Shown here: positions 1 to 64,000 of the stretch, one piece after another
Numbering within the stretch: the stretch's first letter is position 1
Layout of the letters: each line of letters begins with the position of its first letter
From: Halobellus rarus
Lineage (GTDB): Archaea; Halobacteriota; Halobacteria; Halobacteriales; Haloferacaceae
Direction of reading: 5' to 3'
Length of the DNA: 64,000 nucleotides
Assembly: GCF_024494595.1 (NCBI RefSeq)
Contig: NZ_JANHDI010000009.1
Coordinates: 1 to 64,000, forward strand
Made by a program: the position numbers and the translations under genes
Notes under the pieces: generated by a model
What the model was told of the DNA's origin: nothing
The model's database searches: none
Seen by the model: only the letters and a program-made list of their open reading frames with translations

Positions 1-54
1 TTGGGAGTCGATCGGTTGGAGTGTGTCGGTTGTGTCGTACCATGTCGGTTTCCT

Positions 55-97
55 CTCCGGCCTACTCGCTCTCTTCGGTCGCTCCTTGAGGCCGGAG
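55..97 (-). repeat. IS200/IS605-type end hairpin (relic)
   Basis: A 9-bp perfect stem (55-63 with 89-97) encloses a loop that, on the minus strand, reads GGAGCGA...GAGCGAG. The same loop core occurs in the right-end hairpin of the intact element at 35613-35663 and, more loosely, in its left-end hairpin at 37379-37422, but the stems differ in sequence. On the minus strand one frame from about 170 down to 1 stays open and resembles the C-terminal tail of the TnpB at 35623, which suggests a remnant of a tnpB 3' end. The rest of 98-387 shows no gene; a second partial core (AACGGGAGCCGTGAGCGAG) lies at 227-245. Confidence 0.55.
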
Positions 98-387
98 GCT
101 CCACCTTGAATTACGCTGAATACGACTGCAGGAACCGCACCGACTGGAACGGAAGCATCCGGACTGGCCGGTCGCGAGCGAACCGAGGCACGACCGCAGG
201 GAGCGGCTCGACAGCGAACGGTGACTAACGGGAGCCGTGAGCGAGCGGAGGGCGAAGTGCGGTGAGCGGGACGAAGCCGTTACGTACATACGGAATGCGC
301 TGTGTCTCAGTATGCCGATGTACTCGACCCGCTAATACGATGATCAGAAAGATTGATTAACTCTTAGTAGACGTACTTCTTGAAAAG

Positions 388-2193
388 ATGGGGCTGTCAG
401 AAGCATCGGATTCAATTTCCTACGAAATCCTCCCAACGCCGTACCATGCAACTGATCTGACTAAGTCTATCGTCGCTGTAAATGATTTATGGTTACAGAC
501 GTTGGGCTACGACCGCTCCGACGTCATCGGCGAACAGTTTGATGATTTTGTACTCGATGATGGGTCTCGCCTCGAATCAATTGTCGCTGAAGTGCGTGAA
601 GACTGTCGAATCTCCAACATTGAACTGCCGATACAGCACGCGGATGGAGACTGCCTTTTTGCATCGTTTGCCGTACAGATCGGATCGGCAGAGCAACCGC
701 AGCTCCACTGGCAGTTTCACGACACTACTCGTCGAAAAAGTGATGGATTAGGTGCACGCGAGTTCCGAGAAGCGGTTGAGCACGCCGGTCACGCGATTTA
801 TATTACCGACCGTGACGGAACGATACGATATGTGAATCCGAGATTCGAAGAACTGACTGGATACTCTTCTGAGGAAGCACTCGGGACGACGCCGAACATT
901 TTGCGTTCGGAGGAATATTGTGACGAGTTTTACCAAGAATTGTGGGATACGATTTTAGCCGGTGAAACGTGGCATTACGAAATGGTAGACCAGACCAAAA
1001 CTGGAGAGCGGATCGTACTTGATCAAACGATTCGTCCGATTAACACAGCGACGGGTGAGATCGAAGGGTTTGTCGCTGTCAATAGAGACATCACGGAGAC
1101 AAAAGAGCGTGAGAAGGAATTAGCGTGGACGAACACGGTACTCTCATCGCTATTAGAGTACCTTCCGATGGGCGTACTCGTAGAAGATTCCAACCGTGAT
1201 ATTCTAACGGTTAACGAAGCGTTTTGCGATATTTTCAACATCGATGTCGAACCGTCGGGGCTCGTCGGCTCTGACTGTGTAGACGCGGCAGAAAACGCAA
1301 AAGAGATGTTCGCCGAACCCGACCGCTTCACCCAGCGGAATTGTGAATTAATCGATCGCAGAGAAGTCGTCCTTGATGAGGAATTTCAGACGGTTGATGG
1401 TCGAACCTTATCTCGCTCGTACGTTCCGTATCCGCTTCCGGACGGGGAGGGGAATATGTGGATTTACTCTGATACTACTAAGAAGAGAGCATATCAAAGA
1501 CGTATTAAACGGCAGCGTGATGATCTTGAAATGTTGAATCAGGTACTCCGTCACGACATTCGGAACGATTTACAGTTGGTGACGGGGTATCTTGATTTAC
1601 TAATCGAGAAAGTTGAGACGGATAATGAGTCCCAAGAATATCTGGATAGAATTGTGCGGTCATCATCACATGCAGTTGAATTGACTGAAATGGCACGGAA
1701 CGTGGCAGAGGTGATGCTTCGTCAAGCGGGCGATGAGAGGCTAATCTCCGTAGCCGATGTGATCTCCGACGAAGTATCAGCCGTTCAATCAGCATATCCT
1801 GAGGCAAACATATCATATAAAGAGACACAAACGGAGACCGCTGTGCTCGCTGATGATATGTTAAATTCCGTCTTCAGAAATCTACTGAAAAACGCTGTCG
1901 AGCATAACGATAAGGATGTGCCGACGGTTACTGTTTCCGTTCAAAATAGTTCAGAGGATGTATTTGTCCGTGTTTCTGATAACGGACCGGGAATACCTGA
2001 CGATCGGAAGACCCTGATCTTTGGTAAGGGCGAAAAAGGCTTAGAAAGTCCGGGGACAGGATACGGTCTCTACATCGTACAACGATTGGTTGATTCCTAT
2101 GGAGGAGATGTGTGGATAGAAGATAACACCCCGTCCGGTTCGGTTTTCGTTGTCGAACTTCCGAAGACGAGCAGTTTGAACAACTTATGTTGA
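388..2193 (+). CDS. PAS-domain sensor histidine kinase
   Basis: This is a soluble 601-residue two-component sensor kinase with no membrane segment. Three PAS-like segments are visible (about residues 10-110, 125-250 and 255-370); the second is the clearest, with the typical GHAIYITDRDGTIRYVNPRF pattern. A HisKA helix follows with VLRHDIRND, whose His389 is the predicted phosphoacceptor. The HATPase domain has the N box (LLKNAVEHN), the G1 box (DNGPGIPD) and a GTGYGLYIV G2 box, so the kinase looks catalytically complete. No response regulator is adjacent. A second kinase starts about 85 bases downstream on the same strand, so the two may be co-transcribed. The signal sensed cannot be read from the sequence. 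Confidence 0.9.
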   Translation: MGLSEASDSISYEILPTPYHATDLTKSIVAVNDLWLQTLGYDRSDVIGEQFDDFVLDDGSRLESIVAEVREDCRISNIELPIQHADGDCLFASFAVQIGSAEQPQLHWQFHDTTRRKSDGLGAREFREAVEHAGHAIYITDRDGTIRYVNPRFEELTGYSSEEALGTTPNILRSEEYCDEFYQELWDTILAGETWHYEMVDQTKTGERIVLDQTIRPINTATGEIEGFVAVNRDITETKEREKELAWTNTVLSSLLEYLPMGVLVEDSNRDILTVNEAFCDIFNIDVEPSGLVGSDCVDAAENAKEMFAEPDRFTQRNCELIDRREVVLDEEFQTVDGRTLSRSYVPYPLPDGEGNMWIYSDTTKKRAYQRRIKRQRDDLEMLNQVLRHDIRNDLQLVTGYLDLLIEKVETDNESQEYLDRIVRSSSHAVELTEMARNVAEVMLRQAGDERLISVADVISDEVSAVQSAYPEANISYKETQTETAVLADDMLNSVFRNLLKNAVEHNDKDVPTVTVSVQNSSEDVFVRVSDNGPGIPDDRKTLIFGKGEKGLESPGTGYGLYIVQRLVDSYGGDVWIEDNTPSGSVFVVELPKTSSLNNLC

Positions 2194-2278
2194 TTTCACT
2201 GCGTGGATCTATTACCGGATGGAACTGCGAGATAGACTCTCACGAAAAGTATATTCTCTACCCCTTAGGCAATTGACT

Positions 2279-3826
2279 ATGGATCCTGCCACGTATCGAG
2301 CCCAGATCTATGATATTTTCACACCTCCCACCGAGGATATCGAGGCTCAAATCGACCGGGCACTTGATCTCGGTGCTGAGTATCTTGATCTCTCGATCGG
2401 CTTTCTCACACGAATTACTGCTGGCAGGCAGGAGATTCTCCAGGCAGTTGGGGACCATCCGTTGATCCAATCAGGAGAAAGCTGCCCACTTGATGAGGCC
2501 TACTGCCGGCGCACCGTCGAACTCGAGAGTCCACTCGCCATTCAAGACGCAAATATATCATCCGCAATCTCCGAAAGCGCTGTTCAGACGTTCGATCTAG
2601 GTTCGTATATTGGGGCGAGGGTCATCGTAGATGGTGAAACCTACGGGACGGCCTGTTTTGCTGATGACGAACCGCGGAGTGAATCCTTTACTGAGGCCGA
2701 ACAATTCTTCGTCGAACTGGTTGCTAGACTCACCGGTCAGGCGCTCGAACGACAAAACTACGCGCAACGACTCGCCCAGCGTGAGGAACGAGTAAACGAA
2801 CAGGAAGAGGTCTATCGTGCGGTCATCGATTCGAGCTTTGATTCCGTGTTTCGATTCGATACTGACGGCACGTTTATATATTCCTCAGAGAGCGTACGAG
2901 ATCTCTTGGGCTACGCACCTGAAGAGCTTGAGGGGAAATCGATTACAACCGCTCATCCCGATGGACAGGTGACCGATTGGGCGTGGGAGAAAATCACCCA
3001 AATATTGGACGGCGAGACGGCTGAAGCACGAGATTTCCCGTTAGAAACTAAATCAGGGAACATCGTGTATACCGACATTCGGGGTGCTCCTATCTACGAC
3101 GGGAGTGTTTCGGACCCAGATCGAACTTCCGAAGATATTGTCGGGATACAGGTAATGGTTCGTGACGCGAGTGACCGCCGCCAACGGGAAGGGCTGATCA
3201 GCGTCATCAACCGCGTCCTTCGGCACAACGTCCGAAACGAGATGACTGTTATTAACGGGTATGCGGAGATGATTGCTGATGAACCTGACGTGGACGGAGC
3301 TGAACGGGCGAAACTGATCAGTGCTGCTGCGACTCGGTTGCTCACTCTGACGGAATCAGCCCAACAGATAGAAGAGAATCGTGATCTCTCGGGTGAATTA
3401 GAGCCATTGGATATCGTTCCACTCGTCGAACGGGTTACATCGGAGTGCGAGATGCGGTATTCGGACGGATCAATAAGCGTTAAGCTGCCGGAGACAGCCA
3501 TTGCAGAGACGCTTCCACGCGTTGAAACCGCGATATTTGAGCTTATAGACAACGCTGCAAAACATAGCGGCGACCCTACGTCTATTGAGGTTGATGTGAG
3601 AGTTACTGATATTCGGGTTGTCGTTCGTGTGAGTGATAACGGACCTGGCCTTCCCGATCCGGAACGGACTGTGCTGGAGACAGGCGAAGAGACACCTCTA
3701 ATCCACGGGAGAGGGCTCGGACTGTGGTTGAGCTACTGGATCGTTACAACGTTAGATGGTGAGATCGAAGTCTCGGAATTTGAGCAGGGGACCACGATCG
3801 AGATTCGGTTGCCGAGACCATCCTGA
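2279..3826 (+). CDS. GAF-PAS sensor histidine kinase
   Basis: This is a soluble histidine kinase of about 515 residues. The ATG at 2279 is preferred to an upstream ATG at 2219 because the extra 20 residues do not look like part of a domain. It has an N-terminal GAF domain (about residues 10-165, including the conserved CPLDEAYCR and YGTACFADDEPR stretches), a PAS domain (about 180-310), a HisKA helix with VLRHNVRNEM (His316) and an HATPase domain with NAAKHS, DNGPGLPD and GRGLGLWL. The GAF-PAS-HK order is common in haloarchaeal cytosolic kinases that respond to small molecules or redox state. It follows another kinase on the same strand. No partner response regulator is seen nearby. Confidence 0.88.
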   Translation: MDPATYRAQIYDIFTPPTEDIEAQIDRALDLGAEYLDLSIGFLTRITAGRQEILQAVGDHPLIQSGESCPLDEAYCRRTVELESPLAIQDANISSAISESAVQTFDLGSYIGARVIVDGETYGTACFADDEPRSESFTEAEQFFVELVARLTGQALERQNYAQRLAQREERVNEQEEVYRAVIDSSFDSVFRFDTDGTFIYSSESVRDLLGYAPEELEGKSITTAHPDGQVTDWAWEKITQILDGETAEARDFPLETKSGNIVYTDIRGAPIYDGSVSDPDRTSEDIVGIQVMVRDASDRRQREGLISVINRVLRHNVRNEMTVINGYAEMIADEPDVDGAERAKLISAAATRLLTLTESAQQIEENRDLSGELEPLDIVPLVERVTSECEMRYSDGSISVKLPETAIAETLPRVETAIFELIDNAAKHSGDPTSIEVDVRVTDIRVVVRVSDNGPGLPDPERTVLETGEETPLIHGRGLGLWLSYWIVTTLDGEIEVSEFEQGTTIEIRLPRPS

Positions 3827-3914
3827 ATAACACTCGGCGTAGCTGTCCGAAAAGTGAGCGATCAGCGGATCAACATTTACTCTGGATACCCAAAGCGTCC
3901 ACTCACTGGTGACA

Positions 3915-4174
3915 CGATGACACCACAACAGTCTCTTGCGAGCCTGTGCGCTATGCGTCGGGGCGGCCGATTCACCCTCAACAGGGTCCCGCTGGTGGTC
4001 GCTCCACTGAAACCGCACGGTCCGTGCCATCCGTATGACGTCGGTTTTCGTTGTCTGTTCGACAGCGTCCGTGACGCGACGGAGCGGCGTCCCTAGCCGC
4101 ACGGACAGGTCAGCGTCTCGCGATGGCGGCGAACCCGTTCACGCTCGCCACACAAGGGGCACATCTGGGGGGAT
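3915..4174 (-). pseudogene. Decayed C-terminal part of TnpB (IS200/IS605/IS1341 type)
   Basis: The minus strand at about 4093-4160 encodes MCPLCGERERVRRHRETLTC followed by PCG and a stop, the two CxxC halves of the zinc ribbon typical of haloarchaeal TnpB. After this stop a different minus-strand frame (about 4040 down to 3915) encodes MARTVRFQWSDHQ and a short tail, matching the usual end of this TnpB subfamily. The gene is therefore broken by a stop and a frameshift and lacks the RuvC part. No tnpA or intact ends are visible beside it. Nothing else between 3827 and 4480 is clearly coding. Confidence 0.6.
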
Positions 4175-4246
4175 CCACGCCCCGGCGATATCGACTCAAC
4201 ATATCTGAACGGAGTCACGCTATCGCTTGCTCAAATAAACGGTAGC

Positions 4247-4342
4247 TACGGCAACGACGTGAGACACGACGGTTCGGTTCCTGTACGTCCTGACGAGTCT
4301 ACCCTTGCAGATCGTCTGGCGGTATCTGTACTACGAGCTTCG
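4247..4342 (+). pseudogene. Short coding-like remnant, possibly a transposase tail
   Basis: One plus-strand frame encodes a hydrophobic and aromatic stretch (RFLYVLTSLPLQIVWRYLYY) followed by ELRQG. It looks like part of a real protein rather than random sequence, and its Leu/Trp/Tyr-rich character recalls the ends of haloarchaeal IS4-like transposases. It has no start codon and is bounded by stops. The assignment is a guess; the surrounding spacer (4175-4570) has no other recognisable gene. Confidence 0.2.
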
Positions 4343-4570
4343 GCAGGGCAGAAGAGTGCACTCAGGGCAACCTAGTTGGTCACTTTGTAGGTACTGATAC
4401 TAAACATCCCAGTGACGGAATAGATATTGATACCATCTGATGAGTCAAGGGTTCTTTATTCAAGAACGTGAAAATCCGACAGGTCTCAAGTGCGGATTGT
4501 CACGGTGTCAACCCCCCCGGCAGACCTCTACTGTTTCTACCTGTCTGGGAGCGTATCCAGCCGCGACAAG

Positions 4571-6028
4571 TCAGCCCTCACGATGCGTAACGTAGACCGC
4601 TTTTTCGTGGGAATAAAAGTCCAATGCCTGGCGCCCTTGTTCCTTGAATGTCTCACTACTCGACTTTTTCCGGCCACCAAAGGGCATCTGCATCCCGACG
4701 CCGGTCGACGTTTGGTTCACCTTCACGACACCCGTCTCGATATCTCGGGTGAATCGTTGGGTACGGCTAAGGTCGTTTGTACAGAGCGATGCGGTGAGGC
4801 CATAATCAACTCCGTTAGCCACCGAGACCGCTTCGTCAAACCCAGAAACCGACAGCACAGCGAGAACTGGCCCGAAGATTTCCTCTTGTGCGATTCGCAT
4901 ATCCGGTTCGACATCTGTAAACACTGTCGGCTCAACAAAGAACCCGTTCTCATATTCCCCGTCAGTGAGTTGATCCCCTCCAACAGCCAGATTAGCGCCC
5001 TCGTTCTCACCAATCTCGATATATTCGATGTCACTGTCGAGTTCCGATTGACTCACTTTCGGTCCTAGATCGGCCTCTGACTTCGTAGGATCGGCAACAG
5101 TGAGGTTCTCTACACTCTCGAGCAGCTGTTCCAGATACTCTTCGTAGATCTCATCGAACACGATAGCGCGGCTCGTCGCCGTACACGCCTGCCCTGCAAT
5201 TCCATTGAAGGCGCCATCAATAGTGAGCTGTACGGCGTGGTCGATGTCCGCCGTTTCGTCGACGATGATGGGGTTTTTGCCACCCATCTCCGTCTGGATA
5301 CGCTTTCCATCGGAGGTCGCAGATTGGTAGACGTGCTCTCCGACTTCGGAGCTACCAGTGAAGGAAACAACATCCACCGAATCCGAGGTGACGATTTCGT
5401 CACCAACCTCACTGCCACTTCCCGGAACGAAATTGAGAACGCCCGCTGGAAGGTCAGCTTGGTCGAACGCCCGAACGAGCGCGGCCCCAGTACCAGGAGT
5501 CAGAGAGGCAGGCTTGAAGACGACAGTATTTCCAGCAACCAGAGCAGGAGCGATTTTCCACGTCGGGATTGCAATCGGGAAGTTCCACGGAGTAATTACC
5601 GCTGCCGTCCCCCAGGGCTCCCGCTTTGTGTACGTAAGCGTTTGCTCACTCGCGCTGGGAGGTGCAATGCCACCTTTGTCCCGAGCCACCTCGGCGTAAT
5701 AATTTAACAGATCAACAGTCCGCTGTACCTCTCCACGAGCGGACCCTTCTGTTTTACCGAGTTCGCGGACCACGAGATCCGTGATCTCGTCAAACCGGTC
5801 CTCGACCACTTCGGCTGCGTCCCGAAGGTAGGAACCACGTTCTGGCTGTGTCAGACTTTCCCACTCGTCTTGTGCCTCGACGCTAGCGTCGATCGCCTGC
5901 TGAGCAGTTTCCCGGTTCGCTTTGGAGACCCGAGCAACAACTTCCTGGGTATTCGCAGGATTCTGGCTGGCGATTTCGTCACTCGTCTCGATCCACTCAC
6001 CGTTGATGTATATGTTCTCAGTTAACAT
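4571..6028 (-). CDS. NAD(P)-dependent aldehyde dehydrogenase
   Basis: This 485-residue protein is of full aldehyde dehydrogenase length and should oxidise an aldehyde to the acid with NAD(P)+. It has the WNFPIAIPTWKIAPALVAGN cofactor-binding stretch, the SFTGSSEVG loop, the general-base glutamate in TEMGGKNP, the catalytic cysteine in GIAGQACTATSRAIV at about residue 280, and the EEIFGPVLAV motif. The overall pattern fits the semialdehyde dehydrogenase branch (succinate, glutarate or 2-oxoglutarate semialdehyde), but the substrate cannot be fixed. It faces away from the transporter locus at 8 kb. The nearby L-2-hydroxyglutarate oxidase-like gene and dehydrogenases make a role in C4-C5 acid catabolism possible. 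Confidence 0.9.
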   Translation of the reverse strand: MLTENIYINGEWIETSDEIASQNPANTQEVVARVSKANRETAQQAIDASVEAQDEWESLTQPERGSYLRDAAEVVEDRFDEITDLVVRELGKTEGSARGEVQRTVDLLNYYAEVARDKGGIAPPSASEQTLTYTKREPWGTAAVITPWNFPIAIPTWKIAPALVAGNTVVFKPASLTPGTGAALVRAFDQADLPAGVLNFVPGSGSEVGDEIVTSDSVDVVSFTGSSEVGEHVYQSATSDGKRIQTEMGGKNPIIVDETADIDHAVQLTIDGAFNGIAGQACTATSRAIVFDEIYEEYLEQLLESVENLTVADPTKSEADLGPKVSQSELDSDIEYIEIGENEGANLAVGGDQLTDGEYENGFFVEPTVFTDVEPDMRIAQEEIFGPVLAVLSVSGFDEAVSVANGVDYGLTASLCTNDLSRTQRFTRDIETGVVKVNQTSTGVGMQMPFGGRKKSSSETFKEQGRQALDFYSHEKAVYVTHREG

Positions 6029-6174
6029 TTTACCAGCCGCTGTATTCGGATGCTATAACGGATCCCTAATACAATTTTCGAAAGTTGTTTTACTGGTCTT
6101 CTGAGGAAGTCAAATTCCTCGTAACCACGGTTCAACGTTTTTGATTCGCGTAGTTGTAGAATGTCTCGACTTTA

Positions 6175-6585
6175 TTAGGTGGAAATAACGGTTACTGGGA
6201 TCTCCGCTTCCAAAACGACGGACTGAGTAACACTTCCCAGTATGGCTTTTTGTGTCGGACTGCGCTTTTTCCCCGATATAACGATCTCGTCAAAATCACC
6301 CTCCTTAGCTAGTAACACGATTCCTTCAGCGGGTGGAGAACTTACGCCTTGGGTGTTCACGTCAATGCCAGCATCTTCTAGCACCCGTTTCGCTGCTCTG
6401 ACTGCTTCTGACCGATCTGGCTGCTGCATGTGTGCAGAGACATCCTTCTCAGACCCGGTTAAAGCGTGAACGAGAGTCACGCTGATTTCCTCTGCAGAAC
6501 TGGGAAGTCGAGTGACGTACTCGGCTTGCTTTTCAGCCCGTTCGTTCTCCCCTCCAACGGGAACCAAGATTCGATATGCCATCAC
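6175..6585 (-). CDS. UspA-family universal stress protein
   Basis: This 136-residue single-domain Usp protein begins with MAYRILVPVGGE and ends with GSVTQSVVLEAEIPVTVIST. The C-terminal part carries the G-2x-G-9x-G(S/T)-like nucleotide-binding loop (ISGKKRSPTQKAILGSVTQS), so it probably binds ATP or AMP. The ATG at 6582 (second Met) is as likely a start as the one at 6585. It lies about 150 bases downstream of the aldehyde dehydrogenase stop's opposite side, on the same strand and upstream of that gene, so the two could share a transcript. The Usp family is widespread in haloarchaea and its exact role here is unknown. Confidence 0.85.
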   Translation of the reverse strand: MMAYRILVPVGGENERAEKQAEYVTRLPSSAEEISVTLVHALTGSEKDVSAHMQQPDRSEAVRAAKRVLEDAGIDVNTQGVSSPPAEGIVLLAKEGDFDEIVISGKKRSPTQKAILGSVTQSVVLEAEIPVTVIST

Positions 6586-6667
6586 ACACCCGTTCTATTT
6601 GCCATTATATAAACTACCGGGGGAAACCCCCCATTTGTAGACTCAGTACCTCACAAAGCAGGGTAGT

Positions 6668-6806
6668 TGAGACATCTGATTGCTGAGGATGTGCACTCCA
6701 ACCAAGAAGCGGACATCGAAATCCACGAAGAAAAGCTGCGTAACGTCCTCGTCGATCGGCCTGACGAGAAAGTTCCTCTCTCCTTTGCTAACAACGCTCA
6801 AAGGTG
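6668..6806 (+). pseudogene. Short acidic coding-like remnant, unidentified
   Basis: One plus-strand frame from about 6668 to a stop at 6804-6806 encodes an acidic peptide containing AEDVHSNQEADIEIHEEKLR and DRPDEKVPLSF. Composition is typical of haloarchaeal protein, but there is no start codon and a stop lies just upstream. It precedes the decayed hemB and is probably a fragment of another lost gene. I do not recognise the family. Confidence 0.25.
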
Positions 6807-6829
6807 ATGCTGGGGATACATACGAAGAC

Positions 6830-7490
6830 CCCCTATCGGCGCTACGGCCGACGGGCTCTCGCACCGAAGCCGGTGGCGACGTTATTGCGCCTTCAAGTAT
6901 GGCCGATGGAATGGTCGGGGCTATCCGAGCGCGCTTAGACCACGCTGGATTCGGGGACGTCCCGATTCTGAGCTACGTGGTGAAGTACGAGAGCTCTTTC
7001 TCGGCCCCTTTCGAGACGCCGTCGGGGGCACCCCGGCCTTTGGGGACCGCCGACACTACCAGATGGATCCCGGAAATCGTCGCGTGCCCATCCGAGAGGT
7101 TGATCAAAACGTGAACCGCCTCGGAGTCAAGTGATTCGAGAATCTTCGATTCTCGTCATCACGGAAATCGAAGGTTTCCGTACGACCCCGAGGCACTCGC
7201 CGTGCTTATCTGTAAAACAGGGCGCCGATTTCCTCACCGCCAAGCCGGCTCTCCCATACCTCGACATCGTGCGGGACGTCCGGGAGTACTCGTCTTCGCC
7301 CGTCGTCGCTTACACGTTGGCGGAGAGGACGCTGTACTCCAAGCCGCCGCTGGGAAGGCTGGCTCGAATTAGAAGCCGCGGCAATGGAGTCACTTCTTCT
7401 ATCGAACGCGCCGGCGCGGACGGCATTGTGACACTACGTTGCCGAGCAGGTCGCCGAGCCACTGGACTTCCACCCGCGTCACAAGCTTTT
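6830..7490 (+). pseudogene. hemB: Decayed porphobilinogen synthase (hemB)
   Basis: HemB (delta-aminolevulinate dehydratase) signatures are spread over all three plus frames in the correct order. At about 6880 the frame reads GGDVIAPSSMADGMVGAIRA and then DVPILSYVVKY. At about 7030, in another frame, it reads FGDRRHYQMDPGNRR. At about 7222 it reads ADFLTAKPALPYLDIVRDVR, with the position of the catalytic Lys region. At about 7365-7455 it reads WLELEAAAMESLL, IERAGADGIVT and YVAEQVAE in successive frames. At least four frameshifts are needed, and the N-terminal third is missing. Heme synthesis needs HemB, so an intact copy presumably exists elsewhere and this is a decaying duplicate. Confidence 0.85.
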
Positions 7491-7575
7491 CGCGGCCGAT
7501 GACCAAGCTGTTTGGACAGTTGGAGCCATTCGCAGAACACAATACACTCATAGGAGGTTCGTCATACGTTCCGTC

Positions 7576-7992
7576 ATGGAATCACCAACTGCTCACCACA
7601 TTGGGATAGCTGTCGAAGACTTAGAGACAATGGTTACGTTCTACAGAGAGACACTCGACTTCGAGGTGACTCAGGAGTTCACTCTCACCGGTGAAGCGTT
7701 TTCGAAGGGTCTCGGCGTCGAAGACACCAAAGGCGAGTTCGCCCGCCTCTCAATGGGGGGCGTCCTCCTCGAACTGGTCGAATACACGCCCGCACACGAG
7801 CCGACACCGGTGAGCGGTGTCGCTGACCCTGGGTCAGTTCACATTGCCGTCTCATATGATGATGTGAGTGCGTTTTACGAAGGGCTCAGTAACGTCGATA
7901 CCGTCAGTGAACCCGTCACGACTCCTAGCGGCACTACAATCGTGTTTCTTCGTGACCCAGAAAATAACCTCGTCGAGATCGTATCCAATTAG
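7576..7992 (+). CDS. VOC-superfamily (glyoxalase-like) protein
   Basis: This 138-residue vicinal-oxygen-chelate protein starts with PTAHHIGIAVEDLETMVTFY and ends with IVFLRDPENNLVEIVSN. It has the two beta-alpha-beta-beta-beta repeats and the metal ligands expected of the fold: His in HHIGIAV, Glu in LLELVEY, His in SVHIAV and the terminal Glu in NLVEIV. Candidate activities are lactoylglutathione lyase-like, methylmalonyl-CoA epimerase-like or ring-cleaving dioxygenase. The sequence does not decide between them. It stands just upstream of the transporter operon on the same strand but the 136-base gap contains that operon's own promoter. A purine-rich GGAGG lies near 7552, some 20 bases before the ATG. 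Confidence 0.8.
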   Translation: MESPTAHHIGIAVEDLETMVTFYRETLDFEVTQEFTLTGEAFSKGLGVEDTKGEFARLSMGGVLLELVEYTPAHEPTPVSGVADPGSVHIAVSYDDVSAFYEGLSNVDTVSEPVTTPSGTTIVFLRDPENNLVEIVSN

Positions 7993-8096
7993 AGAATTTT
8001 CCGCGTACGCACTTTCTAGATCGGCTAGCATCGGAACGGTTCTTGACTGAAGAGACCGCCTCGCTACCCCCACTCCTATTGGGAATCATATAGAAT

Positions 8097-8106
8097 GATA
8101 TTTAAG
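8097..8106 (+). promoter_or_regulatory. TATA-like box for a leaderless transcript of the ABC operon
   Basis: GATATTTAAG is centred about 27 bases before the ATG at 8129. This spacing places the transcription start at or next to the start codon, the common haloarchaeal leaderless arrangement. No Shine-Dalgarno sequence precedes the ATG. Confidence 0.55.
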
Positions 8107-8128
8107 GTAGTTCTAGATATTCCATCTC

Positions 8129-9046
8129 ATGGTACAGGCAGACATCCTGTCACAGATAATACTGTATGGAGTCCTCACGGGTGGGGTCTACGCGCTCGTC
8201 GCGATGGGGCTCTCACTGATATTCGGCGTGATGGACGTAGTGAACTTCGCTCATGGGGCGTACCTCATGCTTGCAATGTACAGTTCGTACTTCGCCTGGC
8301 AGATACTTGGGCTAGACCCGTTCTTGTCCATTCTGTTGGTCGCACCAGCGTTCTTCGTCTTCGGCGTGATCAGTGAGCGGCTCATCATTCACCCGATCAT
8401 TGACGAACCTGACTTCGCACAGATTTTCGCGACGGTCGGGCTCATTTGGGTGTTCGAGAACTTCGCCCACTACTTCATCGGTACCGATCCCAAAGGCATC
8501 GAAGCAGGCTATGGCGGTATGTCGCTGCTAGGCGTTCCCGTCCAGGAGGTGCGCGTCTATGGGTTCGTCATCGCGCTGCTGACTGCGCTTGGAATGTACC
8601 TGTTATTGGAAAAGACAAAAATTGGCCTCGCCATTCGGGCGACGGCACAGGATAAGGAGGCTGCGGAGCTCATGGGTATGAGCAGTGAGGTCGTCTATAT
8701 GGTGACCTTCGGACTCGGGATCGCGTTGGTCGGTGTCGCTGGCCCGGTTATGGCATCGATCTACTCGACCACGCCGACGGTCGGGGCTAATTACGTATTG
8801 ATCGCGTTCGTTGTCGTCGTTCTCGGCGGGTTAGGCGACGTCTTCGGTGTCCTCTGGGCCGGTATGCTCATTGGGATTGTCGACGCTGCCGTGGCCTTCT
8901 TTTACGAGCCGACATTGAGTGCGCCGGTTTACTACACGATATTCATCGCCGTCCTCGTGCTTCGCGCTACCGGTCACCTTGGCGGCTCTGATGAAGGCCT
9001 CCTGAGCCGGATCGCTAATATCGCGTCCTCAAACGAAAGCTCCTGA
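8129..9046 (+). CDS. livH: Branched-chain amino acid-type ABC transporter permease (LivH)
   Basis: This 305-residue inner-membrane permease has about eight hydrophobic helices and the LivH signature: GVYALVAMGLSLIFGVMDVV with NFAHG near the N-terminus, AIRATAQDKEAAELMGM in the cytoplasmic coupling loop, and VVVLGGLGDVFG near the C-terminus. It would pair with the LivM-like permease that starts two bases after its stop. Together with the two ATPases downstream it forms one operon. The transported compound may be an amino acid, but this family also carries other small acids and amides. The likely substrate-binding protein gene is separated and lies at 14868. Confidence 0.92.
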   Translation: MVQADILSQIILYGVLTGGVYALVAMGLSLIFGVMDVVNFAHGAYLMLAMYSSYFAWQILGLDPFLSILLVAPAFFVFGVISERLIIHPIIDEPDFAQIFATVGLIWVFENFAHYFIGTDPKGIEAGYGGMSLLGVPVQEVRVYGFVIALLTALGMYLLLEKTKIGLAIRATAQDKEAAELMGMSSEVVYMVTFGLGIALVGVAGPVMASIYSTTPTVGANYVLIAFVVVVLGGLGDVFGVLWAGMLIGIVDAAVAFFYEPTLSAPVYYTIFIAVLVLRATGHLGGSDEGLLSRIANIASSNESS

Positions 9047-9047
9047 G

Positions 9048-10073
9048 ATGAGTCAAAAACAACAAACATCGACAGATAGCATCGCCGGGAAGATCACCAA
9101 GGCCGTAGGGAAACCCTCCGGGTACCTTTCCCTACTTGTGTTCTTAGTCGCGCTTGCACTCCCATTGTTCGCAACGAACTATATCCTCCACATCCTAATC
9201 CTGGTGTTTATCACCGGGATCGGTGCAATTGCCTGGAACATCATCGGAGGATACGGCGGCCAGTTCGCACTGGGGAACGCGGTATTCTACGGATTCGGTG
9301 CCTACTCTGTGGCACTGCTGGTTAATAACTATGGACAGAGCTTCTTCGTCGCACTCGCCGTGGGAATCATCCTTTCAGTGCTCTTAGCAGTTCTGGTGGG
9401 GTATCCAACTTTCACCCTGTCGGGCCACTATTTCGCGCTGGCAACCATTGCAGTCGTCGAAGGAATGCTATATCTAGTCTTATTCTTCGGCGACTTCACC
9501 GGTGGTGCGATCGGGCAGTCCGTCACCCCTGCCAGCTGGCTCGCGGATCTCGTCGGGAACCGAGTGATCGCCTTCTACATTTTCTTCGCCATCTTCGGCC
9601 TCTGCATATTGATCTCCACGTGGGTCCGATACTCGAAGCTGGGGTACTACCTCCTCGCAATTCGAGAGGACCAGGATGCGGCGGCGGCACTCGGAGTTAA
9701 CACGACGCGTTACAAGATCTACGGGTTCGCTCTTAGTGCAGCTATGACAGCACTCGCCGGAGGGATGTACGCTGTCTACGGAACGTACGTGTCTCCGTCG
9801 GGTGCCTTCTCACTCGACCTTTCGATTCAGTACGCCCTGATCACACTAATCGGTGGAATGGGGACCATCATCGGTCCGATAGTCGGTACGCTGTTTATGG
9901 TACCCATTCAGCAATACGTAACGACGGTTCTCGGCGGAAATCTCGGTTCGCTCGCGTACATCGGCTACGGCGTGATATTGATCGTCGTCATTATCTACGC
10001 GCCAGAGGGTCTCGTGACTCGGCTCTCGTTCGTTCGCGAATGGATTGACAATACTCTCCCGGAGGTGAAGTAA
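9048..10073 (+). CDS. livM: Branched-chain amino acid-type ABC transporter permease (LivM)
   Basis: This is the second permease of the transporter, 341 residues with about nine hydrophobic segments after a short hydrophilic N-terminus. Family features are [20 protein letters not shown], the [15 protein letters not shown] stretch, the coupling loop [19 protein letters not shown] and the final [17 protein letters not shown] with YAPEGLV. It starts directly after the LivH stop and ends just before the LivG start, so translation is probably coupled. The protein appears complete. Confidence 0.92.
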
Positions 10074-10074
10074 G

Positions 10075-10779
10075 ATGCTGAAGACTGAAAATCTCACAAA
10101 GCGGTTCGGAAGTGTCGTGGCAGTGGACGATGTCTCGATCGAGATCCCAGAAGGTGAAATCACCGGATTGATTGGTCCGAACGGAGCGGGCAAGACGACC
10201 CTGTTCAACCTAATCACTGGCTTCTACACGCCAAGCAATGGGACGGTTACCTACAAAGGCGAAGATATCACCAACCTCGCGCCCCACGAGATCTCGAAGA
10301 AGGGTGTATCCAGGACCTTCCAGGTTCCAAAACCCCTGAATCAGCTCTCTGTGACGGAGAACGTAGTTGTCGGGGCACTCGGCGAAGGTAAAGGTCGGCA
10401 GGCCGCTATGGAAAAGGCCAACGACACTCTCGACAGAGTGAACTTTCAGGGCGACTACTCGATGACCGCCAACAGCCTCAACGTCGGCCAACTGAAACGG
10501 CTCGAGATCGCGAAAGCTGTTGCCACAGATCCCGACCTTCTTATGCTCGACGAGGCCGTTGCCGGTCTCAACCCAGACGAACGGGGTAAGTTGGTCAACG
10601 TCATTGAAAAGCTCAATGACCAGGGCATCACCATCCTGATGGTCGAACACGTGATGGAGGTTGTGATGGGTCTCTCGAACAGAGTAATCGTCTTGGACGA
10701 AGGAAAAGTACTCACTGAAGGGACACCGAAGGAAGTGCAGAACGACGATGAGGTTATCGAAGTCTATCTAGGAACGTGA
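10075..10779 (+). CDS. livG: Branched-chain amino acid-type ABC transporter ATPase (LivG)
   Basis: This 234-residue ATPase has Walker A (GPNGAGKT), the Q-loop region ([10 protein letters not shown]), a signature-like [16 protein letters not shown] in place of the canonical LSGGQ, and Walker B ([13 protein letters not shown]), followed by the switch His in MVEHVMEVV. LivG proteins often have LSYGQQR, so LNVGQLKRL is a mild departure. It starts one base after the LivM stop. It would form a heterodimer with the LivF-like ATPase that follows to power import through LivHM. Confidence 0.9.
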
Positions 10780-10783
10780 AAAC

Positions 10784-11506
10784 ATGAGTAATAAAGAAAC
10801 GCTACTATCGGTCGACGACATCGAAGTGTTCTATGGCGAGACGCAGGCCCTCTTCGGGGTATCCCTCGAGGTATACGAGGGTGAACTCGTCACGATGATT
10901 GGCGGAAACGGTGCAGGGAAAACGACGACGCTGAGAACGATCTCGGGACTCCTCTCACCAAGGGTCGGATCGATCACGTTCAAAGGGGACGAAATCGCAG
11001 GCAAGGGGCCCGACGAAATCGTTAAATTGGGGATATCGCAGGCCCCAGAAGGTCGTATGCTCTTCTCTGGGCTAACTGTCGAGGAGAATCTCTACGCTGG
11101 CGCGTACCACCGGAGTGACGACGCAGCTGTCGAGGAGGACCTCGAGATGGTGTACGATTACTTCCCACAGCTACCGGATCTCTTGGAGCATAACGCTGAG
11201 GACCTCTCTGGAGGCCAACAGCAGATGCTGACCATCGGACGTGCGCTAATGTCTGATCCCGATCTTCTCCTTATGGACGAGCCATCGCTTGGGTTAGCAC
11301 CCCAGCTTGTCCAGACGATTGGTGGTATCGTAGAGGATCTCCGGGACGATGGTCAAACGATCCTGCTCGTAGAACAGAATGCCGAGTTAGCACTTGACAT
11401 CTCTGACCGCGGCTACGTGGTGCAGACGGGAGAAGTAGTTGCCTCGGGCCCGACCGAGGAACTGCGTGATACGGACGCGGTTCGGTCCGCGTACTTCGGT
11501 CAGTAA
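10784..11506 (+). CDS. livF: Branched-chain amino acid-type ABC transporter ATPase (LivF)
   Basis: This 240-residue ATPase has Walker A (GGNGAGKTT), the LivF-type SQAPEGRMLFSGLTVEENL stretch, the full signature DLSGGQQQML, Walker B (LLLMDEPSLGLAP) and the switch region LLVEQNAELAL. It follows livG by four bases and ends the transporter operon. The next gene starts about 100 bases later from its own TATA-like box. The length and motifs are standard for the family. Confidence 0.92.
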   Translation: MSNKETLLSVDDIEVFYGETQALFGVSLEVYEGELVTMIGGNGAGKTTTLRTISGLLSPRVGSITFKGDEIAGKGPDEIVKLGISQAPEGRMLFSGLTVEENLYAGAYHRSDDAAVEEDLEMVYDYFPQLPDLLEHNAEDLSGGQQQMLTIGRALMSDPDLLLMDEPSLGLAPQLVQTIGGIVEDLRDDGQTILLVEQNAELALDISDRGYVVQTGEVVASGPTEELRDTDAVRSAYFGQ

Positions 11507-11578
11507 CTCTCTCAGCTAACGAGCAGGTTTTCTCGTTCGTCGAAATCGTTTCCACCCAGATTCCTTCCGGAAGCACAA

Positions 11579-11588
11579 TATCTTTTAG
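11579..11588 (+). promoter_or_regulatory. TATA-like box before the ornithine cyclodeaminase-family gene
   Basis: The T-rich element TATCTTTTAG is centred about 27 bases before the ATG at 11611. This supports the ATG over the in-frame GTG at 11599 and implies a leaderless transcript. Confidence 0.45.
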
Positions 11589-11610
11589 TGGCGTTTGTGT
11601 GTCTCCCTCT

Positions 11611-12609
11611 ATGTCGGATATTACCTATCTCGACGGGATGGACGTCGCCGATCTCGCAGAGCCCGCAGAATACGTCGATGCAGTTCGTGAAGCCTACGCA
11701 GAGCGTGGGGCAGGGGCCGATGCCCGACCGCGCACAAAACTGACTCGCGACGACACTCCCGGTATGATGACGGGATATCTGGCAATTCTGCCCGAGAAGG
11801 GGTATATGGGTGGATATATGTACGCGGCTGGCTTCGGTGCGAGCGATGCGTGGTTCGTGACGCCGCTGTTCGATGCCGATGAGGGTGAACTGCAGGCAAT
11901 CGTCGACGGCGCGAGTATGAACCCGTTCAAAACGGGGGCAACCGGAGCTGTCGCAGTTGATGAACTCGCCAGGAACGACGCGAGAGAATTGGCCATCATC
12001 GGGACTGGATCGCAAGCCCGAGGCCAACTCATTACGACGGCAACCGTGCGTGATCTCGAAACTGTCCGCGTTTTTTCACCGACGCGAGAGAACAGGGAGT
12101 CGTTTGCAGCCGATTTCGACGAGGAACTTGATGCCACCGTCGAGGCTGTTCCAGATAGCACCACTGCTGTCGGAGATGCTGACATCATCATCACGGCGAC
12201 AACCGCCTCTGAACCGGTCATCGCCAACGAGGACATCGAGGACGGCACCCATATCACGGCGATGGGACAGTACGATCCAGAAAAGCGCGAATTAGATGCT
12301 GATACGATTTCCCGGGCGACGTACGTCCCAGACCTACGTGAACGGATACAGCAGGATGCGGGATCCTTTATTCAGGCACGTCAGGAAGGGGCCATCGACG
12401 ACGATCACGTCCACGGTGAACTTGGCGAGGTCGTCGTCGGTGACGTCCCGGGCCGAACGTCTGCAGATGAGGTGACTGTCTTCGACAGCGGTGGCACCGG
12501 CATCGAGACGATCGGCGCTGCGAGTATGCTCTACGAGAAAGCACTCGCGGAGGGACTCGGAACTACCCTGCGGTCCTACCCGGCCAGCGAAGCGATGATC
12601 GGAAACTAA
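11611..12609 (+). CDS. Ornithine cyclodeaminase / mu-crystallin family dehydrogenase
   Basis: This protein of about 332 residues has the family layout: an N-terminal substrate domain, then a Rossmann domain with LAIIGTGSQARGQL and NPFKTGATGAVAVD just before it. The family includes ornithine cyclodeaminase, alanine dehydrogenase, ketimine reductases and related NAD(P)-dependent imine-forming enzymes. The ATG at 11611 is chosen because the TATA-like box fits it. Next to an amino-acid-type transporter it may deaminate or reduce an amino acid or its imine. The substrate is not determinable from the motifs I can see. Confidence 0.82.
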   Translation: MSDITYLDGMDVADLAEPAEYVDAVREAYAERGAGADARPRTKLTRDDTPGMMTGYLAILPEKGYMGGYMYAAGFGASDAWFVTPLFDADEGELQAIVDGASMNPFKTGATGAVAVDELARNDARELAIIGTGSQARGQLITTATVRDLETVRVFSPTRENRESFAADFDEELDATVEAVPDSTTAVGDADIIITATTASEPVIANEDIEDGTHITAMGQYDPEKRELDADTISRATYVPDLRERIQQDAGSFIQARQEGAIDDDHVHGELGEVVVGDVPGRTSADEVTVFDSGGTGIETIGAASMLYEKALAEGLGTTLRSYPASEAMIGN

Positions 12610-12630
12610 CACCGCCCGGCGGCTACCATC

Positions 12631-12640
12631 TAAATTTATA
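12631..12640 (+). promoter_or_regulatory. TATA-like box before the epimerase gene
   Basis: TAAATTTATA lies about 28 bases before the ATG at 12664, again a leaderless arrangement. It suggests that the epimerase and the dehydrogenase behind it have their own transcript. Confidence 0.6.
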
Positions 12641-12663
12641 ACGGTGGTGGCTGAGGTCTAATT

Positions 12664-13626
12664 ATGAGTGACCGCACGATACTCATTACCGGAGGTACTG
12701 GGTTTATCGGTGCATATACTGCTGCAGAGGCCGTCTCGAACGGTGATTCGGTCGTTGCATTCGATATTAACGCCGATAGCCGAATTCTGGAGAAACTCGG
12801 TATTGCGGACCAAGTAGAGGTTATTGAGGGTGACATTACCGAGACGACGAGTGTCTTCGAGGCTGTTACGGAAACGGGTGCTACCCACATCATCCACTTG
12901 GCAGCGTTCCTGACGAACCTCTCGAATCAGTACCCCCGGAAATCAATCGACATTAACATCAAGGGGACGAACACGGTTTTCGAGGCCGCACGCGTCTTCG
13001 ATGATCAAATTGAACGAGTTGTATGGGCCTCGAGCTCTGCTGTGTACGCGCCGCAGCACAAGTACGATGATCCAGATGTCGATGAGGACGACTTGGTTTA
13101 TCCCGCGACACTGTACGGAGCCGCGAAGGAGTATAACGAACACCAAGCCGATCTTTATCGAGAAAATTATGATCTCTCACTAATCGGACTGCGGCCGACG
13201 CTCGTTTACGGGCCGTACCGGGAATCGGGTAGTGCCTCGGCATATGCGCAGGTCATTGAGGGGCCAGCACGTGAACACGCCGTGACGGTGGGACCGAGCG
13301 ACTTCGTTTTCGATTGGCAATATGCTACCGATGCGGGGGCTGCCTTCTATGGGGCGACGTTAGCCCCCGAATCTGAGCTATCTTATAGCGTGTACAACGT
13401 CTGTGGTGAGCGGGCGACTCTCACCGAAGTTGCGGACATCGTCCGTGAGTATCTGCCAGACGCGGACATTACGCTCACAGACGAGGGGACCGCAGTATGG
13501 AACCACCACATGGAGATGAATGCAGCAAAGGAAGAAATCGGATATGACCCAGAGTATGATCTCGAACGCGGCGTGAAATCCTACATCGACGTAGTCAGAG
13601 AGAATGCGGGGCTTGACCCGGTGTAA
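12664..13626 (+). CDS. NAD-dependent epimerase/dehydratase (extended SDR)
   Basis: This 320-residue extended short-chain dehydrogenase has an N-terminal GGTGFIGAYTA dinucleotide motif, a VVWASSSAVYAP segment with the catalytic Ser, and the YxxxK pair in LYGAAKEYNE. It belongs with UDP-sugar epimerases, uronate dehydrogenases and related oxidoreductases. The GLRPTLVYGP motif is also typical. Since its neighbours are catabolic dehydrogenases rather than glycosyltransferases, a role on a free sugar acid or hydroxy acid is more likely than cell-wall sugar synthesis, but this is inference. The zinc alcohol dehydrogenase follows after six bases, so the two are co-transcribed. Confidence 0.85.
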   Translation: MSDRTILITGGTGFIGAYTAAEAVSNGDSVVAFDINADSRILEKLGIADQVEVIEGDITETTSVFEAVTETGATHIIHLAAFLTNLSNQYPRKSIDINIKGTNTVFEAARVFDDQIERVVWASSSAVYAPQHKYDDPDVDEDDLVYPATLYGAAKEYNEHQADLYRENYDLSLIGLRPTLVYGPYRESGSASAYAQVIEGPAREHAVTVGPSDFVFDWQYATDAGAAFYGATLAPESELSYSVYNVCGERATLTEVADIVREYLPDADITLTDEGTAVWNHHMEMNAAKEEIGYDPEYDLERGVKSYIDVVRENAGLDPV

Positions 13627-13631
13627 CGTCG

Positions 13632-14669
13632 ATGGAGACAATCATCTTCGCCGACGACGGAGAACGGTCACTCGAACGTAGCACGGCCCCAATACCAGAC
13701 CCTGGACCTCGAGAGGTCCAGCTGGAAATCAAGGCTACGGGTATCTGTGGTAGCGATGTCGGCGCTTGGCACCGTAAGTCGGCATACGACTTCGTCGAAA
13801 CCCCTCGCGTGCCGGGCCACGAGTACGTCGGCGTCATCAGTGATCTCGGTGAAGACATCGAATACTTTGACGTGGGTGACAGAGTCGTTGAGCGGCCACT
13901 CCGCTCGTGTGGAGTCTGCAACGCGTGCCGAAATGGCGCTTCTCACGTATGCGAGAACCTCGAGATTACCGGCTTCCATTTTGATGGTGGGTTCGCACCC
14001 TACAGTGTCGTCTCAGTTCATTCACTCCACCGCGTCCCCGACAGCCTTACTCATCGGCAAGCAGCTATGGCTGAACCGATGGCAGTTGCTGCGCGTGCAA
14101 CGTTACATCGAACTAATCTAACGACTGGTGACGACGTACTGGTACTGGGCGCAGGTCCGATGGGTGCATTTAGTGCCCTAATCGGGGACACTCTGGCTGC
14201 GAACGTCACCGTTGGTGGACTGTCGAGGGACAAACCTCGGTTTGCGGTGCTAGAAGATCTCGGGATCAGGACCGTTAACCTCGAGACTACGTCGACATCC
14301 GAGTGTGCAAATGAATATGCGGATGGTGGCTTCGATGTTGTTGTAGATGCGACCGGGTCCACGAGTGCATTGACGGACGGAATTGCTGCCGCACGTCCGA
14401 ATGGCGAGGCAGTGGTTATCGGGATCCCCTCGGGAAGTCTCGATATACCAACCCCCGACTTCGTGCGTCAGGAACAGCGTGTGAGTGGATCCTATGGTGC
14501 AACACCCGCTGACTTCGAACGCGCCTTAGAAATTATGGAGGGCGTTCCCGACGAACTCGATGCTATGTCGCAGTCTTACGAACCGGACGATGTCGAGAGG
14601 GCCTTCCGATCATTCGCGGATGGAGAGGTCATTAAACCGATTCTCGAGACTTCGCTCCTCGATTACTAG
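13632..14669 (+). CDS. Zinc-dependent alcohol dehydrogenase (MDR family)
   Basis: This 345-residue medium-chain dehydrogenase has catalytic-zinc ligands in GICGSDVGAW and PGHEYVGV, four structural-zinc cysteines in CGVCNACRNGASHVC, and a Rossmann motif VLVLGAGPMGAFSA. The closest functional groups are sorbitol/threonine dehydrogenase-like enzymes acting on polyols or hydroxy acids. It follows the epimerase by six bases, so the pair probably works on consecutive steps. A weak hairpin (CCCTTCAAAAAGGG) lies about 20 bases after the stop and might end the transcript. Confidence 0.88.
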   Translation: METIIFADDGERSLERSTAPIPDPGPREVQLEIKATGICGSDVGAWHRKSAYDFVETPRVPGHEYVGVISDLGEDIEYFDVGDRVVERPLRSCGVCNACRNGASHVCENLEITGFHFDGGFAPYSVVSVHSLHRVPDSLTHRQAAMAEPMAVAARATLHRTNLTTGDDVLVLGAGPMGAFSALIGDTLAANVTVGGLSRDKPRFAVLEDLGIRTVNLETTSTSECANEYADGGFDVVVDATGSTSALTDGIAAARPNGEAVVIGIPSGSLDIPTPDFVRQEQRVSGSYGATPADFERALEIMEGVPDELDAMSQSYEPDDVERAFRSFADGEVIKPILETSLLDY

Positions 14670-14867
14670 TTTCGTTCGACTCCGTGGAAACCCTTCAAAA
14701 AGGGAAATAGAAAGAGCCATCGTCTCGACTGTTTTTCGTGGGTCCAGCCGATAACTGGCCTCGAAGAAAATCGTAACCTCGAATCTCCTTGACCAGTATG
14801 TTCGTCTCCCTTCGGTATTTGATAACAACATTTATGTAGGTACTCTAATGAAGTGATATTGAACAAC

Positions 14868-16298
14868 ATGGTAGATAGCAACCAATCAGGTAGTCCGGAG
14901 ACCAATCGCCGTCGATTCCTCAAAGGAGCTACGGCTTCCGGCCTCGCCTTGACGACGGGGCTCGCAGGCTGCAGTAGTGGTGGCAACAACGGCAGCAGTG
15001 GGGATAGCAACGGCGACGGTAGTGGCGGACAGACGACCAATCAGGCCAACGGAGACACAAACAGCGGCGGTGATCCGATTAAGGTTGGAGCACTCTTCCC
15101 GCTCAGCGGCAACCTCGCACAGTTAGGAGAAGAGAGTCTCCGTGGCGTGGAAATCGCTGTTGAAGAGCGGAATTCGAATGGTGGTGTGCAGGGTCGAGAG
15201 ATAGACCTCGTCTCGAAAGACGCTCCGGACGCCGACTCCGGTGTGAGCACCATTGAGAACCTCGCGACCGTCGAGGATGTGCCGGTCGTCGTCGGCTCGT
15301 ACTCGAGCACGATCTCGCGGGCGGCCAGCCAGCGAGCAGCAGGTTACGATCTCCCATACTGGGAGCTTGGAGCCGTCGCGGACGTTATTACCGAGGAGAA
15401 CCCGGGCAACGTCTTCAGGACGAACCCGCAGGCTTCTTTCTTCGGGACGTCCGGCGTCCAAACCGCGAGGGACGTCGTCGCCCCCGCCCTGGACAAAGAC
15501 CCCAGTGAACTCAACGTCGCCGTGATGTACGAAAGCGGCGCCTACGGTAACTCAGTCGGCGGGACAGTCAAAGAACTCTCCGAACAGGAGGGGATGAACG
15601 TCGTCGAAGACATTGAATACGACGCGTCGACCGGCGACCTCTCCTCGACGATTCAGACCCTCAAGAGTGCGGACGTTGACCTCCTCAACCACACTGGGTA
15701 CTCCTCTGATATCTACCTCCTGTGGAATCAGAGTAAGTCACTCGGGAACTACATCCCGGCAGCCATCGGCAACGGTGGAGGTTACTCACTACAGGCGTTC
15801 GTCGAGAACATCGGAACGACGGCCGCTATGGGGGTCTTGAACCAGGACTTCACGCAGTACAACACGAATCCTGAATACGCGCCTGGGATCGCAGAGTTCG
15901 TTGCGAAGTACCGTGAGAAATACGACGAGCCCCCACTGTCGGGACACTCGCTGGGTAACTACTTCGGGATGAACGTCCTGTTGGACACGCTGGAGAATCT
16001 GGACGACCCGTCCGGCTTCTCACTCAGTGCGATGCAAGATGCTGCACTCGGGATTGAACGAGAAATCGGTACGAGTGCGACGTCTTGGGGTGTGAAATTC
16101 GACAGCGAAAACTTCCAGAACACCCGAACAAAGGTGACCGGCCATCAGTGGCAGGAAGACACGTACACGGACGACATCTGGCACCCAGACCGGGATGACG
16201 GTACGGCTGACCTGTACACGCTCTATCCCGAGGAGGGACGGCTCTCGTTCGCGGACGTCAAGAACATCCCGCGACCGGATTACACGCAGGAATCGTAA
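14868..16298 (+). CDS. ABC transporter substrate-binding lipoprotein (branched-chain amino acid type)
   Basis: This protein of about 476 residues starts at the ATG at 14868 rather than the in-frame GTG at 14853. It has a twin-arginine signal (NRRRFLKGATASGLALTTG) ending in a lipobox LAGC, followed by a Gly/Ser/Asn-rich linker. It would be exported folded by Tat and lipid-anchored outside the membrane. The mature part begins IKVGALFPLSGNLAQLG, typical of LivK/AmiC-like periplasmic-binding proteins. It is the likely partner of the LivHMGF proteins encoded at 8129-11506, although three enzyme genes lie between. A TATA-like TTTATGTAGG is at 14831-14840. Confidence 0.88.
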   Translation: MVDSNQSGSPETNRRRFLKGATASGLALTTGLAGCSSGGNNGSSGDSNGDGSGGQTTNQANGDTNSGGDPIKVGALFPLSGNLAQLGEESLRGVEIAVEERNSNGGVQGREIDLVSKDAPDADSGVSTIENLATVEDVPVVVGSYSSTISRAASQRAAGYDLPYWELGAVADVITEENPGNVFRTNPQASFFGTSGVQTARDVVAPALDKDPSELNVAVMYESGAYGNSVGGTVKELSEQEGMNVVEDIEYDASTGDLSSTIQTLKSADVDLLNHTGYSSDIYLLWNQSKSLGNYIPAAIGNGGGYSLQAFVENIGTTAAMGVLNQDFTQYNTNPEYAPGIAEFVAKYREKYDEPPLSGHSLGNYFGMNVLLDTLENLDDPSGFSLSAMQDAALGIEREIGTSATSWGVKFDSENFQNTRTKVTGHQWQEDTYTDDIWHPDRDDGTADLYTLYPEEGRLSFADVKNIPRPDYTQES

Positions 16299-16590
16299 AT
16301 ATCGGGTTGCGCTGACCTCTCTTCGGCCGCTATGTTCTCGTAGTATTTTGGCGGTAGCTGATCTCTCTCCTTGATTTTAGCACTCTTAGATTCATTTACT
16401 GAGTCCATAGGTTCCTATGCATCACCCCGATGGAACTCCTGGCTGCGTGAGTAGTTTCTTCATCGCCTTAGCCGGTCTCGGGGAGCCAAAGTCGCAGTGA
16501 TTCGGTTGGATTAGTATCACAGCAGACCTACGGCAACGAGAACCAAAAAGGGGAAAAGTCAAGTCGCGGTGATGCAACTTACCTGATTGT

Positions 16591-17727
16591 ATGCCACAGA
16601 AATCGCGTGCGCTCGTAATGGAAGAGCCTGGCGAATTGGAAGTCAAAAACCTCGAAGTGCCAGAGACTGGCGCCAAAGATATTCTCGTCAAGGTAGAACT
16701 CAGCGGAATCTGCGGCTCAGACGTCCATATGTACGATGGGGGGATGGATCTTGATTTCCCCGTACTCCCGGGGCATGAATTTTCCGGCGTCATCGAGGAC
16801 TTAGGAGACGACGTGGACACGGACGCGAAGGGGGAGCCCGTCTCCGAAGGTGACAAAGTGACGGTTGTCCCGGGTATCGTTTGTGGTGAGTGTTGGTACT
16901 GCAACAACGTACCGACCCGCCCCACCACGTGTAAGAACCGCGATGTCTATGGGTTCTTGGGTACTGACTACCGGCAGGGCGTCCACGGTGGCTTCAGTGA
17001 GTATATGATCGCCGACGGCCGTTCCAGCTTTTACAAACTCCCGGACGAGATGGATATCGAACTCGGGGCGCTCGCCGAACCACTCTCAGTCGCGACGCGA
17101 GCATTCGAACGGGCCTACAGCCCTGGAATCCCAGACGCGCGTGAGGGGATCGGTATCGGGAAGTCTATCGCTGTCCAAGGTGCCGGCCCAGTAGGCCTCC
17201 TCGCGATGAGCGCCGCCGAAGCCGCCGGCGCTGGTCAGATCATCGCGGTTGACGCCATCGAAGAACGACTTTCGTTAGCGCAAGAGTTCGGTGCGACCCA
17301 CACGGTGGACCTGACCCAGTATGATGGCGATGACGATCTCATACAGGCAGTAAAAGAACTCACGCCAGGAAACGTCGGACCTGATGCAGCTATCGAGGCC
17401 GCAGGCATTCCTGTTGCGTTCAGCCAGGGGATTGAACTTCCCCGCGATGGGGGCACTCTCGTGGAAGTGGGTCACTACGCGTACAGCGGTGAAGCCGAAG
17501 TCAATCCGACCCGGGTGGTCCAGAAGGACATCGATATCAGAGGCAGCCTCGCGTATCCCCCGAACCAGTTCGAAACGTCGCTGTCGCTGCTTGACCAGCT
17601 CAAAGACGATGTCCCCTTCGACACGCTGTTTAACCACAAGGCCGGATTCGATGATGCCGAGTCGGCCTACGAGGCTCAAAAGAGCGGCGAAGCCTACCGC
17701 GCCACGATTCATCCGTTCGGCGTATGA
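16591..17727 (+). CDS. Zinc-dependent alcohol dehydrogenase (2,3-butanediol/sorbitol dehydrogenase-like)
   Basis: This 378-residue medium-chain dehydrogenase has GICGSDVHMYDG and LPGHEFSGVIEDLG for catalytic zinc, and CGECWYCNNVPTRPTTC for the structural zinc. The nucleotide motif is AVQGAGPVGLLAMSAAEAAG. It is slightly longer than the other zinc dehydrogenase at 13632, with an insert after the structural-zinc lobe. The gene overlaps the iron-type dehydrogenase gene behind it by four bases (ATGA), so the two are translated together. The substrate is unknown; the downstream acetoin dehydrogenase-like complex makes a vicinal diol plausible. Confidence 0.87.
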   Translation: MPQKSRALVMEEPGELEVKNLEVPETGAKDILVKVELSGICGSDVHMYDGGMDLDFPVLPGHEFSGVIEDLGDDVDTDAKGEPVSEGDKVTVVPGIVCGECWYCNNVPTRPTTCKNRDVYGFLGTDYRQGVHGGFSEYMIADGRSSFYKLPDEMDIELGALAEPLSVATRAFERAYSPGIPDAREGIGIGKSIAVQGAGPVGLLAMSAAEAAGAGQIIAVDAIEERLSLAQEFGATHTVDLTQYDGDDDLIQAVKELTPGNVGPDAAIEAAGIPVAFSQGIELPRDGGTLVEVGHYAYSGEAEVNPTRVVQKDIDIRGSLAYPPNQFETSLSLLDQLKDDVPFDTLFNHKAGFDDAESAYEAQKSGEAYRATIHPFGV

Positions 17728-18800
17728 GAAAGCACCTCCTCGCCCCTGGAGCCTACGTGCAAGGTGACGGCGTTATCGCCACAGAGGAATCGTTCAGGAC
17801 GCTACAGGGGACGACTGCGTTCGTCCTCGGAGGCGAGACGGCTCTCTCGACGACGGAATCAGATCTCCAAGTCGGACTCGAATCGGCAGGACTGGACGTC
17901 GCCGCTATCGAACCGGGAGTGGATAGCTGTACATTCGACCGGATCAATTCTCTGGTTGATGAAGCAGCGGCCGCAGCAGCGGATACAATCGTCGGTGTTG
18001 GTGGCGGAGTTGCGCTCGACACGAGTAAGGCGGTTGCCGACGCCCTTGATGCAGAGCTAGTCACTGTGCCAACGATCGCGAGTACCGACGCACCCTGCAG
18101 CTCGGTTTCGGTCGTCTACGACGACGACGGTAACTTCGACGACTACGTTCACAGAGACCGTGATCCAGACCTCGTGTTAGTCGACACGGGCGTAATTGTC
18201 CAAGCACCGACGCGGTTCCTTCGATACGGTATGGGGGATGCCTTCGCCACCCGCTTCGAGGCCGAAGCAGTCGCACGATCGAGTGAAGTGACGCACACTG
18301 GAGCCCACGCAACCGGTGCTGCACTGACTCTCGCTCGTTCGACATTTGACAACCTCCGGTCCTATGGGGAGTCCGCAATCGCTGCGAACCAGCGGGACGC
18401 TGTAACTCCCGCGTTCGAACACATCGTGGAGACAAACACGTTGCTCTCTGGTCTTGGTTTCGAGTCCGGGGGACTCGCTGCTGCCCACGCGTTCGGGAAA
18501 GGCTTCTCGAAGACAGATGCCGACGCCCCACACGGGCTCTTGATCGCGTTCAGCACCATCGCCCAACTAGTGCTCGAAGACCGTGAGCCAGACATTCTCG
18601 ACTCAGCACTGGATGTCTATCACACATTAGGCTTGGACCGGCGTCTCACTGATTTCGGAATCGACGATGCGGCTGTCGAGATAGTTGCCAAGAACGCTTG
18701 TAGTGAGGATACGACGATGGGCAACGAGCCGATGAACGTCACCCCTGGACGAGCGGCTGCGGCTCTTCGAACAGCTGACGAGCTCATCGCTCGGTACTGA
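17724..18800 (+). CDS. Iron-containing alcohol dehydrogenase / glycerol dehydrogenase-like
   Basis: This 358-residue protein belongs to the Fe-ADH/dehydroquinate-synthase-like superfamily. It has the GVGGGVALDTSKAVAD nucleotide-binding stretch, TVPTIASTDAPCSSVSVVY (typical of glycerol dehydrogenases), and metal-binding His residues in AAHAFGKGF and APHGLLIAF. Its start overlaps the preceding zinc dehydrogenase gene. The glycerol dehydrogenase-like branch also reduces or oxidises diols and hydroxyketones such as dihydroxyacetone or acetoin. The pair of unrelated alcohol dehydrogenases in one transcript suggests two oxidations of one substrate or its stereoisomers. Confidence 0.85.
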   Translation: MRKHLLAPGAYVQGDGVIATEESFRTLQGTTAFVLGGETALSTTESDLQVGLESAGLDVAAIEPGVDSCTFDRINSLVDEAAAAAADTIVGVGGGVALDTSKAVADALDAELVTVPTIASTDAPCSSVSVVYDDDGNFDDYVHRDRDPDLVLVDTGVIVQAPTRFLRYGMGDAFATRFEAEAVARSSEVTHTGAHATGAALTLARSTFDNLRSYGESAIAANQRDAVTPAFEHIVETNTLLSGLGFESGGLAAAHAFGKGFSKTDADAPHGLLIAFSTIAQLVLEDREPDILDSALDVYHTLGLDRRLTDFGIDDAAVEIVAKNACSEDTTMGNEPMNVTPGRAAAALRTADELIARY

Positions 18801-18943
18801 CCCCCGTGACTCTCTAACCGGTCAAGGAAGTGTGTCTGGATTGACCATCCGACACATCTTGACTCGATCGACCTGATTGCGGTCACGAGACGAAAACGGA
18901 TTTTAGTGGAAAACTATTTGGAGGGGGCGCGGAAGTAGATGAT

Positions 18944-19924
18944 ATGGTAGCGCCTGAGGAGCGAAAAGACCTCCATGAGAATCTATTGTTGAATAGGCTT
19001 TTTGAGGAAAAAGTCCTCGAGGTATACGAGGACAGTGGCATTCCCGAACTACCACACTTGAGTTTGGGTCAAGAGGCTGTTGGGGTAGGCACGGTGTTCG
19101 CTCTGGAAGAAGATGACTGGCTCGCCCCGTCTTTGCGAACACGCGCGGTCACGCTGATGCGCCTCTCATTACGTGATGTCGTTACAGGGATGTTCGGGAC
19201 GGAATCGGGGCCCACTGAGGGGCGTACGACTCAACACCATCTCGGATCTTCAGAGGCCAACATTATGGGTACCACCGGTATGATCGGAAGCCACCTCAAC
19301 GTGGCTGCTGGCGCGGGGCTCACCGCACAACAACTCGGTGAGGACCGCGTGACAGCCGTTTTCTTCGGTGACGGTGCAGCCACGCGCGGAGAGTTCCATA
19401 CCGCACTCAACTTTGCGGCTGTCGAGGATCTCCCGGTTATCTTCGTTTTGGAGAACAACCAGTGGATCGAAGAGACCCGGGCCCTCGACGTGATCGCAGC
19501 TGAGGAGAACATCAGTGAAATGTCGGGTCATAATCTCCCGAAAGAGGTCATTGACGGCCAAGACGTTGACGAGGTCCTCAACACGGTATCGGAGGCAGCC
19601 GAGCGAGCACGTTCTGGGGACGGTCCAACGCTGATCGAGGCCAAAACCTATCGATACCGGCCCCACGCCGAAGTCATCCCAGAACGCCGTGACGAGGACG
19701 AAATTGCAGAGTGGAAGGAGCGCGATCCCGTCGAACTCCATCGTGACTACCTTCTTGACAATGCCATCGTAGACGAAGATTGGCTCGAATCGACACGGGA
19801 TTCCCTTATGGAAGATATCGAAGACGCGTTCGAATTTGCCGAAGAAGACTCTTTACCGGATGAAGAGGCGATGTACAAGGTGTACAAAGATACTGACGTC
19901 GACATGTACGGAGGTGTCCGCTGA
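18944..19924 (+). CDS. 2-oxoacid/acetoin dehydrogenase E1 component, alpha subunit
   Basis: This 326-residue thiamine-diphosphate E1-alpha subunit has the ThDP-binding motif from FFGDGAATRGEFHTALNFAA to VFVLENNQW. The conserved active-site His lies in LPHLSLGQEAV and EGRTTQHHLG. The phosphorylation-loop region is TYRYRPHAEV. It starts the E1-alpha, E1-beta, E2 operon, and the next gene begins one base before its stop ends. Close relatives include pyruvate, branched-chain 2-oxoacid and acetoin dehydrogenases. The neighbouring diol-type dehydrogenases favour acetoin or a related hydroxyketone, but this is not proven. Confidence 0.9.
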   Translation: MVAPEERKDLHENLLLNRLFEEKVLEVYEDSGIPELPHLSLGQEAVGVGTVFALEEDDWLAPSLRTRAVTLMRLSLRDVVTGMFGTESGPTEGRTTQHHLGSSEANIMGTTGMIGSHLNVAAGAGLTAQQLGEDRVTAVFFGDGAATRGEFHTALNFAAVEDLPVIFVLENNQWIEETRALDVIAAEENISEMSGHNLPKEVIDGQDVDEVLNTVSEAAERARSGDGPTLIEAKTYRYRPHAEVIPERRDEDEIAEWKERDPVELHRDYLLDNAIVDEDWLESTRDSLMEDIEDAFEFAEEDSLPDEEAMYKVYKDTDVDMYGGVR

Positions 19925-20898
19925 TGACTGAATTAACTGTTCGAGATAGCATCAACCGAGCACTGGCTGAAGAGATGAAGCGCGATGAGCGTGTCTTTCT
20001 CTATGGCGAGGACGTCGCCGACTATGGCGGACTTTATCAGGTGACAGAGGGACTGCGAGACGAAATCGGCGAAGATCGCGTCTTCGACACGCCTCTCTCT
20101 GAGACAACACTCGGAGGCACCGCAGTCGGTGCTGCTCTCACAGGAACGCGTCCCGTCGTCGAAATTATGTTCGGTGACTTCCTGTCTATCATTGCGGACC
20201 ATCTGATAAATTATGCTGCGAAGATGCATTTCAACTACAGCGATGATACCAGCGTTCCGCTCGTAGTTCGGACCACATACGGAGCCGGGGACCAGTTCGG
20301 CCTCCACCATAGTCAAGACCCAATCTCTTGGTTCCAGAACGTTCCCGGACTCAAGATGATCGCACCTTCGACGCCCGCGGACTACAAGGGCCTTCTCAAA
20401 TCTGCGGTACGCGATGACGACCCAGTCATCTTTTTCGAGAACAAGCAGCGCTATGACCTCTCAGGCGAGGTTCCGGATGGCGACCATACAGTCCCAATCG
20501 GCGAAGCTGACATCAAGCGAAGCGGCAAGGATATGACCATTGTTGCCATCGGGGGGATGGTAGACGTCGCCCTTGACGCGGCTGAGTCACTCGCAAACCA
20601 GGGTTATGACTGTGAGGTCATCGACCCCCGGACCGTTATGCCCCTTGATAAAGAAACCATCATCGAGTCGGTGAAGAAAACGCACGCCCTCACTGTCGTC
20701 CATGAAGCCGCTCGATTCGGGGGAATCGGGGGCGAGATTGCAAGTGAAGTCGCAGATGAAGCACTGTTCTATCTTGATGCACCAGTAAAACGCGTCGGTG
20801 CACCCTTCACGCCGGTTCCGTTCGCAGAGAACCTTGAGCAGATGTATCTGCCGGGGGCACAGGATGTAGAAACAGCCGTCATCGATGCACTTGAGTGA
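19924..20898 (+). CDS. 2-oxoacid/acetoin dehydrogenase E1 component, beta subunit
   Basis: This 324-residue E1-beta subunit starts TELTVRDSINRALAEEMKRD and has the FLYGEDVADYGG cofactor stretch with the conserved Glu, the FDTPLSETTLGGTAVGAAL motif and PVVEIMFGDFL. The C-terminal transketolase domain contains EVIDPRTVMPLDKETI. It overlaps E1-alpha by one base and is followed by E2 after six bases. With E1-alpha it should form an alpha2-beta2 decarboxylase that loads the lipoyl group of E2. Confidence 0.92.
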   Translation: MTELTVRDSINRALAEEMKRDERVFLYGEDVADYGGLYQVTEGLRDEIGEDRVFDTPLSETTLGGTAVGAALTGTRPVVEIMFGDFLSIIADHLINYAAKMHFNYSDDTSVPLVVRTTYGAGDQFGLHHSQDPISWFQNVPGLKMIAPSTPADYKGLLKSAVRDDDPVIFFENKQRYDLSGEVPDGDHTVPIGEADIKRSGKDMTIVAIGGMVDVALDAAESLANQGYDCEVIDPRTVMPLDKETIIESVKKTHALTVVHEAARFGGIGGEIASEVADEALFYLDAPVKRVGAPFTPVPFAENLEQMYLPGAQDVETAVIDALE

Positions 20899-20904
20899 TC
20901 GCAG

Positions 20905-22278
20905 ATGCAGAAACTTACGCTTCCAAAAAGCGGTCAGGGGATGACAGAGGGCCTCTTACTGGAGTGGCACTTCGATGTTGGTGAGTCTGTCTCAGAAGGC
21001 GACCCGGTTCTGGATTTCGAATCGGAAAAAATGGTCGGCGAGGTAGCCGCCAACCAAGATGGAGTGCTACTGCGAACGGAAGTCGAGGAAGGCGAGACAG
21101 TCGCCGTTGGAACCGTGTTAGGATGGGTTGGTGAAGAAGGTGAAACGCCCCCAGAAACAGAGGAACCTGCTGAAGGTGCGTCTGAATCCGAGGGAGAAGT
21201 CGAACCGGATGCCGAATCCAACGAAGTTGACGGCATTATTCGAGGAACACCGACCGCTCGACGAAAGGCTCGCGAAGTCGGTGTTGATATCGAAACTGTC
21301 GGTGCTGAGCTCGGTGTGAACCGAGTGACCCCGAAGGAGGTTGAGCAGTATATATCAGACGACCCTGCAGGACCAACTGCTGAGACGCTTCAGCAGACTG
21401 GAGACGAGATTCTTGGATCACCGTGGGCGCGCACGGTCGCTGCAGAGGAGGGTGTCGACATCCAGGAGGTCGGCGAGACATTAGGAGAATCCCGAATCCA
21501 AGAACGCCACATCAAGAAGTACCTCGAGGAACGACCGACAGAGTCTGAACCCACACAAAAGTCCGACCAGACTGGTCTACCGGTCGCCGAGGAGATCTCG
21601 ATTACTGGTGGAGAGAAGGTAATGTTCGATCAAATGAGTCGTGTCGCGAAGAATTACGCGAGTACGACGACTGCCGCACGGGTCGATGTTACGTCCCTAC
21701 TCGACCTATATGACGATCTGAAAACCACCTGGGTAAACGAACAGGGAGATTCACTCTCACTCACAGCATTTACCGCGCGAGCGGTATCACAGACCTTGCC
21801 GGAACACCCCCGCTTGAACGCCGAATACGTGGAAGAAGAGAACGTCCTACGCGTATACGATCAAGTGAATCTCGGGATTGCCGTGAACAGCGACGACGGA
21901 TTGATCGTTCCGACGATATACGACACAGAGGATTCCTCGGTCAAGGAGCTCTCTCGGTCGATCGAAGAGATCGCAGCGAAGGTCAATAACCGGGAGCTCG
22001 AGCCAGAAGACCTCGAGAACGGTACGTTCTCGATCTCGAATGCTGGTAGCTTAGGAGCATATATCAACACACCCCAGATCAACCACCCTCAGACCGCGAT
22101 ACTTGGTGTTTGCAAGATCTTCGAAGACGCCGGGGTCGTTGATGGGGAAGTGGTCCCGCGGAAATATATGCATCTGTGTCTGACCTACGACCACCGAGTT
22201 ATTGAAGGCGCCGAAGCGGTCGGGTTTCTTCAATCAGTCAAATCCAAGCTGGAATCGCCTAAATCAGTGCTCCAGTAA
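20905..22278 (+). CDS. Dihydrolipoamide acyltransferase (E2) with two peripheral-subunit-binding domains
   Basis: This 457-residue E2 has an N-terminal lipoyl domain (residues 1-76) with the lipoylated lysine at K42 in FESEKMVGEV. An acidic linker follows, then two E3/E1-binding domains: about residues 112-148 (GTPTARRKAREVGVDI, VTPKEVEQYI) and about 172-208 (GSPWARTVAAEEGVDI, IQERHIKKYL). One such domain is usual. The catalytic domain ends with CLTYDHRVIEGAEAVGFL, where the HxxxDG motif has Glu in place of Asp. No E3 (dihydrolipoamide dehydrogenase) gene is nearby, so it must use one encoded elsewhere. Confidence 0.88.
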   Translation: MQKLTLPKSGQGMTEGLLLEWHFDVGESVSEGDPVLDFESEKMVGEVAANQDGVLLRTEVEEGETVAVGTVLGWVGEEGETPPETEEPAEGASESEGEVEPDAESNEVDGIIRGTPTARRKAREVGVDIETVGAELGVNRVTPKEVEQYISDDPAGPTAETLQQTGDEILGSPWARTVAAEEGVDIQEVGETLGESRIQERHIKKYLEERPTESEPTQKSDQTGLPVAEEISITGGEKVMFDQMSRVAKNYASTTTAARVDVTSLLDLYDDLKTTWVNEQGDSLSLTAFTARAVSQTLPEHPRLNAEYVEEENVLRVYDQVNLGIAVNSDDGLIVPTIYDTEDSSVKELSRSIEEIAAKVNNRELEPEDLENGTFSISNAGSLGAYINTPQINHPQTAILGVCKIFEDAGVVDGEVVPRKYMHLCLTYDHRVIEGAEAVGFLQSVKSKLESPKSVLQ

Positions 22279-22295
22279 TCGATTCGTCTATTCCG

Positions 22296-22311
22296 GGGAG
22301 CACGCGCTCCC
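22296..22311 (+). terminator. Possible terminator hairpin after the E2 gene
   Basis: GGGAGC-ACGC-GCTCCC forms a 6-bp GC-rich stem 18 bases after the E2 stop. No clear T-run follows, so a terminator role is uncertain. The remaining spacer to 22830 (over 500 bases) shows no recognisable gene. Confidence 0.3.
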
Positions 22312-22831
22312 TGTAACAGCGGGTCACCGCAAACGGTAGGCGGTTCTGCTCGTCAATCGGGGGGAGGGTATTCTGGAATTGATGTCTGGATCGCTGTCGA
22401 CCAGATCCAAGAAATCTCCAACCGGCCATACAGGACGACATTCCGAAGCAGCGTGCGGCCTACTGGGTGACTCATCAGCTTATGCAGAACGGAGGTTACG
22501 TTCACCGTGCCCCTTCGGTCTCGTGGTTTTACTCTTCTTAGTAGATTCAGCCACTGCAAACCGGATTATTATCGAACTTCCAGAGGCGGTTTAGGAATAT
22601 AGATTATGAATTTCACCTCCAGTGGAACAATTGAATCGACACAGGCCACAATGTGGGCGTTTGATTATCCAGAATAGATCGCAGGGTTTTGCCATCGCCA
22701 AAACGTCACGGAAATTCATACAGTATTGGGCGACCTCCTCCGTGGTTTATATGTGAAATATGACGAGCTCCGGTCCTCGAACTCAATAGAATACGGCAGG
22801 CTCTGAAAGCAGCTATCTTTTTGGCGATACC

Positions 22832-22842
22832 AAAAATATAAG
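22832..22842 (+). promoter_or_regulatory. TATA-like box before the IclR regulator
   Basis: CAAAAATATAA lies about 29 bases before the ATG at 22867 and indicates a leaderless or nearly leaderless transcript for the regulator. Confidence 0.5.
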
Positions 22843-22866
22843 ATTGGGCCCCCCAAACAAGGGGAT

Positions 22867-23658
22867 ATGGCGTCAAACGAAGATGGGGGACGAACGATAA
22901 AATCGGTGGACAATAGCCTCTCGATCCTCGAATTCCTCTATTCTACGGGTCCGAATTCGCTTTCCGCGATCGCCGCTGCAGTTGATCTATCTCCAGGATC
23001 GACGCATACTCACTTAGCGACGCTCCGAAAGCATAATTATGTTGAGAAGAGTGGGGATAAATATCAATTGAATCGGCGCCTCATTAGTCTCGGGGAACGA
23101 GCACGAAACCAACTCAACATCTATCAAGCGGCACGGAAACCGCTACACTCTCTTGCGGAGGAGACAGGTGAAGCCGCTCATCTGATGCAGGAGTACGAGG
23201 GGTTCGTCCTTCTCTTATACGAGGTATACGGGACGAACGCTATTGGCGTGGAATATCACGCCCGGAAGCGAGACCGGTTAATACGGCACCTTCACTGTAC
23301 TGCGTCGGGGAAGGCCCTCCTCTCTAAACTCCCTCGAGATCGAGTGGAATCTATTATCGAATCATCCGGTCTGATGAAGAACACCCCCAACACGATCACT
23401 GACCCAGAGAGACTATTTACGGAACTCGAGAAAATCGACGAGCAAGGCTTCGCGATATCCGACGAAGAGCAAATGCTCGGTATGAGGGCTGTTGGGGCGC
23501 CTGTGATGAGAGTTGATGGAACGGTCGCCGGAGCAATTAGTGTCTCAGGCCCCCCTTCACGGCTCAACGGGGACCGATTGGAAGAGACACTCAAGAACGA
23601 AGTCCTGCAGGCAGTTGAAGTGACCGAGATCAACCTAAATTCAGATGCTCATCGGTGA
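22867..23658 (+). CDS. IclR-family transcriptional regulator
   Basis: This 263-residue regulator has an N-terminal winged helix (about residues 12-70: SVDNSLSILEFLYSTGPNSL, LSPGSTHTHLATLRKHNYVE) and a C-terminal IclR effector domain with LHCTASGKALLSKLPRDRV and AISVSGPPSRL. IclR proteins bind a small metabolite through the C-terminal domain and control neighbouring catabolic genes. Its position at the end of the transporter-dehydrogenase locus makes it the best candidate regulator of that locus. It is followed by over 800 bases without a clear gene. Confidence 0.9.
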   Translation: MASNEDGGRTIKSVDNSLSILEFLYSTGPNSLSAIAAAVDLSPGSTHTHLATLRKHNYVEKSGDKYQLNRRLISLGERARNQLNIYQAARKPLHSLAEETGEAAHLMQEYEGFVLLLYEVYGTNAIGVEYHARKRDRLIRHLHCTASGKALLSKLPRDRVESIIESSGLMKNTPNTITDPERLFTELEKIDEQGFAISDEEQMLGMRAVGAPVMRVDGTVAGAISVSGPPSRLNGDRLEETLKNEVLQAVEVTEINLNSDAHR

Positions 23659-23878
23659 GCGATGGTGGTAGTCTCATAGTACGCTTTCGACTCGGCTTTG
23701 AATGCGTTGTCGGAACATTCGTCAAAACGGGTTGCACTACTGGTTAGCACCGATCGGCCATTACAGACATATAGTTGTAACACCCTACTGTTTGAGGGAG
23801 ATCCTTCTGCTTCGGAGCCGACTTCAATTCTGCTCAGAGATTCGCCCGAGGTCGATTTTGTCGAATTTTGCAAGTATT

Positions 23879-23900
23879 ATTACAAATGTAGGTTTGTAAT
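23879..23900. promoter_or_regulatory. 8-bp inverted repeat in the spacer after iclR
   Basis: ATTACAAA-TGTAGG-TTTGTAAT is a perfect 8-6-8 dyad in AT-rich sequence about 220 bases after the iclR stop, followed by TTTATTGTTG. It could be an operator or an intrinsic-type terminator. The rest of 23660-24478 shows no recognisable gene; one plus-strand frame near 24300 reads GLYDNSDIPQTIFRHNG and may be a fragment. Confidence 0.3.
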
Positions 23901-24478
23901 TTTATTGTTGTCTAGAGACGTGTGTCCGGGAGTGCTACCGACTTCATTCACAGTTCTGTGTAGTTTGGTACTCTCAAAGGGCTCTACCAGGATAAGATCC
24001 AATCTGTGGACAATAGTGGTAGTACGATTATGTGGCTGGCTAGCAGCCGTCATCTAACTGGTTCCAGATCATAGTAGAGTGAGTATAATGTACAAAAACT
24101 GTATAGAATATCCATATGAAATTCACATCTTAGATAGGAAAAATCAGATCGTCCGTTTTTGTGAGAGCAAAAAACATCCGTGGACAGGGTGCAACAGTCG
24201 CCCTCGCATTGGTCACATAAGAGTACCTTATGAGAAAATCTCTTTCCACTGGAATCACATAGTAGTTAGCCAACAAAATACCTCGAGAACGCTGCCGTCT
24301 TCGGACACAGTTCGAGGTTGCAGGCCTCTATGACAACTCCGACATCCCACAGACGATTTTTCGGCATAATGGGGTATTTCCGAAGCCAGCGTCGTCTCGT
24401 GTCAAGCCTGCTTTCTCGAATCGATCGTGCCGCTACGCGTTGGCGTTGTGTTACTGGTCCGGTCGCCCTGACCACAAT

Positions 24479-25687
24479 TCAGCTGTCGAAGTTCTCAAGC
24501 ACACTCTCGGCGACGTGGTCGCCAAAGGGAAGCGAGCAGGTCAGCCCGGGAGAGACGGCATTGAGGACGTGGGTCGAATTCGTGCCGTGTTTGAACAGCG
24601 GGTCCTTCACGAGTTCGCCGTCGGACGAAACGACTTGGGCGCGGATACCCGCGAAGCTTGGCCGCAGGTCGCACGCCTCAACGCCGGGCACAAGGCGCTG
24701 TGCCGCATCCACGAATTTACGCTTGCGGTAAGACTTGTTCACCTCGTCCCAAGCGACCTGAATCATCTTCCGATTCGAGATCAACCGCTGGAACCCCCGG
24801 AAACCGAGTGTTTCCACCAGCTCCGAAATATTGATCGTGGTATTGTCGTACGCCTCGCGCCCGAAGGCCAACACAGCGTTGGGGCCGACGATCACCTTGT
24901 CGTCGGTACGTCTCGTGTAGTGAACGCCTAGGAAGGGGAGTTCGGGGTCTGGGGTCGGGTATATCATCGACTGACAGGTGGCTCGCTTGTCCGGGACGAC
25001 CTCGTAGTACTCCCCTCGGAAGGGAACCACTTGGTAGTCTTCGCCAACGCCGAACTTCGCGGCGAGTTTATCAGCGTACAGGCCAGCGGCGTTAACCACG
25101 TAACGCGCGGTCAGGCTTCCTGTGGACGTCGCAAGGCGGAACCCGCCCGCGGTCTGGACGACATCGTCGACGCGGGTGTCGGTGTAAATGTCGACTCCAG
25201 CGGCCTCTGCATCCCGGGCGAGCGAGTAGACGTACTGTTGGGAGTCGATGGAGGCAGCCCCCGGCGCCCGCAGCGCCGCCTGTCCGGCGACGTGTGGCTC
25301 GTACTCCGCAATGGCGTCCGGTCCTCGGAGGAATTCCGTCTCGACACCGTTCTCTGTTGCCTGCTCCTGCAACTGTTCGAGCCGGCGCTCCTCGGCGTCG
25401 GACTGGGCGACGACGAGTACGCCGCACTCATCGATTGGCACATCGTTCTTCGCAGCGTACTCCTTCATCCGTCTGGTTCCCTCGGTTGCAAATCTGGCCT
25501 TCAGCGATCCAGGTTCGTAATTGAATCCAGGATGAAGGACGCCCGAGTTCCGACCAGATTGGTGTTGAGCTAGGTGATGTTCCTTCTCGACCACAGCGAC
25601 GCCTAAGTCGGATGCTGCCGCGAGCGAACGGGCGATAGAACAGCCGACACAACCGGCACCGACAACAATAATATCATACTTGCTCAT
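24479..25687 (-). CDS. lhgO: L-2-hydroxyglutarate oxidase-like FAD-dependent oxidoreductase
   Basis: This protein of about 402 residues of the DAO/GlpO family starts at the ATG at 25687 (MSKYDIIVVGAGCVG), since the upstream 12 residues are not family-like. The FAD-binding GxGxxG is at the N-terminus. Characteristic LhgO stretches are HLAQHQSGRNSGVLHPGFNY, LKARFATEGTRRMKEYA, PFRGEYYEVVP and FLGVHYTRRTDDKVIVGPNA. The family oxidises L-2-hydroxyglutarate to 2-oxoglutarate and passes electrons to quinone. It is convergent with the iclR gene across a long spacer. With the semialdehyde-type dehydrogenase at 4571 it hints at C5 dicarboxylate metabolism. Confidence 0.85.
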   Translation of the reverse strand: MSKYDIIVVGAGCVGCSIARSLAAASDLGVAVVEKEHHLAQHQSGRNSGVLHPGFNYEPGSLKARFATEGTRRMKEYAAKNDVPIDECGVLVVAQSDAEERRLEQLQEQATENGVETEFLRGPDAIAEYEPHVAGQAALRAPGAASIDSQQYVYSLARDAEAAGVDIYTDTRVDDVVQTAGGFRLATSTGSLTARYVVNAAGLYADKLAAKFGVGEDYQVVPFRGEYYEVVPDKRATCQSMIYPTPDPELPFLGVHYTRRTDDKVIVGPNAVLAFGREAYDNTTINISELVETLGFRGFQRLISNRKMIQVAWDEVNKSYRKRKFVDAAQRLVPGVEACDLRPSFAGIRAQVVSSDGELVKDPLFKHGTNSTHVLNAVSPGLTCSLPFGDHVAESVLENFDS

Positions 25688-26075
25688 CCGTATATAGCAG
25701 TGTTTGGCACCACGAGTAATCATAATTTGGATTCTGTAACCGCTATCGTTGGTGATGGTTCGGAGGACCGCTCCGCCCGGCGTTCAGAATCTCAAGTAGA
25801 ACACAGGTGAGATTCCCACTAGAAATTGATAATACAACCAACTTATAATATTATGTATGTTAGTATCTCTGGTGAGCCACCGCCGCTGTGGGAATCGATT
25901 CACGGAACTAGCCCCACGTCTCGTGATTCCGATATTTCCACCCGGCTTGTTCCGTGGTTTCTCGCTTTTTTCCGAGACACTCTCAATGAGTTTTATGCTG
26001 GACCAGGCGTGTGTGGGTTCCGTCCAATTATGTATATTATGATCTAATAATATACTAATCGAGATTCTTACTATT

Positions 26076-26426
26076 TTTATCGCTGCGGACGGACAGACGT
26101 TCTTCGCAGTCGCTGAATCGCTCCAGGACCAAGGATACGAGGAGCGTGGTGACTTGGAAGCGACATACAACCAGCTCGATCCCAGTCTCGTGCTCGAGAA
26201 GGAAGGGTTTCCACGCTGGGACAGCTTCGTGGAGACGGTCGCTGGCCAGTTTCAGTTGACGCCGGCGATGATCGAACGGTGCGACCAGTCATCTGAGTAC
26301 GGCAATCTCCACGTGCATCTGCTCTCGCTGACCGACATCGTCGTCATCAAATCGATCACGGAGCGCGAAGGCCGTGCGGACGTAGTCCGAATCAATCTAA
26401 CGGCGTTCACCGCCGCCCTTCCTTAA
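26076..26426 (+). pseudogene. 5'-truncated nucleotidyltransferase-like protein
   Basis: The frame ADGQTFFAVAESLQDQGYEE onward to DIVVIKSITEREGRADVVRI is strongly protein-like. It resembles the later part of haloarchaeal nucleotidyltransferase-fold proteins of the DUF6036 type (toxin-antitoxin or DNA-linked proteins). There is no ATG before the conserved part; the nearest candidate is a TTG inside it at 26154. The preceding sequence is AT-rich and non-coding, so the N-terminal catalytic half is lost. The spacer 25724-26075 holds nothing else recognisable. Confidence 0.5.
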
Positions 26427-26461
26427 TGACCTTCCCCCGACAAATCTGACGTACCAACGAC

Positions 26462-27052
26462 TCACCCGCTACCTTCAGCCTCAACAGAGAGTTCGAATTC
26501 GAGTTGTCCGTCAAGGATATGTGTTCGGTCGGCTAGCCCCGGTTCGACGAGTTCGATGGTAATCTCAACGACGAGTTGACGGGCTGACTCCGGCCAATGG
26601 GTGACTGGAAGATCCATAAATACGGTCTCGTCGGCGATTTCACCGAACTGGTGGACTTCGACGACTGCAGCAGTCCCCTCTCGGAACAGTGACACGGACG
26701 GATGGGGTTTGTGGTCTCCCATAAATGGGCCTTGCAGCGAGATCCGTGGTGGGGTGCCGTCACCGCCCAGTGCTACGAACCGCTGTGTGAGCGATTGCAG
26801 TTCGGTATCTTCAGGGTGCGAAATCGACGTGAAGAAGTGGGTCGGTAAGGGAGAAAACTTGGGGTCGACACCCACGGTAGCGAGAGCAGTGCCGTCCTCG
26901 CGGAATTCGAGATACTTCCCATCATCTCGGGGATTATCATCGGTCTTTACCACCGGGTCCGTGTGTTCGGTTCGTGATTCAACAGCACTACAACCCGCAG
27001 CGGTGGTGGAGGCGGCAGTCAAGGCGGACGCGAGGAATGCGCGACGGCGCAT
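26462..27052 (-). CDS. Hypothetical Tat-type lipoprotein
   Basis: This protein of about 196 residues starts best at the ATG at 27052, giving MRRRAFLASALTAASTTAAGCSAV: a basic n-region, a short hydrophobic h-region and a lipobox AAGC. The mature part is acidic, without membrane segments, and rich in beta-type sequence. I recognise no enzyme motif. An upstream in-frame ATG at 27076 would add eight residues and spoil the signal. It is probably an exported lipid-anchored protein of unknown function. It is convergent with the truncated nucleotidyltransferase remnant. Confidence 0.65.
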   Translation of the reverse strand: MRRRAFLASALTAASTTAAGCSAVESRTEHTDPVVKTDDNPRDDGKYLEFREDGTALATVGVDPKFSPLPTHFFTSISHPEDTELQSLTQRFVALGGDGTPPRISLQGPFMGDHKPHPSVSLFREGTAAVVEVHQFGEIADETVFMDLPVTHWPESARQLVVEITIELVEPGLADRTHILDGQLEFELSVEAEGSG

Positions 27053-27246
27053 AGATGGCGATTTCGCTGGCGGCATCAAAAACGTTGACAAACTTGTACC
27101 GCACCCCAAGCTTGCGCACTCCGCTATGAGCAACAGCCCTCGCTAATCGCTACATCTCCTGCATTGAGCGATCCGTGACAACTCTGTACTGAGCGACTGA
27201 GGGCGGGAAACTAGCAACTACTGAGGATTACAGCAGAGCCGCGAAC

Positions 27247-27420
27247 TCAGGTCTGGATCTGATAGAGAAGAACTAGGATGGCAACTCCGATGAAGAAGTC
27301 TGGGAGAAGCACGAACGTACCGATATTTGGGCGAGGTCGGAAGCCTAAGACGTTGTGTACTACTGGATTTGACGTACCCGCGTATAGAAGCAGCGCGGCG
27401 CTCGTCGTAGCCGGCGCTTA
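27247..27420 (-). pseudogene. C-terminal fragment of a membrane protein
   Basis: The minus strand encodes a coherent hydrophobic tail with PVVHNVLGFRPRPNIGTF and LLPDFFIGVAILVLLYQIQT before a stop at 27247-27249. An in-frame stop lies just before the fragment at about 27420. It starts next to the end of the truncated heavy-metal-binding gene, so both may mark an old deletion junction. The family is not recognised. Confidence 0.35.
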
Positions 27421-27432
27421 CACTCCCGGTCG

Positions 27433-27864
27433 TCAGTCGGGTTTCGTGTGCCTCGACTCCTGGACGCGGTCGAGCGCGGTTTCGGCCTTTCCGGTGCAGG
27501 GGCCGCAGTCCATTCCCGGACCCGAGAGACTGACTGTCGCCTCGTTTCGCCCCTCGACGCTGTAGCCCCCTTTCTCGATTCGGTCTTCGATAGCGTCTGC
27601 GGTCGTCGCGTCCGAGTTGTTAACGGTGAGCTGACCGCTCGCGACGCGCGAGTTCACGTTCCCGTCGAGTTTCGAGGCGCTTTGCTCGACCTTTCCCGCA
27701 CAGGCGGGACAGTCCATCTCCGGGACGTCGAACGCCGCGGCCGCACCCTCGCTGCCCGCGGACACCGCGCCCTTTCGTCCGCCGCCTTCGCCCTGCGAAT
27801 CCCGACGACCGACGTTCCGGCCGCCGCGCGCCGAATCTGGTATTACTAGATCGGTGGGGTCCAC
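27433..27864 (-). pseudogene. Truncated N-terminus of a heavy-metal P-type ATPase (two HMA domains)
   Basis: This 143-residue open frame carries one complete heavy-metal-associated domain (FDVPEMDCPACAGKVEQSAS, then DRIEKGGYSVE) and the start of a second (SLSGPGMDCGPCTGKAETAL). The CxxC pairs would bind Cu(I), Zn(II) or Cd(II). In haloarchaea two such domains head P1B-type ATPases. Here the coding sequence stops right after the second motif, with a tail (RVQESRHTKPD) unlike the family and no ATPase domain following. It is most likely a broken ATPase gene, although a small metal chaperone cannot be ruled out. It lies beside the nos genes. Confidence 0.6.
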
Positions 27865-28061
27865 GCCCTATTAAGTCATCTGCTATTTAACCCGATTAAA
27901 TCCACACAGATCATTAAAAATCCGATACAGATTAATACATCAGTACAGCGGCTTCGCATTTTATTTCGGTACCGCATCGATATCGGTGTCTCGGGTTCCG
28001 TCCGGCGGTCTTCGACGATCCTACCACATCGGCTTTCAGGGCAGCGACGCTACGCTCGTCT

Positions 28062-28703
28062 ATGTCTGATTCACACGACCACGACGGACTGACTCGCCGC
28101 CGCGCGCTTGGTGCGGGCGGGGCGGTACTCACACTCGCTCTTGCAGGTTGTAGCGGCACCGGCGACGGCGGGACGACGGAGACCGAGACGGCCACCCCGA
28201 CGCAGACGGAAACGGAGACACCGACCGCAGAACCGACGACGACCGAGGCCGGCAAAGCCTCGCGCAGACCGCTCGAAGTCCCCGAGGACGCAAACTGCGC
28301 GGTCTGCAATATGAAGCCCGCGAAGTTCCCGGACTACAACGCCCAACTCCAGTACGAGTCGTCCGACCCGAAATTCTTCTGCTCGAACGGCTGTATGGCG
28401 TCGTTTGCGGCCGATCAGGGGCACTTCGAGGAGGCGTACGCCGATGCGTCGATCACGGCGGCGTTCGTCCACGACCACGCCACGACCGACTGGATCGACG
28501 GTCTCGGGGCGTCTTACGTCCTGGAGATGGACTCCGAGCGGGTCGACGACCCGATGCGGATCAACCCGCTGGCGTTCGACACCGAAGCCAACGCGACGGC
28601 GTACGTCGAGCAGTACGACGACCTGACGGCCGATGACGTCGTCGGCTTCGACGCCTTCGATCGCGACCTCGCCGAGCAGTACCGCGCGAGCTTCTTCGAG
28701 TGA
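28062..28703 (+). CDS. nosL: NosL copper-chaperone lipoprotein
   Basis: This 213-residue protein has a Tat-type lipoprotein signal (LTRRRALGAGGAVLTLALAG followed by C), a Thr/Glu-rich linker and a NosL domain. The domain shows CAVCNMKPAKFPDYNAQL, FFCSNGCMASF and a C-terminal VGFDAFDRDLA. NosL delivers Cu(I) to nitrous oxide reductase, and the CxxCxM pattern is the likely copper site. It is the first gene of a tight nosL-nosD-nosF-nosY run; nosD starts four bases after its stop. No nosZ precedes it: upstream is the truncated HMA gene on the other strand. Confidence 0.92.
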   Translation: MSDSHDHDGLTRRRALGAGGAVLTLALAGCSGTGDGGTTETETATPTQTETETPTAEPTTTEAGKASRRPLEVPEDANCAVCNMKPAKFPDYNAQLQYESSDPKFFCSNGCMASFAADQGHFEEAYADASITAAFVHDHATTDWIDGLGASYVLEMDSERVDDPMRINPLAFDTEANATAYVEQYDDLTADDVVGFDAFDRDLAEQYRASFFE

Positions 28704-28707
28704 ACTG

Positions 28708-30639
28708 ATGCGTCGGGACGCCGCCCTCGCCGCCGTCGTGGTGCTCCTCGCGCTCGCGTACAGCGGCGCGTTCGTGGTGAACGCGACCCACGATCCCGAG
28801 CCCGTCTCGTTCGGCACCACAGCTAGCTCCGGTCTGACCGCGGAGACGGTCCGTGAGACACAGGCTGCGGGGGCTGTCGTCCCGAAAGCGCAGGTTTCCT
28901 ACGCCCAGTTCGAGACGGTCGTCGGCTACTACGGCATCGGATCGCTGGTCGCCGCGCTCGGTCGCGAGGGTCACACACAGCGGTTCGGTCCACCGCTCGG
29001 CGTCTTCGTCAGCGACTTCGCCGGGACGTCGCCGACAGCGAGTGACGCAGGGTATCCGGTCCCCACCGCGGGCCGTCCGGGGTGGACCGCGGCCGCCAAC
29101 GCACACTACGTGGTCGTCCCTGGGCGCCCCACTGCAGCCGGTAAGGCGCGTGGGCGCGTCTTCGTTCCGTTCAGCGTCGCGGCTGACGCCCGGCAATTCG
29201 CCGACCGCGTCGGCTCCGACGCGACAGTCTGGTCGTGGGCGACTGTCCGCGAACGGATCGACGGTCCGCCTCGAACCCGGTCGTGGCCTGAGACCGTTGA
29301 ATCACGGAATCAGGCGGCGAACCGAACGGCTACAGACGCCCGGTCGCTCGCAGACCGCCCTGTTTCGCAGGTCGTCGGGGACGACGCACCCAGCATTCAG
29401 CGCGCCGTCGACACCGCGCCACCGAATACGACCGTCTACGTCCCGCCCGGAACGTACCACGAACGCGTTCGGATCGACCGTCCGATAACGCTCCGCGGGG
29501 CGGGCACAGAGACCGTTGTCTCGGCCAGGTCGAACGGGACCGGCGTTACGGTGACGAGCGACCGCGTCGCCGTCGTCGACCTCGCGGTGACGGATGTCGG
29601 GACGGAGACTATCGAGGTCGGTAACGGGAGCGAGGCGTGGGACACACACGTCAAGCAGACGTACGGCCGCGGCGACGCGGGCGTCGCGCTCGTGAACACC
29701 TCCCGAACCCTGGTCGCCGACGTCACGGTGCGGACACCGTCCAACGGCGTCCTGCTCCGGCAGACGAACGAGACGCTCGTCGAGAACGTGACCGTTCACG
29801 GGACTGCGACCGGTGGCGAAGGCTATATGGGCGTGATGGCGATGGAAGCGACGTCGGCGGTCGTGCAGTACTCGACGTTCAGCGGGACGCTCGACGGCGT
29901 CTATTCCCACCGGTCGAACGGCCTCGTCGTCCGCGACAGCCGAATGCGGGACGTCCGCTTTGGGACGCACCTGATGTTCACCTCAGAGACGTTGCTCGCG
30001 GACAACGTCGCCCGCGACACCGATACCGGTCTCGTCGTGATGACCCGACCCTCGGGGAACGCGCTCGTCGGCAACGACGTTCGCGACTCGGGCCGGGGGA
30101 TCGTCACGGCCGGCAGCGACTCCTACGTCGCGCGAAACCGACTCGTCGGTAACGAGGTCGGCCTGGAGATCGGAACGCGGCGCTCGCTGTACGGACACAA
30201 CGTTCTCCTGCGGAACGGCGTCGGGGCCGACGCGACCGCGATCGTCGCCTCCAACCGTGTCCTCGCCAACGACTTCGTGCACAACGACCGGCCCGCGGAA
30301 GCAACCGGTGGCGCGACGCGCGTCTGGTCGAGCGCCACGGGCGGGAACTACTGGGCGCGGGCGGCGGGCGGCCCAGTCGACGCCGTCGATCGCTCGTATC
30401 GCCCGACGAGCGCCGTCGACGCGCGATACGGAGCACCCGGAACCCGTCTCCTCTCGGAGTCGCCCGGTCTCGTTGCACTCCGCGAACTTCGCGGCACCGT
30501 TCCGGGGATGCGCAGCGGCGGTATCGTCGACCAGCGGCCGGCCGCCGCGCCCGTGAATCCCGACCTGCTGGCGGCCGCGCGAAATGACTCTCAACGTATG
30601 ACGAACGACTCACTCGTGAACACGAACTTCGATAGATGA
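28708..30639 (+). CDS. nosD: NosD copper-site maturation protein
   Basis: This protein of about 643 residues starts at the ATG at 28708, four bases after nosL, giving an N-terminal export helix (ALAAVVVLLALAYSGAFVV). The first part (about residues 20-200) is a NosL-like region found in haloarchaeal NosD proteins (YAQFETVVGYYGIGS, HYVVVPG). The rest is a right-handed beta-helix with CASH-type repeats beginning IQRAVDTAPPNTTVYVPPGT and including VYSHRSNGLVVRDSRMRDVR and FGTHLMFTSETLLADNV. NosD works outside the membrane with NosF and NosY in supplying sulfur or copper to the CuZ site of NosZ. The stop overlaps nosF by four bases. Confidence 0.9.
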   Translation: MRRDAALAAVVVLLALAYSGAFVVNATHDPEPVSFGTTASSGLTAETVRETQAAGAVVPKAQVSYAQFETVVGYYGIGSLVAALGREGHTQRFGPPLGVFVSDFAGTSPTASDAGYPVPTAGRPGWTAAANAHYVVVPGRPTAAGKARGRVFVPFSVAADARQFADRVGSDATVWSWATVRERIDGPPRTRSWPETVESRNQAANRTATDARSLADRPVSQVVGDDAPSIQRAVDTAPPNTTVYVPPGTYHERVRIDRPITLRGAGTETVVSARSNGTGVTVTSDRVAVVDLAVTDVGTETIEVGNGSEAWDTHVKQTYGRGDAGVALVNTSRTLVADVTVRTPSNGVLLRQTNETLVENVTVHGTATGGEGYMGVMAMEATSAVVQYSTFSGTLDGVYSHRSNGLVVRDSRMRDVRFGTHLMFTSETLLADNVARDTDTGLVVMTRPSGNALVGNDVRDSGRGIVTAGSDSYVARNRLVGNEVGLEIGTRRSLYGHNVLLRNGVGADATAIVASNRVLANDFVHNDRPAEATGGATRVWSSATGGNYWARAAGGPVDAVDRSYRPTSAVDARYGAPGTRLLSESPGLVALRELRGTVPGMRSGGIVDQRPAAAPVNPDLLAAARNDSQRMTNDSLVNTNFDR

Positions 30640-31382
30640 CGGACAATCCAGTCGTGACGGCCTCGAACGTCGCCTGCGAGTACGGTCCCGTCTCGGCACT
30701 CGCTGGCGTCTCCGCGTCGATCCACCCGGGATCGGTGACGGCAGTCGTCGGCCCGAACGGCGGCGGCAAGTCGACCTTCTTACGAACGCTTGCGGGCGTC
30801 GCGACCCCGACGAGCGGCACAGTCGCGTATCCGGTGACGGAGGGAACACACGCGGTCGGCTACCTCCCGCAGTCGTTTCGCCCCCGAGACGACCTGACGG
30901 TCGGCGAGACGGTCCGGTACTACGATGCGCTCGTCGGCGACGGGCCAACGCCCGAAGAGTTGCTCGATCGGGTCGGCTTGGCGCACGTCGCAGACCGGCG
31001 CGTCGGCGCGCTCTCCGGCGGTATGCTGCGCTTACTCGGTGTCGCGGTCGCGGGCGTCGGCGATCCCGACCTCGTCGTCCTCGACGAACCCACGAGCGGC
31101 CTCGATCGAACGATGACCAAACGGGTCTTCGAGAGTTGTGCGACGCTCGCCGGCGAGGACTGCGGCGTCGTCGTCGCCACGCACGACCTGCCGACGATAG
31201 AGCGCGTCGCCGACCGCGCGTTGCTCCTCGACCGCGGGCGGTTGCAGGCCGACCGACCACTCCCGATCGAGGGGACGGCGTTCGCGACGGCCTACGACGA
31301 CGCCGTCGACGGTGAGACGACCGTCCGGAGCGGTCGAGAGACCCGTGATCCCGGTCACACCTCCGATGGTGAGGCCGTATGA
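30636..31382 (+). CDS. nosF: NosF ABC transporter ATPase
   Basis: This 248-residue ATPase has Walker A (GPNGGGKST), the Q-loop (LPQSFRPRDDLTVGE), the signature LSGGML, Walker B (DLVVLDEPTSGLD) and the switch His in VVATHDLPTI. It overlaps nosD and nosY by ATGA junctions, showing a translationally coupled operon. NosF energises the NosDFY complex that matures the copper-sulfide site of nitrous oxide reductase. Confidence 0.9.
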   Translation: MTDNPVVTASNVACEYGPVSALAGVSASIHPGSVTAVVGPNGGGKSTFLRTLAGVATPTSGTVAYPVTEGTHAVGYLPQSFRPRDDLTVGETVRYYDALVGDGPTPEELLDRVGLAHVADRRVGALSGGMLRLLGVAVAGVGDPDLVVLDEPTSGLDRTMTKRVFESCATLAGEDCGVVVATHDLPTIERVADRALLLDRGRLQADRPLPIEGTAFATAYDDAVDGETTVRSGRETRDPGHTSDGEAV

Positions 31383-32218
31383 GCGTAGTCGGCTCGCTGC
31401 GCGAAATCGACCTCGATCGGGACCACGTCGCCGCCATCGCCCGTCGTGAAGTCAAGACGGTCACGCGAAACCGGGGCACGCTCGTCCTCTTCGTCGGCTT
31501 CTCGCTCCTCCTGCTCGGATTCACGTGGGCCGGCGGCGGCCACGCGTCCGGCTACGTCCCGACCGTCGTCGACCTCCTCACGCCGGTCGAACTGCTGGTC
31601 CCCGTCCTCGCCTTCGCGATCGGCTATCGCGTGTTCGTTTCGGATCGGGAACGTGGCGAACTGGCGGTTCACGCCACGCTCCCACCGTCGCGGTCGTCGA
31701 TCGTCCTGGGGACGTTCCTCGGCCGCGGCGTGATCCTCGCGCTCGGTGTCGCGGCCGCAGCGCTCCCCGCGCTCGCCTTCGTCGTTCTCTCGGGCGACGG
31801 CACGTCGCCGATCTACGCCGCACAGCGCGGTGCGGACTCGCCGCTGTTGTTCGCTCGGTTCGTTGCCGTCGCGACGCTGCTTGGCCTCGCCGCGCTGGCC
31901 GGTGCGCTCGCCGTCTCTGCAGTCGCTCGCAGCGCCAAGAGCGCCGTCGGCCTGGCGCTCGGTCTCTGGGCGGTCCAAACAGTCGGGGCCGACGTCGGAT
32001 CACTCGCAGCCCTACAGCGGGGGTTTCTCGGCGTTGGCAGCCTGCCGACTGCCGTCGCGCTCGGTCCTGGCGGCGCGTATCGAGGACTCGTCTTCGCGAC
32101 CGTCCTCGACGCGGCGACGGTCGAGGCGACCGCCGCGGTCGCACCGGCCGTCGGAGTGCTCTCACTCGTCGGCTGGACCGTCTTTGCTCTCGCTGTCGCC
32201 GCCTACGCACTCCGGTGA
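31379..32218 (+). CDS. nosY: NosY ABC transporter permease
   Basis: This 279-residue membrane protein has about six hydrophobic helices and the amphipathic N-terminal helix (AIARREVKTVTRNRGTLVL) of NosY/ABC-2 permeases. FRVFVSDRERGELAVHATLPP-like sequence (YRVFVSDRERGELAVHATLP) follows the second helix and is typical of the family. It ends the nos operon. The next gene is on the other strand about 300 bases later, and no nosZ, nosR or cupredoxin gene follows. Confidence 0.9.
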   Translation: MSVVGSLREIDLDRDHVAAIARREVKTVTRNRGTLVLFVGFSLLLLGFTWAGGGHASGYVPTVVDLLTPVELLVPVLAFAIGYRVFVSDRERGELAVHATLPPSRSSIVLGTFLGRGVILALGVAAAALPALAFVVLSGDGTSPIYAAQRGADSPLLFARFVAVATLLGLAALAGALAVSAVARSAKSAVGLALGLWAVQTVGADVGSLAALQRGFLGVGSLPTAVALGPGGAYRGLVFATVLDAATVEATAAVAPAVGVLSLVGWTVFALAVAAYALR

Positions 32219-32305
32219 CTTTCCGACGCGGCCGTCACGGAACGCCTGTTACGGTGTTTTTCACGGCCTGATTATGAGGAACAACCACTAGAGCGAGTGT
32301 GCGTA

Positions 32306-32515
32306 TCAATCGCGGTTGCTCCTCAGTAGAAGTGCGACTCCTGTAACTGATACCGACATTCCAAGGAGGATTAGACCGAGATACGCGATAGCTATCGACC
32401 CGATATCCTGAATGGCTGAATGGTACTGGTTGGTCGTATGCAAGAACAGCAACAGGGTTCCTACGATACTGATGAGGAGTCCTACCGCGTTTGCCCACAG
32501 TCCCACCTTTGCCAT
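32306..32515 (-). CDS. Small two-helix membrane protein
   Basis: This open frame of about 69 residues from the ATG at 32515 has two hydrophobic segments, WANAVGLLISIVGTLLLF and AIAYLGLILLGMSVSVTGVA. An upstream in-frame start (32605) would add 30 residues that do not look conserved. No functional motif is visible. It may be a small haloarchaeal membrane protein. It is convergent with nosY, and the next gene on its own strand begins about 250 bases upstream of it. Confidence 0.5.
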   Translation of the reverse strand: MAKVGLWANAVGLLISIVGTLLLFLHTTNQYHSAIQDIGSIAIAYLGLILLGMSVSVTGVALLLRSNRD

Positions 32516-32768
32516 ACTATCTCCTCGTATTCTCCAGCCTACAGTGAGGATATATGATAAATTTACGCTTTTGTCTCGTGTCTGTGATCCGCTGTACGGT
32601 CTCATTCGACCTGTTGGCCAAACTCCCTGAGCTGAGCAGTTCTTGTACTGTGTACAATCTTTCTAGAATACTTTCTTACGAGGGGAAAATCAAGAGAGGA
32701 ATCCCAAATTGGAGTACGGTTTTCCGCCTGCTGACAATCGACTCGTGAGACCTGAGATCCTTCCGCGT

Positions 32769-33908
32769 TCACATCAGGGAGGATGTCAATTCACGGCTGA
32801 TCACAGCGAAGTGATCACTCATCGGCTGGTCGAGACGTCGGATGTGGACTTCCACAGGGAAGGTCGACCCATCACAGGAACGGTAGGTACTCTCCAGTTT
32901 CAGATCCTCATCGGGTTGCATCCCTCTCCAGATCTCCCTCGCTTCTTCGGGATCAAGTTCCTGATCGAGTTCCCAGACTTTCATATCGGCCAGTTCCGTG
33001 TCACTGTAGCCAGTCCGTTCACAAAACCGTGGGTTGGGACTGATAATATCCCCTTCTGAATTGTGTATATTTATCATATCAGGTGTCCCCTTGAAGAGCG
33101 CTTTCAGCCGAGCCGATGCCTGCTGTAGTTGTTTTTCACGCTCTTTTTCGGTCGTAATATCTTGGACAATCCCTAAAGCTGTCTCCGGTGTTCCGTTTTC
33201 GTCAAAGCCGACATCGGCTCGTTCCCGGACCCACCGAATCTCACCGTCGTCGGTTACGATGCGGTGCTCGATGTCGTACTCCTCTCCGTCGAGTGCGGCA
33301 CTCCAGGCCGCATCGACAGTCTCCCGATCGTCTGGATGGACATACTCCAGAAACTGCTCGTAGCTGAGCGAGCCCTCAGTGTCATCGATACCGAAGATCT
33401 CGTACACGGGGTCTGACCAGTATATCTCGTCAGCCGAGATATCCGTCTGCCAACTCCCGAGCTCGGCCACCACCTGTGCCTGGCGAAGGTGCGACTCTCG
33501 TTCTTCGAGTTCCCGTTGTGCACGGGTCCGCTCGACGTGAGTGATGATTCGTCTGCCCAGCAATTCGTACTGTTCAGTCCCCGTCTGTTTCTGGAGGTAG
33601 TCCGAGACCCCTGCGGAGATCGCCTGACTGGCGACTTCTTCCGATCCCTTCCCAGTAAAGAGAATAAACGGAAGAGTCGGATATTCCTCTCGGACCGCTT
33701 CGAGAAACTCGATGCCGTTCTTCCCCGGCATATCGTGATCAGACACGATGCAGTCTACAGAATCACTGTCGAGCCGTTCCATCCCTTCCGCTGGATTTCC
33801 GGCCGTTTCAACGCGAATGCGATCGTTGTTCTTCTCTAAAAAAGTCGCCGTCAATTCTGCAATCCCTTCGTTGTCTTCGATATGCAACACGTGAATCGGT
33901 GTACCCAT
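32769..33908 (-). CDS. Response regulator receiver - PAS - PAS protein without kinase domain
   Basis: This protein of about 379 residues starts at the ATG at 33908 (MGTPIHVLHIEDNEGIAE). The receiver domain has the acidic pair E11-D12, the phosphoacceptor Asp57 in CIVSDHDMPG and the Lys in LFTGKG. Two PAS domains follow (about residues 145-265 and 270-370), the first with a PAC-type DITTEKERE end. In haloarchaea this layout normally continues into a histidine kinase, but here the reading frame ends at VISRELTSSLM and no kinase sequence follows. It is either a truncated hybrid protein or a stand-alone output by PAS interactions. It lies next to cheW and a transducer. Confidence 0.85.
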   Translation of the reverse strand: MGTPIHVLHIEDNEGIAELTATFLEKNNDRIRVETAGNPAEGMERLDSDSVDCIVSDHDMPGKNGIEFLEAVREEYPTLPFILFTGKGSEEVASQAISAGVSDYLQKQTGTEQYELLGRRIITHVERTRAQRELEERESHLRQAQVVAELGSWQTDISADEIYWSDPVYEIFGIDDTEGSLSYEQFLEYVHPDDRETVDAAWSAALDGEEYDIEHRIVTDDGEIRWVRERADVGFDENGTPETALGIVQDITTEKEREKQLQQASARLKALFKGTPDMINIHNSEGDIISPNPRFCERTGYSDTELADMKVWELDQELDPEEAREIWRGMQPDEDLKLESTYRSCDGSTFPVEVHIRRLDQPMSDHFAVISRELTSSLM

Positions 33909-33967
33909 TATCGAATCAACTACCAATTACCAACATAATATTTATTATTATTATGTAACCCGGAGCG

Positions 33968-34420
33968 TTACCCTGGCAGTTCGTGCGGATCCAGCCACAG
34001 TGTGAAGCTATCGCCCTCTCTGATCAACCCTTGAAGTATCTCTGTCTCGCTAATAGCACCAGCTTCGAAGGTGTCTTCAGAGACTGCCATCACCTCTTGG
34101 ACGTCGGACACGAGCCATCCGGTTGTCGAATCTGCGTCGTCAGTCTCTGAGTCAAGTACTACAATGCGGTTCTGTTCAACCCCGCCGTCAGTGAGTAACT
34201 CCCCAGCATCAACTCCATCGGTGTCGAGCACTTTGCATAGGTTGATAATAGTCGTCGTACGCCCCCGGAGATCCATCACGCCCTCAACGTAGGGAGCGGA
34301 GTCGGGCACCGCCGTCATACTCTCCCCCTCGGCGATCTCGGCTACGTAATCGATATCGACACAGTAGTCCTCGTCGCCGAGCGTGAATGTGAGGACCTGA
34401 GTGTCAGCAATTCCGCTCAT
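33968..34420 (-). CDS. cheW: CheW-like coupling protein
   Basis: This 150-residue protein begins [20 protein letters not shown] and contains [18 protein letters not shown], the hallmark of CheW domains. CheW bridges transducers and the kinase CheA. The gene overlaps the transducer gene by four bases (its ATG overlaps the TGA), so both are co-translated. No cheA or cheY is present in the window, so the pair must act with a chemotaxis core encoded elsewhere or form an accessory signalling unit. Confidence 0.9.
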
Positions 34421-35373
34421 CGTCCGGTACTGACGTCGGTGTTAGTACTCCACTCTTCGCTAAACATATCGACGAGTTTGGCGATCTCGGTGACTTTTGC
34501 AGTCTGTTCTTGGTTGGCCGCAGCGAGTTCGTCGATCTCCGCGGCCACCATCTGCATCTGGTCGCTGGTCTCGTCGGTCATTGCTGCGACCTCTTCTGTG
34601 CTGGCGGCCTGTTCGTCTGTCGCGTCGGCGACTTCTTCGATACCGTCGTTGATTTCTCCGACAGCATCGCTGATCTCGTTTAGACTGTCGAGGGCGACGT
34701 TGACTTTCTGGAGCCCGTCATCGATGCGCTCGTTGGCGTCTTCAATGCTGTCGACAGTTTCGGTGGTGTTCGACTTGATCTGGGTGGCCATCTCTTCGAT
34801 GTCGACGGCTTGTTCTTGAGTGTCCTCGGCGAGAGATTTGATTTCATCGGCGACAACCGCAAAGCCGTCTCCGGCGTCGCCCGCTCGTGCAGCTTCGATC
34901 GATGCGTTGAGCGCCAGCAGGTTCGTCTGATCGGCGATATCCTGAATCACGGCGACGACATCGTCGATATCATCGACTCGGGCCCGCAAGGTCATAATGT
35001 CCTCTGCGACCTCGCCGGCAGCTTCGTTGACGGCATCCATCGCATCAATCGCATCATCAGCCGCCGACTTGCTCTCCTCGGAAAGCTCACGAGCTCTTCG
35101 GCTTTCAGTCCGGACTTGATCTGCGCTCGATGCAATCTCTTCGACAGTGGCGCTCAGATCGGACACTTCATTGGCGACCTCCGAGAGATTGCCGGCTTGT
35201 TCGGTAGCGACGCCGTTTATTTCGTCAGTACTCTCAGCAATCTGGCTGGCGGCGGACGCAAGTTCTTGCGTTGAACTCTGGAGTTCCTCAAGTCGGGAAC
35301 GCTCGATAACGACTTTCTCAGACTCTGTCTGTGCCTGCTCAGCCTCGCTCGGTTGTTGCGCTTCGGACGACAT
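34417..35373 (-). CDS. Soluble methyl-accepting transducer (signalling domain only)
   Basis: This protein of about 318 residues starts at the ATG at 35373 ([13 protein letters not shown]) rather than the in-frame TTG at 35388. It has no membrane segment, HAMP or sensor domain. It is a long coiled coil with the MCP hairpin tip [20 protein letters not shown] followed by [20 protein letters not shown]. Glu/Gln-rich heptads flank the tip and could be methylated. Such tip-only proteins in haloarchaea are cytosolic transducers or adaptors. It is the first gene of the cheW operon. Confidence 0.9.
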
Positions 35374-35599
35374 ATCTATCCGGGACAACGGAGTATTGTT
35401 AAACTCTGTCCAGCGATTTCAGAATATAATAACCGATTGATCTTTTCTAGATATACTTTATGGCCAAATCCATATTATCGATAGTTTACGTCGAAACAAT
35501 CTACTGGACGAACTCAATCCAAATCACAGCATATGCATTGAGACTGCCAGTCTCAACTTCTGTAGATCCTGCTGTTACGAAGATACTGTGATGTACAGG

Positions 35600-35720
35600 T
35601 TTCACGAGTGAACTACCCTCCCCTACTCGCTCACGGCTGACGCCGTTCGCTCCTTGAGGGTAGGGCTTCCTGTTTCCACGACGTGCTTTGCAGATACAGA
35701 CGTATCCACAGGAAGCGCAG
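35600..35720 (-). ncRNA. Candidate omega-RNA (TnpB guide RNA) at the right end
   Basis: In characterised IS200/IS605 elements the guide RNA of TnpB is made from the 3' end of tnpB through the right end of the element. Here the tnpB stop lies inside a stable hairpin (35613-35663, 8-bp outer stem, with an inner ACGGC/GCCGT stem). The scaffold would end near 35600 and the guide would come from the flanking DNA just below that coordinate. The boundaries are inferred, not seen. Confidence 0.35.
35613..35663 (-). repeat. Right-end hairpin of the IS200/IS605 element
   Basis: CTACCCTC (35613-35620) pairs perfectly with GAGGGTAG (35656-35663). On the element strand the loop reads AAGGAGCGAACGGCGTCAGC then CGTGAGCGAGTAGGG, containing an inner 5-bp stem. 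The tnpB stop codon falls within it. Confidence 0.7.
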
Positions 35721-36864
35721 TCTCCACAGGCGTTCCTTCGGAGCGTCCCACTCCTAGTTCTTCAAGACCGCGAGAACGGATATTCCACGCCGCGTTTGCA
35801 TCCCTGTCCGCCTCGAAACCGCAGGCAGGACAGGAATGTTCACGGACCCACAGCGGCTTCTCCGTCTTAACACTGCAGGACGCGCACTCCTTCGTCGTAT
35901 CTTTCGGGTCAACCGCGACGAAGTGCGTTCCTTCGCGCTTGCACTTGTATTCGAGCAACGAGAGGAACGTTCGCCACGCCGCCGACGCCGTGTTGCGGCT
36001 GTTCGACGGCGATTCGATCATCCCCTTCACGTTCAGGTCTTCGACCGCCACGAGGTCGTACACCCGCGCGTAGTAGTTCGAGAGTTTGTGCAAGAAGTCA
36101 CGGCGTTTCCGTCGGAGGTCCGCGTGACACTCCGCGACTCGACGCCGTTGTGTCTCGTAGTTGTTCGACCCGTGTTGCTTCCGTGAGAGGGACCGCTGTT
36201 CGCGTTCCAGTCGTTCGCGTTCGTCGGAGAGGTCGAGCGACCCGACTGCCGTACCGTCGGTGTCGTGAGCATACGTGAGAATCCCCACGTCGATACCGAC
36301 GCACTTCTCGGGATTTTCAGGTGGTTCGGGCGGTTCTCGGTCAATTTCGACGCCGAATGTGGCGAACCACTCGCCCGTTGGCTCCTTCTTGACCGTTACC
36401 TGCTTGAGTGTCGCGTCGTCGGGGATGGCGCGATGAAGCCGTATCGGTATGGTCGCAAGTTTCGAGAGTGACAGGACAGTCTGACCGCCCTTCTTGTCGA
36501 GCTTGAAGCCAGACTGACTGTAGGTGAAACTGCGGAACTCCCGTGGGGGCTTCCACTTGAGTTGCCCGACGCCGTAGCCGTTCTCCTTGAGTTTGGAGAG
36601 TCCGTTGAGGTTGTCGAACAGCCGTTCAACGACGGTTTGGAGGACTTTCGAGTACACGTCTGAGAGGCCGTTCCACCACTTCTTGAGGTCAGGAAGTTCC
36701 GACCGAAGCGTGGTCATAGACGGGAGTTCGCCGTGGTCGTCTTGGTACTCGTTGAGGCGGTAGAGCGTGTGATTGTACAGTTGCCGACAAATATCGCGGT
36801 GGCGGTCCAACTCCTCGCGGTGGGCGTCGGACGGCTTGAGACGGTACTTGTAGGCGTAGTACAT
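35623..36864 (-). CDS. tnpB: TnpB, RNA-guided endonuclease of the IS200/IS605 family
   Basis: This protein of about 413 residues starts at the ATG at 36864, where MYYAYKYRLKPSDAHREELD is the usual TnpB beginning; the upstream in-frame extension lies inside tnpA. The RuvC residues are all present: Asp in CVGIDVGILTY, Glu in VAVEDLNVKGM and Asp in FEADRDANAAWNI. The zinc ribbon CASCSVKTEKPLWVREHSCP followed by ACG is intact. The enzyme should therefore be able to cut DNA guided by an omega-RNA from its own 3' end. Its start shares one base with the tnpA stop. Confidence 0.92.
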   Translation of the reverse strand: MYYAYKYRLKPSDAHREELDRHRDICRQLYNHTLYRLNEYQDDHGELPSMTTLRSELPDLKKWWNGLSDVYSKVLQTVVERLFDNLNGLSKLKENGYGVGQLKWKPPREFRSFTYSQSGFKLDKKGGQTVLSLSKLATIPIRLHRAIPDDATLKQVTVKKEPTGEWFATFGVEIDREPPEPPENPEKCVGIDVGILTYAHDTDGTAVGSLDLSDERERLEREQRSLSRKQHGSNNYETQRRRVAECHADLRRKRRDFLHKLSNYYARVYDLVAVEDLNVKGMIESPSNSRNTASAAWRTFLSLLEYKCKREGTHFVAVDPKDTTKECASCSVKTEKPLWVREHSCPACGFEADRDANAAWNIRSRGLEELGVGRSEGTPVETALPVDTSVSAKHVVETGSPTLKERTASAVSE

Positions 36865-37280
36865 CAGCTCTCCCGCTGGTCTTCGACGTACTGTTTCAGC
36901 ACATCCAGCGATACCTGCCCCGTCGAGATGAGGCAGTACGAGTCGTTCCAGAACGAGTCGCCCCACAGTTCGGTCTTCAGTTCATCCTCGTACTCGTTAC
37001 GGATACGGCGGGCGGTCGCGCCCTTGACCGTATTGATGAACTTCACGAGGTCCGTGGTGGGTTTCGCTCGGAACAAGATGTGAACGTGGTCGTCCTCTCC
37101 ATCGAGGTTCGTCAGTTCGACGCCGTACTTGTCCGTGAACCCGCAGATGACCCCACGAATGAATTGGGTTCGCTCTTCGGTTAGCACTCCGCGCCGATAC
37201 TTCGTGGTGAGTATCAGGTGGTAGTGCAGGGAATACGTCGAATGCGCTCCGGAATCGAGGTCGTATTCCATTGGGTTCAT
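36864..37280 (-). CDS. tnpA: TnpA, Y1 HUH transposase
   Basis: This 138-residue IS200-type transposase has the HUH motif in GEDDHVHILFRAKP and the catalytic tyrosine in LDVLKQYVEDQ near the C-terminus. Other family features are YHLILTTKYRRGVLTEE and FINTVKGATARRIRNEY. A second Met at 37271 (MEYDLDSGAHS) is an alternative start. It precedes tnpB with an overlap of one base. All catalytic residues look intact, so the element may still be mobile. Confidence 0.92.
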   Translation of the reverse strand: MNPMEYDLDSGAHSTYSLHYHLILTTKYRRGVLTEERTQFIRGVICGFTDKYGVELTNLDGEDDHVHILFRAKPTTDLVKFINTVKGATARRIRNEYEDELKTELWGDSFWNDSYCLISTGQVSLDVLKQYVEDQRES

Positions 37281-37378
37281 ACTATTATATGGTACCCTAA
37301 TTCAAAAACGTTGTGACTACGTGGGCCTGTGGGTCTGCAACCGTCTCGCTATATGAACAGGCGATGATGGCGCTGTAT

Positions 37379-37422
37379 CCCCACCCCACTCCGCTCCCTT
37401 CGTCGCTCCGTTGAGGGTGGGG
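37379..37422 (-). repeat. Left-end hairpin of the IS200/IS605 element
   Basis: CCCCACCC (37379-37386) pairs with GGGTGGGG (37415-37422). The loop on the element strand contains AACGGAGCGACGAAGGGAGC, related to the right-end loop but with a different stem. It lies about 100 bases upstream of the tnpA start. Confidence 0.65.
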
Positions 37423-37643
37423 GCTTAGCGCCTATATCCAGCTAAAACAGACTGGAAGAACTTCCATATAGCTGTCAAGAATGCGCCCCTGCGAAACCTA
37501 TCGGATAGCGTTTAGAAACTGGCGGAGAAACCGCGCTCAGGACGGCGCAGCCGCTCCCGAGAAGGAAAGCTCCGACGTTCCATCCCTTTTTGTCACAGAT
37601 CAACATAGGTGTCTTCTGTCAGGTCTGCCCCGTTTCGAAAGAT

Positions 37644-37662
37644 CCGTGATACCGTATCACGG
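37644..37662. promoter_or_regulatory. 19-base palindrome upstream of sco1
   Basis: CCGTGATAC-C-GTATCACGG is a perfect 9-1-9 dyad ending 67 bases before the sco1 start. It has the size and symmetry of a dimeric regulator's operator. The spacer 37436-37729 contains no gene that I recognise. Confidence 0.45.
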
Positions 37663-37729
37663 CATCACGCCCCGGCATTCGAGGAACGTACCAGACGGCC
37701 TTTCTTCGGACAGTCCGTGGTAGCATCTA

Positions 37730-38410
37730 ATGCGACGACGCACGTTTCTTGCGACGGCGGGCGGGGCCGGCCTCGCTGCGACCGCTGGCTGTCTCGGCGG
37801 GGTTTCCAGCGTTCTCGGCGGCGGTGGGAACACCGTCCTCGGGAAGCCGGACGATCAGACCGTCCGCAGTGCGAACCTCCCGTATCCGGCCTACGGCCAG
37901 AAACTCCCCGACGTTACCCTCCCGGCGGCCACCACCGATCACAGCGTCTCGGTCGGCGGCCTCGACACCGCCGTCGTGATGACGTTCTTCTACAGCCACT
38001 GCAACACGGTCTGTCCGTTCCTCATCTCCTCGATGCGGAAAGTCCAGACGAACGCCATCGAAGCCGGCTACGGCGACGACGTCACGTTCCTCCCCGTCAC
38101 CTTCGATCCGAAGCGCGATGACGCGGCGCGGCTCGAAGAGTACGCCGAGATGATGAACGTCGACCTCGACGCCGGCAACTGGCACTTCCTCCGCCCCGAC
38201 GATCACGACCACGCCAAGGAGGTTGTCCAGGAAACCTACGGCGTCACCTTCGAGAAGACGAGCGAGACGGAGAGCAGTAAGTATATGTACAACCACCTCG
38301 GCCTCCTGCTCTTGGCGAACGCCAACGGCTACGTCGAACGGGCCTACACCGGCAACGACCCGGTGGGCGACCGCGTGTGGTCGGATCTGGAGACCGTCCT
38401 GCAAGCGTGA
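37730..38410 (+). CDS. SCO1/SenC-family copper-binding lipoprotein
   Basis: This 226-residue thioredoxin-fold protein has a Tat-type lipoprotein signal (MRRRTFLATAGGAGLAATAG followed by C). The copper-binding CxxxC is in YSHCNTVCPFL, and the distal His is in MYNHLGLLLLANANG. SCO proteins deliver copper to or reduce the CuA site of cytochrome oxidase and related CuA enzymes. The gene overlaps the SafE-like membrane gene by four bases. Nitrous oxide reductase also has a CuA site, so it may serve the nos system encoded at 28-32 kb. Confidence 0.9.
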   Translation: MRRRTFLATAGGAGLAATAGCLGGVSSVLGGGGNTVLGKPDDQTVRSANLPYPAYGQKLPDVTLPAATTDHSVSVGGLDTAVVMTFFYSHCNTVCPFLISSMRKVQTNAIEAGYGDDVTFLPVTFDPKRDDAARLEEYAEMMNVDLDAGNWHFLRPDDHDHAKEVVQETYGVTFEKTSETESSKYMYNHLGLLLLANANGYVERAYTGNDPVGDRVWSDLETVLQA

Positions 38411-39267
38411 TCGTCGACGCGCTCCTGCAGACCGGGGGCACGTGCGTCGCCCCGGGGGGTCAACCGCCGACGACGCGTACGGTCGAACTCGGTCTGTTCG
38501 TTCTCGTCGGCCTGTTCGGCACCGGCCACTGTCTCGGGATGTGCGGACCGCTCGTGTCGATGTACGCCGAACGGATGGACGACGGGGGACGCACTGGCGG
38601 CGCTGGGGAACCCACCCGCGGCCGCGACGACGACTTCCTCTCGCTGTACGCGGTCCGTCAGCACCTGCTGTTCAACGCGGGGCGCGTCACGATCTACACG
38701 ATCCTGGGCGCGGCGTTCGGACTGCTCGGGAGTCTACTGTTCGCGTCGGCCGCGACGACGGTGCCCTTCGGGGACGAAATCCGTGCGGTCGCTGGCGTCG
38801 CTGTCGGGCTCACCATCGTCGCCGCGGGGGTCGGCTACCTCACCGGGAGTGGTACGGCGATCGTCGATCACCTCCCGCTCCTCGACCGACTGTTTCGACG
38901 GATTCACGCGTTCTTGTCCCCCCGCATCGACCGGTGGGTCGGCTCCGAACGCATCTTCGCGTTGGGATTCGTCCACGGCTTTCTCCCGTGTCCGCTGCTG
39001 TACCCGGCGTTCCTCTATTCGTTCAGCCAGGCCGACCCCGCCTTCGGCGCGGTTTCGCTCGCTGCACTCGGTCTCGGAACGTTCCCCGCGCTGTTCCTCT
39101 ACGGGACGCTGTTCCAGTCCATCGGCTCGCGTCGCCGACGCCTCGTCCACCGACTCTTGGGAGTCGTCTTCCTGCTCCTGGGCGCACACACGTTCTTCGC
39201 GGGATTACGTCTGTTCGGCGTCGCAGTCCCGCACCTGTTCAGTTTGCCGCACTATCAACCGTTGTAG
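38407..39267 (+). CDS. SafE/UreH-like (DsbD_2) membrane protein, metal or redox transport
   Basis: This membrane protein of about 286 residues most likely starts at the GTG at 38407, overlapping the sco1 stop. It has about six helices and the family motifs GTGHCLGMCGPLVSMYAE near the N-terminus and FVHGFLPCPLLYPAF in the middle, with conserved His and Cys in the membrane. The family (sulfite exporter TauE/SafE, UreH-like) is linked to copper delivery for oxidases and to thiol transport. Coupled translation with SCO1 argues for copper-site assembly here. Confidence 0.8.
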   Translation: MIVDALLQTGGTCVAPGGQPPTTRTVELGLFVLVGLFGTGHCLGMCGPLVSMYAERMDDGGRTGGAGEPTRGRDDDFLSLYAVRQHLLFNAGRVTIYTILGAAFGLLGSLLFASAATTVPFGDEIRAVAGVAVGLTIVAAGVGYLTGSGTAIVDHLPLLDRLFRRIHAFLSPRIDRWVGSERIFALGFVHGFLPCPLLYPAFLYSFSQADPAFGAVSLAALGLGTFPALFLYGTLFQSIGSRRRRLVHRLLGVVFLLLGAHTFFAGLRLFGVAVPHLFSLPHYQPL

Positions 39268-39309
39268 CGGGTCGCGATCGCTCGCAGAGAAGTAACCGCC
39301 GCGCCGTGT

Positions 39310-39822
39310 TCACTCCCCGAAGATGTCGTCGAGGAGGACGACGAACCGATCGACCAGCCGATCGGGGAGCGACGGCTCGATCGCGACGAGCAGGTCCGCC
39401 GTCGCTTCGGGATCGACGACCGAGAGTGTCACGCGGTTGTTTCGGCCGTACTCCTTCGCGACGATTTCCTGCTCGGTGAGATGGTCGACGTGGTGTTCGA
39501 GCGTCGCCCTCGCGACGCCGACGGTTTCAGCTACCGCGTCGGGATGGGACGGCCCGCGTTCCAGCAGCGTGACGAGGATCTCCCGCGCCGTTTCGCGCCG
39601 GAGCAGCGCGAGCGCACTCTGTTCCCATTCGTCGTACGTCGGCGGGTAGTAGTGCGTCCGGCCGTACAGTTGCTTCTGCACGAGCGTATCTCGTTTCAGC
39701 AATTTCCGGACGTGATACTGGACCTGTCCCGCTGCGAGGTCGAGTTCACGGCTGAGTTCGCTGAAGTGGGTCCCCGGATGATCCGTAACGTAGCGTTCGA
39801 TTCGCTGGCGTTGGTGTTGCAT
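39310..39822 (-). CDS. Two-winged-helix transcriptional regulator
   Basis: This 170-residue cytosolic regulator has two winged-helix domains. The first (residues 5-70) reads ERYVTDHPGTHFSELSRELD and LAAGQVQYHVRKLLKRDTLV. The second (about 75-140) reads ETAREILVTLLERGPSHPDA and VARATLEHHVDHLTEQEIV. This double-HTH layout is common in haloarchaea and often lacks a ligand domain. It is convergent with the sco1-safE pair, and the palindrome at 37644 might be its site, which is only a suggestion. Confidence 0.8.
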   Translation of the reverse strand: MQHQRQRIERYVTDHPGTHFSELSRELDLAAGQVQYHVRKLLKRDTLVQKQLYGRTHYYPPTYDEWEQSALALLRRETAREILVTLLERGPSHPDAVAETVGVARATLEHHVDHLTEQEIVAKEYGRNNRVTLSVVDPEATADLLVAIEPSLPDRLVDRFVVLLDDIFGE

Positions 39823-39939
39823 GGGTAGTGAGTCGAGATGGCTGTCAGCGGATACCGGTTACTGGACATCGAAGCTACCGAATCGACGTACAAAACGCAG
39901 TCGCCGAATCTCACTCTCTGGGATTCGTCGGGCTCGCCC

Positions 39940-40278
39940 TCACCGCGTATTGTAGACGGCGTACAGCACGAGCGCGGAGACGAGAAAGTCGAGCGCGTGG
40001 CCGAGTAGGTGATGGATCGTCATCGGTACCAATCCGTACACTGTCGCGAGACCGATTCCCGTTCGTACGACGAGCGCACCGAGCGCCAGCGTGATTAACA
40101 GGTAGTGAAACTCTCGGCGGCGCGCGTAGGCGGCGACGCCCAGGGCGAACACCACGGCTGTGCCGATTCCGGCCAGGAGAATGCCCGCGAAGAGGAAGAC
40201 AGCGTACTGCCGGTCGACCCACTCTGCCGGCACGAGCGCGAGTGTCCGAATCGCCGACTCGGAAACGTCCAGGACCAC
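39940..40278 (-). CDS. Haloarchaeal four-helix membrane protein (unknown function)
   Basis: This 112-residue protein probably starts at GTG (40278). It has three to four hydrophobic segments: FLFAGILLAGIGTAVVFALG, YLLITLALGALVVRTGIGLA and HALDFLVSALVLYAVYNTR. Conserved-looking His residues (MTIHHLLGHALDF) could bind a metal or heme. Its place next to the regulator and copper genes and its length match small membrane proteins found beside copper/nos regulators in haloarchaea. The function is unknown. Confidence 0.6.
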   Translation of the reverse strand: MVLDVSESAIRTLALVPAEWVDRQYAVFLFAGILLAGIGTAVVFALGVAAYARRREFHYLLITLALGALVVRTGIGLATVYGLVPMTIHHLLGHALDFLVSALVLYAVYNTR

Positions 40279-40523
40279 GTTACAGAGTACAGAAAGCTCG
40301 GTCTAAACCGTTCTGGTTGAATCGGCGAGGCTACGGCCCGTGGTACGCTTCGCTTATACGCCCGACTCGATAGCGCCGTGACCGGTTCCATCGGCGACCG
40401 GTAGTGCCGTTTTCCGGTATCCTCCTTGGTACGCACTCCGCTCCAGTTAACGATGCCATTCCACGAGGCACGTCCCCTTCTGGGAGGCCCTGTGGGACCG
40501 TCTGAAGCCACAGGTACACACAT

Positions 40524-40930
40524 ATGGCTCACTCAAACAGCAACTCACTCGCGACTGGAATACACAGAAAACGTCGCTATTACGACTTTTTCGGCGGCCT
40601 GCCGGTAGCCGTCGGCGCGACGGTGGGCCTACATCGACCCAGTACCGCCAGATGTACGGCCAGTTCCTGACGACTCGCCGTCCCGTGACCCTGACCTCGT
40701 CATCGAAGAAGCATCGGGGGAGATCGACTCCGAGGCCGTCCTCGACGATCCGACGGATCACTACGGGTGGACCGGCGAGGGGTTCCGCGTCTACAACCGC
40801 GGTGACACCCGGGTTCGAGCCGTTCTACTCGATCTATCCGGTGGAGTTCGAGATCCGCCGGCGACGCCCGCCTCGCGATCGGTATCCTCCGAACAGCGGC
40901 CAGCAAGGCCGACCGCGCCAATAACTAAAT
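40524..40930 (+). pseudogene. Degraded unidentified coding region
   Basis: Pieces of protein-like sequence lie in several plus frames. From 40524 one frame starts MAHSNSNSLATG and contains RRYYDFFGGLPVAVGATVGL. At about 40640-40810 another frame gives DPDLVIEEASGEIDSEAVLD and YGWTGEGFRVYNRGDT. The next frame continues PGFEPFYSIYPVEFEIRR. The pieces join in order with frameshifts, as expected of a decaying gene. I do not recognise the family. The rest of 40279-41050 is non-coding as far as I can see. Confidence 0.35.
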
Positions 40931-41050
40931 CGAGAGTGTTTGTGCATTCCTGTGTGTGTGCCAAACGCCGGCTTGCAGATTAGTCCGAGCGCAACATCGA
41001 CCGCCAGGATCGGCGATACGGATTAACTCCTCGAGAATCTATTGGTAGTG

Positions 41051-41428
41051 ATGACACAACGATCCGTGCTAGTTCGTGCGCTGTGGTTCGTGTTCGTCGG
41101 CTGGTGGGTCACACCGATCGTCGTGAACACTGCGTGGCTACTCAACGTCACAGTTGTCCTGCTCCCGATCGGTATCAAGCTAATCAATCTCGTGCCGACG
41201 GTGCTCACTCTCGCGGAGCCGCGGTCCCTTTCGGAGCCTGAGTCGGCGCGAGGGCAGCGCTCACTCGCCGTCCGGGCGATTTACTTCGTCCTCGCCGGGT
41301 GGTGGCTCAGCCTGCTGTGGGCGAACGTGGCGTCGTTCCTCGCAATCACGGTCGTGGGACTCCCGGTCGCGATCTGGATGCTCAATCGGCTGCCATACGT
41401 CACGTCGCTGTACCGGTTTCACGGCTGA
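41051..41428 (+). CDS. YccF-domain membrane protein
   Basis: This 125-residue protein starts at the ATG at 41051 and consists of two YccF-type repeats, each a hydrophobic pair: LWFVFVGWWVTPIVVNTAWL and VVLLPIGIKLINLVP, then IYFVLAGWWLSLLWANVASF and VVGLPVAIWMLNRLP. The duplicated FVGWW/LAGWW and LPIG/LPVA motifs are the family signature. YccF proteins are small inner-membrane proteins of unknown function. No operon partner is close. Confidence 0.8.
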   Translation: MTQRSVLVRALWFVFVGWWVTPIVVNTAWLLNVTVVLLPIGIKLINLVPTVLTLAEPRSLSEPESARGQRSLAVRAIYFVLAGWWLSLLWANVASFLAITVVGLPVAIWMLNRLPYVTSLYRFHG

Positions 41429-41459
41429 TCCGGAAATCCCTGATCGGTCGAATCCTGAT

Positions 41460-41666
41460 TCAGACGGCCTGTTCTTCGAGCGTGTCGCGGTGGTTCCTGA
41501 CGGTCGCCGTCGACATATTGGTCACCTCGGTGATATCAGTCTGGGTCAGCCAGCGACCCGCCTCCCGCCCGGCCTCGTAGAGGAAGGCCGCGGCGAAACC
41601 AGCGGGATGAATACGAACACGCAGGCCGAACTGTATGCCGTGTGAACGCGGATCAGCGACTGACAT
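41460..41666 (-). pseudogene. C-terminal fragment of transcription factor B (TFB)
   Basis: The 68-residue frame RIHPAGFAAAFLYEAGREAG to RWLTQTDITEVTNMSTATVR and NHRDTLEEQ matches the end of the second cyclin repeat of archaeal TFB, including its helix-turn-helix. A complete TFB is about 300 residues with an N-terminal zinc ribbon, and neither that nor the first repeat is present. The first 15 residues after its ATG are not TFB-like. Haloarchaea carry several TFB paralogues, and this is probably what is left of one. It lies just downstream of the Bat-like regulator gene on the same strand. Confidence 0.65.
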
Positions 41667-41740
41667 CGTTTCTCACTTGACAGTGATGATCCACAACAGC
41701 AGACCGTCGAGTATGAACCAGCGTAGCGACGCTCGCTCCA

Positions 41741-43636
41741 CTAAGTGGCTACTGTTCCGTCGAACAGTGCCTCGAAGAGTTTCTTTTCCGCCGCCCGAAG
41801 GTGCTGGGTAAACGTCGTCTGTGAGATATCCATCATCGACGCGACTTCCTCTCCGCTGTGCTCACGGGGCCAATCGAAGAACCCTGCAAAATGGGCGGTC
41901 CGCGCTGCCTCTCGTTGTCGCTCCGTCAACGCAGCTGTAAGCTGTTTTCGGAAGGCGGCTTCAGTCTGTACCTCCCGCTCGTGCTCTCGCTGTGCGATCA
42001 GCGTCAACCCATCGTAGGCCGTCCGAAGCGCGTTGACGACACTTCGAATATCGTTCGAACTAGCAACCTGTGCGACCAGCTGTCCAGTGGTTCCAGTAAT
42101 CGAAAACGACTCGATGCTCACTCCGTACTGCGCTAACGTCGTGACAATCGACGGTTCGTCGACCGATAGCCGGTAAAGCGCCCTGTCATCGTACGTGTGA
42201 ACGTGCTGTACGGTACCGATAGACTCGGTGTCGGCCGCGTACTCGGTGACGACATCTGGCTCAGGCTCGGTGACGGTAACGTACTGGATTTGATTCTCGT
42301 TACCGTCATCGACGACGTCCGCTACCGTGACCGTACAATCGAGCTGTGCTGCCATCTTTGCTAGCGGCTCGTCGACTTCTGTCAACCGGAACTCCAATTC
42401 GGTTACGCTGTCGGAGATGAGTGTTTGCTTGCTCTCGACAGCGCTGATGGCGTCTGCGATCGTTTGACCGAGTTCGATGAACACATCCTGTTCGATTAGG
42501 TCGAACGCGTGCGGGTCGCTAGTGACTACGCCGAGGACGCCATACTCCGCATCGTGGTAGGTGAGCGGAACTACGACGCACCGTTTTTTCTCGACTGCCT
42601 CCAATTGATCGTCCTCAACGTCGGTGAACACTGGGCTCTGTTCCTCTAGTGCCTGTCCGACCGGTGTCGGATCTGCCTTACACATTTCTTCGACGTGGTT
42701 CTCGACCGACCCGATATCGCTGCCGGCCCAAGAGTTCGGGCTAACCGTGCCGTCGACAAGTCCTTGACTACCAATCCAGGCCACATCGAAGAGGTCCGAC
42801 GAAGCGAACTGCTCACAGACGGCGGCCTCGATTTCGTCTCGTGTCGAGGAGGCAACAAGCTCGCGGTTGATATCGCGAAGCACTTGATTAGTATTGTTCA
42901 GTACCGTTAATCGCTTGTTCTGGTCCTCGATGCGCATTTCGTGCTCCTTTCGTTCGGTGATATCGCGCTCGATCGCGACGTAGCGATTCACGTCTCCGTC
43001 CTCTGTGATCGGCGCGATCGTAGCGTCTATCCAGAGTAGTTCTCCTGATTTCCGGCGATTCGTCAGTTCACCTTCCCAGACTGACCCGGACGTGATTTGT
43101 CCCCAGAGGTCTGCATAAAAATCGTCGCCGTGTTTCCCGGATTGCCAGAGCCGAGGATTCTCTCCGATCACCTCGTCCCGCTTGTATCCAGTGACCGACT
43201 CGACAGCAGGGTTCGCGTACTCGATAGTCCCGTCGGAGTCGGTGATGAAAATGGCGTGCCCGGCGTGTTCGATTGCCTTCCGAAAGCTCTGGAGGCGCTC
43301 GTTTACCGTCCGAAGCTTCGCCTTGAGTTCGTCTTCCTCGGTCACGTATTCCGAGAGATAGTACACTGTCAGCAAGGCGAGCGCGCTCACGACGAGGCCG
43401 GGAAGCTCTTCGAGCCCGGTGCTCGCGGTCTGTGCGGTGAGAAGTTGGCGAAGCATCATAAAGGAGAACAGCAGCGTTAAAAAGCCGAACCGGCGGTCTC
43501 GGGTACGAGCGAGCAAAAGAATCGAATACCCGACGCCCAGCAGCCTGAGTCCGATCGAGAGAGCAATAACCCAGTTCATACCGTTCGCGGCTGCCCCCGA
43601 CAGTTGAAGGGCCCTTGGAGAGATAGCGTTCGCCAC
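41741..43636 (-). CDS. Bat/DmsR-like regulator: membrane-PAS-GAF-HTH_10
   Basis: This 631-residue regulator has three hydrophobic N-terminal segments (about residues 20-95), a PAS domain (about 110-235: GHAIFITDSDGTIEYANPA), a GAF domain (about 255-410: CEQFASSDLFDVAWIG, CVVVPLTYHDAEYGVLGVV), a Bat-associated region, and a C-terminal HTH_10 (LTERQREAARTAHFAGFFDW, VASMMDISQTTFTQHLRAAE). Such proteins include bacterio-opsin activator and DmsR, the activator of the haloarchaeal DMSO reductase operon. The gene is divergent from the molybdoenzyme operon across 214 bases, which makes it the likely regulator of that operon. The membrane helices are an addition to the usual soluble layout. Confidence 0.88.
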   Translation of the reverse strand: MANAISPRALQLSGAAANGMNWVIALSIGLRLLGVGYSILLLARTRDRRFGFLTLLFSFMMLRQLLTAQTASTGLEELPGLVVSALALLTVYYLSEYVTEEDELKAKLRTVNERLQSFRKAIEHAGHAIFITDSDGTIEYANPAVESVTGYKRDEVIGENPRLWQSGKHGDDFYADLWGQITSGSVWEGELTNRRKSGELLWIDATIAPITEDGDVNRYVAIERDITERKEHEMRIEDQNKRLTVLNNTNQVLRDINRELVASSTRDEIEAAVCEQFASSDLFDVAWIGSQGLVDGTVSPNSWAGSDIGSVENHVEEMCKADPTPVGQALEEQSPVFTDVEDDQLEAVEKKRCVVVPLTYHDAEYGVLGVVTSDPHAFDLIEQDVFIELGQTIADAISAVESKQTLISDSVTELEFRLTEVDEPLAKMAAQLDCTVTVADVVDDGNENQIQYVTVTEPEPDVVTEYAADTESIGTVQHVHTYDDRALYRLSVDEPSIVTTLAQYGVSIESFSITGTTGQLVAQVASSNDIRSVVNALRTAYDGLTLIAQREHEREVQTEAAFRKQLTAALTERQREAARTAHFAGFFDWPREHSGEEVASMMDISQTTFTQHLRAAEKKLFEALFDGTVAT

Positions 43637-43833
43637 CTACGACTCGACCAAGTCATAGTCGAACGTAACTGGTCGCTTTGAATAATCCCTGTGGTCGGTG
43701 CTTCGCCCGAGACGCGCCCCCGATTTGTCCCCAACCGACCCCGACCCAAACAGTATTGGTACCTGAATATGGGGTATCTCTCCGGTTTCGGGGCGGTTCA
43801 GAGTATATTGGTATCACCCTCTCCACGGGGGAC

Positions 43834-43849
43834 CACGTACGAATACGTG
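43834..43849. promoter_or_regulatory. Inverted repeat next to the molybdoenzyme operon start
   Basis: CACGTA-CGAA-TACGTG is a perfect 6-4-6 dyad ending one base before the ATG of the micro-ORF at 43851. A TATA-like GTATATTGG lies at 43803-43811, and a related TATTGGTACC occurs about 50 bases further upstream. A protein bound at the dyad would cover the transcription or translation start. Confidence 0.45.
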
Positions 43850-43850
43850 T

Positions 43851-43928
43851 ATGAACTCCAGAACTAACCGGCCGACGTGGGAGCAAGTGGTCGTCGACAA
43901 GACGATCGATGACGGGTGGTGGCGATGA
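43851..43928 (+). CDS. 25-residue leader micro-ORF of the molybdoenzyme operon
   Basis: An ATG-started frame encodes [20 protein letters not shown] followed by DGWWR and ends in TGA. Its stop overlaps the ATG at 43925 of the Fe-S subunit gene (ATGA). The same ATGA coupling is used by genuine neighbours in this operon. The Trp/Asp-rich peptide has no signal or membrane segment. It may be a real micro-protein, or a leader whose translation opens the next gene. No homologue is known to me. Confidence 0.45.
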
Positions 43929-44956
43929 GCACCACAGACGACAACACGCTTCCCGGTATTCCGAACGTCGGGAAAGCTGATCTCGACGCGATGGTTGAGA
44001 ACGAGCGACCCGATCCGCGAGAGGAGCTCGCAGACGTCGAGGCGGACACGGATCTCGGCATCGCGATGGCCGAGGACGCACAGCGCGTCGCTCGCGGTGA
44101 ACTCTCCGGCGACGAGTACTGGGAAAAGTACGACGAAGCCGCCGGTGCCGAGTTCGGCGAGGCGTATCAGGAGACACCGAACCCTGCAGTTGACGCCGGC
44201 GACCAGACTGTCTCGACGGAGACGGCCGAGTCGTTGAGCTGTGCCGTCGGGTCGATGGACACCGTTGCGACGGAGTCGGCGCAGGTTGAAGGAGAGGAGC
44301 CCGACGGTGGGATCGGCGCGGGCGACGAGAAGTGGGGGATGGTGATCGACCTCCAGAAATGCGTCGGCTGTGACTCGTGTACGGTCGCGTGTAAGTCCGA
44401 AAACCGGACGCCACCCGGCGTTTCGTACAACGTCGTGATGGAAGAAGAACACGGCGAGTTCCCGAACGTCACGCGGACGAACGTGCCTCGACCGTGTATG
44501 CAGTGCGATAACCCGCCTTGTGTACAGGTGTGTCCGGTCTCGGCGACGTACAAGATGGACGACGGCGTGGTCAACATCGACTACGACCGCTGTATCGGCT
44601 GTCGATACTGTATCATTGCTTGCCCGTACGGCGCACGCTACTTCGATTTCGGCGAGAATTACGACGACGAAGTCGACGAGGCGGGCGAAGTGACCAGTCC
44701 TGAGTACGGCGTCGACCGCGGACCACGCGAGGAGGGGAAATCGCCGATCGGCAACATCCGCAAGTGCAGTTTCTGCACCCACCGGTTAGAACGCGGTGAA
44801 GAGCCGGCGTGCGTCGAGACGTGCGTCGGCGACGCCCGGAATATGGGCGACCTCGAGAACCCGGACAGCGATGTCGCGCAGATGGCCAACTCGTCACGCG
44901 CGTTCCAACTGAAAGAAGACGAGGGGACTGACCCCAACGTCTACTACCTCAAATAG
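43925..44956 (+). CDS. Four-cluster 4Fe-4S subunit (DmsB/PsrB/TtrB-like)
   Basis: This protein of about 343 residues starts at the ATG at 43925. The first 130 residues are an acidic haloarchaeal extension ([20 protein letters not shown]) found before such ferredoxin subunits. The rest has the 16-cysteine pattern of four [4Fe-4S] clusters: [59 protein letters not shown] and [20 protein letters not shown]. It has no twin-arginine signal of its own and would be exported with the catalytic subunit. It passes electrons from the membrane subunit to the molybdenum site. Confidence 0.9.
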
Positions 44957-44960
44957 ACCG

Positions 44961-46229
44961 ATGTCGACACAGAGTTCACGCTTCGAGTTCGATCCGGGGT
45001 TCGAAGACGACCGGCTACGCGTCGCCTGGTACGCGGTCGTCGGCGTATTCGTCGCCGTCGGCGCCTACGCGACGTACCTCAGGATCACAGGGGGGATGGC
45101 GACCACCAACCTCACGAGTATCGTTCCGTGGGGCGCGTGGGTCGCCTTCTACATCTACTTCGTCGGCCTCTCCGCCGGCGCGTTCCTCGTAAGCACGATG
45201 GCCAACGTCTTCGAGGTCGAGGGAATGCACCGGATCGACCGCGACGCGCTGTTCGCGGCCATCATCAGTATGGCGGTGGCGCTGCTGTTCGTCTGGATCG
45301 ACCTCGGACGGATGGACCGGATGTACTTCCCGTTCATCTGGCGCCAACTGACCTCCGCACTCTCGTGGGAAGTGCACGCCTACGTGGCCTATATCGGGAT
45401 TCTGGTCACGGAGCTGTACTTCTCGATGCGGATCGACCTCGCACGGATCGCCCAGCGAACCTCGGGGCTTCGACAGACGTTCTACGCGGCGCTGGCGCTC
45501 GGCCGACTGGACACGAGCGAGGGGTCCCAGTCGTTCGACCAGCGGTGGCTCAAGCGGGCCGGCATCGTCGGGATCCCACTGGCGATCTTCATGGTCCACG
45601 GCGGGACCGGCGTGCTGTTCGCCGTCTCGAAGGCCCGTCCGTACTGGAACAGCGGGCTGTTCCCGGTGATCTTCGTCATCTCGGCGCTGCTCAGCGGGAC
45701 CGCGCTCGTGATGGTGGTCTACGTGCTTCGGACCCGGCTGTTCGACGGCGATTCGGTCGATCCGGATCTACTCGACCGACTTGCACAGCTTTTGATCGGC
45801 TTCATTATCGTCGACGCCGCCCTGACCGCCATCGAGACGTTCATCGCGATCGCCAGCGTCCACCCCCACGAGATCGAGACCTGGCAGGTCATTATGTACG
45901 GGCCGATGTCGTGGTCGTTCTGGTGGTTTATGATCGGATTCAGCTGGGTGTTCCCGATGGTCCTGCTGAGCAAGCGATCCTGGCGACGCACGCCGGCGGT
46001 GATGGTGCTGACGGGACTGAGCGTCGTCATCGGGATTATCGCGGTTCGATTCAACATCGTCGTTCCGGCACAGGTTATGCCGGTGATGGAGGGGCTCCCC
46101 CACGGGTCGTACTTCCCGACACTGGTCGAGTGGGGGACGAGCGTCGGTATGATCGGCGTCGGCCTGCTGTTGTACACGCTCGGAGCGGAGACACTGCCGT
46201 TGACGCCGCTTACTGGAGGTGACCACTAA
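44961..46229 (+). CDS. NrfD/PsrC-type quinol-oxidising membrane subunit
   Basis: This 422-residue integral membrane protein has about eight to nine helices. It has the NrfD-type start WGAWVAFYIYFVGLSAGAFL and a conserved HGGTGVLFAVSKARPYWNSG loop, plus VHPHEIETWQVIMYGPMSWS. NrfD subunits oxidise menaquinol and feed the Fe-S subunit. The gene begins four bases after the Fe-S subunit stop, and its stop shares one base with the catalytic subunit start. The length matches the larger haloarchaeal NrfD proteins rather than bacterial PsrC. Confidence 0.9.
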   Translation: MSTQSSRFEFDPGFEDDRLRVAWYAVVGVFVAVGAYATYLRITGGMATTNLTSIVPWGAWVAFYIYFVGLSAGAFLVSTMANVFEVEGMHRIDRDALFAAIISMAVALLFVWIDLGRMDRMYFPFIWRQLTSALSWEVHAYVAYIGILVTELYFSMRIDLARIAQRTSGLRQTFYAALALGRLDTSEGSQSFDQRWLKRAGIVGIPLAIFMVHGGTGVLFAVSKARPYWNSGLFPVIFVISALLSGTALVMVVYVLRTRLFDGDSVDPDLLDRLAQLLIGFIIVDAALTAIETFIAIASVHPHEIETWQVIMYGPMSWSFWWFMIGFSWVFPMVLLSKRSWRRTPAVMVLTGLSVVIGIIAVRFNIVVPAQVMPVMEGLPHGSYFPTLVEWGTSVGMIGVGLLLYTLGAETLPLTPLTGGDH

Positions 46230-49200
46230 TGAGTGCTGACGATTCGGGCGAGGACGGCGCAGGCGTATCGCGTCGTGACTTCGTCAAGGCGGCCGGGAGC
46301 ATCGGAGTCATCGCGGCGGCGAGCAACGCCGCGGTCGACGTGGACATCGACGACCTGTGGACGGACGATGAGCACCACTACGTCGGGGACGACTACGGCG
46401 AGTACGGTGCGAGCGACGTGATTCACACCACCTGCGGACAGTGTAACACGTTCTGTCCGATCAAGGTGCGGCTCGCGGACGGGAGCGGCACCGGCGAGTA
46501 CAGCTCGCTCGTCCGGAAGCTCGCCGGGAACCCGTACTCGTTCCTCAACACACAGCCGTTCTCACAGGTCCCCTACGAGAGCGATCCGGATGACGTGGCG
46601 ATGGGCGACGTCGAGGGGAGCGGCGACGTCGAAACCGATCGCTGGTCGGTCTCGGGCGGCCGGATCTGCCTGAAAGGGCAGGCGGGGATCCAGACGGCCT
46701 TCGACAGCTACCGTGTCCGTCAACCGATGAAACGAGTCGGTCCGCGCGGCTCGGGCGAGTGGAAGACCGTCTCGTGGGACCAGGTGATTCGAGACATCGT
46801 CGAGGGCGACGACGACCTCGGCCACCCCGGACTCAAAGACATCTGGGGATACGCGCCACAGGAGACGGTGATGAGCGACTGGGAGGCCGTCCAGAACGGC
46901 GAGCTGTCCAAGTCGGCGTTCGACGAGAAGTACGCCGACGACCTCATCGACACCGACCACCCCGACCTCGGCCCGAAGTCCAACCAGATCGTCGACGTCG
47001 GCGGGTTCCGCCGGAACTTCATCCGGAACCGGCTCTGGCACCAAGGGCTGGGGTCGATAAACAGCATCCACCACGCCGGAACCTGCGGCGTTTCGAGCGT
47101 GATGGGCAACGTGCGCTCGCACGCTGCCCAGAAGAAGCGGCAGTACCCCGACATCGAGAACTGCGAGTACCTCATCGTCTGGGGGACCAACCCGATGGTC
47201 GCCAACAAGGGCCCGACGTGGCTCGCCCCGAAGCTGACGAACGCCATCGAGGACGGGATGCGGATGGACGTCGTCGACCCGCGACTGTCGAAGACCGCCG
47301 AAAAAGCCGACACGTGGGTGCCCGTCGAACCCGGCGCCGACGGTGCGCTCGCGCTCGGGATGGCGCGGTGGATCATCGAGAACGACCGCCACGACCTGAC
47401 GTACCTCCAGAACCCCTCGCAGTCGGCCGCGAGCGACGACGACGAGCCCACGTGGAGCGACGCTTCGCACCTCGTCCTCGTCGACGAGCAGGCGGGGCCG
47501 AAGGCGCGAGCCAGTGATCTCGGGCTCGTTCCGGAGGACGCCGACACCGCGGACGACTTCGTCGCCGTCGACGCGGCGACGGGCGAGCCGCGCCCCGCGA
47601 GCGAGGTCGACACGGCGGTTCTCGACGTCGACGTGACCATCGACGGAACGGCGGTTCGAAGCGTCTGGAGCCAGTACCGCGAGCGCGTCTTCGAACACAC
47701 AATCGAGGAGTACGCCGAGATGGCCGGCGTGCCGGCCAAACAGATCTCCGAGATCGCCGACGAGTTCACGAGCCACGGCAAGCGGGCGGCGATCATGGCC
47801 TACCGCGGCCCGGCGAAGCACACTAACGGCTTCTACAACACGCGAGCGATCGCCACCCTCCAACACCTCATCGGGAACTACGACTGGAAGGGCGGCCAGA
47901 TCACGCCCTACGCGGGCTACAGCACGATGTCGGGCCGGTACGAGCTCGGTTCGGTGCCCGACGGCCACTCGCCGTGGGGGATCCCCCTGCTCCGCGGCGG
48001 CGTCAACTACGAGGACACCTCGCTGTTCGATCGCGACGACGGCTACCCGGCGAAGCGGCCGTGGTTCCCCGTCGCGCCGCCGCAGGCGACCCAGGAGCTC
48101 TACGGTAGCGCCGCCGATGAGTACCCGTACGGTGTCGAGGCGCTGTTCATCCGGCCGTACTCGAACAATCACGTGATGGCGATTGCCGGCGGCGACGAGA
48201 TCCCGGCGGTTCTCAAAGACACCGACGCGATCCCGCTGATCGTCGCTTCGGACACGGTCATCGGCGAGACGAGCCAGTACGCCGACTACATCCTTCCCGA
48301 GCCGACCTACCTCGAACGGTGGGAGAACTTCGGGACGTACCCGAACAAGCGGCTGGCCGACGAGAAGATCAGCCAGCCAGCCGTCTCTGTCGTCCCCGAT
48401 GCGCGTCCGTTCGAGGACGTCCTCATCGAGCTGTGGTCGGAACTCGATCTCCCCGGTGTCGGTGAGGACGCTATCCCCGACGCGGACGGCGACCTGTGGC
48501 CCCTCGAACAGGCCGAGGACTTCTACCTGAAGCTCGCGGCCAACATCGCGTACGGTCGCAATCCCGTCGCGGACGCGAGCGAGGACGAACTGCGGGTTTT
48601 CCGTGAGAGCCACGAGAACGGCCTCGGCGAGCAGTTCGATCTCGACCGCTGGAAGGCAGCGGTCACCGACGAAGAGTGGGAAAAGGTCGTCACGGTGTTG
48701 AACCGTGGCGGCCGCTTCGAGGAGCCGACCGAGGGCTACGACGAAGCGTTCGCAGAGCACGGTCACGGATACGACTACGCCGAGCGCGCGGACGGTTCGA
48801 ACGCCTACGACGGCGAGCACATGCGGTACAAACTCGAGTCCCGCGTCGACTTCTACAGCGAGGTCGTCCCGAAGGGGAAACACTCCTTCACCGGCGAGCG
48901 CTTCGACCCGCTCCCGAGGGTCGACGACGTCGAGCACTACGACGGAACCGTGCAGGCCGCGGTAAGCGGCGACGGCGACCGGGAGCGCCCGCTCCGGCTG
49001 ATCAACTGGAAGCCCCGGACCCAGGGGATGCATCGCACCCAGAACAGCCCGTGGCTCCGCGAGACCCGCCCGGAGAATCCCGTGTGGATCAATCCACAGG
49101 ACGCCGAGGAGCGCGGCATCGAGAACGGCGACGACATCGTCCTCGATGCAGGCCGCAAGACCGTCGACGCGGTCGCGATGGTCACGAGCGGAATCCGCCC

Positions 49201-49486
49201 CGGCGTCGTCGGTGCGATGTGGGGATGGGGTCGAAGGGGCGACGGTGCGACGACCGAGACGATCGACGGCGAAACGCGGCCGGCGGTCGAGGCCGACGGG
49301 CACAGCGACTACCAGTTCGACGAGCCGATGACCGAGGAGGCCGGATACGCGAAGGGGCGCGACGCCGGCTTCGCGATCAACCACGTCCAACCGTTAGACG
49401 AGGAGCTCGGGGACACCGGTCTCTCGGATCTGGTCGGCGGGAGTAACGCGCAGTACGACGCCTTCGTCGACGTGGAGCGGCGGTGA
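46229..49486 (+). CDS. Molybdopterin oxidoreductase catalytic subunit (PsrA/PhsA/TtrA-like)
   Basis: This 1085-residue DMSO-reductase-family enzyme has a Tat signal (SRRDFVKAAGSIGVIAAAS) and the [4Fe-4S] motif in TTCGQCNTFCPIKVRLADG with GGRICLKGQAG. Cys286 in HHAGTCGVSSVMGN occupies the expected Mo-ligand position. Mo-cofactor contacts include VWGTNPMVANKGP, VDPRLSKTAEKAD and a C-terminal GDDIVLDAGRKTVDA domain. A Cys ligand excludes the Ser-type DMSO/TMAO reductases and fits polysulfide, thiosulfate or tetrathionate reductases. The great length resembles tetrathionate reductase TtrA. The actual electron acceptor is unknown. Confidence 0.88.
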   Translation: MSADDSGEDGAGVSRRDFVKAAGSIGVIAAASNAAVDVDIDDLWTDDEHHYVGDDYGEYGASDVIHTTCGQCNTFCPIKVRLADGSGTGEYSSLVRKLAGNPYSFLNTQPFSQVPYESDPDDVAMGDVEGSGDVETDRWSVSGGRICLKGQAGIQTAFDSYRVRQPMKRVGPRGSGEWKTVSWDQVIRDIVEGDDDLGHPGLKDIWGYAPQETVMSDWEAVQNGELSKSAFDEKYADDLIDTDHPDLGPKSNQIVDVGGFRRNFIRNRLWHQGLGSINSIHHAGTCGVSSVMGNVRSHAAQKKRQYPDIENCEYLIVWGTNPMVANKGPTWLAPKLTNAIEDGMRMDVVDPRLSKTAEKADTWVPVEPGADGALALGMARWIIENDRHDLTYLQNPSQSAASDDDEPTWSDASHLVLVDEQAGPKARASDLGLVPEDADTADDFVAVDAATGEPRPASEVDTAVLDVDVTIDGTAVRSVWSQYRERVFEHTIEEYAEMAGVPAKQISEIADEFTSHGKRAAIMAYRGPAKHTNGFYNTRAIATLQHLIGNYDWKGGQITPYAGYSTMSGRYELGSVPDGHSPWGIPLLRGGVNYEDTSLFDRDDGYPAKRPWFPVAPPQATQELYGSAADEYPYGVEALFIRPYSNNHVMAIAGGDEIPAVLKDTDAIPLIVASDTVIGETSQYADYILPEPTYLERWENFGTYPNKRLADEKISQPAVSVVPDARPFEDVLIELWSELDLPGVGEDAIPDADGDLWPLEQAEDFYLKLAANIAYGRNPVADASEDELRVFRESHENGLGEQFDLDRWKAAVTDEEWEKVVTVLNRGGRFEEPTEGYDEAFAEHGHGYDYAERADGSNAYDGEHMRYKLESRVDFYSEVVPKGKHSFTGERFDPLPRVDDVEHYDGTVQAAVSGDGDRERPLRLINWKPRTQGMHRTQNSPWLRETRPENPVWINPQDAEERGIENGDDIVLDAGRKTVDAVAMVTSGIRPGVVGAMWGWGRRGDGATTETIDGETRPAVEADGHSDYQFDEPMTEEAGYAKGRDAGFAINHVQPLDEELGDTGLSDLVGGSNAQYDAFVDVERR

Positions 49487-49491
49487 TACGC

Positions 49492-50229
49492 ATGTCCGAA
49501 CACACAGACACAGACGCCGCCCACGACGAGGCGGCGATGGCGACGGCCCGTGCCCGCCTGTACGGGCTGTTAGCCGCGACCTTCGACGGCGAGGCCGAGA
49601 CGACCGCTGCCGCGCTCGATCGGGGGGCCTTCGCGGCCGTCGCCGAGGTATTCCCGATCGACATCGAGACGGCGGACCTACGCGGCGACGGCTACGACGC
49701 CGACTCGCTGGCGATCGGGTACGACAACCTGTTCGCCGTCCCCGGGACCCACTACGTCCCGCCGTTCGCGTCCGCTCACGCGGTCGATCCGAGCGAGGCG
49801 TTCGAGTCCGACTCGCGGTATCACACCGCCGGGGAGGCCGGAGAACTCCTCGGCGATCCGGCAGCCGAGATGGCGCAGCTGTACGCCGCCGCCGGGTTTT
49901 CGCCCGAGCGCGGGGACGAGATCCCCGATCACGTGGCCGCGTGCTTCGAGTTTATGCGCGCGCTGTGTGAGCGAGAGGCGGCGCTCCTCGACGAGGGCGG
50001 AAGCGAGGCAAACCTCGACGCCGTCCGCGACCTCCAAGCCCGGACGCTCTCGCGATTGGGTTGGATCGATCGATTCGAAGCGGCCGTTGCGAGCAGCGAC
50101 ACGGTCGAAGGCGTCTTCGCTGCAATCGCTCGTCTCGCGCGGACGTTCACCGCGTGGGACGCACAGGAAGTCGTCCAGACCGATCTGCAGCCGTCCGAAA
50201 CCACATCCTCAGAACTACCCGACCAATGA
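49492..50229 (+). CDS. TorD/DmsD-family molybdoenzyme chaperone
   Basis: This protein of about 245 residues starts at the ATG at 49492, six bases after the catalytic subunit. It is all-helical, with YDNLFAVPGTHYVPPFASAH and EIPDHVAACFEFMRALCERE, which correspond to the conserved D-x-x-x-L-F...P and E-x-P-D-H-x-x-x-x-x-E-F-M motifs of TorD/DmsD chaperones. It would bind the Tat signal of the molybdoenzyme and guard cofactor insertion. Its stop overlaps the next gene by ATGA. Confidence 0.85.
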   Translation: MSEHTDTDAAHDEAAMATARARLYGLLAATFDGEAETTAAALDRGAFAAVAEVFPIDIETADLRGDGYDADSLAIGYDNLFAVPGTHYVPPFASAHAVDPSEAFESDSRYHTAGEAGELLGDPAAEMAQLYAAAGFSPERGDEIPDHVAACFEFMRALCEREAALLDEGGSEANLDAVRDLQARTLSRLGWIDRFEAAVASSDTVEGVFAAIARLARTFTAWDAQEVVQTDLQPSETTSSELPDQ

Positions 50230-51305
50230 CAACCACAGACATCTCAGACGCCGACCTCCGTGATCGCCTCCGCGCCGTCGACGACCCGGCGCTCGATACA
50301 GACATCGTCACTGCCGGACTCGTCAACGAGATTACCGTCGACGACGGAACCGCCGCCATCGAGCTCGCACTCGGCGCGCCGCACGCACCGGACGAGTCCG
50401 CCATCGCGGAGCGCGTCCGTGAGGTCGCCGACGAAACGGGGATCGACGTCGAGCTCTCGGCGAACGTGCCGCTGTTCGATTCCGCCGAGTCGTCGGTTCT
50501 GCCCGGCGTCAAAAACGTGATTGCCGTCGCCTCCGGAAAGGGCGGTGTCGGAAAAAGCACCGTCGCCGTCAACCTCGCCGCCGGCCTCGCCGATCGCGGG
50601 GCGAACGTCGGGCTGTTCGACGCTGACGTGTACGGGCCAAACGTCCCGCAGATGCTCGGCACCGACACCGATCCCGACGTGCGGACCGTCGACGGCGAAG
50701 ACCGAATCGAACCGCCGATCGCCCACGGGCTCAAGGTGATGAGCGTCGGACTGATGATCGAGGACGACGATCCGGTCGTCTGGCGCGGTCCGGTCGCACA
50801 GGACACACTCACCGACCTGTTTGGCGACGTTTCGTGGGGAACGCTTGACTACCTCGTCGTGGATCTCCCGCCTGGGACTGGGGATGTCCAGCTGACGGTG
50901 CTACAGCACTTACCCGTCACGGGGGCTGTCGTCGTCACGACACCGCAGTCCGTCGCCGTGGGCGATACCCGTAGAGGTATCGAGATGTTTGGTGAGTACC
51001 GGACCAACGTGTTGGGTGTGGTTGAGAACATGAGCGGCTTTGTCTGCCCTAGTTGCGGAGACGCTCACGAGATCTTCGGCGAAGACGGTGGCCGATCTCT
51101 GGCCGACGCAGTCGATGTCCCGTACCTCGGATCGCTTCCGCTGGATCCGGCGGTTCGTGTAGGCGCCGACGACGGCGAGCCGGTCGTTCGTCAGAGCGAC
51201 GCGAAGACCGCGGAAGCATTTGAAGACCTAGCGGCGAGGGTTGCGAACAAAGTTGGCGTGCTGCGACGCCACCACCGCCAGACTACTACCGTCGGTGGCG
51301 AATAA
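50226..51305 (+). CDS. Mrp/NBP35-family Fe-S cluster carrier ATPase
   Basis: This 359-residue P-loop protein has an N-terminal MIP18/DUF59-like domain (residues 5-85: LRDRLRAVDDPALDTDIVTA) and the Mrp ATPase. The ATPase has VASGKGGVGKSTVAVNLAAG (deviant Walker A), GLFDADVYGPNVPQMLG and YLVVDLPPGTGDVQLTVLQ. The CxxC pair in FVCPSCGDAHEIFG is the Fe-S binding site. It is translationally coupled to the TorD-like gene, so it belongs to the molybdoenzyme operon. A role in building the several [4Fe-4S] clusters of this enzyme complex is likely. Confidence 0.88.
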   Translation: MTTTDISDADLRDRLRAVDDPALDTDIVTAGLVNEITVDDGTAAIELALGAPHAPDESAIAERVREVADETGIDVELSANVPLFDSAESSVLPGVKNVIAVASGKGGVGKSTVAVNLAAGLADRGANVGLFDADVYGPNVPQMLGTDTDPDVRTVDGEDRIEPPIAHGLKVMSVGLMIEDDDPVVWRGPVAQDTLTDLFGDVSWGTLDYLVVDLPPGTGDVQLTVLQHLPVTGAVVVTTPQSVAVGDTRRGIEMFGEYRTNVLGVVENMSGFVCPSCGDAHEIFGEDGGRSLADAVDVPYLGSLPLDPAVRVGADDGEPVVRQSDAKTAEAFEDLAARVANKVGVLRRHHRQTTTVGGE

Positions 51306-51312
51306 AAATCAG

Positions 51313-51350
51313 GTCGGTTCGGAGCGACCGCTGTGAGCGAGAACCGCGAC
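51313..51350 (+). repeat. Hairpin with the IS200/IS605-end core
   Basis: Just after the Mrp stop, GTCGGTT (51313-51319) can pair with AACCGCGAC (51342-51350) with one bulge. The loop between reads CGGAGCGACCGCTGTGAGCG followed by AG, the same GGAGCGA...GAGCGAG core as the hairpins at 55-97 and 35613-35663. No transposase gene is next to it. It may be a solitary REP-like copy and could also end the operon transcript. Confidence 0.45.
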
Positions 51351-51479
51351 AGCGAACGGCGAACGCGGTGAGCAAGCGGAGGGCAACAGCGGCGAGCGGG
51401 CCGGTACGGACACACCTGTCCAGCCGGCCACGTCGCTCGATGAGCCATCCAGCTCCTTGGCGGACCCAGAAAGGGCGAG

Positions 51480-51694
51480 GCCGCCTCGTGAGCGGAGTTT
51501 CCGCGGGTACAACGCTGAAGCAGGCGAGAACAGCCTCCTCGTAGCCTCGGTTTTCTCGGGGGGCTCTTGTAGGACGACCTGCGTGTTGCAACTCTTGCAG
51601 AACACTCCTCAAAGGGAGTGTGACTGAACACTTCGTGTCCGCAAACAGGACACCAGAGGAACTCACTGTATCGGTCGAGTACTTCGAGACTCAT
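51480..51694 (-). pseudogene. Decayed zinc-ribbon protein (DUF7567-like)
   Basis: From the ATG at 51694 the minus strand encodes MSLEVLDRYSEFLWCPVCGH and EVFSHTPFEEC. A shift to another frame gives VFCKSCNTQVVLQE, and a third gives TRGYEEAVLACF. Joined, these form the two CxxC pairs and following segment of a small haloarchaeal zinc-ribbon protein. At least two frameshifts separate them, so the gene is dead. The sequence between 51351 and 51480 shows nothing further. Confidence 0.5.
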
Positions 51695-51824
51695 TGTTGG
51701 ACCGACCCGGTTCGACTGGGTCACTCTCTCCGGCCCGGCCGAAAAACACCCTCCGTGCGTACGTTCTCAGCGTTCAGGGCCGTAGACGATGCACGAGGGG
51801 CTTCACACCCACAAGTATGGGCAG

Positions 51825-52107
51825 TCAAACTAGTGCTGTACCTTCGCTCCATAAGCTGCCTTCTCGACAAGGACGTCGTCGTTCGGACACTCCGGTCAGT
51901 TCGGGCGCTGGCCACTCCCAAAGAGAATCCCGGTACGTGGTTGCCTCCTTCGTCTTGAAGCCTCGCGACCAGATCGGGTAGCCGTCGACGAGGAGTGCCT
52001 CGGCTTCGCGGTGTTACTCCCACACATTGAGAATCGGTGGCTCGGTTGTGATCTCGACATCGCCTGACTTATCGAGTACGACGACAACCCAACACCACTC
52101 CCCCAAT
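51825..52107 (-). pseudogene. Haloarchaeal hypothetical protein interrupted by a stop
   Basis: One minus frame reads WVVVVLDKSGDVEITTEPPI then LNVWE, an in-frame TAA, and HREAEALLVDGYPIWSRGFK followed by TTYRDSLWEWPAPELTG, to a stop at 51825. The flow across the TAA is seamless and the expected residue there would be Tyr (TAC/TAT), so a single point mutation seems to have broken it. The N-terminal part is missing. The family looks like a haloarchaeal conserved hypothetical protein, but I cannot name it. Confidence 0.5.
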
Positions 52108-52181
52108 CAATTCCACTGCAGTACTCATACGTGCGCGCTCTAAGGCCTGAAGCTTCCTTCTACCGCTGACAGATCTCTCCT

Positions 52182-52265
52182 ATGTCTGTCTACGAGGTCG
52201 AATTCGGCGAGGTCCGTGAGCCCGGCGACTGCATCGCAGCGGAGATCAGCGAACGACGGGTGTGA
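52182..52265 (+). pseudogene. 27-codon open frame, probably an N-terminal remnant
   Basis: An ATG-started frame encodes MSVYEVEFGEVREPGDCIAA then EISERRV. It looks like the beginning of a longer haloarchaeal protein cut short. It may also be a small real gene. No promoter is obvious. Confidence 0.3.
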
Positions 52266-52298
52266 GCCGCCTCGTAGTTTGACCTCGACGACAAGCGA

Positions 52299-53852
52299 CT
52301 ACACGTAATCGAGCGTGTCCTCGATGGCAGCAGCAAGCGTGAACAACGTTGTCTCGTCGAAGTGATTCCCAACGAGCATCAGTCCCACCGGCAGCCCCTC
52401 TGGCTTACCGCACGGGACGGTAATCGCGGGGTGCCCGGTCACGTTAAACAGGCACGTATTGGCTATGGTCACCACTTCGCGCTCGAGTGCTTCCACACGG
52501 CTCATCTCCGGTGCTTTCTCGAAGGCTCGCACGACTGTCGTCGGCAACGCAATCGCGTCGTACGTTTCGAGCACCTCGTTGTACTCCTGTTCAGCTGCCA
52601 TCGCAAGGTTCCGGGCTTTCGCATACGGTTCGATACCATACTCGGACTTGAGGAAGGCCGCAGCCAGTAGCGAGCGGATTACCGTCGGCGGCAGATCTCG
52701 GGGGCGAGCCTCTTGGAACGAATCCATCACGCGCGCCAGTTGTGGCCACGACCACCCTTTCTGATTCGTGCCGACGCTTCCTTCCTGGAGGAGCCGCGCT
52801 CCGCCCTGCGTTGCGATCGCCCCCCAGATCGCCATCGACTGTCGGTGTCGCGGGATCGAGACGTGATCGACGCTGACGCCGCACGCCTCGAAGCCAGCCT
52901 TCGTCTCACGAACCGTTTCGTCGACGACGGGATCCGAGAACTCCCACCCGAATCCTTCGTCCAAAAACGCAATCGAGAGCTCATCTGGATCATCGTCAGC
53001 CGCGGCGGCGTACGAATCTGCTTCGACACCGTCGGGCTGTCGCGTATCGAGTTTGATCCCGTCGGTGGTATCCGTCCCAGCAATCACTTCGAGCGTTTGG
53101 GCGACCGTCTCGACGGTCGAGGCCATCGGTCCCAGGTGATCGATCGTCCGTTCCAGCGGGACGACACCAGTGTATGGAACGAGTCCGTGCGTCGGTTTGA
53201 TCCCAACGAGCCCGCACCACGAACTGGGGATGCGAATCGATCCGGCTTGGTCGGTCCCGAGTGCGACATCACAATCGCCGGCAACAGGTGCAGCGCCCGA
53301 GCCACTCGATGATCCACCCGCCAGATGCGCTTCCGAGTGGGGGTTCGTCACTGGGCCGTGATCACTCATTCCGCCGGTTCCGGACCACGCGAAGCTCTCC
53401 ATATTGAGCTTCCCACCAATCTCCGCCCCCGCATCCAACAACCGATTCACTGCTGTGGCGTCGATCGTCGGAACGAAACCCTCCATCAGCGACGATCCCA
53501 ACGTCAGTTCGACGCCTGCCAGGGCAATCGAATCTTTGAGCCCGACAGTCTGTCCGGCCAGTGGACCATCACTTTGAGTGCGGATCTGTGTTTTCCGAAC
53601 CCACGCGTTGAGTGGGTCTTCTGACGCAGCGGGTCGATAGCTACTACTTCGACCCGTGTACTCATCTGGTTCGAGTCCGGGATCGAATGAGGGTGCGTGT
53701 CGGATTGGGTCCGAACCCTCGATAGCTGCACTGGCAAGCGTTTGATAATCCTCACAGTCGGACTCACTCAGCGGGATTCCGAGCTCCGCAGCGAGGTCGC
53801 TGATTTCAGTGGTGGTCGGCGTCGCAAACGGTGTGGTGTCGCTACGGGGCAT
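52299..53852 (-). CDS. Amidase (amidase signature family)
   Basis: This 517-residue amidase has the Ser-cisSer-Lys triad: Lys in QTVGLKDSIALAG, the Gly/Ser-rich LAGGSSSGSGAAPVAGDCDV with the cis-Ser, and the nucleophile Ser in GTDQAGSIRIPSSWCG. KPTHGLVPYTGVVP follows. It hydrolyses an amide to acid and ammonia. An N-terminal extension of about 100 residues precedes the core, as in haloarchaeal amidases with substrates such as aryl or short aliphatic amides. Its ATG shares one base with the stop of the preceding substrate-binding gene, so uptake and hydrolysis of one amide are probably linked. Confidence 0.9.
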   Translation of the reverse strand: MPRSDTTPFATPTTTEISDLAAELGIPLSESDCEDYQTLASAAIEGSDPIRHAPSFDPGLEPDEYTGRSSSYRPAASEDPLNAWVRKTQIRTQSDGPLAGQTVGLKDSIALAGVELTLGSSLMEGFVPTIDATAVNRLLDAGAEIGGKLNMESFAWSGTGGMSDHGPVTNPHSEAHLAGGSSSGSGAAPVAGDCDVALGTDQAGSIRIPSSWCGLVGIKPTHGLVPYTGVVPLERTIDHLGPMASTVETVAQTLEVIAGTDTTDGIKLDTRQPDGVEADSYAAAADDDPDELSIAFLDEGFGWEFSDPVVDETVRETKAGFEACGVSVDHVSIPRHRQSMAIWGAIATQGGARLLQEGSVGTNQKGWSWPQLARVMDSFQEARPRDLPPTVIRSLLAAAFLKSEYGIEPYAKARNLAMAAEQEYNEVLETYDAIALPTTVVRAFEKAPEMSRVEALEREVVTIANTCLFNVTGHPAITVPCGKPEGLPVGLMLVGNHFDETTLFTLAAAIEDTLDYV

Positions 53853-55081
53853 TATCGTTCATCCCACGAATCGATCGGATACTTGAGATCCATCGATGCC
53901 GGATGCTCAGTCTGGGGCGAGACGAGCCGTTGCTGGCCCTCTGACCATTGCCCAGTTGGTACGCTCAGTTCGCCCTCTTTGGGTCGCCCAACGTCATCGA
54001 ACCCGAATTCACCGGTGACCGTCTCGAACGTGCGAGTCTGGAGTTGTTCCTGAATCGCGTCTGGGGAGATCGAATCGGCGTTGACGAGCGCCTGCTCGGC
54101 GACCTGGGTGAGATTATACGAGGCACCAACCATCACGGGCGGGTACTCACTCTCTTCTCCGTACTCAGATTGATACGTCTCGTAGAGTGCTTCGTTGCCA
54201 TTGCCAGTCATTCCGGGGACCCACCCGGGACACATACAGACTGAGCGTCCCGACTCACCGAGGGCAGACCACCACGCGAACGGATCAGCTGCTCGAACGA
54301 ATTGAATGAAATCGGGGATATACGAGGCAGCTTCCATCTGCTGCATCGCCGTAATCCCGCCGTTCGGTGTCGGGTTCGATAGGAGGATGTCAGGATCGCT
54401 CTCGGCTGTCTGAGAAATGATCGAGGAGAAGTCACTCGAGCCGATACTGTATCGCTCTCGCAGCACGATTTCGTAGCCAGCGTTGGAGAGTTGTTCTTCC
54501 CACGTCGCCGCCATCTCTTCGCCCCACCCGGAATTCGGCTCCCAGATTGCGACATCCGTGGCACTTTCAGGAGCCTGCTCGAGCGTGTTGAGTGTCCCAC
54601 GCACTACGTCACGGCTATGCGGGAAGGGAATGAACGTCCAGTCAGCATCTGCTTCGATGCGGTTCTGTTCGTACGAGGCAGCGATTGCAACGAATGGGAT
54701 CTCTTCCTGTTCGGCGAACGCAGAGCCAGCAGGAACCAGTAAACTGGAGAAACTTCCCCACAGCATATCGACGTCGTTGTTGCTGGTGATCTGCTGGAGT
54801 TGTTGTCTGAGTACCTCGGGATCCGATTCATCGTCTTGGAGAATTAACTCGACTTCGAGATCGTCGTTGTTCTCCTCGATCCGCTGGACCCCGAGTTCAT
54901 ACCCGCGCCGCAGGTCCTGTCCCAGCGATGAAAACTGCCCGGTTTCTGGAATTGTCGATCCAATCGTGATCGTATCTGAGCTACTGGAACTGCTCCCTGG
55001 GAGCGAACAACCACTCAATCCAGCCAGTGCGACCGTCGACCCTGCCAGATACCCACGACGTGTGATAGTTTTTCGTGACAC
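53852..55081 (-). CDS. ABC-type substrate-binding lipoprotein (LivK/AmiC-like)
   Basis: This 409-residue protein starts at GTG (55081). The signal has RR (TITRRGYLAGSTVALAGLSG followed by C) and a lipobox, with a Ser-rich linker, so it is Tat-exported and lipid-anchored. The mature part begins TITIGSTIPETGQFSSLGQD, typical of the branched-chain amino acid/amide-binding family. It overlaps the amidase gene by one base. No permease or ATPase is adjacent, so it either uses the LivHMGF system at 8 kb or another one, or acts as a sensor. A TATA-like CTTATATACG lies at about 55104-55113. Confidence 0.87.
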   Translation of the reverse strand: MSRKTITRRGYLAGSTVALAGLSGCSLPGSSSSSSDTITIGSTIPETGQFSSLGQDLRRGYELGVQRIEENNDDLEVELILQDDESDPEVLRQQLQQITSNNDVDMLWGSFSSLLVPAGSAFAEQEEIPFVAIAASYEQNRIEADADWTFIPFPHSRDVVRGTLNTLEQAPESATDVAIWEPNSGWGEEMAATWEEQLSNAGYEIVLRERYSIGSSDFSSIISQTAESDPDILLSNPTPNGGITAMQQMEAASYIPDFIQFVRAADPFAWWSALGESGRSVCMCPGWVPGMTGNGNEALYETYQSEYGEESEYPPVMVGASYNLTQVAEQALVNADSISPDAIQEQLQTRTFETVTGEFGFDDVGRPKEGELSVPTGQWSEGQQRLVSPQTEHPASMDLKYPIDSWDER

Positions 55082-55484
55082 AAACTAACAGACAGCATAG
55101 AGCGTATATAAGTATGCCCAACGGAAAAATGAAGGACAGCGTGAATTTGAACTCCCAGCTGTTTTCCTCTCGTCGAGGTGTTTTGCCAGGAGTTTCACAT
55201 TTCATACCGGCTCTTTCTTTGGACGATTATCGCGATATACAACCTAACCTGACGGCCTCGTAGGGCGTTAGAACCGGGTCGGGATCTTTTGTAGCTGTAA
55301 CAACCACCTCGACGAGTTTCGATTCTGGACGTCGAGTCGAGACATTGCTCGACGGCGGGGTGAACTTCCGGAACTCAGTAATGACAATACGCTGGTTAGC
55401 ATATGTTTCGGACAGCAAGTGGAGACGAATTCCGTTTTGGTCTGACCGCAGAAAGCATTTACACGAATGGGCGAACGTCTGCAT

Positions 55485-56327
55485 ATGCCCTCCAGACGCG
55501 CGTATCTAGCGACTCTCACAACTCTCGGGCTCGCTGGCTGTCTCGGTCACTCACCTGGCTCGACGACCGAGTCTACGACTAACACAGCGTCCGACACGGC
55601 CTCGCGTCCTGCGTTGACCATCGAGGCTACTGCCGTCCAGTACGCGTATCGCCACATCCAGAACGTGGATTGGAACGCGATCCGGACCGCAGATGGGCAG
55701 TTCGTGTTTGTCACTGTGGACGCCCGCGATGCAGACCCGACCCCCGGTCGGGACGCATTCACGCTCGTCGCCGCCGCCGAAACCTTCAACCCGATCGTGA
55801 TCGAGCACACCTACCCGGTTGATCTCGATGTGCCGAAGGGATCGTATCGACCCGACCAGGAGGATGCCGACCCTCGAGGCTGGCTGCTGTTCGATGTGCC
55901 GACACACCTCGACACTGAACCATCACTGCGGTTGGAACGCGATACCGACTCCTGGGAGTGGGCCCTCGACACCGAGAAAGCAACGACACCGCCGCCGGCG
56001 TGGGAGTGGACTGTGAGCGCCCCCGAGACGGTCGCACCCAACGAGACCTTCGAGATTACGGTCTCAGCTGAGAACGTTGGCGATGGTCTCGGGACGTTCC
56101 GTGGGGCAGTGAACTTCTCGTACCCGCTGTACCGCCCGAAAGGCTTCGATATCGTGCTTACTCCTGGCGAGTCCGGTGAGGCCACGGTCTCGGCGAGTAG
56201 TGAGGACGCCGATCCAGGGCGGGAACTGGATTATGGCGTCCGAACGCCAACAGAAGAATCGGGAGTGAGCGTTACTGTCGTGGAGGCGTCGCGCTCGGGT
56301 TCGACATCGAGTGAGCGGACGGCCTGA
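55485..56327 (+). CDS. Hypothetical lipoprotein with a CARDB-like domain
   Basis: This protein of about 280 residues starts best at the ATG at 55485, giving MPSRRAYLATLTTLGLAGCL, a short signal with lipobox LAGC. A Thr-rich linker follows. The C-terminal half contains VSAPETVAPNETFEITVSAE and NVGDGLGTFRGAVNFSYP, the pattern of CARDB/Ig-like cell-surface domains. No catalytic motif is visible. It lies 270 bases before the large surface protein on the same strand and may be functionally linked to it. Confidence 0.7.
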   Translation: MPSRRAYLATLTTLGLAGCLGHSPGSTTESTTNTASDTASRPALTIEATAVQYAYRHIQNVDWNAIRTADGQFVFVTVDARDADPTPGRDAFTLVAAAETFNPIVIEHTYPVDLDVPKGSYRPDQEDADPRGWLLFDVPTHLDTEPSLRLERDTDSWEWALDTEKATTPPPAWEWTVSAPETVAPNETFEITVSAENVGDGLGTFRGAVNFSYPLYRPKGFDIVLTPGESGEATVSASSEDADPGRELDYGVRTPTEESGVSVTVVEASRSGSTSSERTA

Positions 56328-56503
56328 CTGCTGTCACATACTTGCTGTGTGGGGCACTCCTCTCGGGTCTTGAAGACGAGCTGTTCGTGTTCGGCTTCGT
56401 TGGTGTTCATCCAAAATGCTGCTTTTCTGGGGTCACGAGCCAATCGCTGGGTTATCTGTCCGCTTTTTCGTAGTCCCGTACCTGCCTGTGCCCAAATGTT
56501 CAT
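56328..56503 (-). other. Possible small protein in the spacer before the surface protein
   Basis: From an ATG at 56503 the minus strand encodes MNIWAQAGTGLRKSGQITQR and EQLVFKTREECPTQQVC before running into the 3' end of the lipoprotein gene. About 59 residues lie in the spacer. Composition is protein-like, but without a known family this could be chance. Confidence 0.2.
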
Positions 56504-56601
56504 ATAGTCTGTTTTCAGATACTCCGCATGTATTCAATAGCCACCCGAGATCACTCCGGTGACTGGGACGACACACCCTTCATTCGTCCTGGAGGCCGGT
56601 G

Positions 56602-59600
56602 ATGGGTGGCCGGACCAATGACCGATTGCGAGTAGTTCTTTTGAGCACGTGCCTACTTCTTGCGGCTATCGGGTGGGTTCCTAGTACAAGCGTGGCGGCC
56701 GGTAACGTGTCGTATTCGGACGCGTCAGTGGCACCGATCGATCTGTATACAGGAAGTGCCGTCGAAGGAACTGTCACTGTCGAGAATACCGGGAGTAACA
56801 GTGGTACTTACAATGTCTCGCTCACGGTCGATGGGACGGTCGAAGCGTGGGAAAACGGAACAATCGGGGCCAGTACAACCAGAGACATTTCGATCAATGA
56901 GACGCTCTGGGAGCTCGGCGACCGCACGGTAACGGTGGCAGCCGGGGCTACGAGTGCCACCGAGACCGTCACGGTGGCGAACGCCAATCCGAAGTACCAC
57001 GGCAGCCCAGCGAATCTCGGGCACTACCCGAACCAGCAGGGGCCAACCGAGACACCCGAGGAGGTCTGGACCATTTCAGATGGGACCCCGAACGTGATGC
57101 AACCCACAATCGCGAATGACACGCTCTACACCGCGTTCCACGATGGCGGTAAACTGTACGCACTTGACCCCAAGACGGGCGCAGAGAAGTGGAATTCGAC
57201 TCCTGGCGGTACGAGCGGTTCGACATGGACTACGCCAGCCTACGCGAACGGTGTCCTCTACATTGGCAGTAACGATTACAAACTTCACGCAATCGATGCA
57301 GAAACAGGGGCGGAACGCTGGCACTACGACACACAGACCAACGTTCGGTCAGCACCGGCGGTCGAAGACGGCGTGGTCTACTTCGGCAGTAACGACGGTA
57401 ATATGACCGCGGTAAACGCGACCACGGGCGAGAAAATTTGGAACTACAGACTCTACCAGCCCGTTCTCGTCGAATCGAACCCGGCAGTTGTGGAGGGTGT
57501 GGTCTACTTCGGCAGCAACGACGACAATGTAACCGCGGTGGACGCCACCACCGGGGAGAAAATCTGGAACTTCACGCTTCCCGACGAGAGCCAGTCGGAC
57601 CCGACTGTCGCCGACGGAACTGTCTTCATTGGGAGTGACAGTACGATGGGAGAGACATCCGGCAACGGCCAGGTATACGCACTTGACGCCGAGACGGGCA
57701 CGGAGGACTGGAACTACACGATGGCCGGAGACGTGGACGCCGGACAGGTCTACGCGAACGGCGTCGTCTACGCTGGGAGTCGCGGCGGCGATCTCGCAGC
57801 GCTCGACGCCGCTGACGGCAGCGAGATCTGGACGCAATCAGGGACCGGTTTCCGAGGCGCACCCGTCGTCGCCAACGGCGTCCTCTACATTACAGACTTT
57901 GGTAACCAGAGCGTTCACGCGTTCGACACCGACACTGGCGACCCACGCTGGGCGTACGAATCACCGACGAGCAGTCTCTACAGTACGCCACTGGTGTGGG
58001 ACAACTATCTCTATTACGGATCGGGCAGTGCCTTCTACGCGCTCACGTCACCTGCCCCCACGATCTCGGATGTCAATGCCACCAATCCTTCGGGACAGGA
58101 GCTCTCGATTTCGTTCAATTCATCCGAACAACTAGCGGCCATCTCGGTCTCCGTGGACGGGCCATCCGCAACGACACTCACCGAGAGTGACTTCACTGAA
58201 TCCGGAAGTGGGCCCTACACTTACACGCTTTCGTCGGCGTACGAGACCGGTGCAGACGGTATGTACACGATCGCAGTTGATACGGCTGCGAACGCGGAGG
58301 ACAAAGACGGTGCGTCTGGGGAATCCGACAGTGTAACCATCGACGCGACGGCACCGACCGCTGCTGCTGGAGATGATCAGACTGTCGATGAAGACACAGC
58401 GACCTCTTTCGACGGTAGTGACTCCGCAGACAATCTTGGTATCGCCAGCTACGCGTGGGACTTTGACGATGGAACCACTGCAACTGGTGAGGGACCCACC
58501 CACACCTACGTTGATCCCGGAACCTACACTGTTACGCTCACCGTCACCGACGAGAGCGGGAACACAGACACTGATACCCTGGCAGTCGCGGTTAATGACA
58601 CGACCGGTCCGACTGCCGATGCCGGACCGGATCAGACCGTCGACGAAGACGCCTCGGTCTCGTTCGACGCGAGCAGTTCGTCCGATAACAGTGTGCTCAC
58701 AAGTTACGCGTGGGACTTCGGCGATGGGACTACGGCAACCGGCGAAACACCCAGCCATACCTACGCCGACTCTGGCACCTACACTGTTGCGCTCACCGTG
58801 ACCGATGATGGTGGCAACACCGACACTGACAGCCTCACAGTCACGGTCGAGGACGTGACTGCACCGACGGCCGACGCTGGAAACGACCAGACTGTCGGCG
58901 AGGATACGGCGGTTAGCTTCGACGCGAGCGGATCGAGCGACAACGGCGGGATCGATACCTATGAGTGGGATTTTGATGACGGAACCATCGCGACGGGTGC
59001 GACGGCCAGCCATACCTATGCGGGCCCTGGAACCTACATCGCCACACTGACTGTCACCGACGAGAGCGGGAACACCGCCACCGATACGCGCACTGTCACG
59101 GTCGAAGACACCACTCACCCAACGATCGTCACGGGGGCCGACAAAACCGTCGACGAGGATACGTCCGTGAGTTTCGATGCGAGTGGCTCAAGCGATAACG
59201 TCGGTATCGACAGCTACGAGTGGGACTTCGATGACGGTGGGGCTGCGAGTGGTGCAACGCCCTCGTATACCTACACCGACCCAGGGACCTACAATGCGAC
59301 TGTCACGGTCAGTGACGCTGCCAGTAATGAGAACGCCTCGACCGTGATGGTGACGGTCAACGATACTACCCCGCCGACTGCTGCGGCCGGGCCAAATCAG
59401 ACGGTAGATGTGGGTGCGACTGTTTCCTTCGATGGCACGGCCTCCTCGGATAACGACGGCATCACAACGTACGAATGGGAGTTCGGTGATAGCACCAATA
59501 CGACTGGCGCGACCCCAACCCACACGTACGCCGACGCGGGCAGCTACACTGTGAACCTCACTGTGGCGGACCCGACGGGCAACAATTCGACTGACTCGTT

Positions 59601-60795
59601 GACTGTAGATGTGATCGAACCTGACGGCTCCAACAATGGAGGGTCCTCATCCTCGTCCTCGTCCGGGTCAAGTTCTCGGTCTGTGGATGCTGGCGACGAT
59701 GAACCGAGCGTTGCCGTGACGGTGGCAAAGACATCCACCAGGAACGGTGCTGGGAGCGAGACTACCTCGGGGGTATCGACCAATGCGACGGTCGAGAACG
59801 CCCAGGCCGATTCGACGGTCGATCTTGACTTCACTGGTGCGACGAACGAATCTGAGGAAGCCGGCCCTGATGAGGGAGAGAGTGGTGAGACGAACACCTC
59901 GACGCCGACAGACGACCTTGAGAACGTTTCCGTGACGGGGATGGCGATGAACGTCACTCGGTCGGGAGACTTCACGCTGAAGGTCACCACCCGAAGTCGG
60001 AGCCTAGCGGGGAGTCCGACCGGACCCAGTCAGTCGGATCAGTCCTCGGGCCAGCAGCCCGATCGGCAATCCGTCGAGAGTCTCTCGGACCTTGACCGTG
60101 AGTTCGCCGGCGAAACGGGTGCACGCCCGGCGGGACAGGTCATTGTGGATCACTCTATTAGTGATCGGGACATCGATGCTGTGACTTTCACGTTCGAGGT
60201 GCGGAAATCTTACCTGAACGCACTGGACGCGGCTCCTGATTCGGTGGCACTGTACCGAAACGAGCAGGTGCGCTGGCGGACGCTTTCGACTGAGCACATC
60301 GGTGAGACCGACACGCACTACGTCTTCGAGGCCGTCTCGCCTGGTCTCTCGGAGTTCAACATCGGGATTGCGTCGCCACTCTTCGAGGTGCGTGAAGCGA
60401 GTCTTGATGCAGCCAGTGTCTCGATGGGTGAGCCGGTCGTGGTGTCCACGGTCATCGAGAACGTCGGGTCCGAGGATGGCACCTACGAGCTCACGATTCA
60501 GGCTGACGGTGGGTCCGTGGTGACGAAGCCCGTCTTGATCGCGGCGCAGAGTACCGAGACCGTCACGCTTGCGTTGTCATTGGTGGAGGCCGGGACCTAC
60601 GATGTGACGATTGGCGAACGGTCAGTTGGGGCAGTGGAGATCGAGTCACGCGAATCGAGGACTGACGTTGCGACGGGCACGCCAGACGATAGTGAAGGAG
60701 CAGGAGCTGGCTGGCTCTGGGTCTTCGGTGGGGTTGCTGTTGTTGGGGTTGGCCTGCTGCTCTATCGTCAACAGCAGAAAGAGCGCGACGACTGA
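56602..60795 (+). CDS. Large surface protein: PQQ-type beta-propeller, five PKD domains, C-terminal anchor
   Basis: This 1397-residue protein starts at the ATG at 56602, which has a GGAGG seven bases upstream. It has a Sec signal (RVVLLSTCLLLAAIGWVPST), a CARDB-like domain (residues 40-125), then seven PQQ/YVTN-type blades (about 150-480), each with a motif such as LYALDPKTGAEKWN or VTAVDATTGEKIWN. Five PKD domains follow (about 584-1005), then a Ser-rich linker, a PGF-pre-PGF-like region, another CARDB domain, and a C-terminal helix (WLWVFGGVAVVGVGLLLY) with RQQQKERDD. It is a cell-surface protein anchored by its own helix; no PGF archaeosortase motif is seen. It may bind ligands or other cells. 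Confidence 0.85.
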   Translation: MGGRTNDRLRVVLLSTCLLLAAIGWVPSTSVAAGNVSYSDASVAPIDLYTGSAVEGTVTVENTGSNSGTYNVSLTVDGTVEAWENGTIGASTTRDISINETLWELGDRTVTVAAGATSATETVTVANANPKYHGSPANLGHYPNQQGPTETPEEVWTISDGTPNVMQPTIANDTLYTAFHDGGKLYALDPKTGAEKWNSTPGGTSGSTWTTPAYANGVLYIGSNDYKLHAIDAETGAERWHYDTQTNVRSAPAVEDGVVYFGSNDGNMTAVNATTGEKIWNYRLYQPVLVESNPAVVEGVVYFGSNDDNVTAVDATTGEKIWNFTLPDESQSDPTVADGTVFIGSDSTMGETSGNGQVYALDAETGTEDWNYTMAGDVDAGQVYANGVVYAGSRGGDLAALDAADGSEIWTQSGTGFRGAPVVANGVLYITDFGNQSVHAFDTDTGDPRWAYESPTSSLYSTPLVWDNYLYYGSGSAFYALTSPAPTISDVNATNPSGQELSISFNSSEQLAAISVSVDGPSATTLTESDFTESGSGPYTYTLSSAYETGADGMYTIAVDTAANAEDKDGASGESDSVTIDATAPTAAAGDDQTVDEDTATSFDGSDSADNLGIASYAWDFDDGTTATGEGPTHTYVDPGTYTVTLTVTDESGNTDTDTLAVAVNDTTGPTADAGPDQTVDEDASVSFDASSSSDNSVLTSYAWDFGDGTTATGETPSHTYADSGTYTVALTVTDDGGNTDTDSLTVTVEDVTAPTADAGNDQTVGEDTAVSFDASGSSDNGGIDTYEWDFDDGTIATGATASHTYAGPGTYIATLTVTDESGNTATDTRTVTVEDTTHPTIVTGADKTVDEDTSVSFDASGSSDNVGIDSYEWDFDDGGAASGATPSYTYTDPGTYNATVTVSDAASNENASTVMVTVNDTTPPTAAAGPNQTVDVGATVSFDGTASSDNDGITTYEWEFGDSTNTTGATPTHTYADAGSYTVNLTVADPTGNNSTDSLTVDVIEPDGSNNGGSSSSSSSGSSSRSVDAGDDEPSVAVTVAKTSTRNGAGSETTSGVSTNATVENAQADSTVDLDFTGATNESEEAGPDEGESGETNTSTPTDDLENVSVTGMAMNVTRSGDFTLKVTTRSRSLAGSPTGPSQSDQSSGQQPDRQSVESLSDLDREFAGETGARPAGQVIVDHSISDRDIDAVTFTFEVRKSYLNALDAAPDSVALYRNEQVRWRTLSTEHIGETDTHYVFEAVSPGLSEFNIGIASPLFEVREASLDAASVSMGEPVVVSTVIENVGSEDGTYELTIQADGGSVVTKPVLIAAQSTETVTLALSLVEAGTYDVTIGERSVGAVEIESRESRTDVATGTPDDSEGAGAGWLWVFGGVAVVGVGLLLYRQQQKERDD
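58351..59614 (+). repeat. Five tandem PKD-domain repeats (within the surface protein)
   Basis: Five units of about 250-255 bases each encode a PKD domain with SFDxSxSSDNxGIxxYxWDF and HTYxxPGTYxxTLTV motifs. The starts lie near 58351, 58606, 58858, 59110 and 59371. The fifth unit is the most divergent. Sequence identity between units makes this stretch prone to slippage or recombination. Confidence 0.8.
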
Positions 60796-60812
60796 GGAAG
60801 AGTCTTGGTTTG

Positions 60813-60950
60813 ATGGCGGGCGCCTGGAGAGGCAATGATCACACCGGGACGGAAACCATAGTCCTAGCAGACATCGTTCGACAAGCCCTCGATCTCGACT
60901 CGGAAACGCTCGATGCGGAAGTACAGTTGGATATCGAAGAAGCACTCTGA
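60813..60950 (+). other. 45-codon open frame
   Basis: An ATG-started frame ends in ADIVRQALDLDSETLDAEVQ and LDIEEAL. The acidic, helix-forming tail is protein-like. It may be a remnant of a larger gene or a small gene. It is not recognised. Confidence 0.2.
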
Positions 60951-60990
60951 TTACGGTGGCTGGGCGGGGAAGTTGGGTGCCTGACTGTCG

Positions 60991-61281
60991 ATTAGACTTC
61001 TAGAACGGGCGTCCGATCGAGGGCTGTCCGTTCATCCAGGGCAGAGCGTCGAGTGCGTCATTGTTGATGACGACAGGACCTCGCGAGATCGTGTGCGGTT
61101 GGGACACGAAAAGATCGAGTTGTATGATTCGGACGACTACGAAACGCAACTTGGTCGGGCCACCGAGAGTGTGCTTTCGCCGCTTGGGTGGGACCGCAAG
61201 CGGATTCGTCTGGCGCTCAGTGATGTTCCGGCGACCGAGCTCACTGCGTTTACGTCGGAATCGGCGGGAAATCGGACTTGA
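60991..61281 (+). pseudogene. C-terminal fragment of a family B DNA polymerase
   Basis: The frame from about 60991 reads ERASDRGLSVHPGQSVECVI then VDDDRTSRDRVRLGHEKIEL and RATESVLSPLGWDRKRIR before a stop. This is the thumb end of archaeal family B DNA polymerase, where the PGQ...VVDD and SVLSPLGW motifs are characteristic. An in-frame TGA lies just upstream and there is no polymerase core, so only the last 95 or so residues remain. The adjacent gene upstream is the unrelated surface protein. Confidence 0.7.
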
Positions 61282-61413
61282 TGAGTTGTGGTTCCGGCGT
61301 GTTATCAGTCGGGCGTGCAGAGTGGTGAGCAGGCTGTAGGTGCCAAAATCGGCTATTCAACGTCGAACCACTCGTCACTATCTTCTTATGACTGGTATGT
61401 CTGTCTCGTATTC

Positions 61414-64000
61414 GTGCCTATCCGCCGAACAAAGACTGTCGATGCACTCTACGCGGACGTCAAGGACTATGATCTCGTTGTCACTCCTGACGCCCCGTTT
61501 GCGAGCGCCATCAATCGACGTCTCGATCGCCCCCACTTCGGAACGTTTGCCACCACACCCCGTCGGCTTGCAGCCGGCCGCCGCGAACAGGCAGAGGACC
61601 GCGTCGCCTTTCTGGAACTCGTCAAGCAGACCGACCACGACTGGAACGCTATCGCGTACGCCATCGGGAACGTCCTCCAATGCTGGGAACACCAGGGCCG
61701 GCTCGATGCCATTCTCGACTACGACGCTTACGTCGACGAGACGACGCGCGATGTCGTCGAGCAGACGCGGACCCTTCGGACGACCTCGAAACAGCTTACC
61801 GAGTACACGATCGACGACACCCAATCGGTGGCCGTCATCGGCTACGACCAGCTGACCAACTTAGAGCGCAGTATCCTCCCGGAAGCGTTCGATCGTATCG
61901 AGCTGTTTACCGACGATGCGTTCGACTATCCGGCGTTTCACGTCTTCGAGTCCGCGACCGATATCGTCACTGCGCTTTTAGATACGATTTCCGCTGATAC
62001 CGCCGAACACGTCGCAGTTGTCCTCGACAGTGGAAGCCAGTATTCCTCGCTGGTCGAATCTGCGCTCGAAGCCGCTGAGATCCCATTTTACGGTGGTCCA
62101 GAGTTCATCGACGACCCCCACCACAGAGCGTTCGTACGTCTGCTCCGGCTCGGATTCCGGGGTACTGAGACGACCGTAGCCGACGCTACTCCGGTATTGA
62201 CTCAGATGGGTATCGATATCCCGATCGACGACCAACACAAACGGTTGGATGCGGTCACCATCCCCGAGATCGAGTGGGTGCAGGAGCTCTGGCAGACGAT
62301 CGAGACACGGACGTTTGCGGACGTGCTCGATGCGTACACTGACCACACCGGTGTCGAACTGACGCGCTTCGAGGAGGAATTGCGAACGCTCGGTCTCGCT
62401 GACGAACCAATCACCGAGGCAGGTGTCGACCGACTTGCGTACTATCTGCAGACCTACGAGGTACCGATCGATCGGGACAACGGGGGTGTACTGTTGGCCG
62501 ACGCGAAATCCTCCGCATATGTGGACCGCCCCGTGGTCTTCCATCTCGGGATGGGACAAGGCTGGACGCATTCGGCGCCACAGCGACCGTGGGTCGATAC
62601 CGACACACAGTTCGAACGCTACATCGGGAGCTTCCAGCGCTTGCTTCAGAGTGGCGACCAGCAGTACTATCTCGTCCAAGACACGGCTGGTGGGGAGCCG
62701 ATCACGCCCTGTCTGTACTTCGGCGAACTCCTCGAGGCCGACTTCGAGCGGTTCAGCGATCTCGATGCCGTCGAACATCGACGACGACCGCGCTCGAACG
62801 ACGGCGGCTTCGATCGTCACTCGTTGGACGTCGCCCCCGAGACGGTCGCGACGATCAGCCAGTCCAGCCTCAACAGCTACGTCAACAGCCCGCGCGACTA
62901 CCTCTTCGGGCAACTCCTTGAGACGCCCGACCAGGAACGGTTCGTCGAAGGCAACCTCTTCCACGACTTCGCCGAGTTTTACGTGAATCATCCCGACGTC
63001 ATCGCCGCCGCTGACCTCGACGCTCTCGTGGACGCGATGCTCACCGAGGCTGACCCCTTCGGGTCGCAGGCGGACGAGCCGCTTCGGCGGCGGAAGTACC
63101 GCATCGGGATCGAGATGCTAATGGAGTACTTAGACGACAACGGGCCCGACTCAGAGGGGTTCCTCACAGCTACCTCCGGGTGGGGTGAGAATTTCTTCGC
63201 GACGTATTTCGATGAGCCGGTCGACTCGCCGGTCACCGAGCGCTGGTTCGAAGACCTCTCGCTGGGCGTGAAAGGGAAGATCGATCTGGTGCAAGCGCCG
63301 GATCACCTGCTCGATTACAAAAGCGGACACAAAAAGCGCGCCACCCAGGTCGTAAAGCGGGCGGCAACAGATCCCCCAGCCGACACGCCGAACTTTCAGG
63401 CGGCGCTGTACTTGACCTACTACCGGACGGTCCACCCGGACGAGGAGCTGGAATTCACCTTCTTCCACTTCCTCGATCCGATGGACGATGTGATCGCCGG
63501 GGACGCAGATCTAGATGGTTCGCTCACGACCGTCTCATACTATCCGTTCACGTTCGACGAGTACGTCGGTTCTCGGGACGCCTACGAGACGCTCTTGGAC
63601 GGGTATACTGACTGTCGGGAGACCTTCGACGACCTCGGCTATCAGGCCTACAGCGAGAGTATGGCGCAACTGACGGTCCCCGACACGACCGACCGGGACG
63701 AGCTCCGAGCCTCCGAGTTCGCTGCGGAGTTCACTGCGGCTGTCGAGGCTCGAACGTCCGATGGAATCGATGCCGAGAAGGGGACTGATCAGGCAATCCG
63801 AAAACTCAACGGCGTGCGGCGGCGAGCGTTCTTCCGCGAGGATCTGGATGCCTTCGAGGCGTTCGTCGACGAGCGCCTCGCGGAACTCAACGATCGGCGG
63901 GCGGGCGAGGAACGCTTCCCGGTTGCGGGGCTGGCCGGCGAGCCGAATTACAGACGGATCGACCACCGCGACCTCCTCCTGGAGGGTGAGCACGATGTGT
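61414..64000 (+). CDS. PD-(D/E)XK nuclease, AddB/RexB-like (runs off the window)
   Basis: An open frame from the GTG at 61414 runs at least 862 codons to the right edge without a stop. The N-terminal two thirds resembles an inactivated helicase fold, as in AddB, including SVAVIGYDQLTNLERSILPE and VVFHLGMGQGWTHSAP. The C-terminal third is a PD-(D/E)XK nuclease: TISQSSLNSYVNSPRDYLFG, LFHDFAEFY, then Asp624 in VKGKIDLV, Asp634 and Lys636 in LLDYKSG, and FQAALYLTYYR. Such proteins act with a UvrD-type helicase in double-strand-break resection. The four AddB Fe-S cysteines are not evident. The next gene may begin near the edge. Confidence 0.8.
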   Translation, partial: MPIRRTKTVDALYADVKDYDLVVTPDAPFASAINRRLDRPHFGTFATTPRRLAAGRREQAEDRVAFLELVKQTDHDWNAIAYAIGNVLQCWEHQGRLDAILDYDAYVDETTRDVVEQTRTLRTTSKQLTEYTIDDTQSVAVIGYDQLTNLERSILPEAFDRIELFTDDAFDYPAFHVFESATDIVTALLDTISADTAEHVAVVLDSGSQYSSLVESALEAAEIPFYGGPEFIDDPHHRAFVRLLRLGFRGTETTVADATPVLTQMGIDIPIDDQHKRLDAVTIPEIEWVQELWQTIETRTFADVLDAYTDHTGVELTRFEEELRTLGLADEPITEAGVDRLAYYLQTYEVPIDRDNGGVLLADAKSSAYVDRPVVFHLGMGQGWTHSAPQRPWVDTDTQFERYIGSFQRLLQSGDQQYYLVQDTAGGEPITPCLYFGELLEADFERFSDLDAVEHRRRPRSNDGGFDRHSLDVAPETVATISQSSLNSYVNSPRDYLFGQLLETPDQERFVEGNLFHDFAEFYVNHPDVIAAADLDALVDAMLTEADPFGSQADEPLRRRKYRIGIEMLMEYLDDNGPDSEGFLTATSGWGENFFATYFDEPVDSPVTERWFEDLSLGVKGKIDLVQAPDHLLDYKSGHKKRATQVVKRAATDPPADTPNFQAALYLTYYRTVHPDEELEFTFFHFLDPMDDVIAGDADLDGSLTTVSYYPFTFDEYVGSRDAYETLLDGYTDCRETFDDLGYQAYSESMAQLTVPDTTDRDELRASEFAAEFTAAVEARTSDGIDAEKGTDQAIRKLNGVRRRAFFREDLDAFEAFVDERLAELNDRRAGEERFPVAGLAGEPNYRRIDHRDLLLEGEHDV

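Follow-up and report, generated by a model that had tools for sequence, protein, structure and literature searches.

A nosLDFY cluster without nosZ in Halobellus rarus as a candidate copper-delivery system for ba3-type cytochrome oxidase

Within a 64,000-nucleotide stretch of DNA from Halobellus rarus (the window), the intact cluster nosL-nosD-nosF-nosY (28062-32218) appears, on balance, to encode an oxidase-type NosL-NosDFY copper-delivery system rather than an operon for the maturation of nitrous oxide reductase. This reading is based on association: the extended NosD subtype to which the window protein belongs tracks a CuA-containing ba3-type cytochrome oxidase across genomes.

The gene cluster and its setting

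The four maturation genes, described as complete and coupled in an earlier note on this DNA, are indeed intact, lie on the plus strand, are assigned by Pfam, and abut or overlap (Table 1), with 4-base overlaps between NosD and NosF and between NosF and NosY. The mechanical NosD ORF begins at 28633 (668 aa); the start that we prefer, 28708, lies 4 bases past the NosL stop. A beta-helix NosD, a NosF ATPase, a NosY permease and a NosL lipoprotein thus stand in a single run, as in the NosDFY-NosL complex, and the same four proteins make up its bacterial representative (PDB 7o0y, 7osf, 7znq; NosL 7og7, 2hpu), which the window cluster resembles in the fold of NosD, in NosL family membership with a CxxCxM motif, and in NosY, whose single match among PDB sequences at E<=1 is the solved NosY, 7o0y_D. 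No NosL structure was matched by the window NosL with phmmer. Its translation carries the motif CAVCNM (CxxCxM), a form described for clade II NosL (PMC6530538), and, by eye, a twin-arginine-like RRR and a lipobox. For comparison, the best 80 of 129 relatives gave 79 distinct named loci, 15 of them shorter than 21 kb, from 28 "genera" counted by the first word of the name (three of these being non-genus words). In the window and these loci (best 80 of 129), CxxCxM or CxM is present in 56 of 67 called NosL proteins, and the 11 that have no copper motif include some short calls.

Table 1. Features of the nosLDFY region, in window positions
Feature	Position	Strand	Basis and remarks
CopA-type copper P-type ATPase remnant	27398..27864 (ORF 27433-27864)	-	HMA domain alone; Pfam HMA E 1.7e-11
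NosL, lipoprotein copper chaperone	28062..28703	+	Pfam NosL E 1.2e-12
NosD, extended subtype	28708..30639	+	643 aa; Pfam NosD E 3.2e-27
NosL-like domain at NosD N-terminus	28795..29355	+	no CxxC or CxM; Pfam NosL and AF2 fold
NosF, ATPase of ABC transporter	30636..31382	+	Pfam ABC_tran E 3.4e-24
NosY permease	31379..32218	+	Pfam ABC2_membrane_2 E 6e-15; PDB 7o0y_D E 2.4e-15
Insertion, 5.26 kb, between NosY and SCO1	32303..37564		GC 0.545; absent in L082, L081
SCO1/SenC copper chaperone and thiol reductase	37730..38410	+	Pfam SCO1-SenC E 1.3e-17; CxxxC (HCNTVCP) and lipobox by eye
Polytopic DsbD_2/UreH-like membrane protein	38377..39267 (called start 38407)	+	Pfam DsbD_2 E 7.8e-47
HVO_0163-type winged-helix protein, candidate local regulator	39310..39822	-	Pfam HTH_HVO_0163_N E 3e-34
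DUF7471 protein	39940..40278	-	Pfam DUF7471 E 4e-31

The upstream metal ATPase gene, noted earlier as broken, retains residues 3-141 of a relative's 865-aa CopA-type ATPase (71% identical); DNA homology with relatives ends at 27398, and full CopA copies of 862 and 865 aa occupy the same place in two Halobellus relatives. The CopA-nosL intergenic region can be aligned among three Halobellus-type sequences, and no operator is established in it. On the other side, the 5.26-kb insertion carries a response regulator/PAS protein (by Pfam), genes that look chemotaxis-like by eye, and a transposase pair of the IS200/IS605 type (TnpB by Pfam; TnpA, 36864-37280, by NCBIfam IS200, E 2e-39), and a repeat scan around it gave nothing clear. 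At that place H. inordinatus (L082) has a different 0.86-kb stretch, and in Halobellus sp. Atlit-31R (L081) SCO1 lies immediately 3′ of nosY.

The region is clearly richer in GC than its neighbourhood (0.676 at 27398-32302 versus 0.544 at 1-27397), an observation from which a separate origin had been suggested. That inference seems to be the wrong way round, with the flanking DNA as the odd part: stretches of three other contigs, chosen because they hold copper genes, have similar values (C16, 0.646; C4, 0.684; C11, 0.669), and two further stretches of the window's own contig have 0.579 and 0.597, a comparison based on these five stretches and not on a genome-wide mean. High GC as a mark of a foreign cluster was therefore rejected. 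Lateral movement of the window copy is nevertheless plausible, since in the NosD tree the members of its clade are dispersed among three families.

An extended NosD subtype apart from nosZ-linked NosD

The window NosD consists of an N-terminal signal/anchor helix, a NosL-like domain and a beta-helix, the layout of the extended subtype. Its AF2 model (pLDDT 85.5) is closest in fold to solved NosD (7o0y_A, Z 41.7; 7osf_A, Z 41.4). The fused domain matches Pfam NosL at E<=0.01 in 47 of 47 members, with the window's domain, at 22.9 bits, slightly below the 24-bit cut-off, and its predicted structure (pLDDT 90.5), for which NosL gave the top folds (7og7, Z 11.9, rmsd 2.9, 125 residues aligned), assigns it the NosL fold. 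As neither CxxC nor CxM occurs in the first 230 aa of any of 85 NosDs, the domain is NosL-like and, by that motif, no copper chaperone.

In a tree of 45 extended and 10 nosZ-linked NosDs (structure alignments had 47 rows), the nosZ-linked proteins form a clade with support of 100/100, and the window clade (100/97) is found elsewhere on the tree. H421, M423 and M445 are invariant in all 55 NosDs, while H401 (45/45) and M374 (43/45) are characteristic of the extended subtype, all 10 nosZ-linked NosDs having S and N at these positions. The extended subtype is present in 97 of 148 genomes of the family; NosD matches were obtained in 99, but G020 and G022 (E about 1e-35 to 1e-37) were excluded because the protein matched there is a short, nosZ-linked NosD. 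Some genomes hold two or three copies. H. rarus has two versions, the window copy of the second clade and the commoner version on contig C16; the window-type copy was found in five family genomes (G000, G068, G122, G127 and G065), all of which also hold the common copy.

The absence of nosZ from the window, claimed in the earlier note, was upheld, and a search of the whole genome, a 25-contig draft 97.13% complete, likewise found no copy with TIGR04246, the clade III type (NF052460) lying outside that search; PF18764 matched no control genome, and TIGR04246 was used in its place. True nosZ scores E<1e-60 with this model (curated cut-off 625 bits), and the best of three weak matches in the genome reached E 2.5e-10. 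By the same model nosZ is present in 35 of the 148 family genomes (34 at 501-539 bits and one as two pieces, all below 625 bits) and in none of the 17 genomes of the genus, H. rarus included, so that the suggestion of a nosZ elsewhere in the genome found no support. That the genome does contain a nosZ, or a clade III NosZ of the lactonase type, which would score weakly with TIGR04246, and that the cluster serves it is scarcely credible: the draft state of the assembly, the three weak matches and the scope of the search leave some room for it, against which stand the 0/17 count, the fact that in 10 of 10 nosZ loci examined (of 35) nosZ is adjoined by its own short NosD, and the CoxB query, which detected no CuA protein longer than 332 aa in the window and 79 named loci (best 80 of 129).

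The haloarchaeal nosZ operon is itself different. It comprises nosZ, a gene for a protein of about 250 aa, nosD, nosF and a permease gene, with nosL in 5 of 10 examined; homologues of the window genes are present in 10/10 for NosD and NosF, 7/10 for NosY (by BLAST) and 5/10 for NosL. Its NosD, of 457-504 aa, has no NosL-like domain in any of the 10 loci and belongs to the separate clade. NosZ was not found near extended NosD in any of 79 named loci (best 80 of 129; BLAST with nosZ, up to 10 kb on each side). Simple loss of nosZ from the window operon, another earlier suggestion, is unlikely because NosD sits on a different, well supported branch and because of this 0/79 count. A relic of a nos operon, retained by chance after such a loss, would be in keeping with the missing nosZ, the truncated CopA neighbour and the insertion in the locus; with four genes all intact, in addition to the two points just given, we regard it as highly improbable. 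For annotation, an archaeal nosL, nosD, nosF or nosY is thus no sign of N2O reduction.

Association with the ba3-type CuA oxidase

A copper enzyme co-occurring with the cluster, which had been proposed as a check, was indeed found. Among the 148 family genomes, 88 have both extended NosD and a ba3-type CoxB, 9 NosD only, 12 CoxB only and 39 neither (p 1e-16), so that the oxidase accompanies 88 of 97 NosD-positive genomes. The tie holds within genera, with 88 joint occurrences observed versus 79.8 expected and 0 of 20,000 permutations as high, while for nosZ it is absent (29 versus 29.4; 15,782 of 20,000 as high). In the window's genus the oxidase is present in 9 of 11 NosD-positive and 0 of 6 NosD-negative genomes, and it is present in 5 of 5 family genomes with the window-type copy, all five of which have the common copy as well. 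The label ba3 rests on the genome's own CoxA, which has the ba3 chain 1ehk_A (E 3.6e-120) among its best PDB hits, and on the CoxB query, whose best hits likewise include 1ehk_B. Outside the family, 166 genomes (the order-level table, from which 29 family genomes were removed) divide into 59 with both, 20 with NosD only, 17 with the oxidase only and 70 with neither (p 6e-13, genera pooled); family f12 shows no pattern (3 with both, 6 and 6). Exceptions therefore comprise 9/97 NosD-positive genomes in the family and 20/79 outside it, as well as 12 of 100 oxidase-bearing family genomes that have no extended NosD. As a non-copper control, narG (TIGR01580) was detected in 0/148 genomes, probably because this model is far from haloarchaeal narG, and so gave no comparison.

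The neighbourhoods offer evidence on both sides. In the 79 named loci (best 80 of 129), extended NosD is accompanied by SCO1 in 31 (versus 0.36 expected by chance, assuming a 20-kb flank and 3.4-Mb genomes), DsbD_2 in 30, CopA in 10, TlpA-like proteins in 9, CcdA-like proteins in 9 and ba3-type CoxB in 5, and 38 have none of these copper/redox neighbours. The CcdA-like protein, of 217 aa, matched no Pfam or NCBIfam family, and we take its label from a motif recognized by eye (SPC...PLLPGYVGYY-type). A COX1-labelled group in 9 loci (best 80 of 129) is a mix of ba3-type and aa3-type subunit I, the one in L106 being CtaD-like. NosD and CoxB are 6-24 kb apart in 10 family genomes, by a distance list drawn from part of the coordinates. 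CoxB was found in none of six other named loci of the window-type clade (best 80 of 129), and in H. rarus itself the ba3 genes lie on C4, beside other CopA-like and DsbD_2-like genes and beside neither NosD copy.

These data bear on two other possible roles. General envelope copper handling (export, buffering or stress relief), with copper moved out of the membrane or to extracellular cuproproteins of any kind and the tie to oxidase genomes reflecting a general copper economy, is an unlikely but serious contender. CopA adjoins some loci and relatives, the HVO_0163-type winged-helix protein is common locally (30 of 79 named loci; DUF7471, 29 of 79; best 80 of 129), nine genomes have extended NosD and no ba3 CoxB, and some have two or three NosD copies; the within-genus tie to the CuA oxidase, however, is far stronger than that to nirK or nosZ, and SCO1, TlpA-like and CcdA-like neighbours would be more in keeping with CuA assembly than with detoxification. 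The copper nitrite reductase NirK, which was proposed as recipient for the nosLDFY cluster without nosZ of Parageobacillus (PMC13068155), is encoded in the window genome (C20:150623) and in 6 of the 9 NosD-positive, ba3-negative family genomes. Its association with extended NosD is weak (55 genomes with both, 42 with NosD only, 19 with nirK only and 32 with neither; 55 versus 51.4 expected within genera, 1,181 of 20,000 permutations as high), and the genus members G068 and G122, which have the window-type copy, yielded no nirK match at E<=1e-60. We consider NirK distinctly improbable as the main recipient.

Proposed copper delivery and known systems

For the oxidase-type cluster we infer copper as the substrate, the recipient and the order of the following steps. 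NosL, a membrane-anchored Cu(I) lipoprotein, would pass copper to NosD, on which the fused NosL-like domain, having no copper motif, probably has a docking or gating role; NosFY would power the NosD cycle by hydrolysing ATP, and copper would arrive at the binuclear copper site CuA, in subunit II of the ba3-type oxidase, the site's cysteines being held reduced by SCO1, a neighbour of the cluster here, and elsewhere by TlpA-like and CcdA-like proteins. In bacteria CuA is a target of TlpA and Sco (PMC6696091, PMC7558416), and the assembly route described there and for Thermus (TlpA, Sco, PCuAC; Bradyrhizobium, Thermus; PMC6696091, PMC7558416, PMC9145763) shares SCO1 with the window and TlpA-like and CcdA-like proteins with related loci. 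It differs in that the route, as described in the parts of these sources available, has no ABC transporter complex, and in that PCuAC was found in 0/148 family genomes (three control genomes were positive). The cluster may replace PCuAC in these archaea; it would then be a candidate donor of copper to haloarchaeal oxidases, a point of interest given that 0/148 count.

The earlier suggestion that the machine serves another copper or sulfur site was supported, and among such sites that of the CuA cytochrome oxidase is the best candidate. Export of a sulfur species to another copper-sulfide or cysteine-ligated site would follow the proposal of NosDFY as sulfide supplier for CuZ (PMC6530538), and we think it very unlikely here: TIGR04246 detected no CuZ protein, CuA is described with bridging Cys and not sulfide (PMC6530538), and the invariant side chains H401, H421, M423 and M445 would suit Cu(I).

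The puzzle itself is already in print. Clusters of nosLDFY without nosZ are known in Bacillales (PMC13068155), including nosD4-L4-Y4-F4 of Bacillus azotoformans (PMC3475470), and Haloferax volcanii, which gave a NosL match as a control, has nosFY without nosZ (Zumft and Kroneck 2006, cited in PMC9240420); in the sections of these sources consulted, the recipient is not known or is guessed to be NirK, with no CuA-oxidase link, and in the portions of the open-licence PMC literature searched we found no link between NosDFY and an oxidase. Unlike the bacterial NosDFY-NosL system, the window has no nosZ that could be found, its NosD bears a fused domain, and its neighbours are of the SCO1 type of oxidase assembly.

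The cargo of NosDFY (copper versus sulfur) and the specificity of NosL are usually studied with nitrous oxide reductase, which has both sulfide-containing and sulfide-free copper sites, so a subtype with no detected CuZ enzyme that tracks a CuA oxidase would allow the two kinds of site to be told apart; if it loads CuA, copper suffices as substrate. More broadly, and as a tentative proposal that we hold to be somewhat less probable than not, NosL-NosDFY may at root be an ATP-driven Cu(I)-loading complex and not a CuZ/sulfide machine, existing in two or more subtypes, among them one adapted to NosZ and an oxidase type that loads ba3 CuA and replaces PCuAC in haloarchaea. Published counter-points to CuA as the target are that in Paracoccus NosL matters for CuZ, CuA being lost only under copper limitation (PMC6530538), and that NosD and NosFY have likewise been linked to CuZ (PMC7558416). 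The oxidase-type NosD would combine the fused NosL-like domain with an extended Met/His ladder (379, 401, 423 and 445; one per beta-helix rung). The bacterial NosD of 7o0y likewise has H421, M423 and M445, with D and N in place of the subtype's H401 and M374.

Gene block and its surroundings

The four maturation genes, which the earlier note had described as complete and coupled, are indeed all intact and form a gapless run, with overlaps of 4 bases at both the NosD/NosF and the NosF/NosY joints. The window comprises bases 1-64,000 of contig C23 (226,699 bases), in a draft assembly of 3.66 Mb and 25 contigs. Among the matches listed, the closest named relatives of the window NosD come from Halobellus inordinatus (91%) and Halobellus sp. 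Atlit-31R (79-81%). Downstream of NosY, these relatives (loci L082 and L081, respectively) encode SCO1 and a membrane protein of DsbD_2/UreH-like type, followed on the opposite strand by a winged-helix protein of HVO_0163 type and by DUF7471; in L082, a 170-aa ORF separates SCO1 from NosY. Their window counterparts are displaced because 5.26 kb of DNA with an IS200/IS605 transposase pair entered and split the copper gene block. To the left, these two relatives carry a CopA-type ATPase of 862 or 865 aa, of which the window keeps residues 3-141 only, in agreement with the broken metal ATPase gene reported upstream. Three P-type ATPase-like genes are clustered elsewhere on the same contig.

Features of the window, its contig and related NosD loci
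Feature	Position	Remarks
NosL	28062-28703	intact
NosD	28708-30639	intact
NosF	30636-31382	intact
NosY	31379-32218	intact
Segment similar to H. inordinatus	27398-32302	91% DNA identity
Insertion	32303-37564	5.26 kb
IS200/IS605 pair	35623-37280	TnpB (Pfam), TnpA (NCBIfam); within the insertion
Segment similar to H. inordinatus	37565-40867	90% DNA identity
SCO1, DsbD_2, winged-helix and DUF7471 genes	37730-40278	displaced counterparts
Molybdoenzyme gene run	41741-51305	GC 0.654 over 43925-51305
P-type ATPase-like genes (L166)	C23, about 87,000-97,500	three genes
HiPIP-NosL fusion, Halorubellus salinus	L139, 6073-7005	Pfam HIPIP E 1e-6, NosL E 1.3e-12
HiPIP-NosL fusion, Salinibaculum	L090, from 4851	by eye
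Tandem NosL	L084, from 14267	Pfam NosL match
Tandem NosL	L085, from 14191	
Tandem NosL	L118, from 8679	Pfam NosL match

The cluster block is richer in GC than its neighbours, as had been noticed (0.676 vs. 0.544 in the left flank), but the separate origin proposed for it does not follow, since three stretches from other contigs of the same genome, not randomly picked, match it (C16, 0.646; C4, 0.684; C11, 0.669). With two further stretches of the window's own contig at 0.579 and 0.597, it is the contig surrounding the cluster, rather than the cluster itself, that looks unlike the rest of the genome. The window also contains a GC-rich run of genes for a molybdoenzyme resembling tetrathionate/thiosulfate reductases; it encodes Fe-S, NrfD-like and catalytic (1085 aa) subunits, a TorD-like chaperone and an Mrp/ApbC-like protein, with a BAT/HTH_10 regulator upstream on the opposite strand.

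nosZ and the extended NosD

Of 148 family genomes searched with TIGR04246, 35 have nosZ. It was detected neither in this genome nor in the other 16 of the genus, in line with its reported absence from the window and lending no support to the suggestion that it lies elsewhere in the genome, where three weak matches were obtained (best E 2.5e-10); the short CoxB of this genome matches the CuA end of the model. The gene order in the 10 nosZ loci examined is nosZ, a gene for a protein of about 250 aa, then dedicated nosD and nosF; NosY is recognised in seven of these loci and NosL in five. These nosZ-linked NosDs are 457-504 aa long, whereas in the window NosD about 190 additional residues separate the N-terminal helix from the beta-helix; only 21-42 residues of the nosZ-linked proteins align to residues 30-199 of the window NosD.

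The extra region resembles NosL: it matches Pfam NosL at E <=0.01 in 47/47 sequences, although the window's own copy, at 22.9 bits, falls slightly below the 24-bit cut-off. Predicted alone, it yields a pLDDT of 90.5, and a structure search with the model places NosL structures on top (7og7 first; Z 11.9, rmsd 2.9, 125 residues), the next non-NosL family being MerB (Z 7); the beta-helix model matches solved NosD at Z 41.7. A CxxC or CxM copper motif is present in the first 230 residues of 0/85 NosDs, and cysteines are absent from the window NosD and total ten across 45 N-terminal regions. A NosL-plus-NosD annotation is listed for a Haloferax mediterranei protein in PMC9240420, so the fusion per se is not new.

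In a tree of 55 NosDs, the nosZ-linked proteins form a single branch (support 100/100), as do seven window-type members from three families (100/97): three of Halobellus type, Haloferax profundi, Halorussus litoreus and two Halorientalis. The remaining 38 lack support as one group (33/0). The commoner type is also present in this genome, on C16, with NosL adjoining. Such copies are often flanked by genes for pyruvate/2-oxoacid:ferredoxin oxidoreductase and acetyl-CoA synthetase, for which we see no functional reason (Haloferax L096, L097, L106 and L117; Halobellus clavatus L130; the C16 copy, L041).

Position 401 is H in 45/45 extended NosDs and S in 10/10 nosZ-linked ones; position 374 is M in 43/45 and N in 10/10, and position 379 is M in 31/45 and F or W in 10/10. 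H421, M423 and M445 are common to all 55, and positions 401, 423 and 445, spaced by 22, lie at the ends of successive strands in the model. The solved bacterial NosD (7o0y) differs from the extended subtype at position 401, where it has D, and at position 374, where it has N. This pattern may represent a Cu(I) track common to both types and longer in the extended one.

Neighbours and co-occurrence with a CuA oxidase

Neighbours were counted in 79 named loci (among the best 80 of 129 relatives) within <=10 kb on each side, 15 loci being shorter. NosZ is found in 0/79, NosL in 59, SCO1 in 31, DsbD_2 in 30, CopA in 10, TlpA-like and CcdA-like proteins in 9 each, COX1 of any type in 9 and ba3-type CoxB in 5; 41 loci have one or more of SCO1, CcdA-like, TlpA-like, CoxB, CopA and DsbD_2. 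At about 0.78 SCO1 copies per genome (31 in 40), SCO1 would be expected by chance in 0.36 of the 79 loci. PCuAC, which donates copper to CuA in Thermus (PMC6696091), was found in 0/148 family genomes by a search that detects it in three control genomes. The winged-helix protein (30 loci) and DUF7471 (29) are also frequent neighbours, and the latter may therefore act in copper or oxidase assembly.

For the other copper or sulfur site that the earlier note considered, the best candidate is the ba3-type CuA oxidase. Extended NosD occurs in 97 of 148 family genomes (excluding two with short-type matches) and ba3-type CoxB in 100, its matches being sharply bimodal (E 1e-48 or better vs. 5e-16 or worse). 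The ba3 label is based on PDB matches: those of the CoxB query include ba3 subunit II (1ehk_B) among the best, and subunit I from C4 matches ba3 chains (1ehk_A and relatives) at E ~1e-120, as opposed to ~5e-12 or worse for mitochondrial-type subunit I. Both genes are present in 88 genomes, NosD alone in 9, CoxB alone in 12 and neither in 39; within-genus shuffling gave a mean of 79.8 and never reached 88 in 20,000 trials. The same procedure yielded no excess for nosZ (29 vs. 29.4 expected) and a weak one for nirK (55 vs. 51.4; 1,181 of 20,000). In the window's genus, the oxidase is present in 9/11 NosD-positive and 0/6 NosD-negative genomes, and all five family genomes with a window-type copy have both the oxidase and the common NosD. 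Among 166 genomes outside the family, pooled over genera, the corresponding counts are 59/20/17/70 (p 6e-13), with no such pattern in family f12 (3, 6, 6).

A putative route of copper to CuA

From the genes, the fused domain, the residues, the co-occurrence and the neighbourhoods observed here, we infer a substrate, a recipient and an order of steps. NosL would bind Cu(I) and dock to NosD, whose fused NosL-like domain may act in holding or gating it; NosFY would spend ATP to drive release; SCO1, joined in other loci by a TlpA-like protein and a CcdA-like reductase, would keep the CoxB cysteines ready; and copper would end in CuA. Against this stand the family genomes with only one partner and the 20 and 17 outside it, the 38/79 loci with none of the six neighbours, and the location of this genome's oxidase genes on a separate contig (C4), next to a further CopA-like gene and one of DsbD_2-like type. 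Moreover, bacterial NosL chiefly serves CuZ, according to PMC6530538. The CuA reading draws on extended NosDs pooled over the second (window) clade and the commoner type, so that for the window clade the oxidase is a putative partner.

Clusters of nosLDFY lacking nosZ are already noted in Parageobacillus (PMC13068155) and Bacillus azotoformans (PMC3475470), and PMC9240420 cites nosFY with no accompanying nosZ for Haloferax volcanii; the open-licence literature searched, as far as its text was available, yielded no link of the extended subtype to an oxidase.

Two other NosL architectures were seen. In two loci, a HiPIP-type iron-sulfur domain precedes NosL in one fused protein, an arrangement suggestive of a coupling between electron transfer and copper delivery. 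Tandem NosL proteins of 362-379 aa, with two CxxCxM motifs each, adjoin NosDFY of the window's clade.
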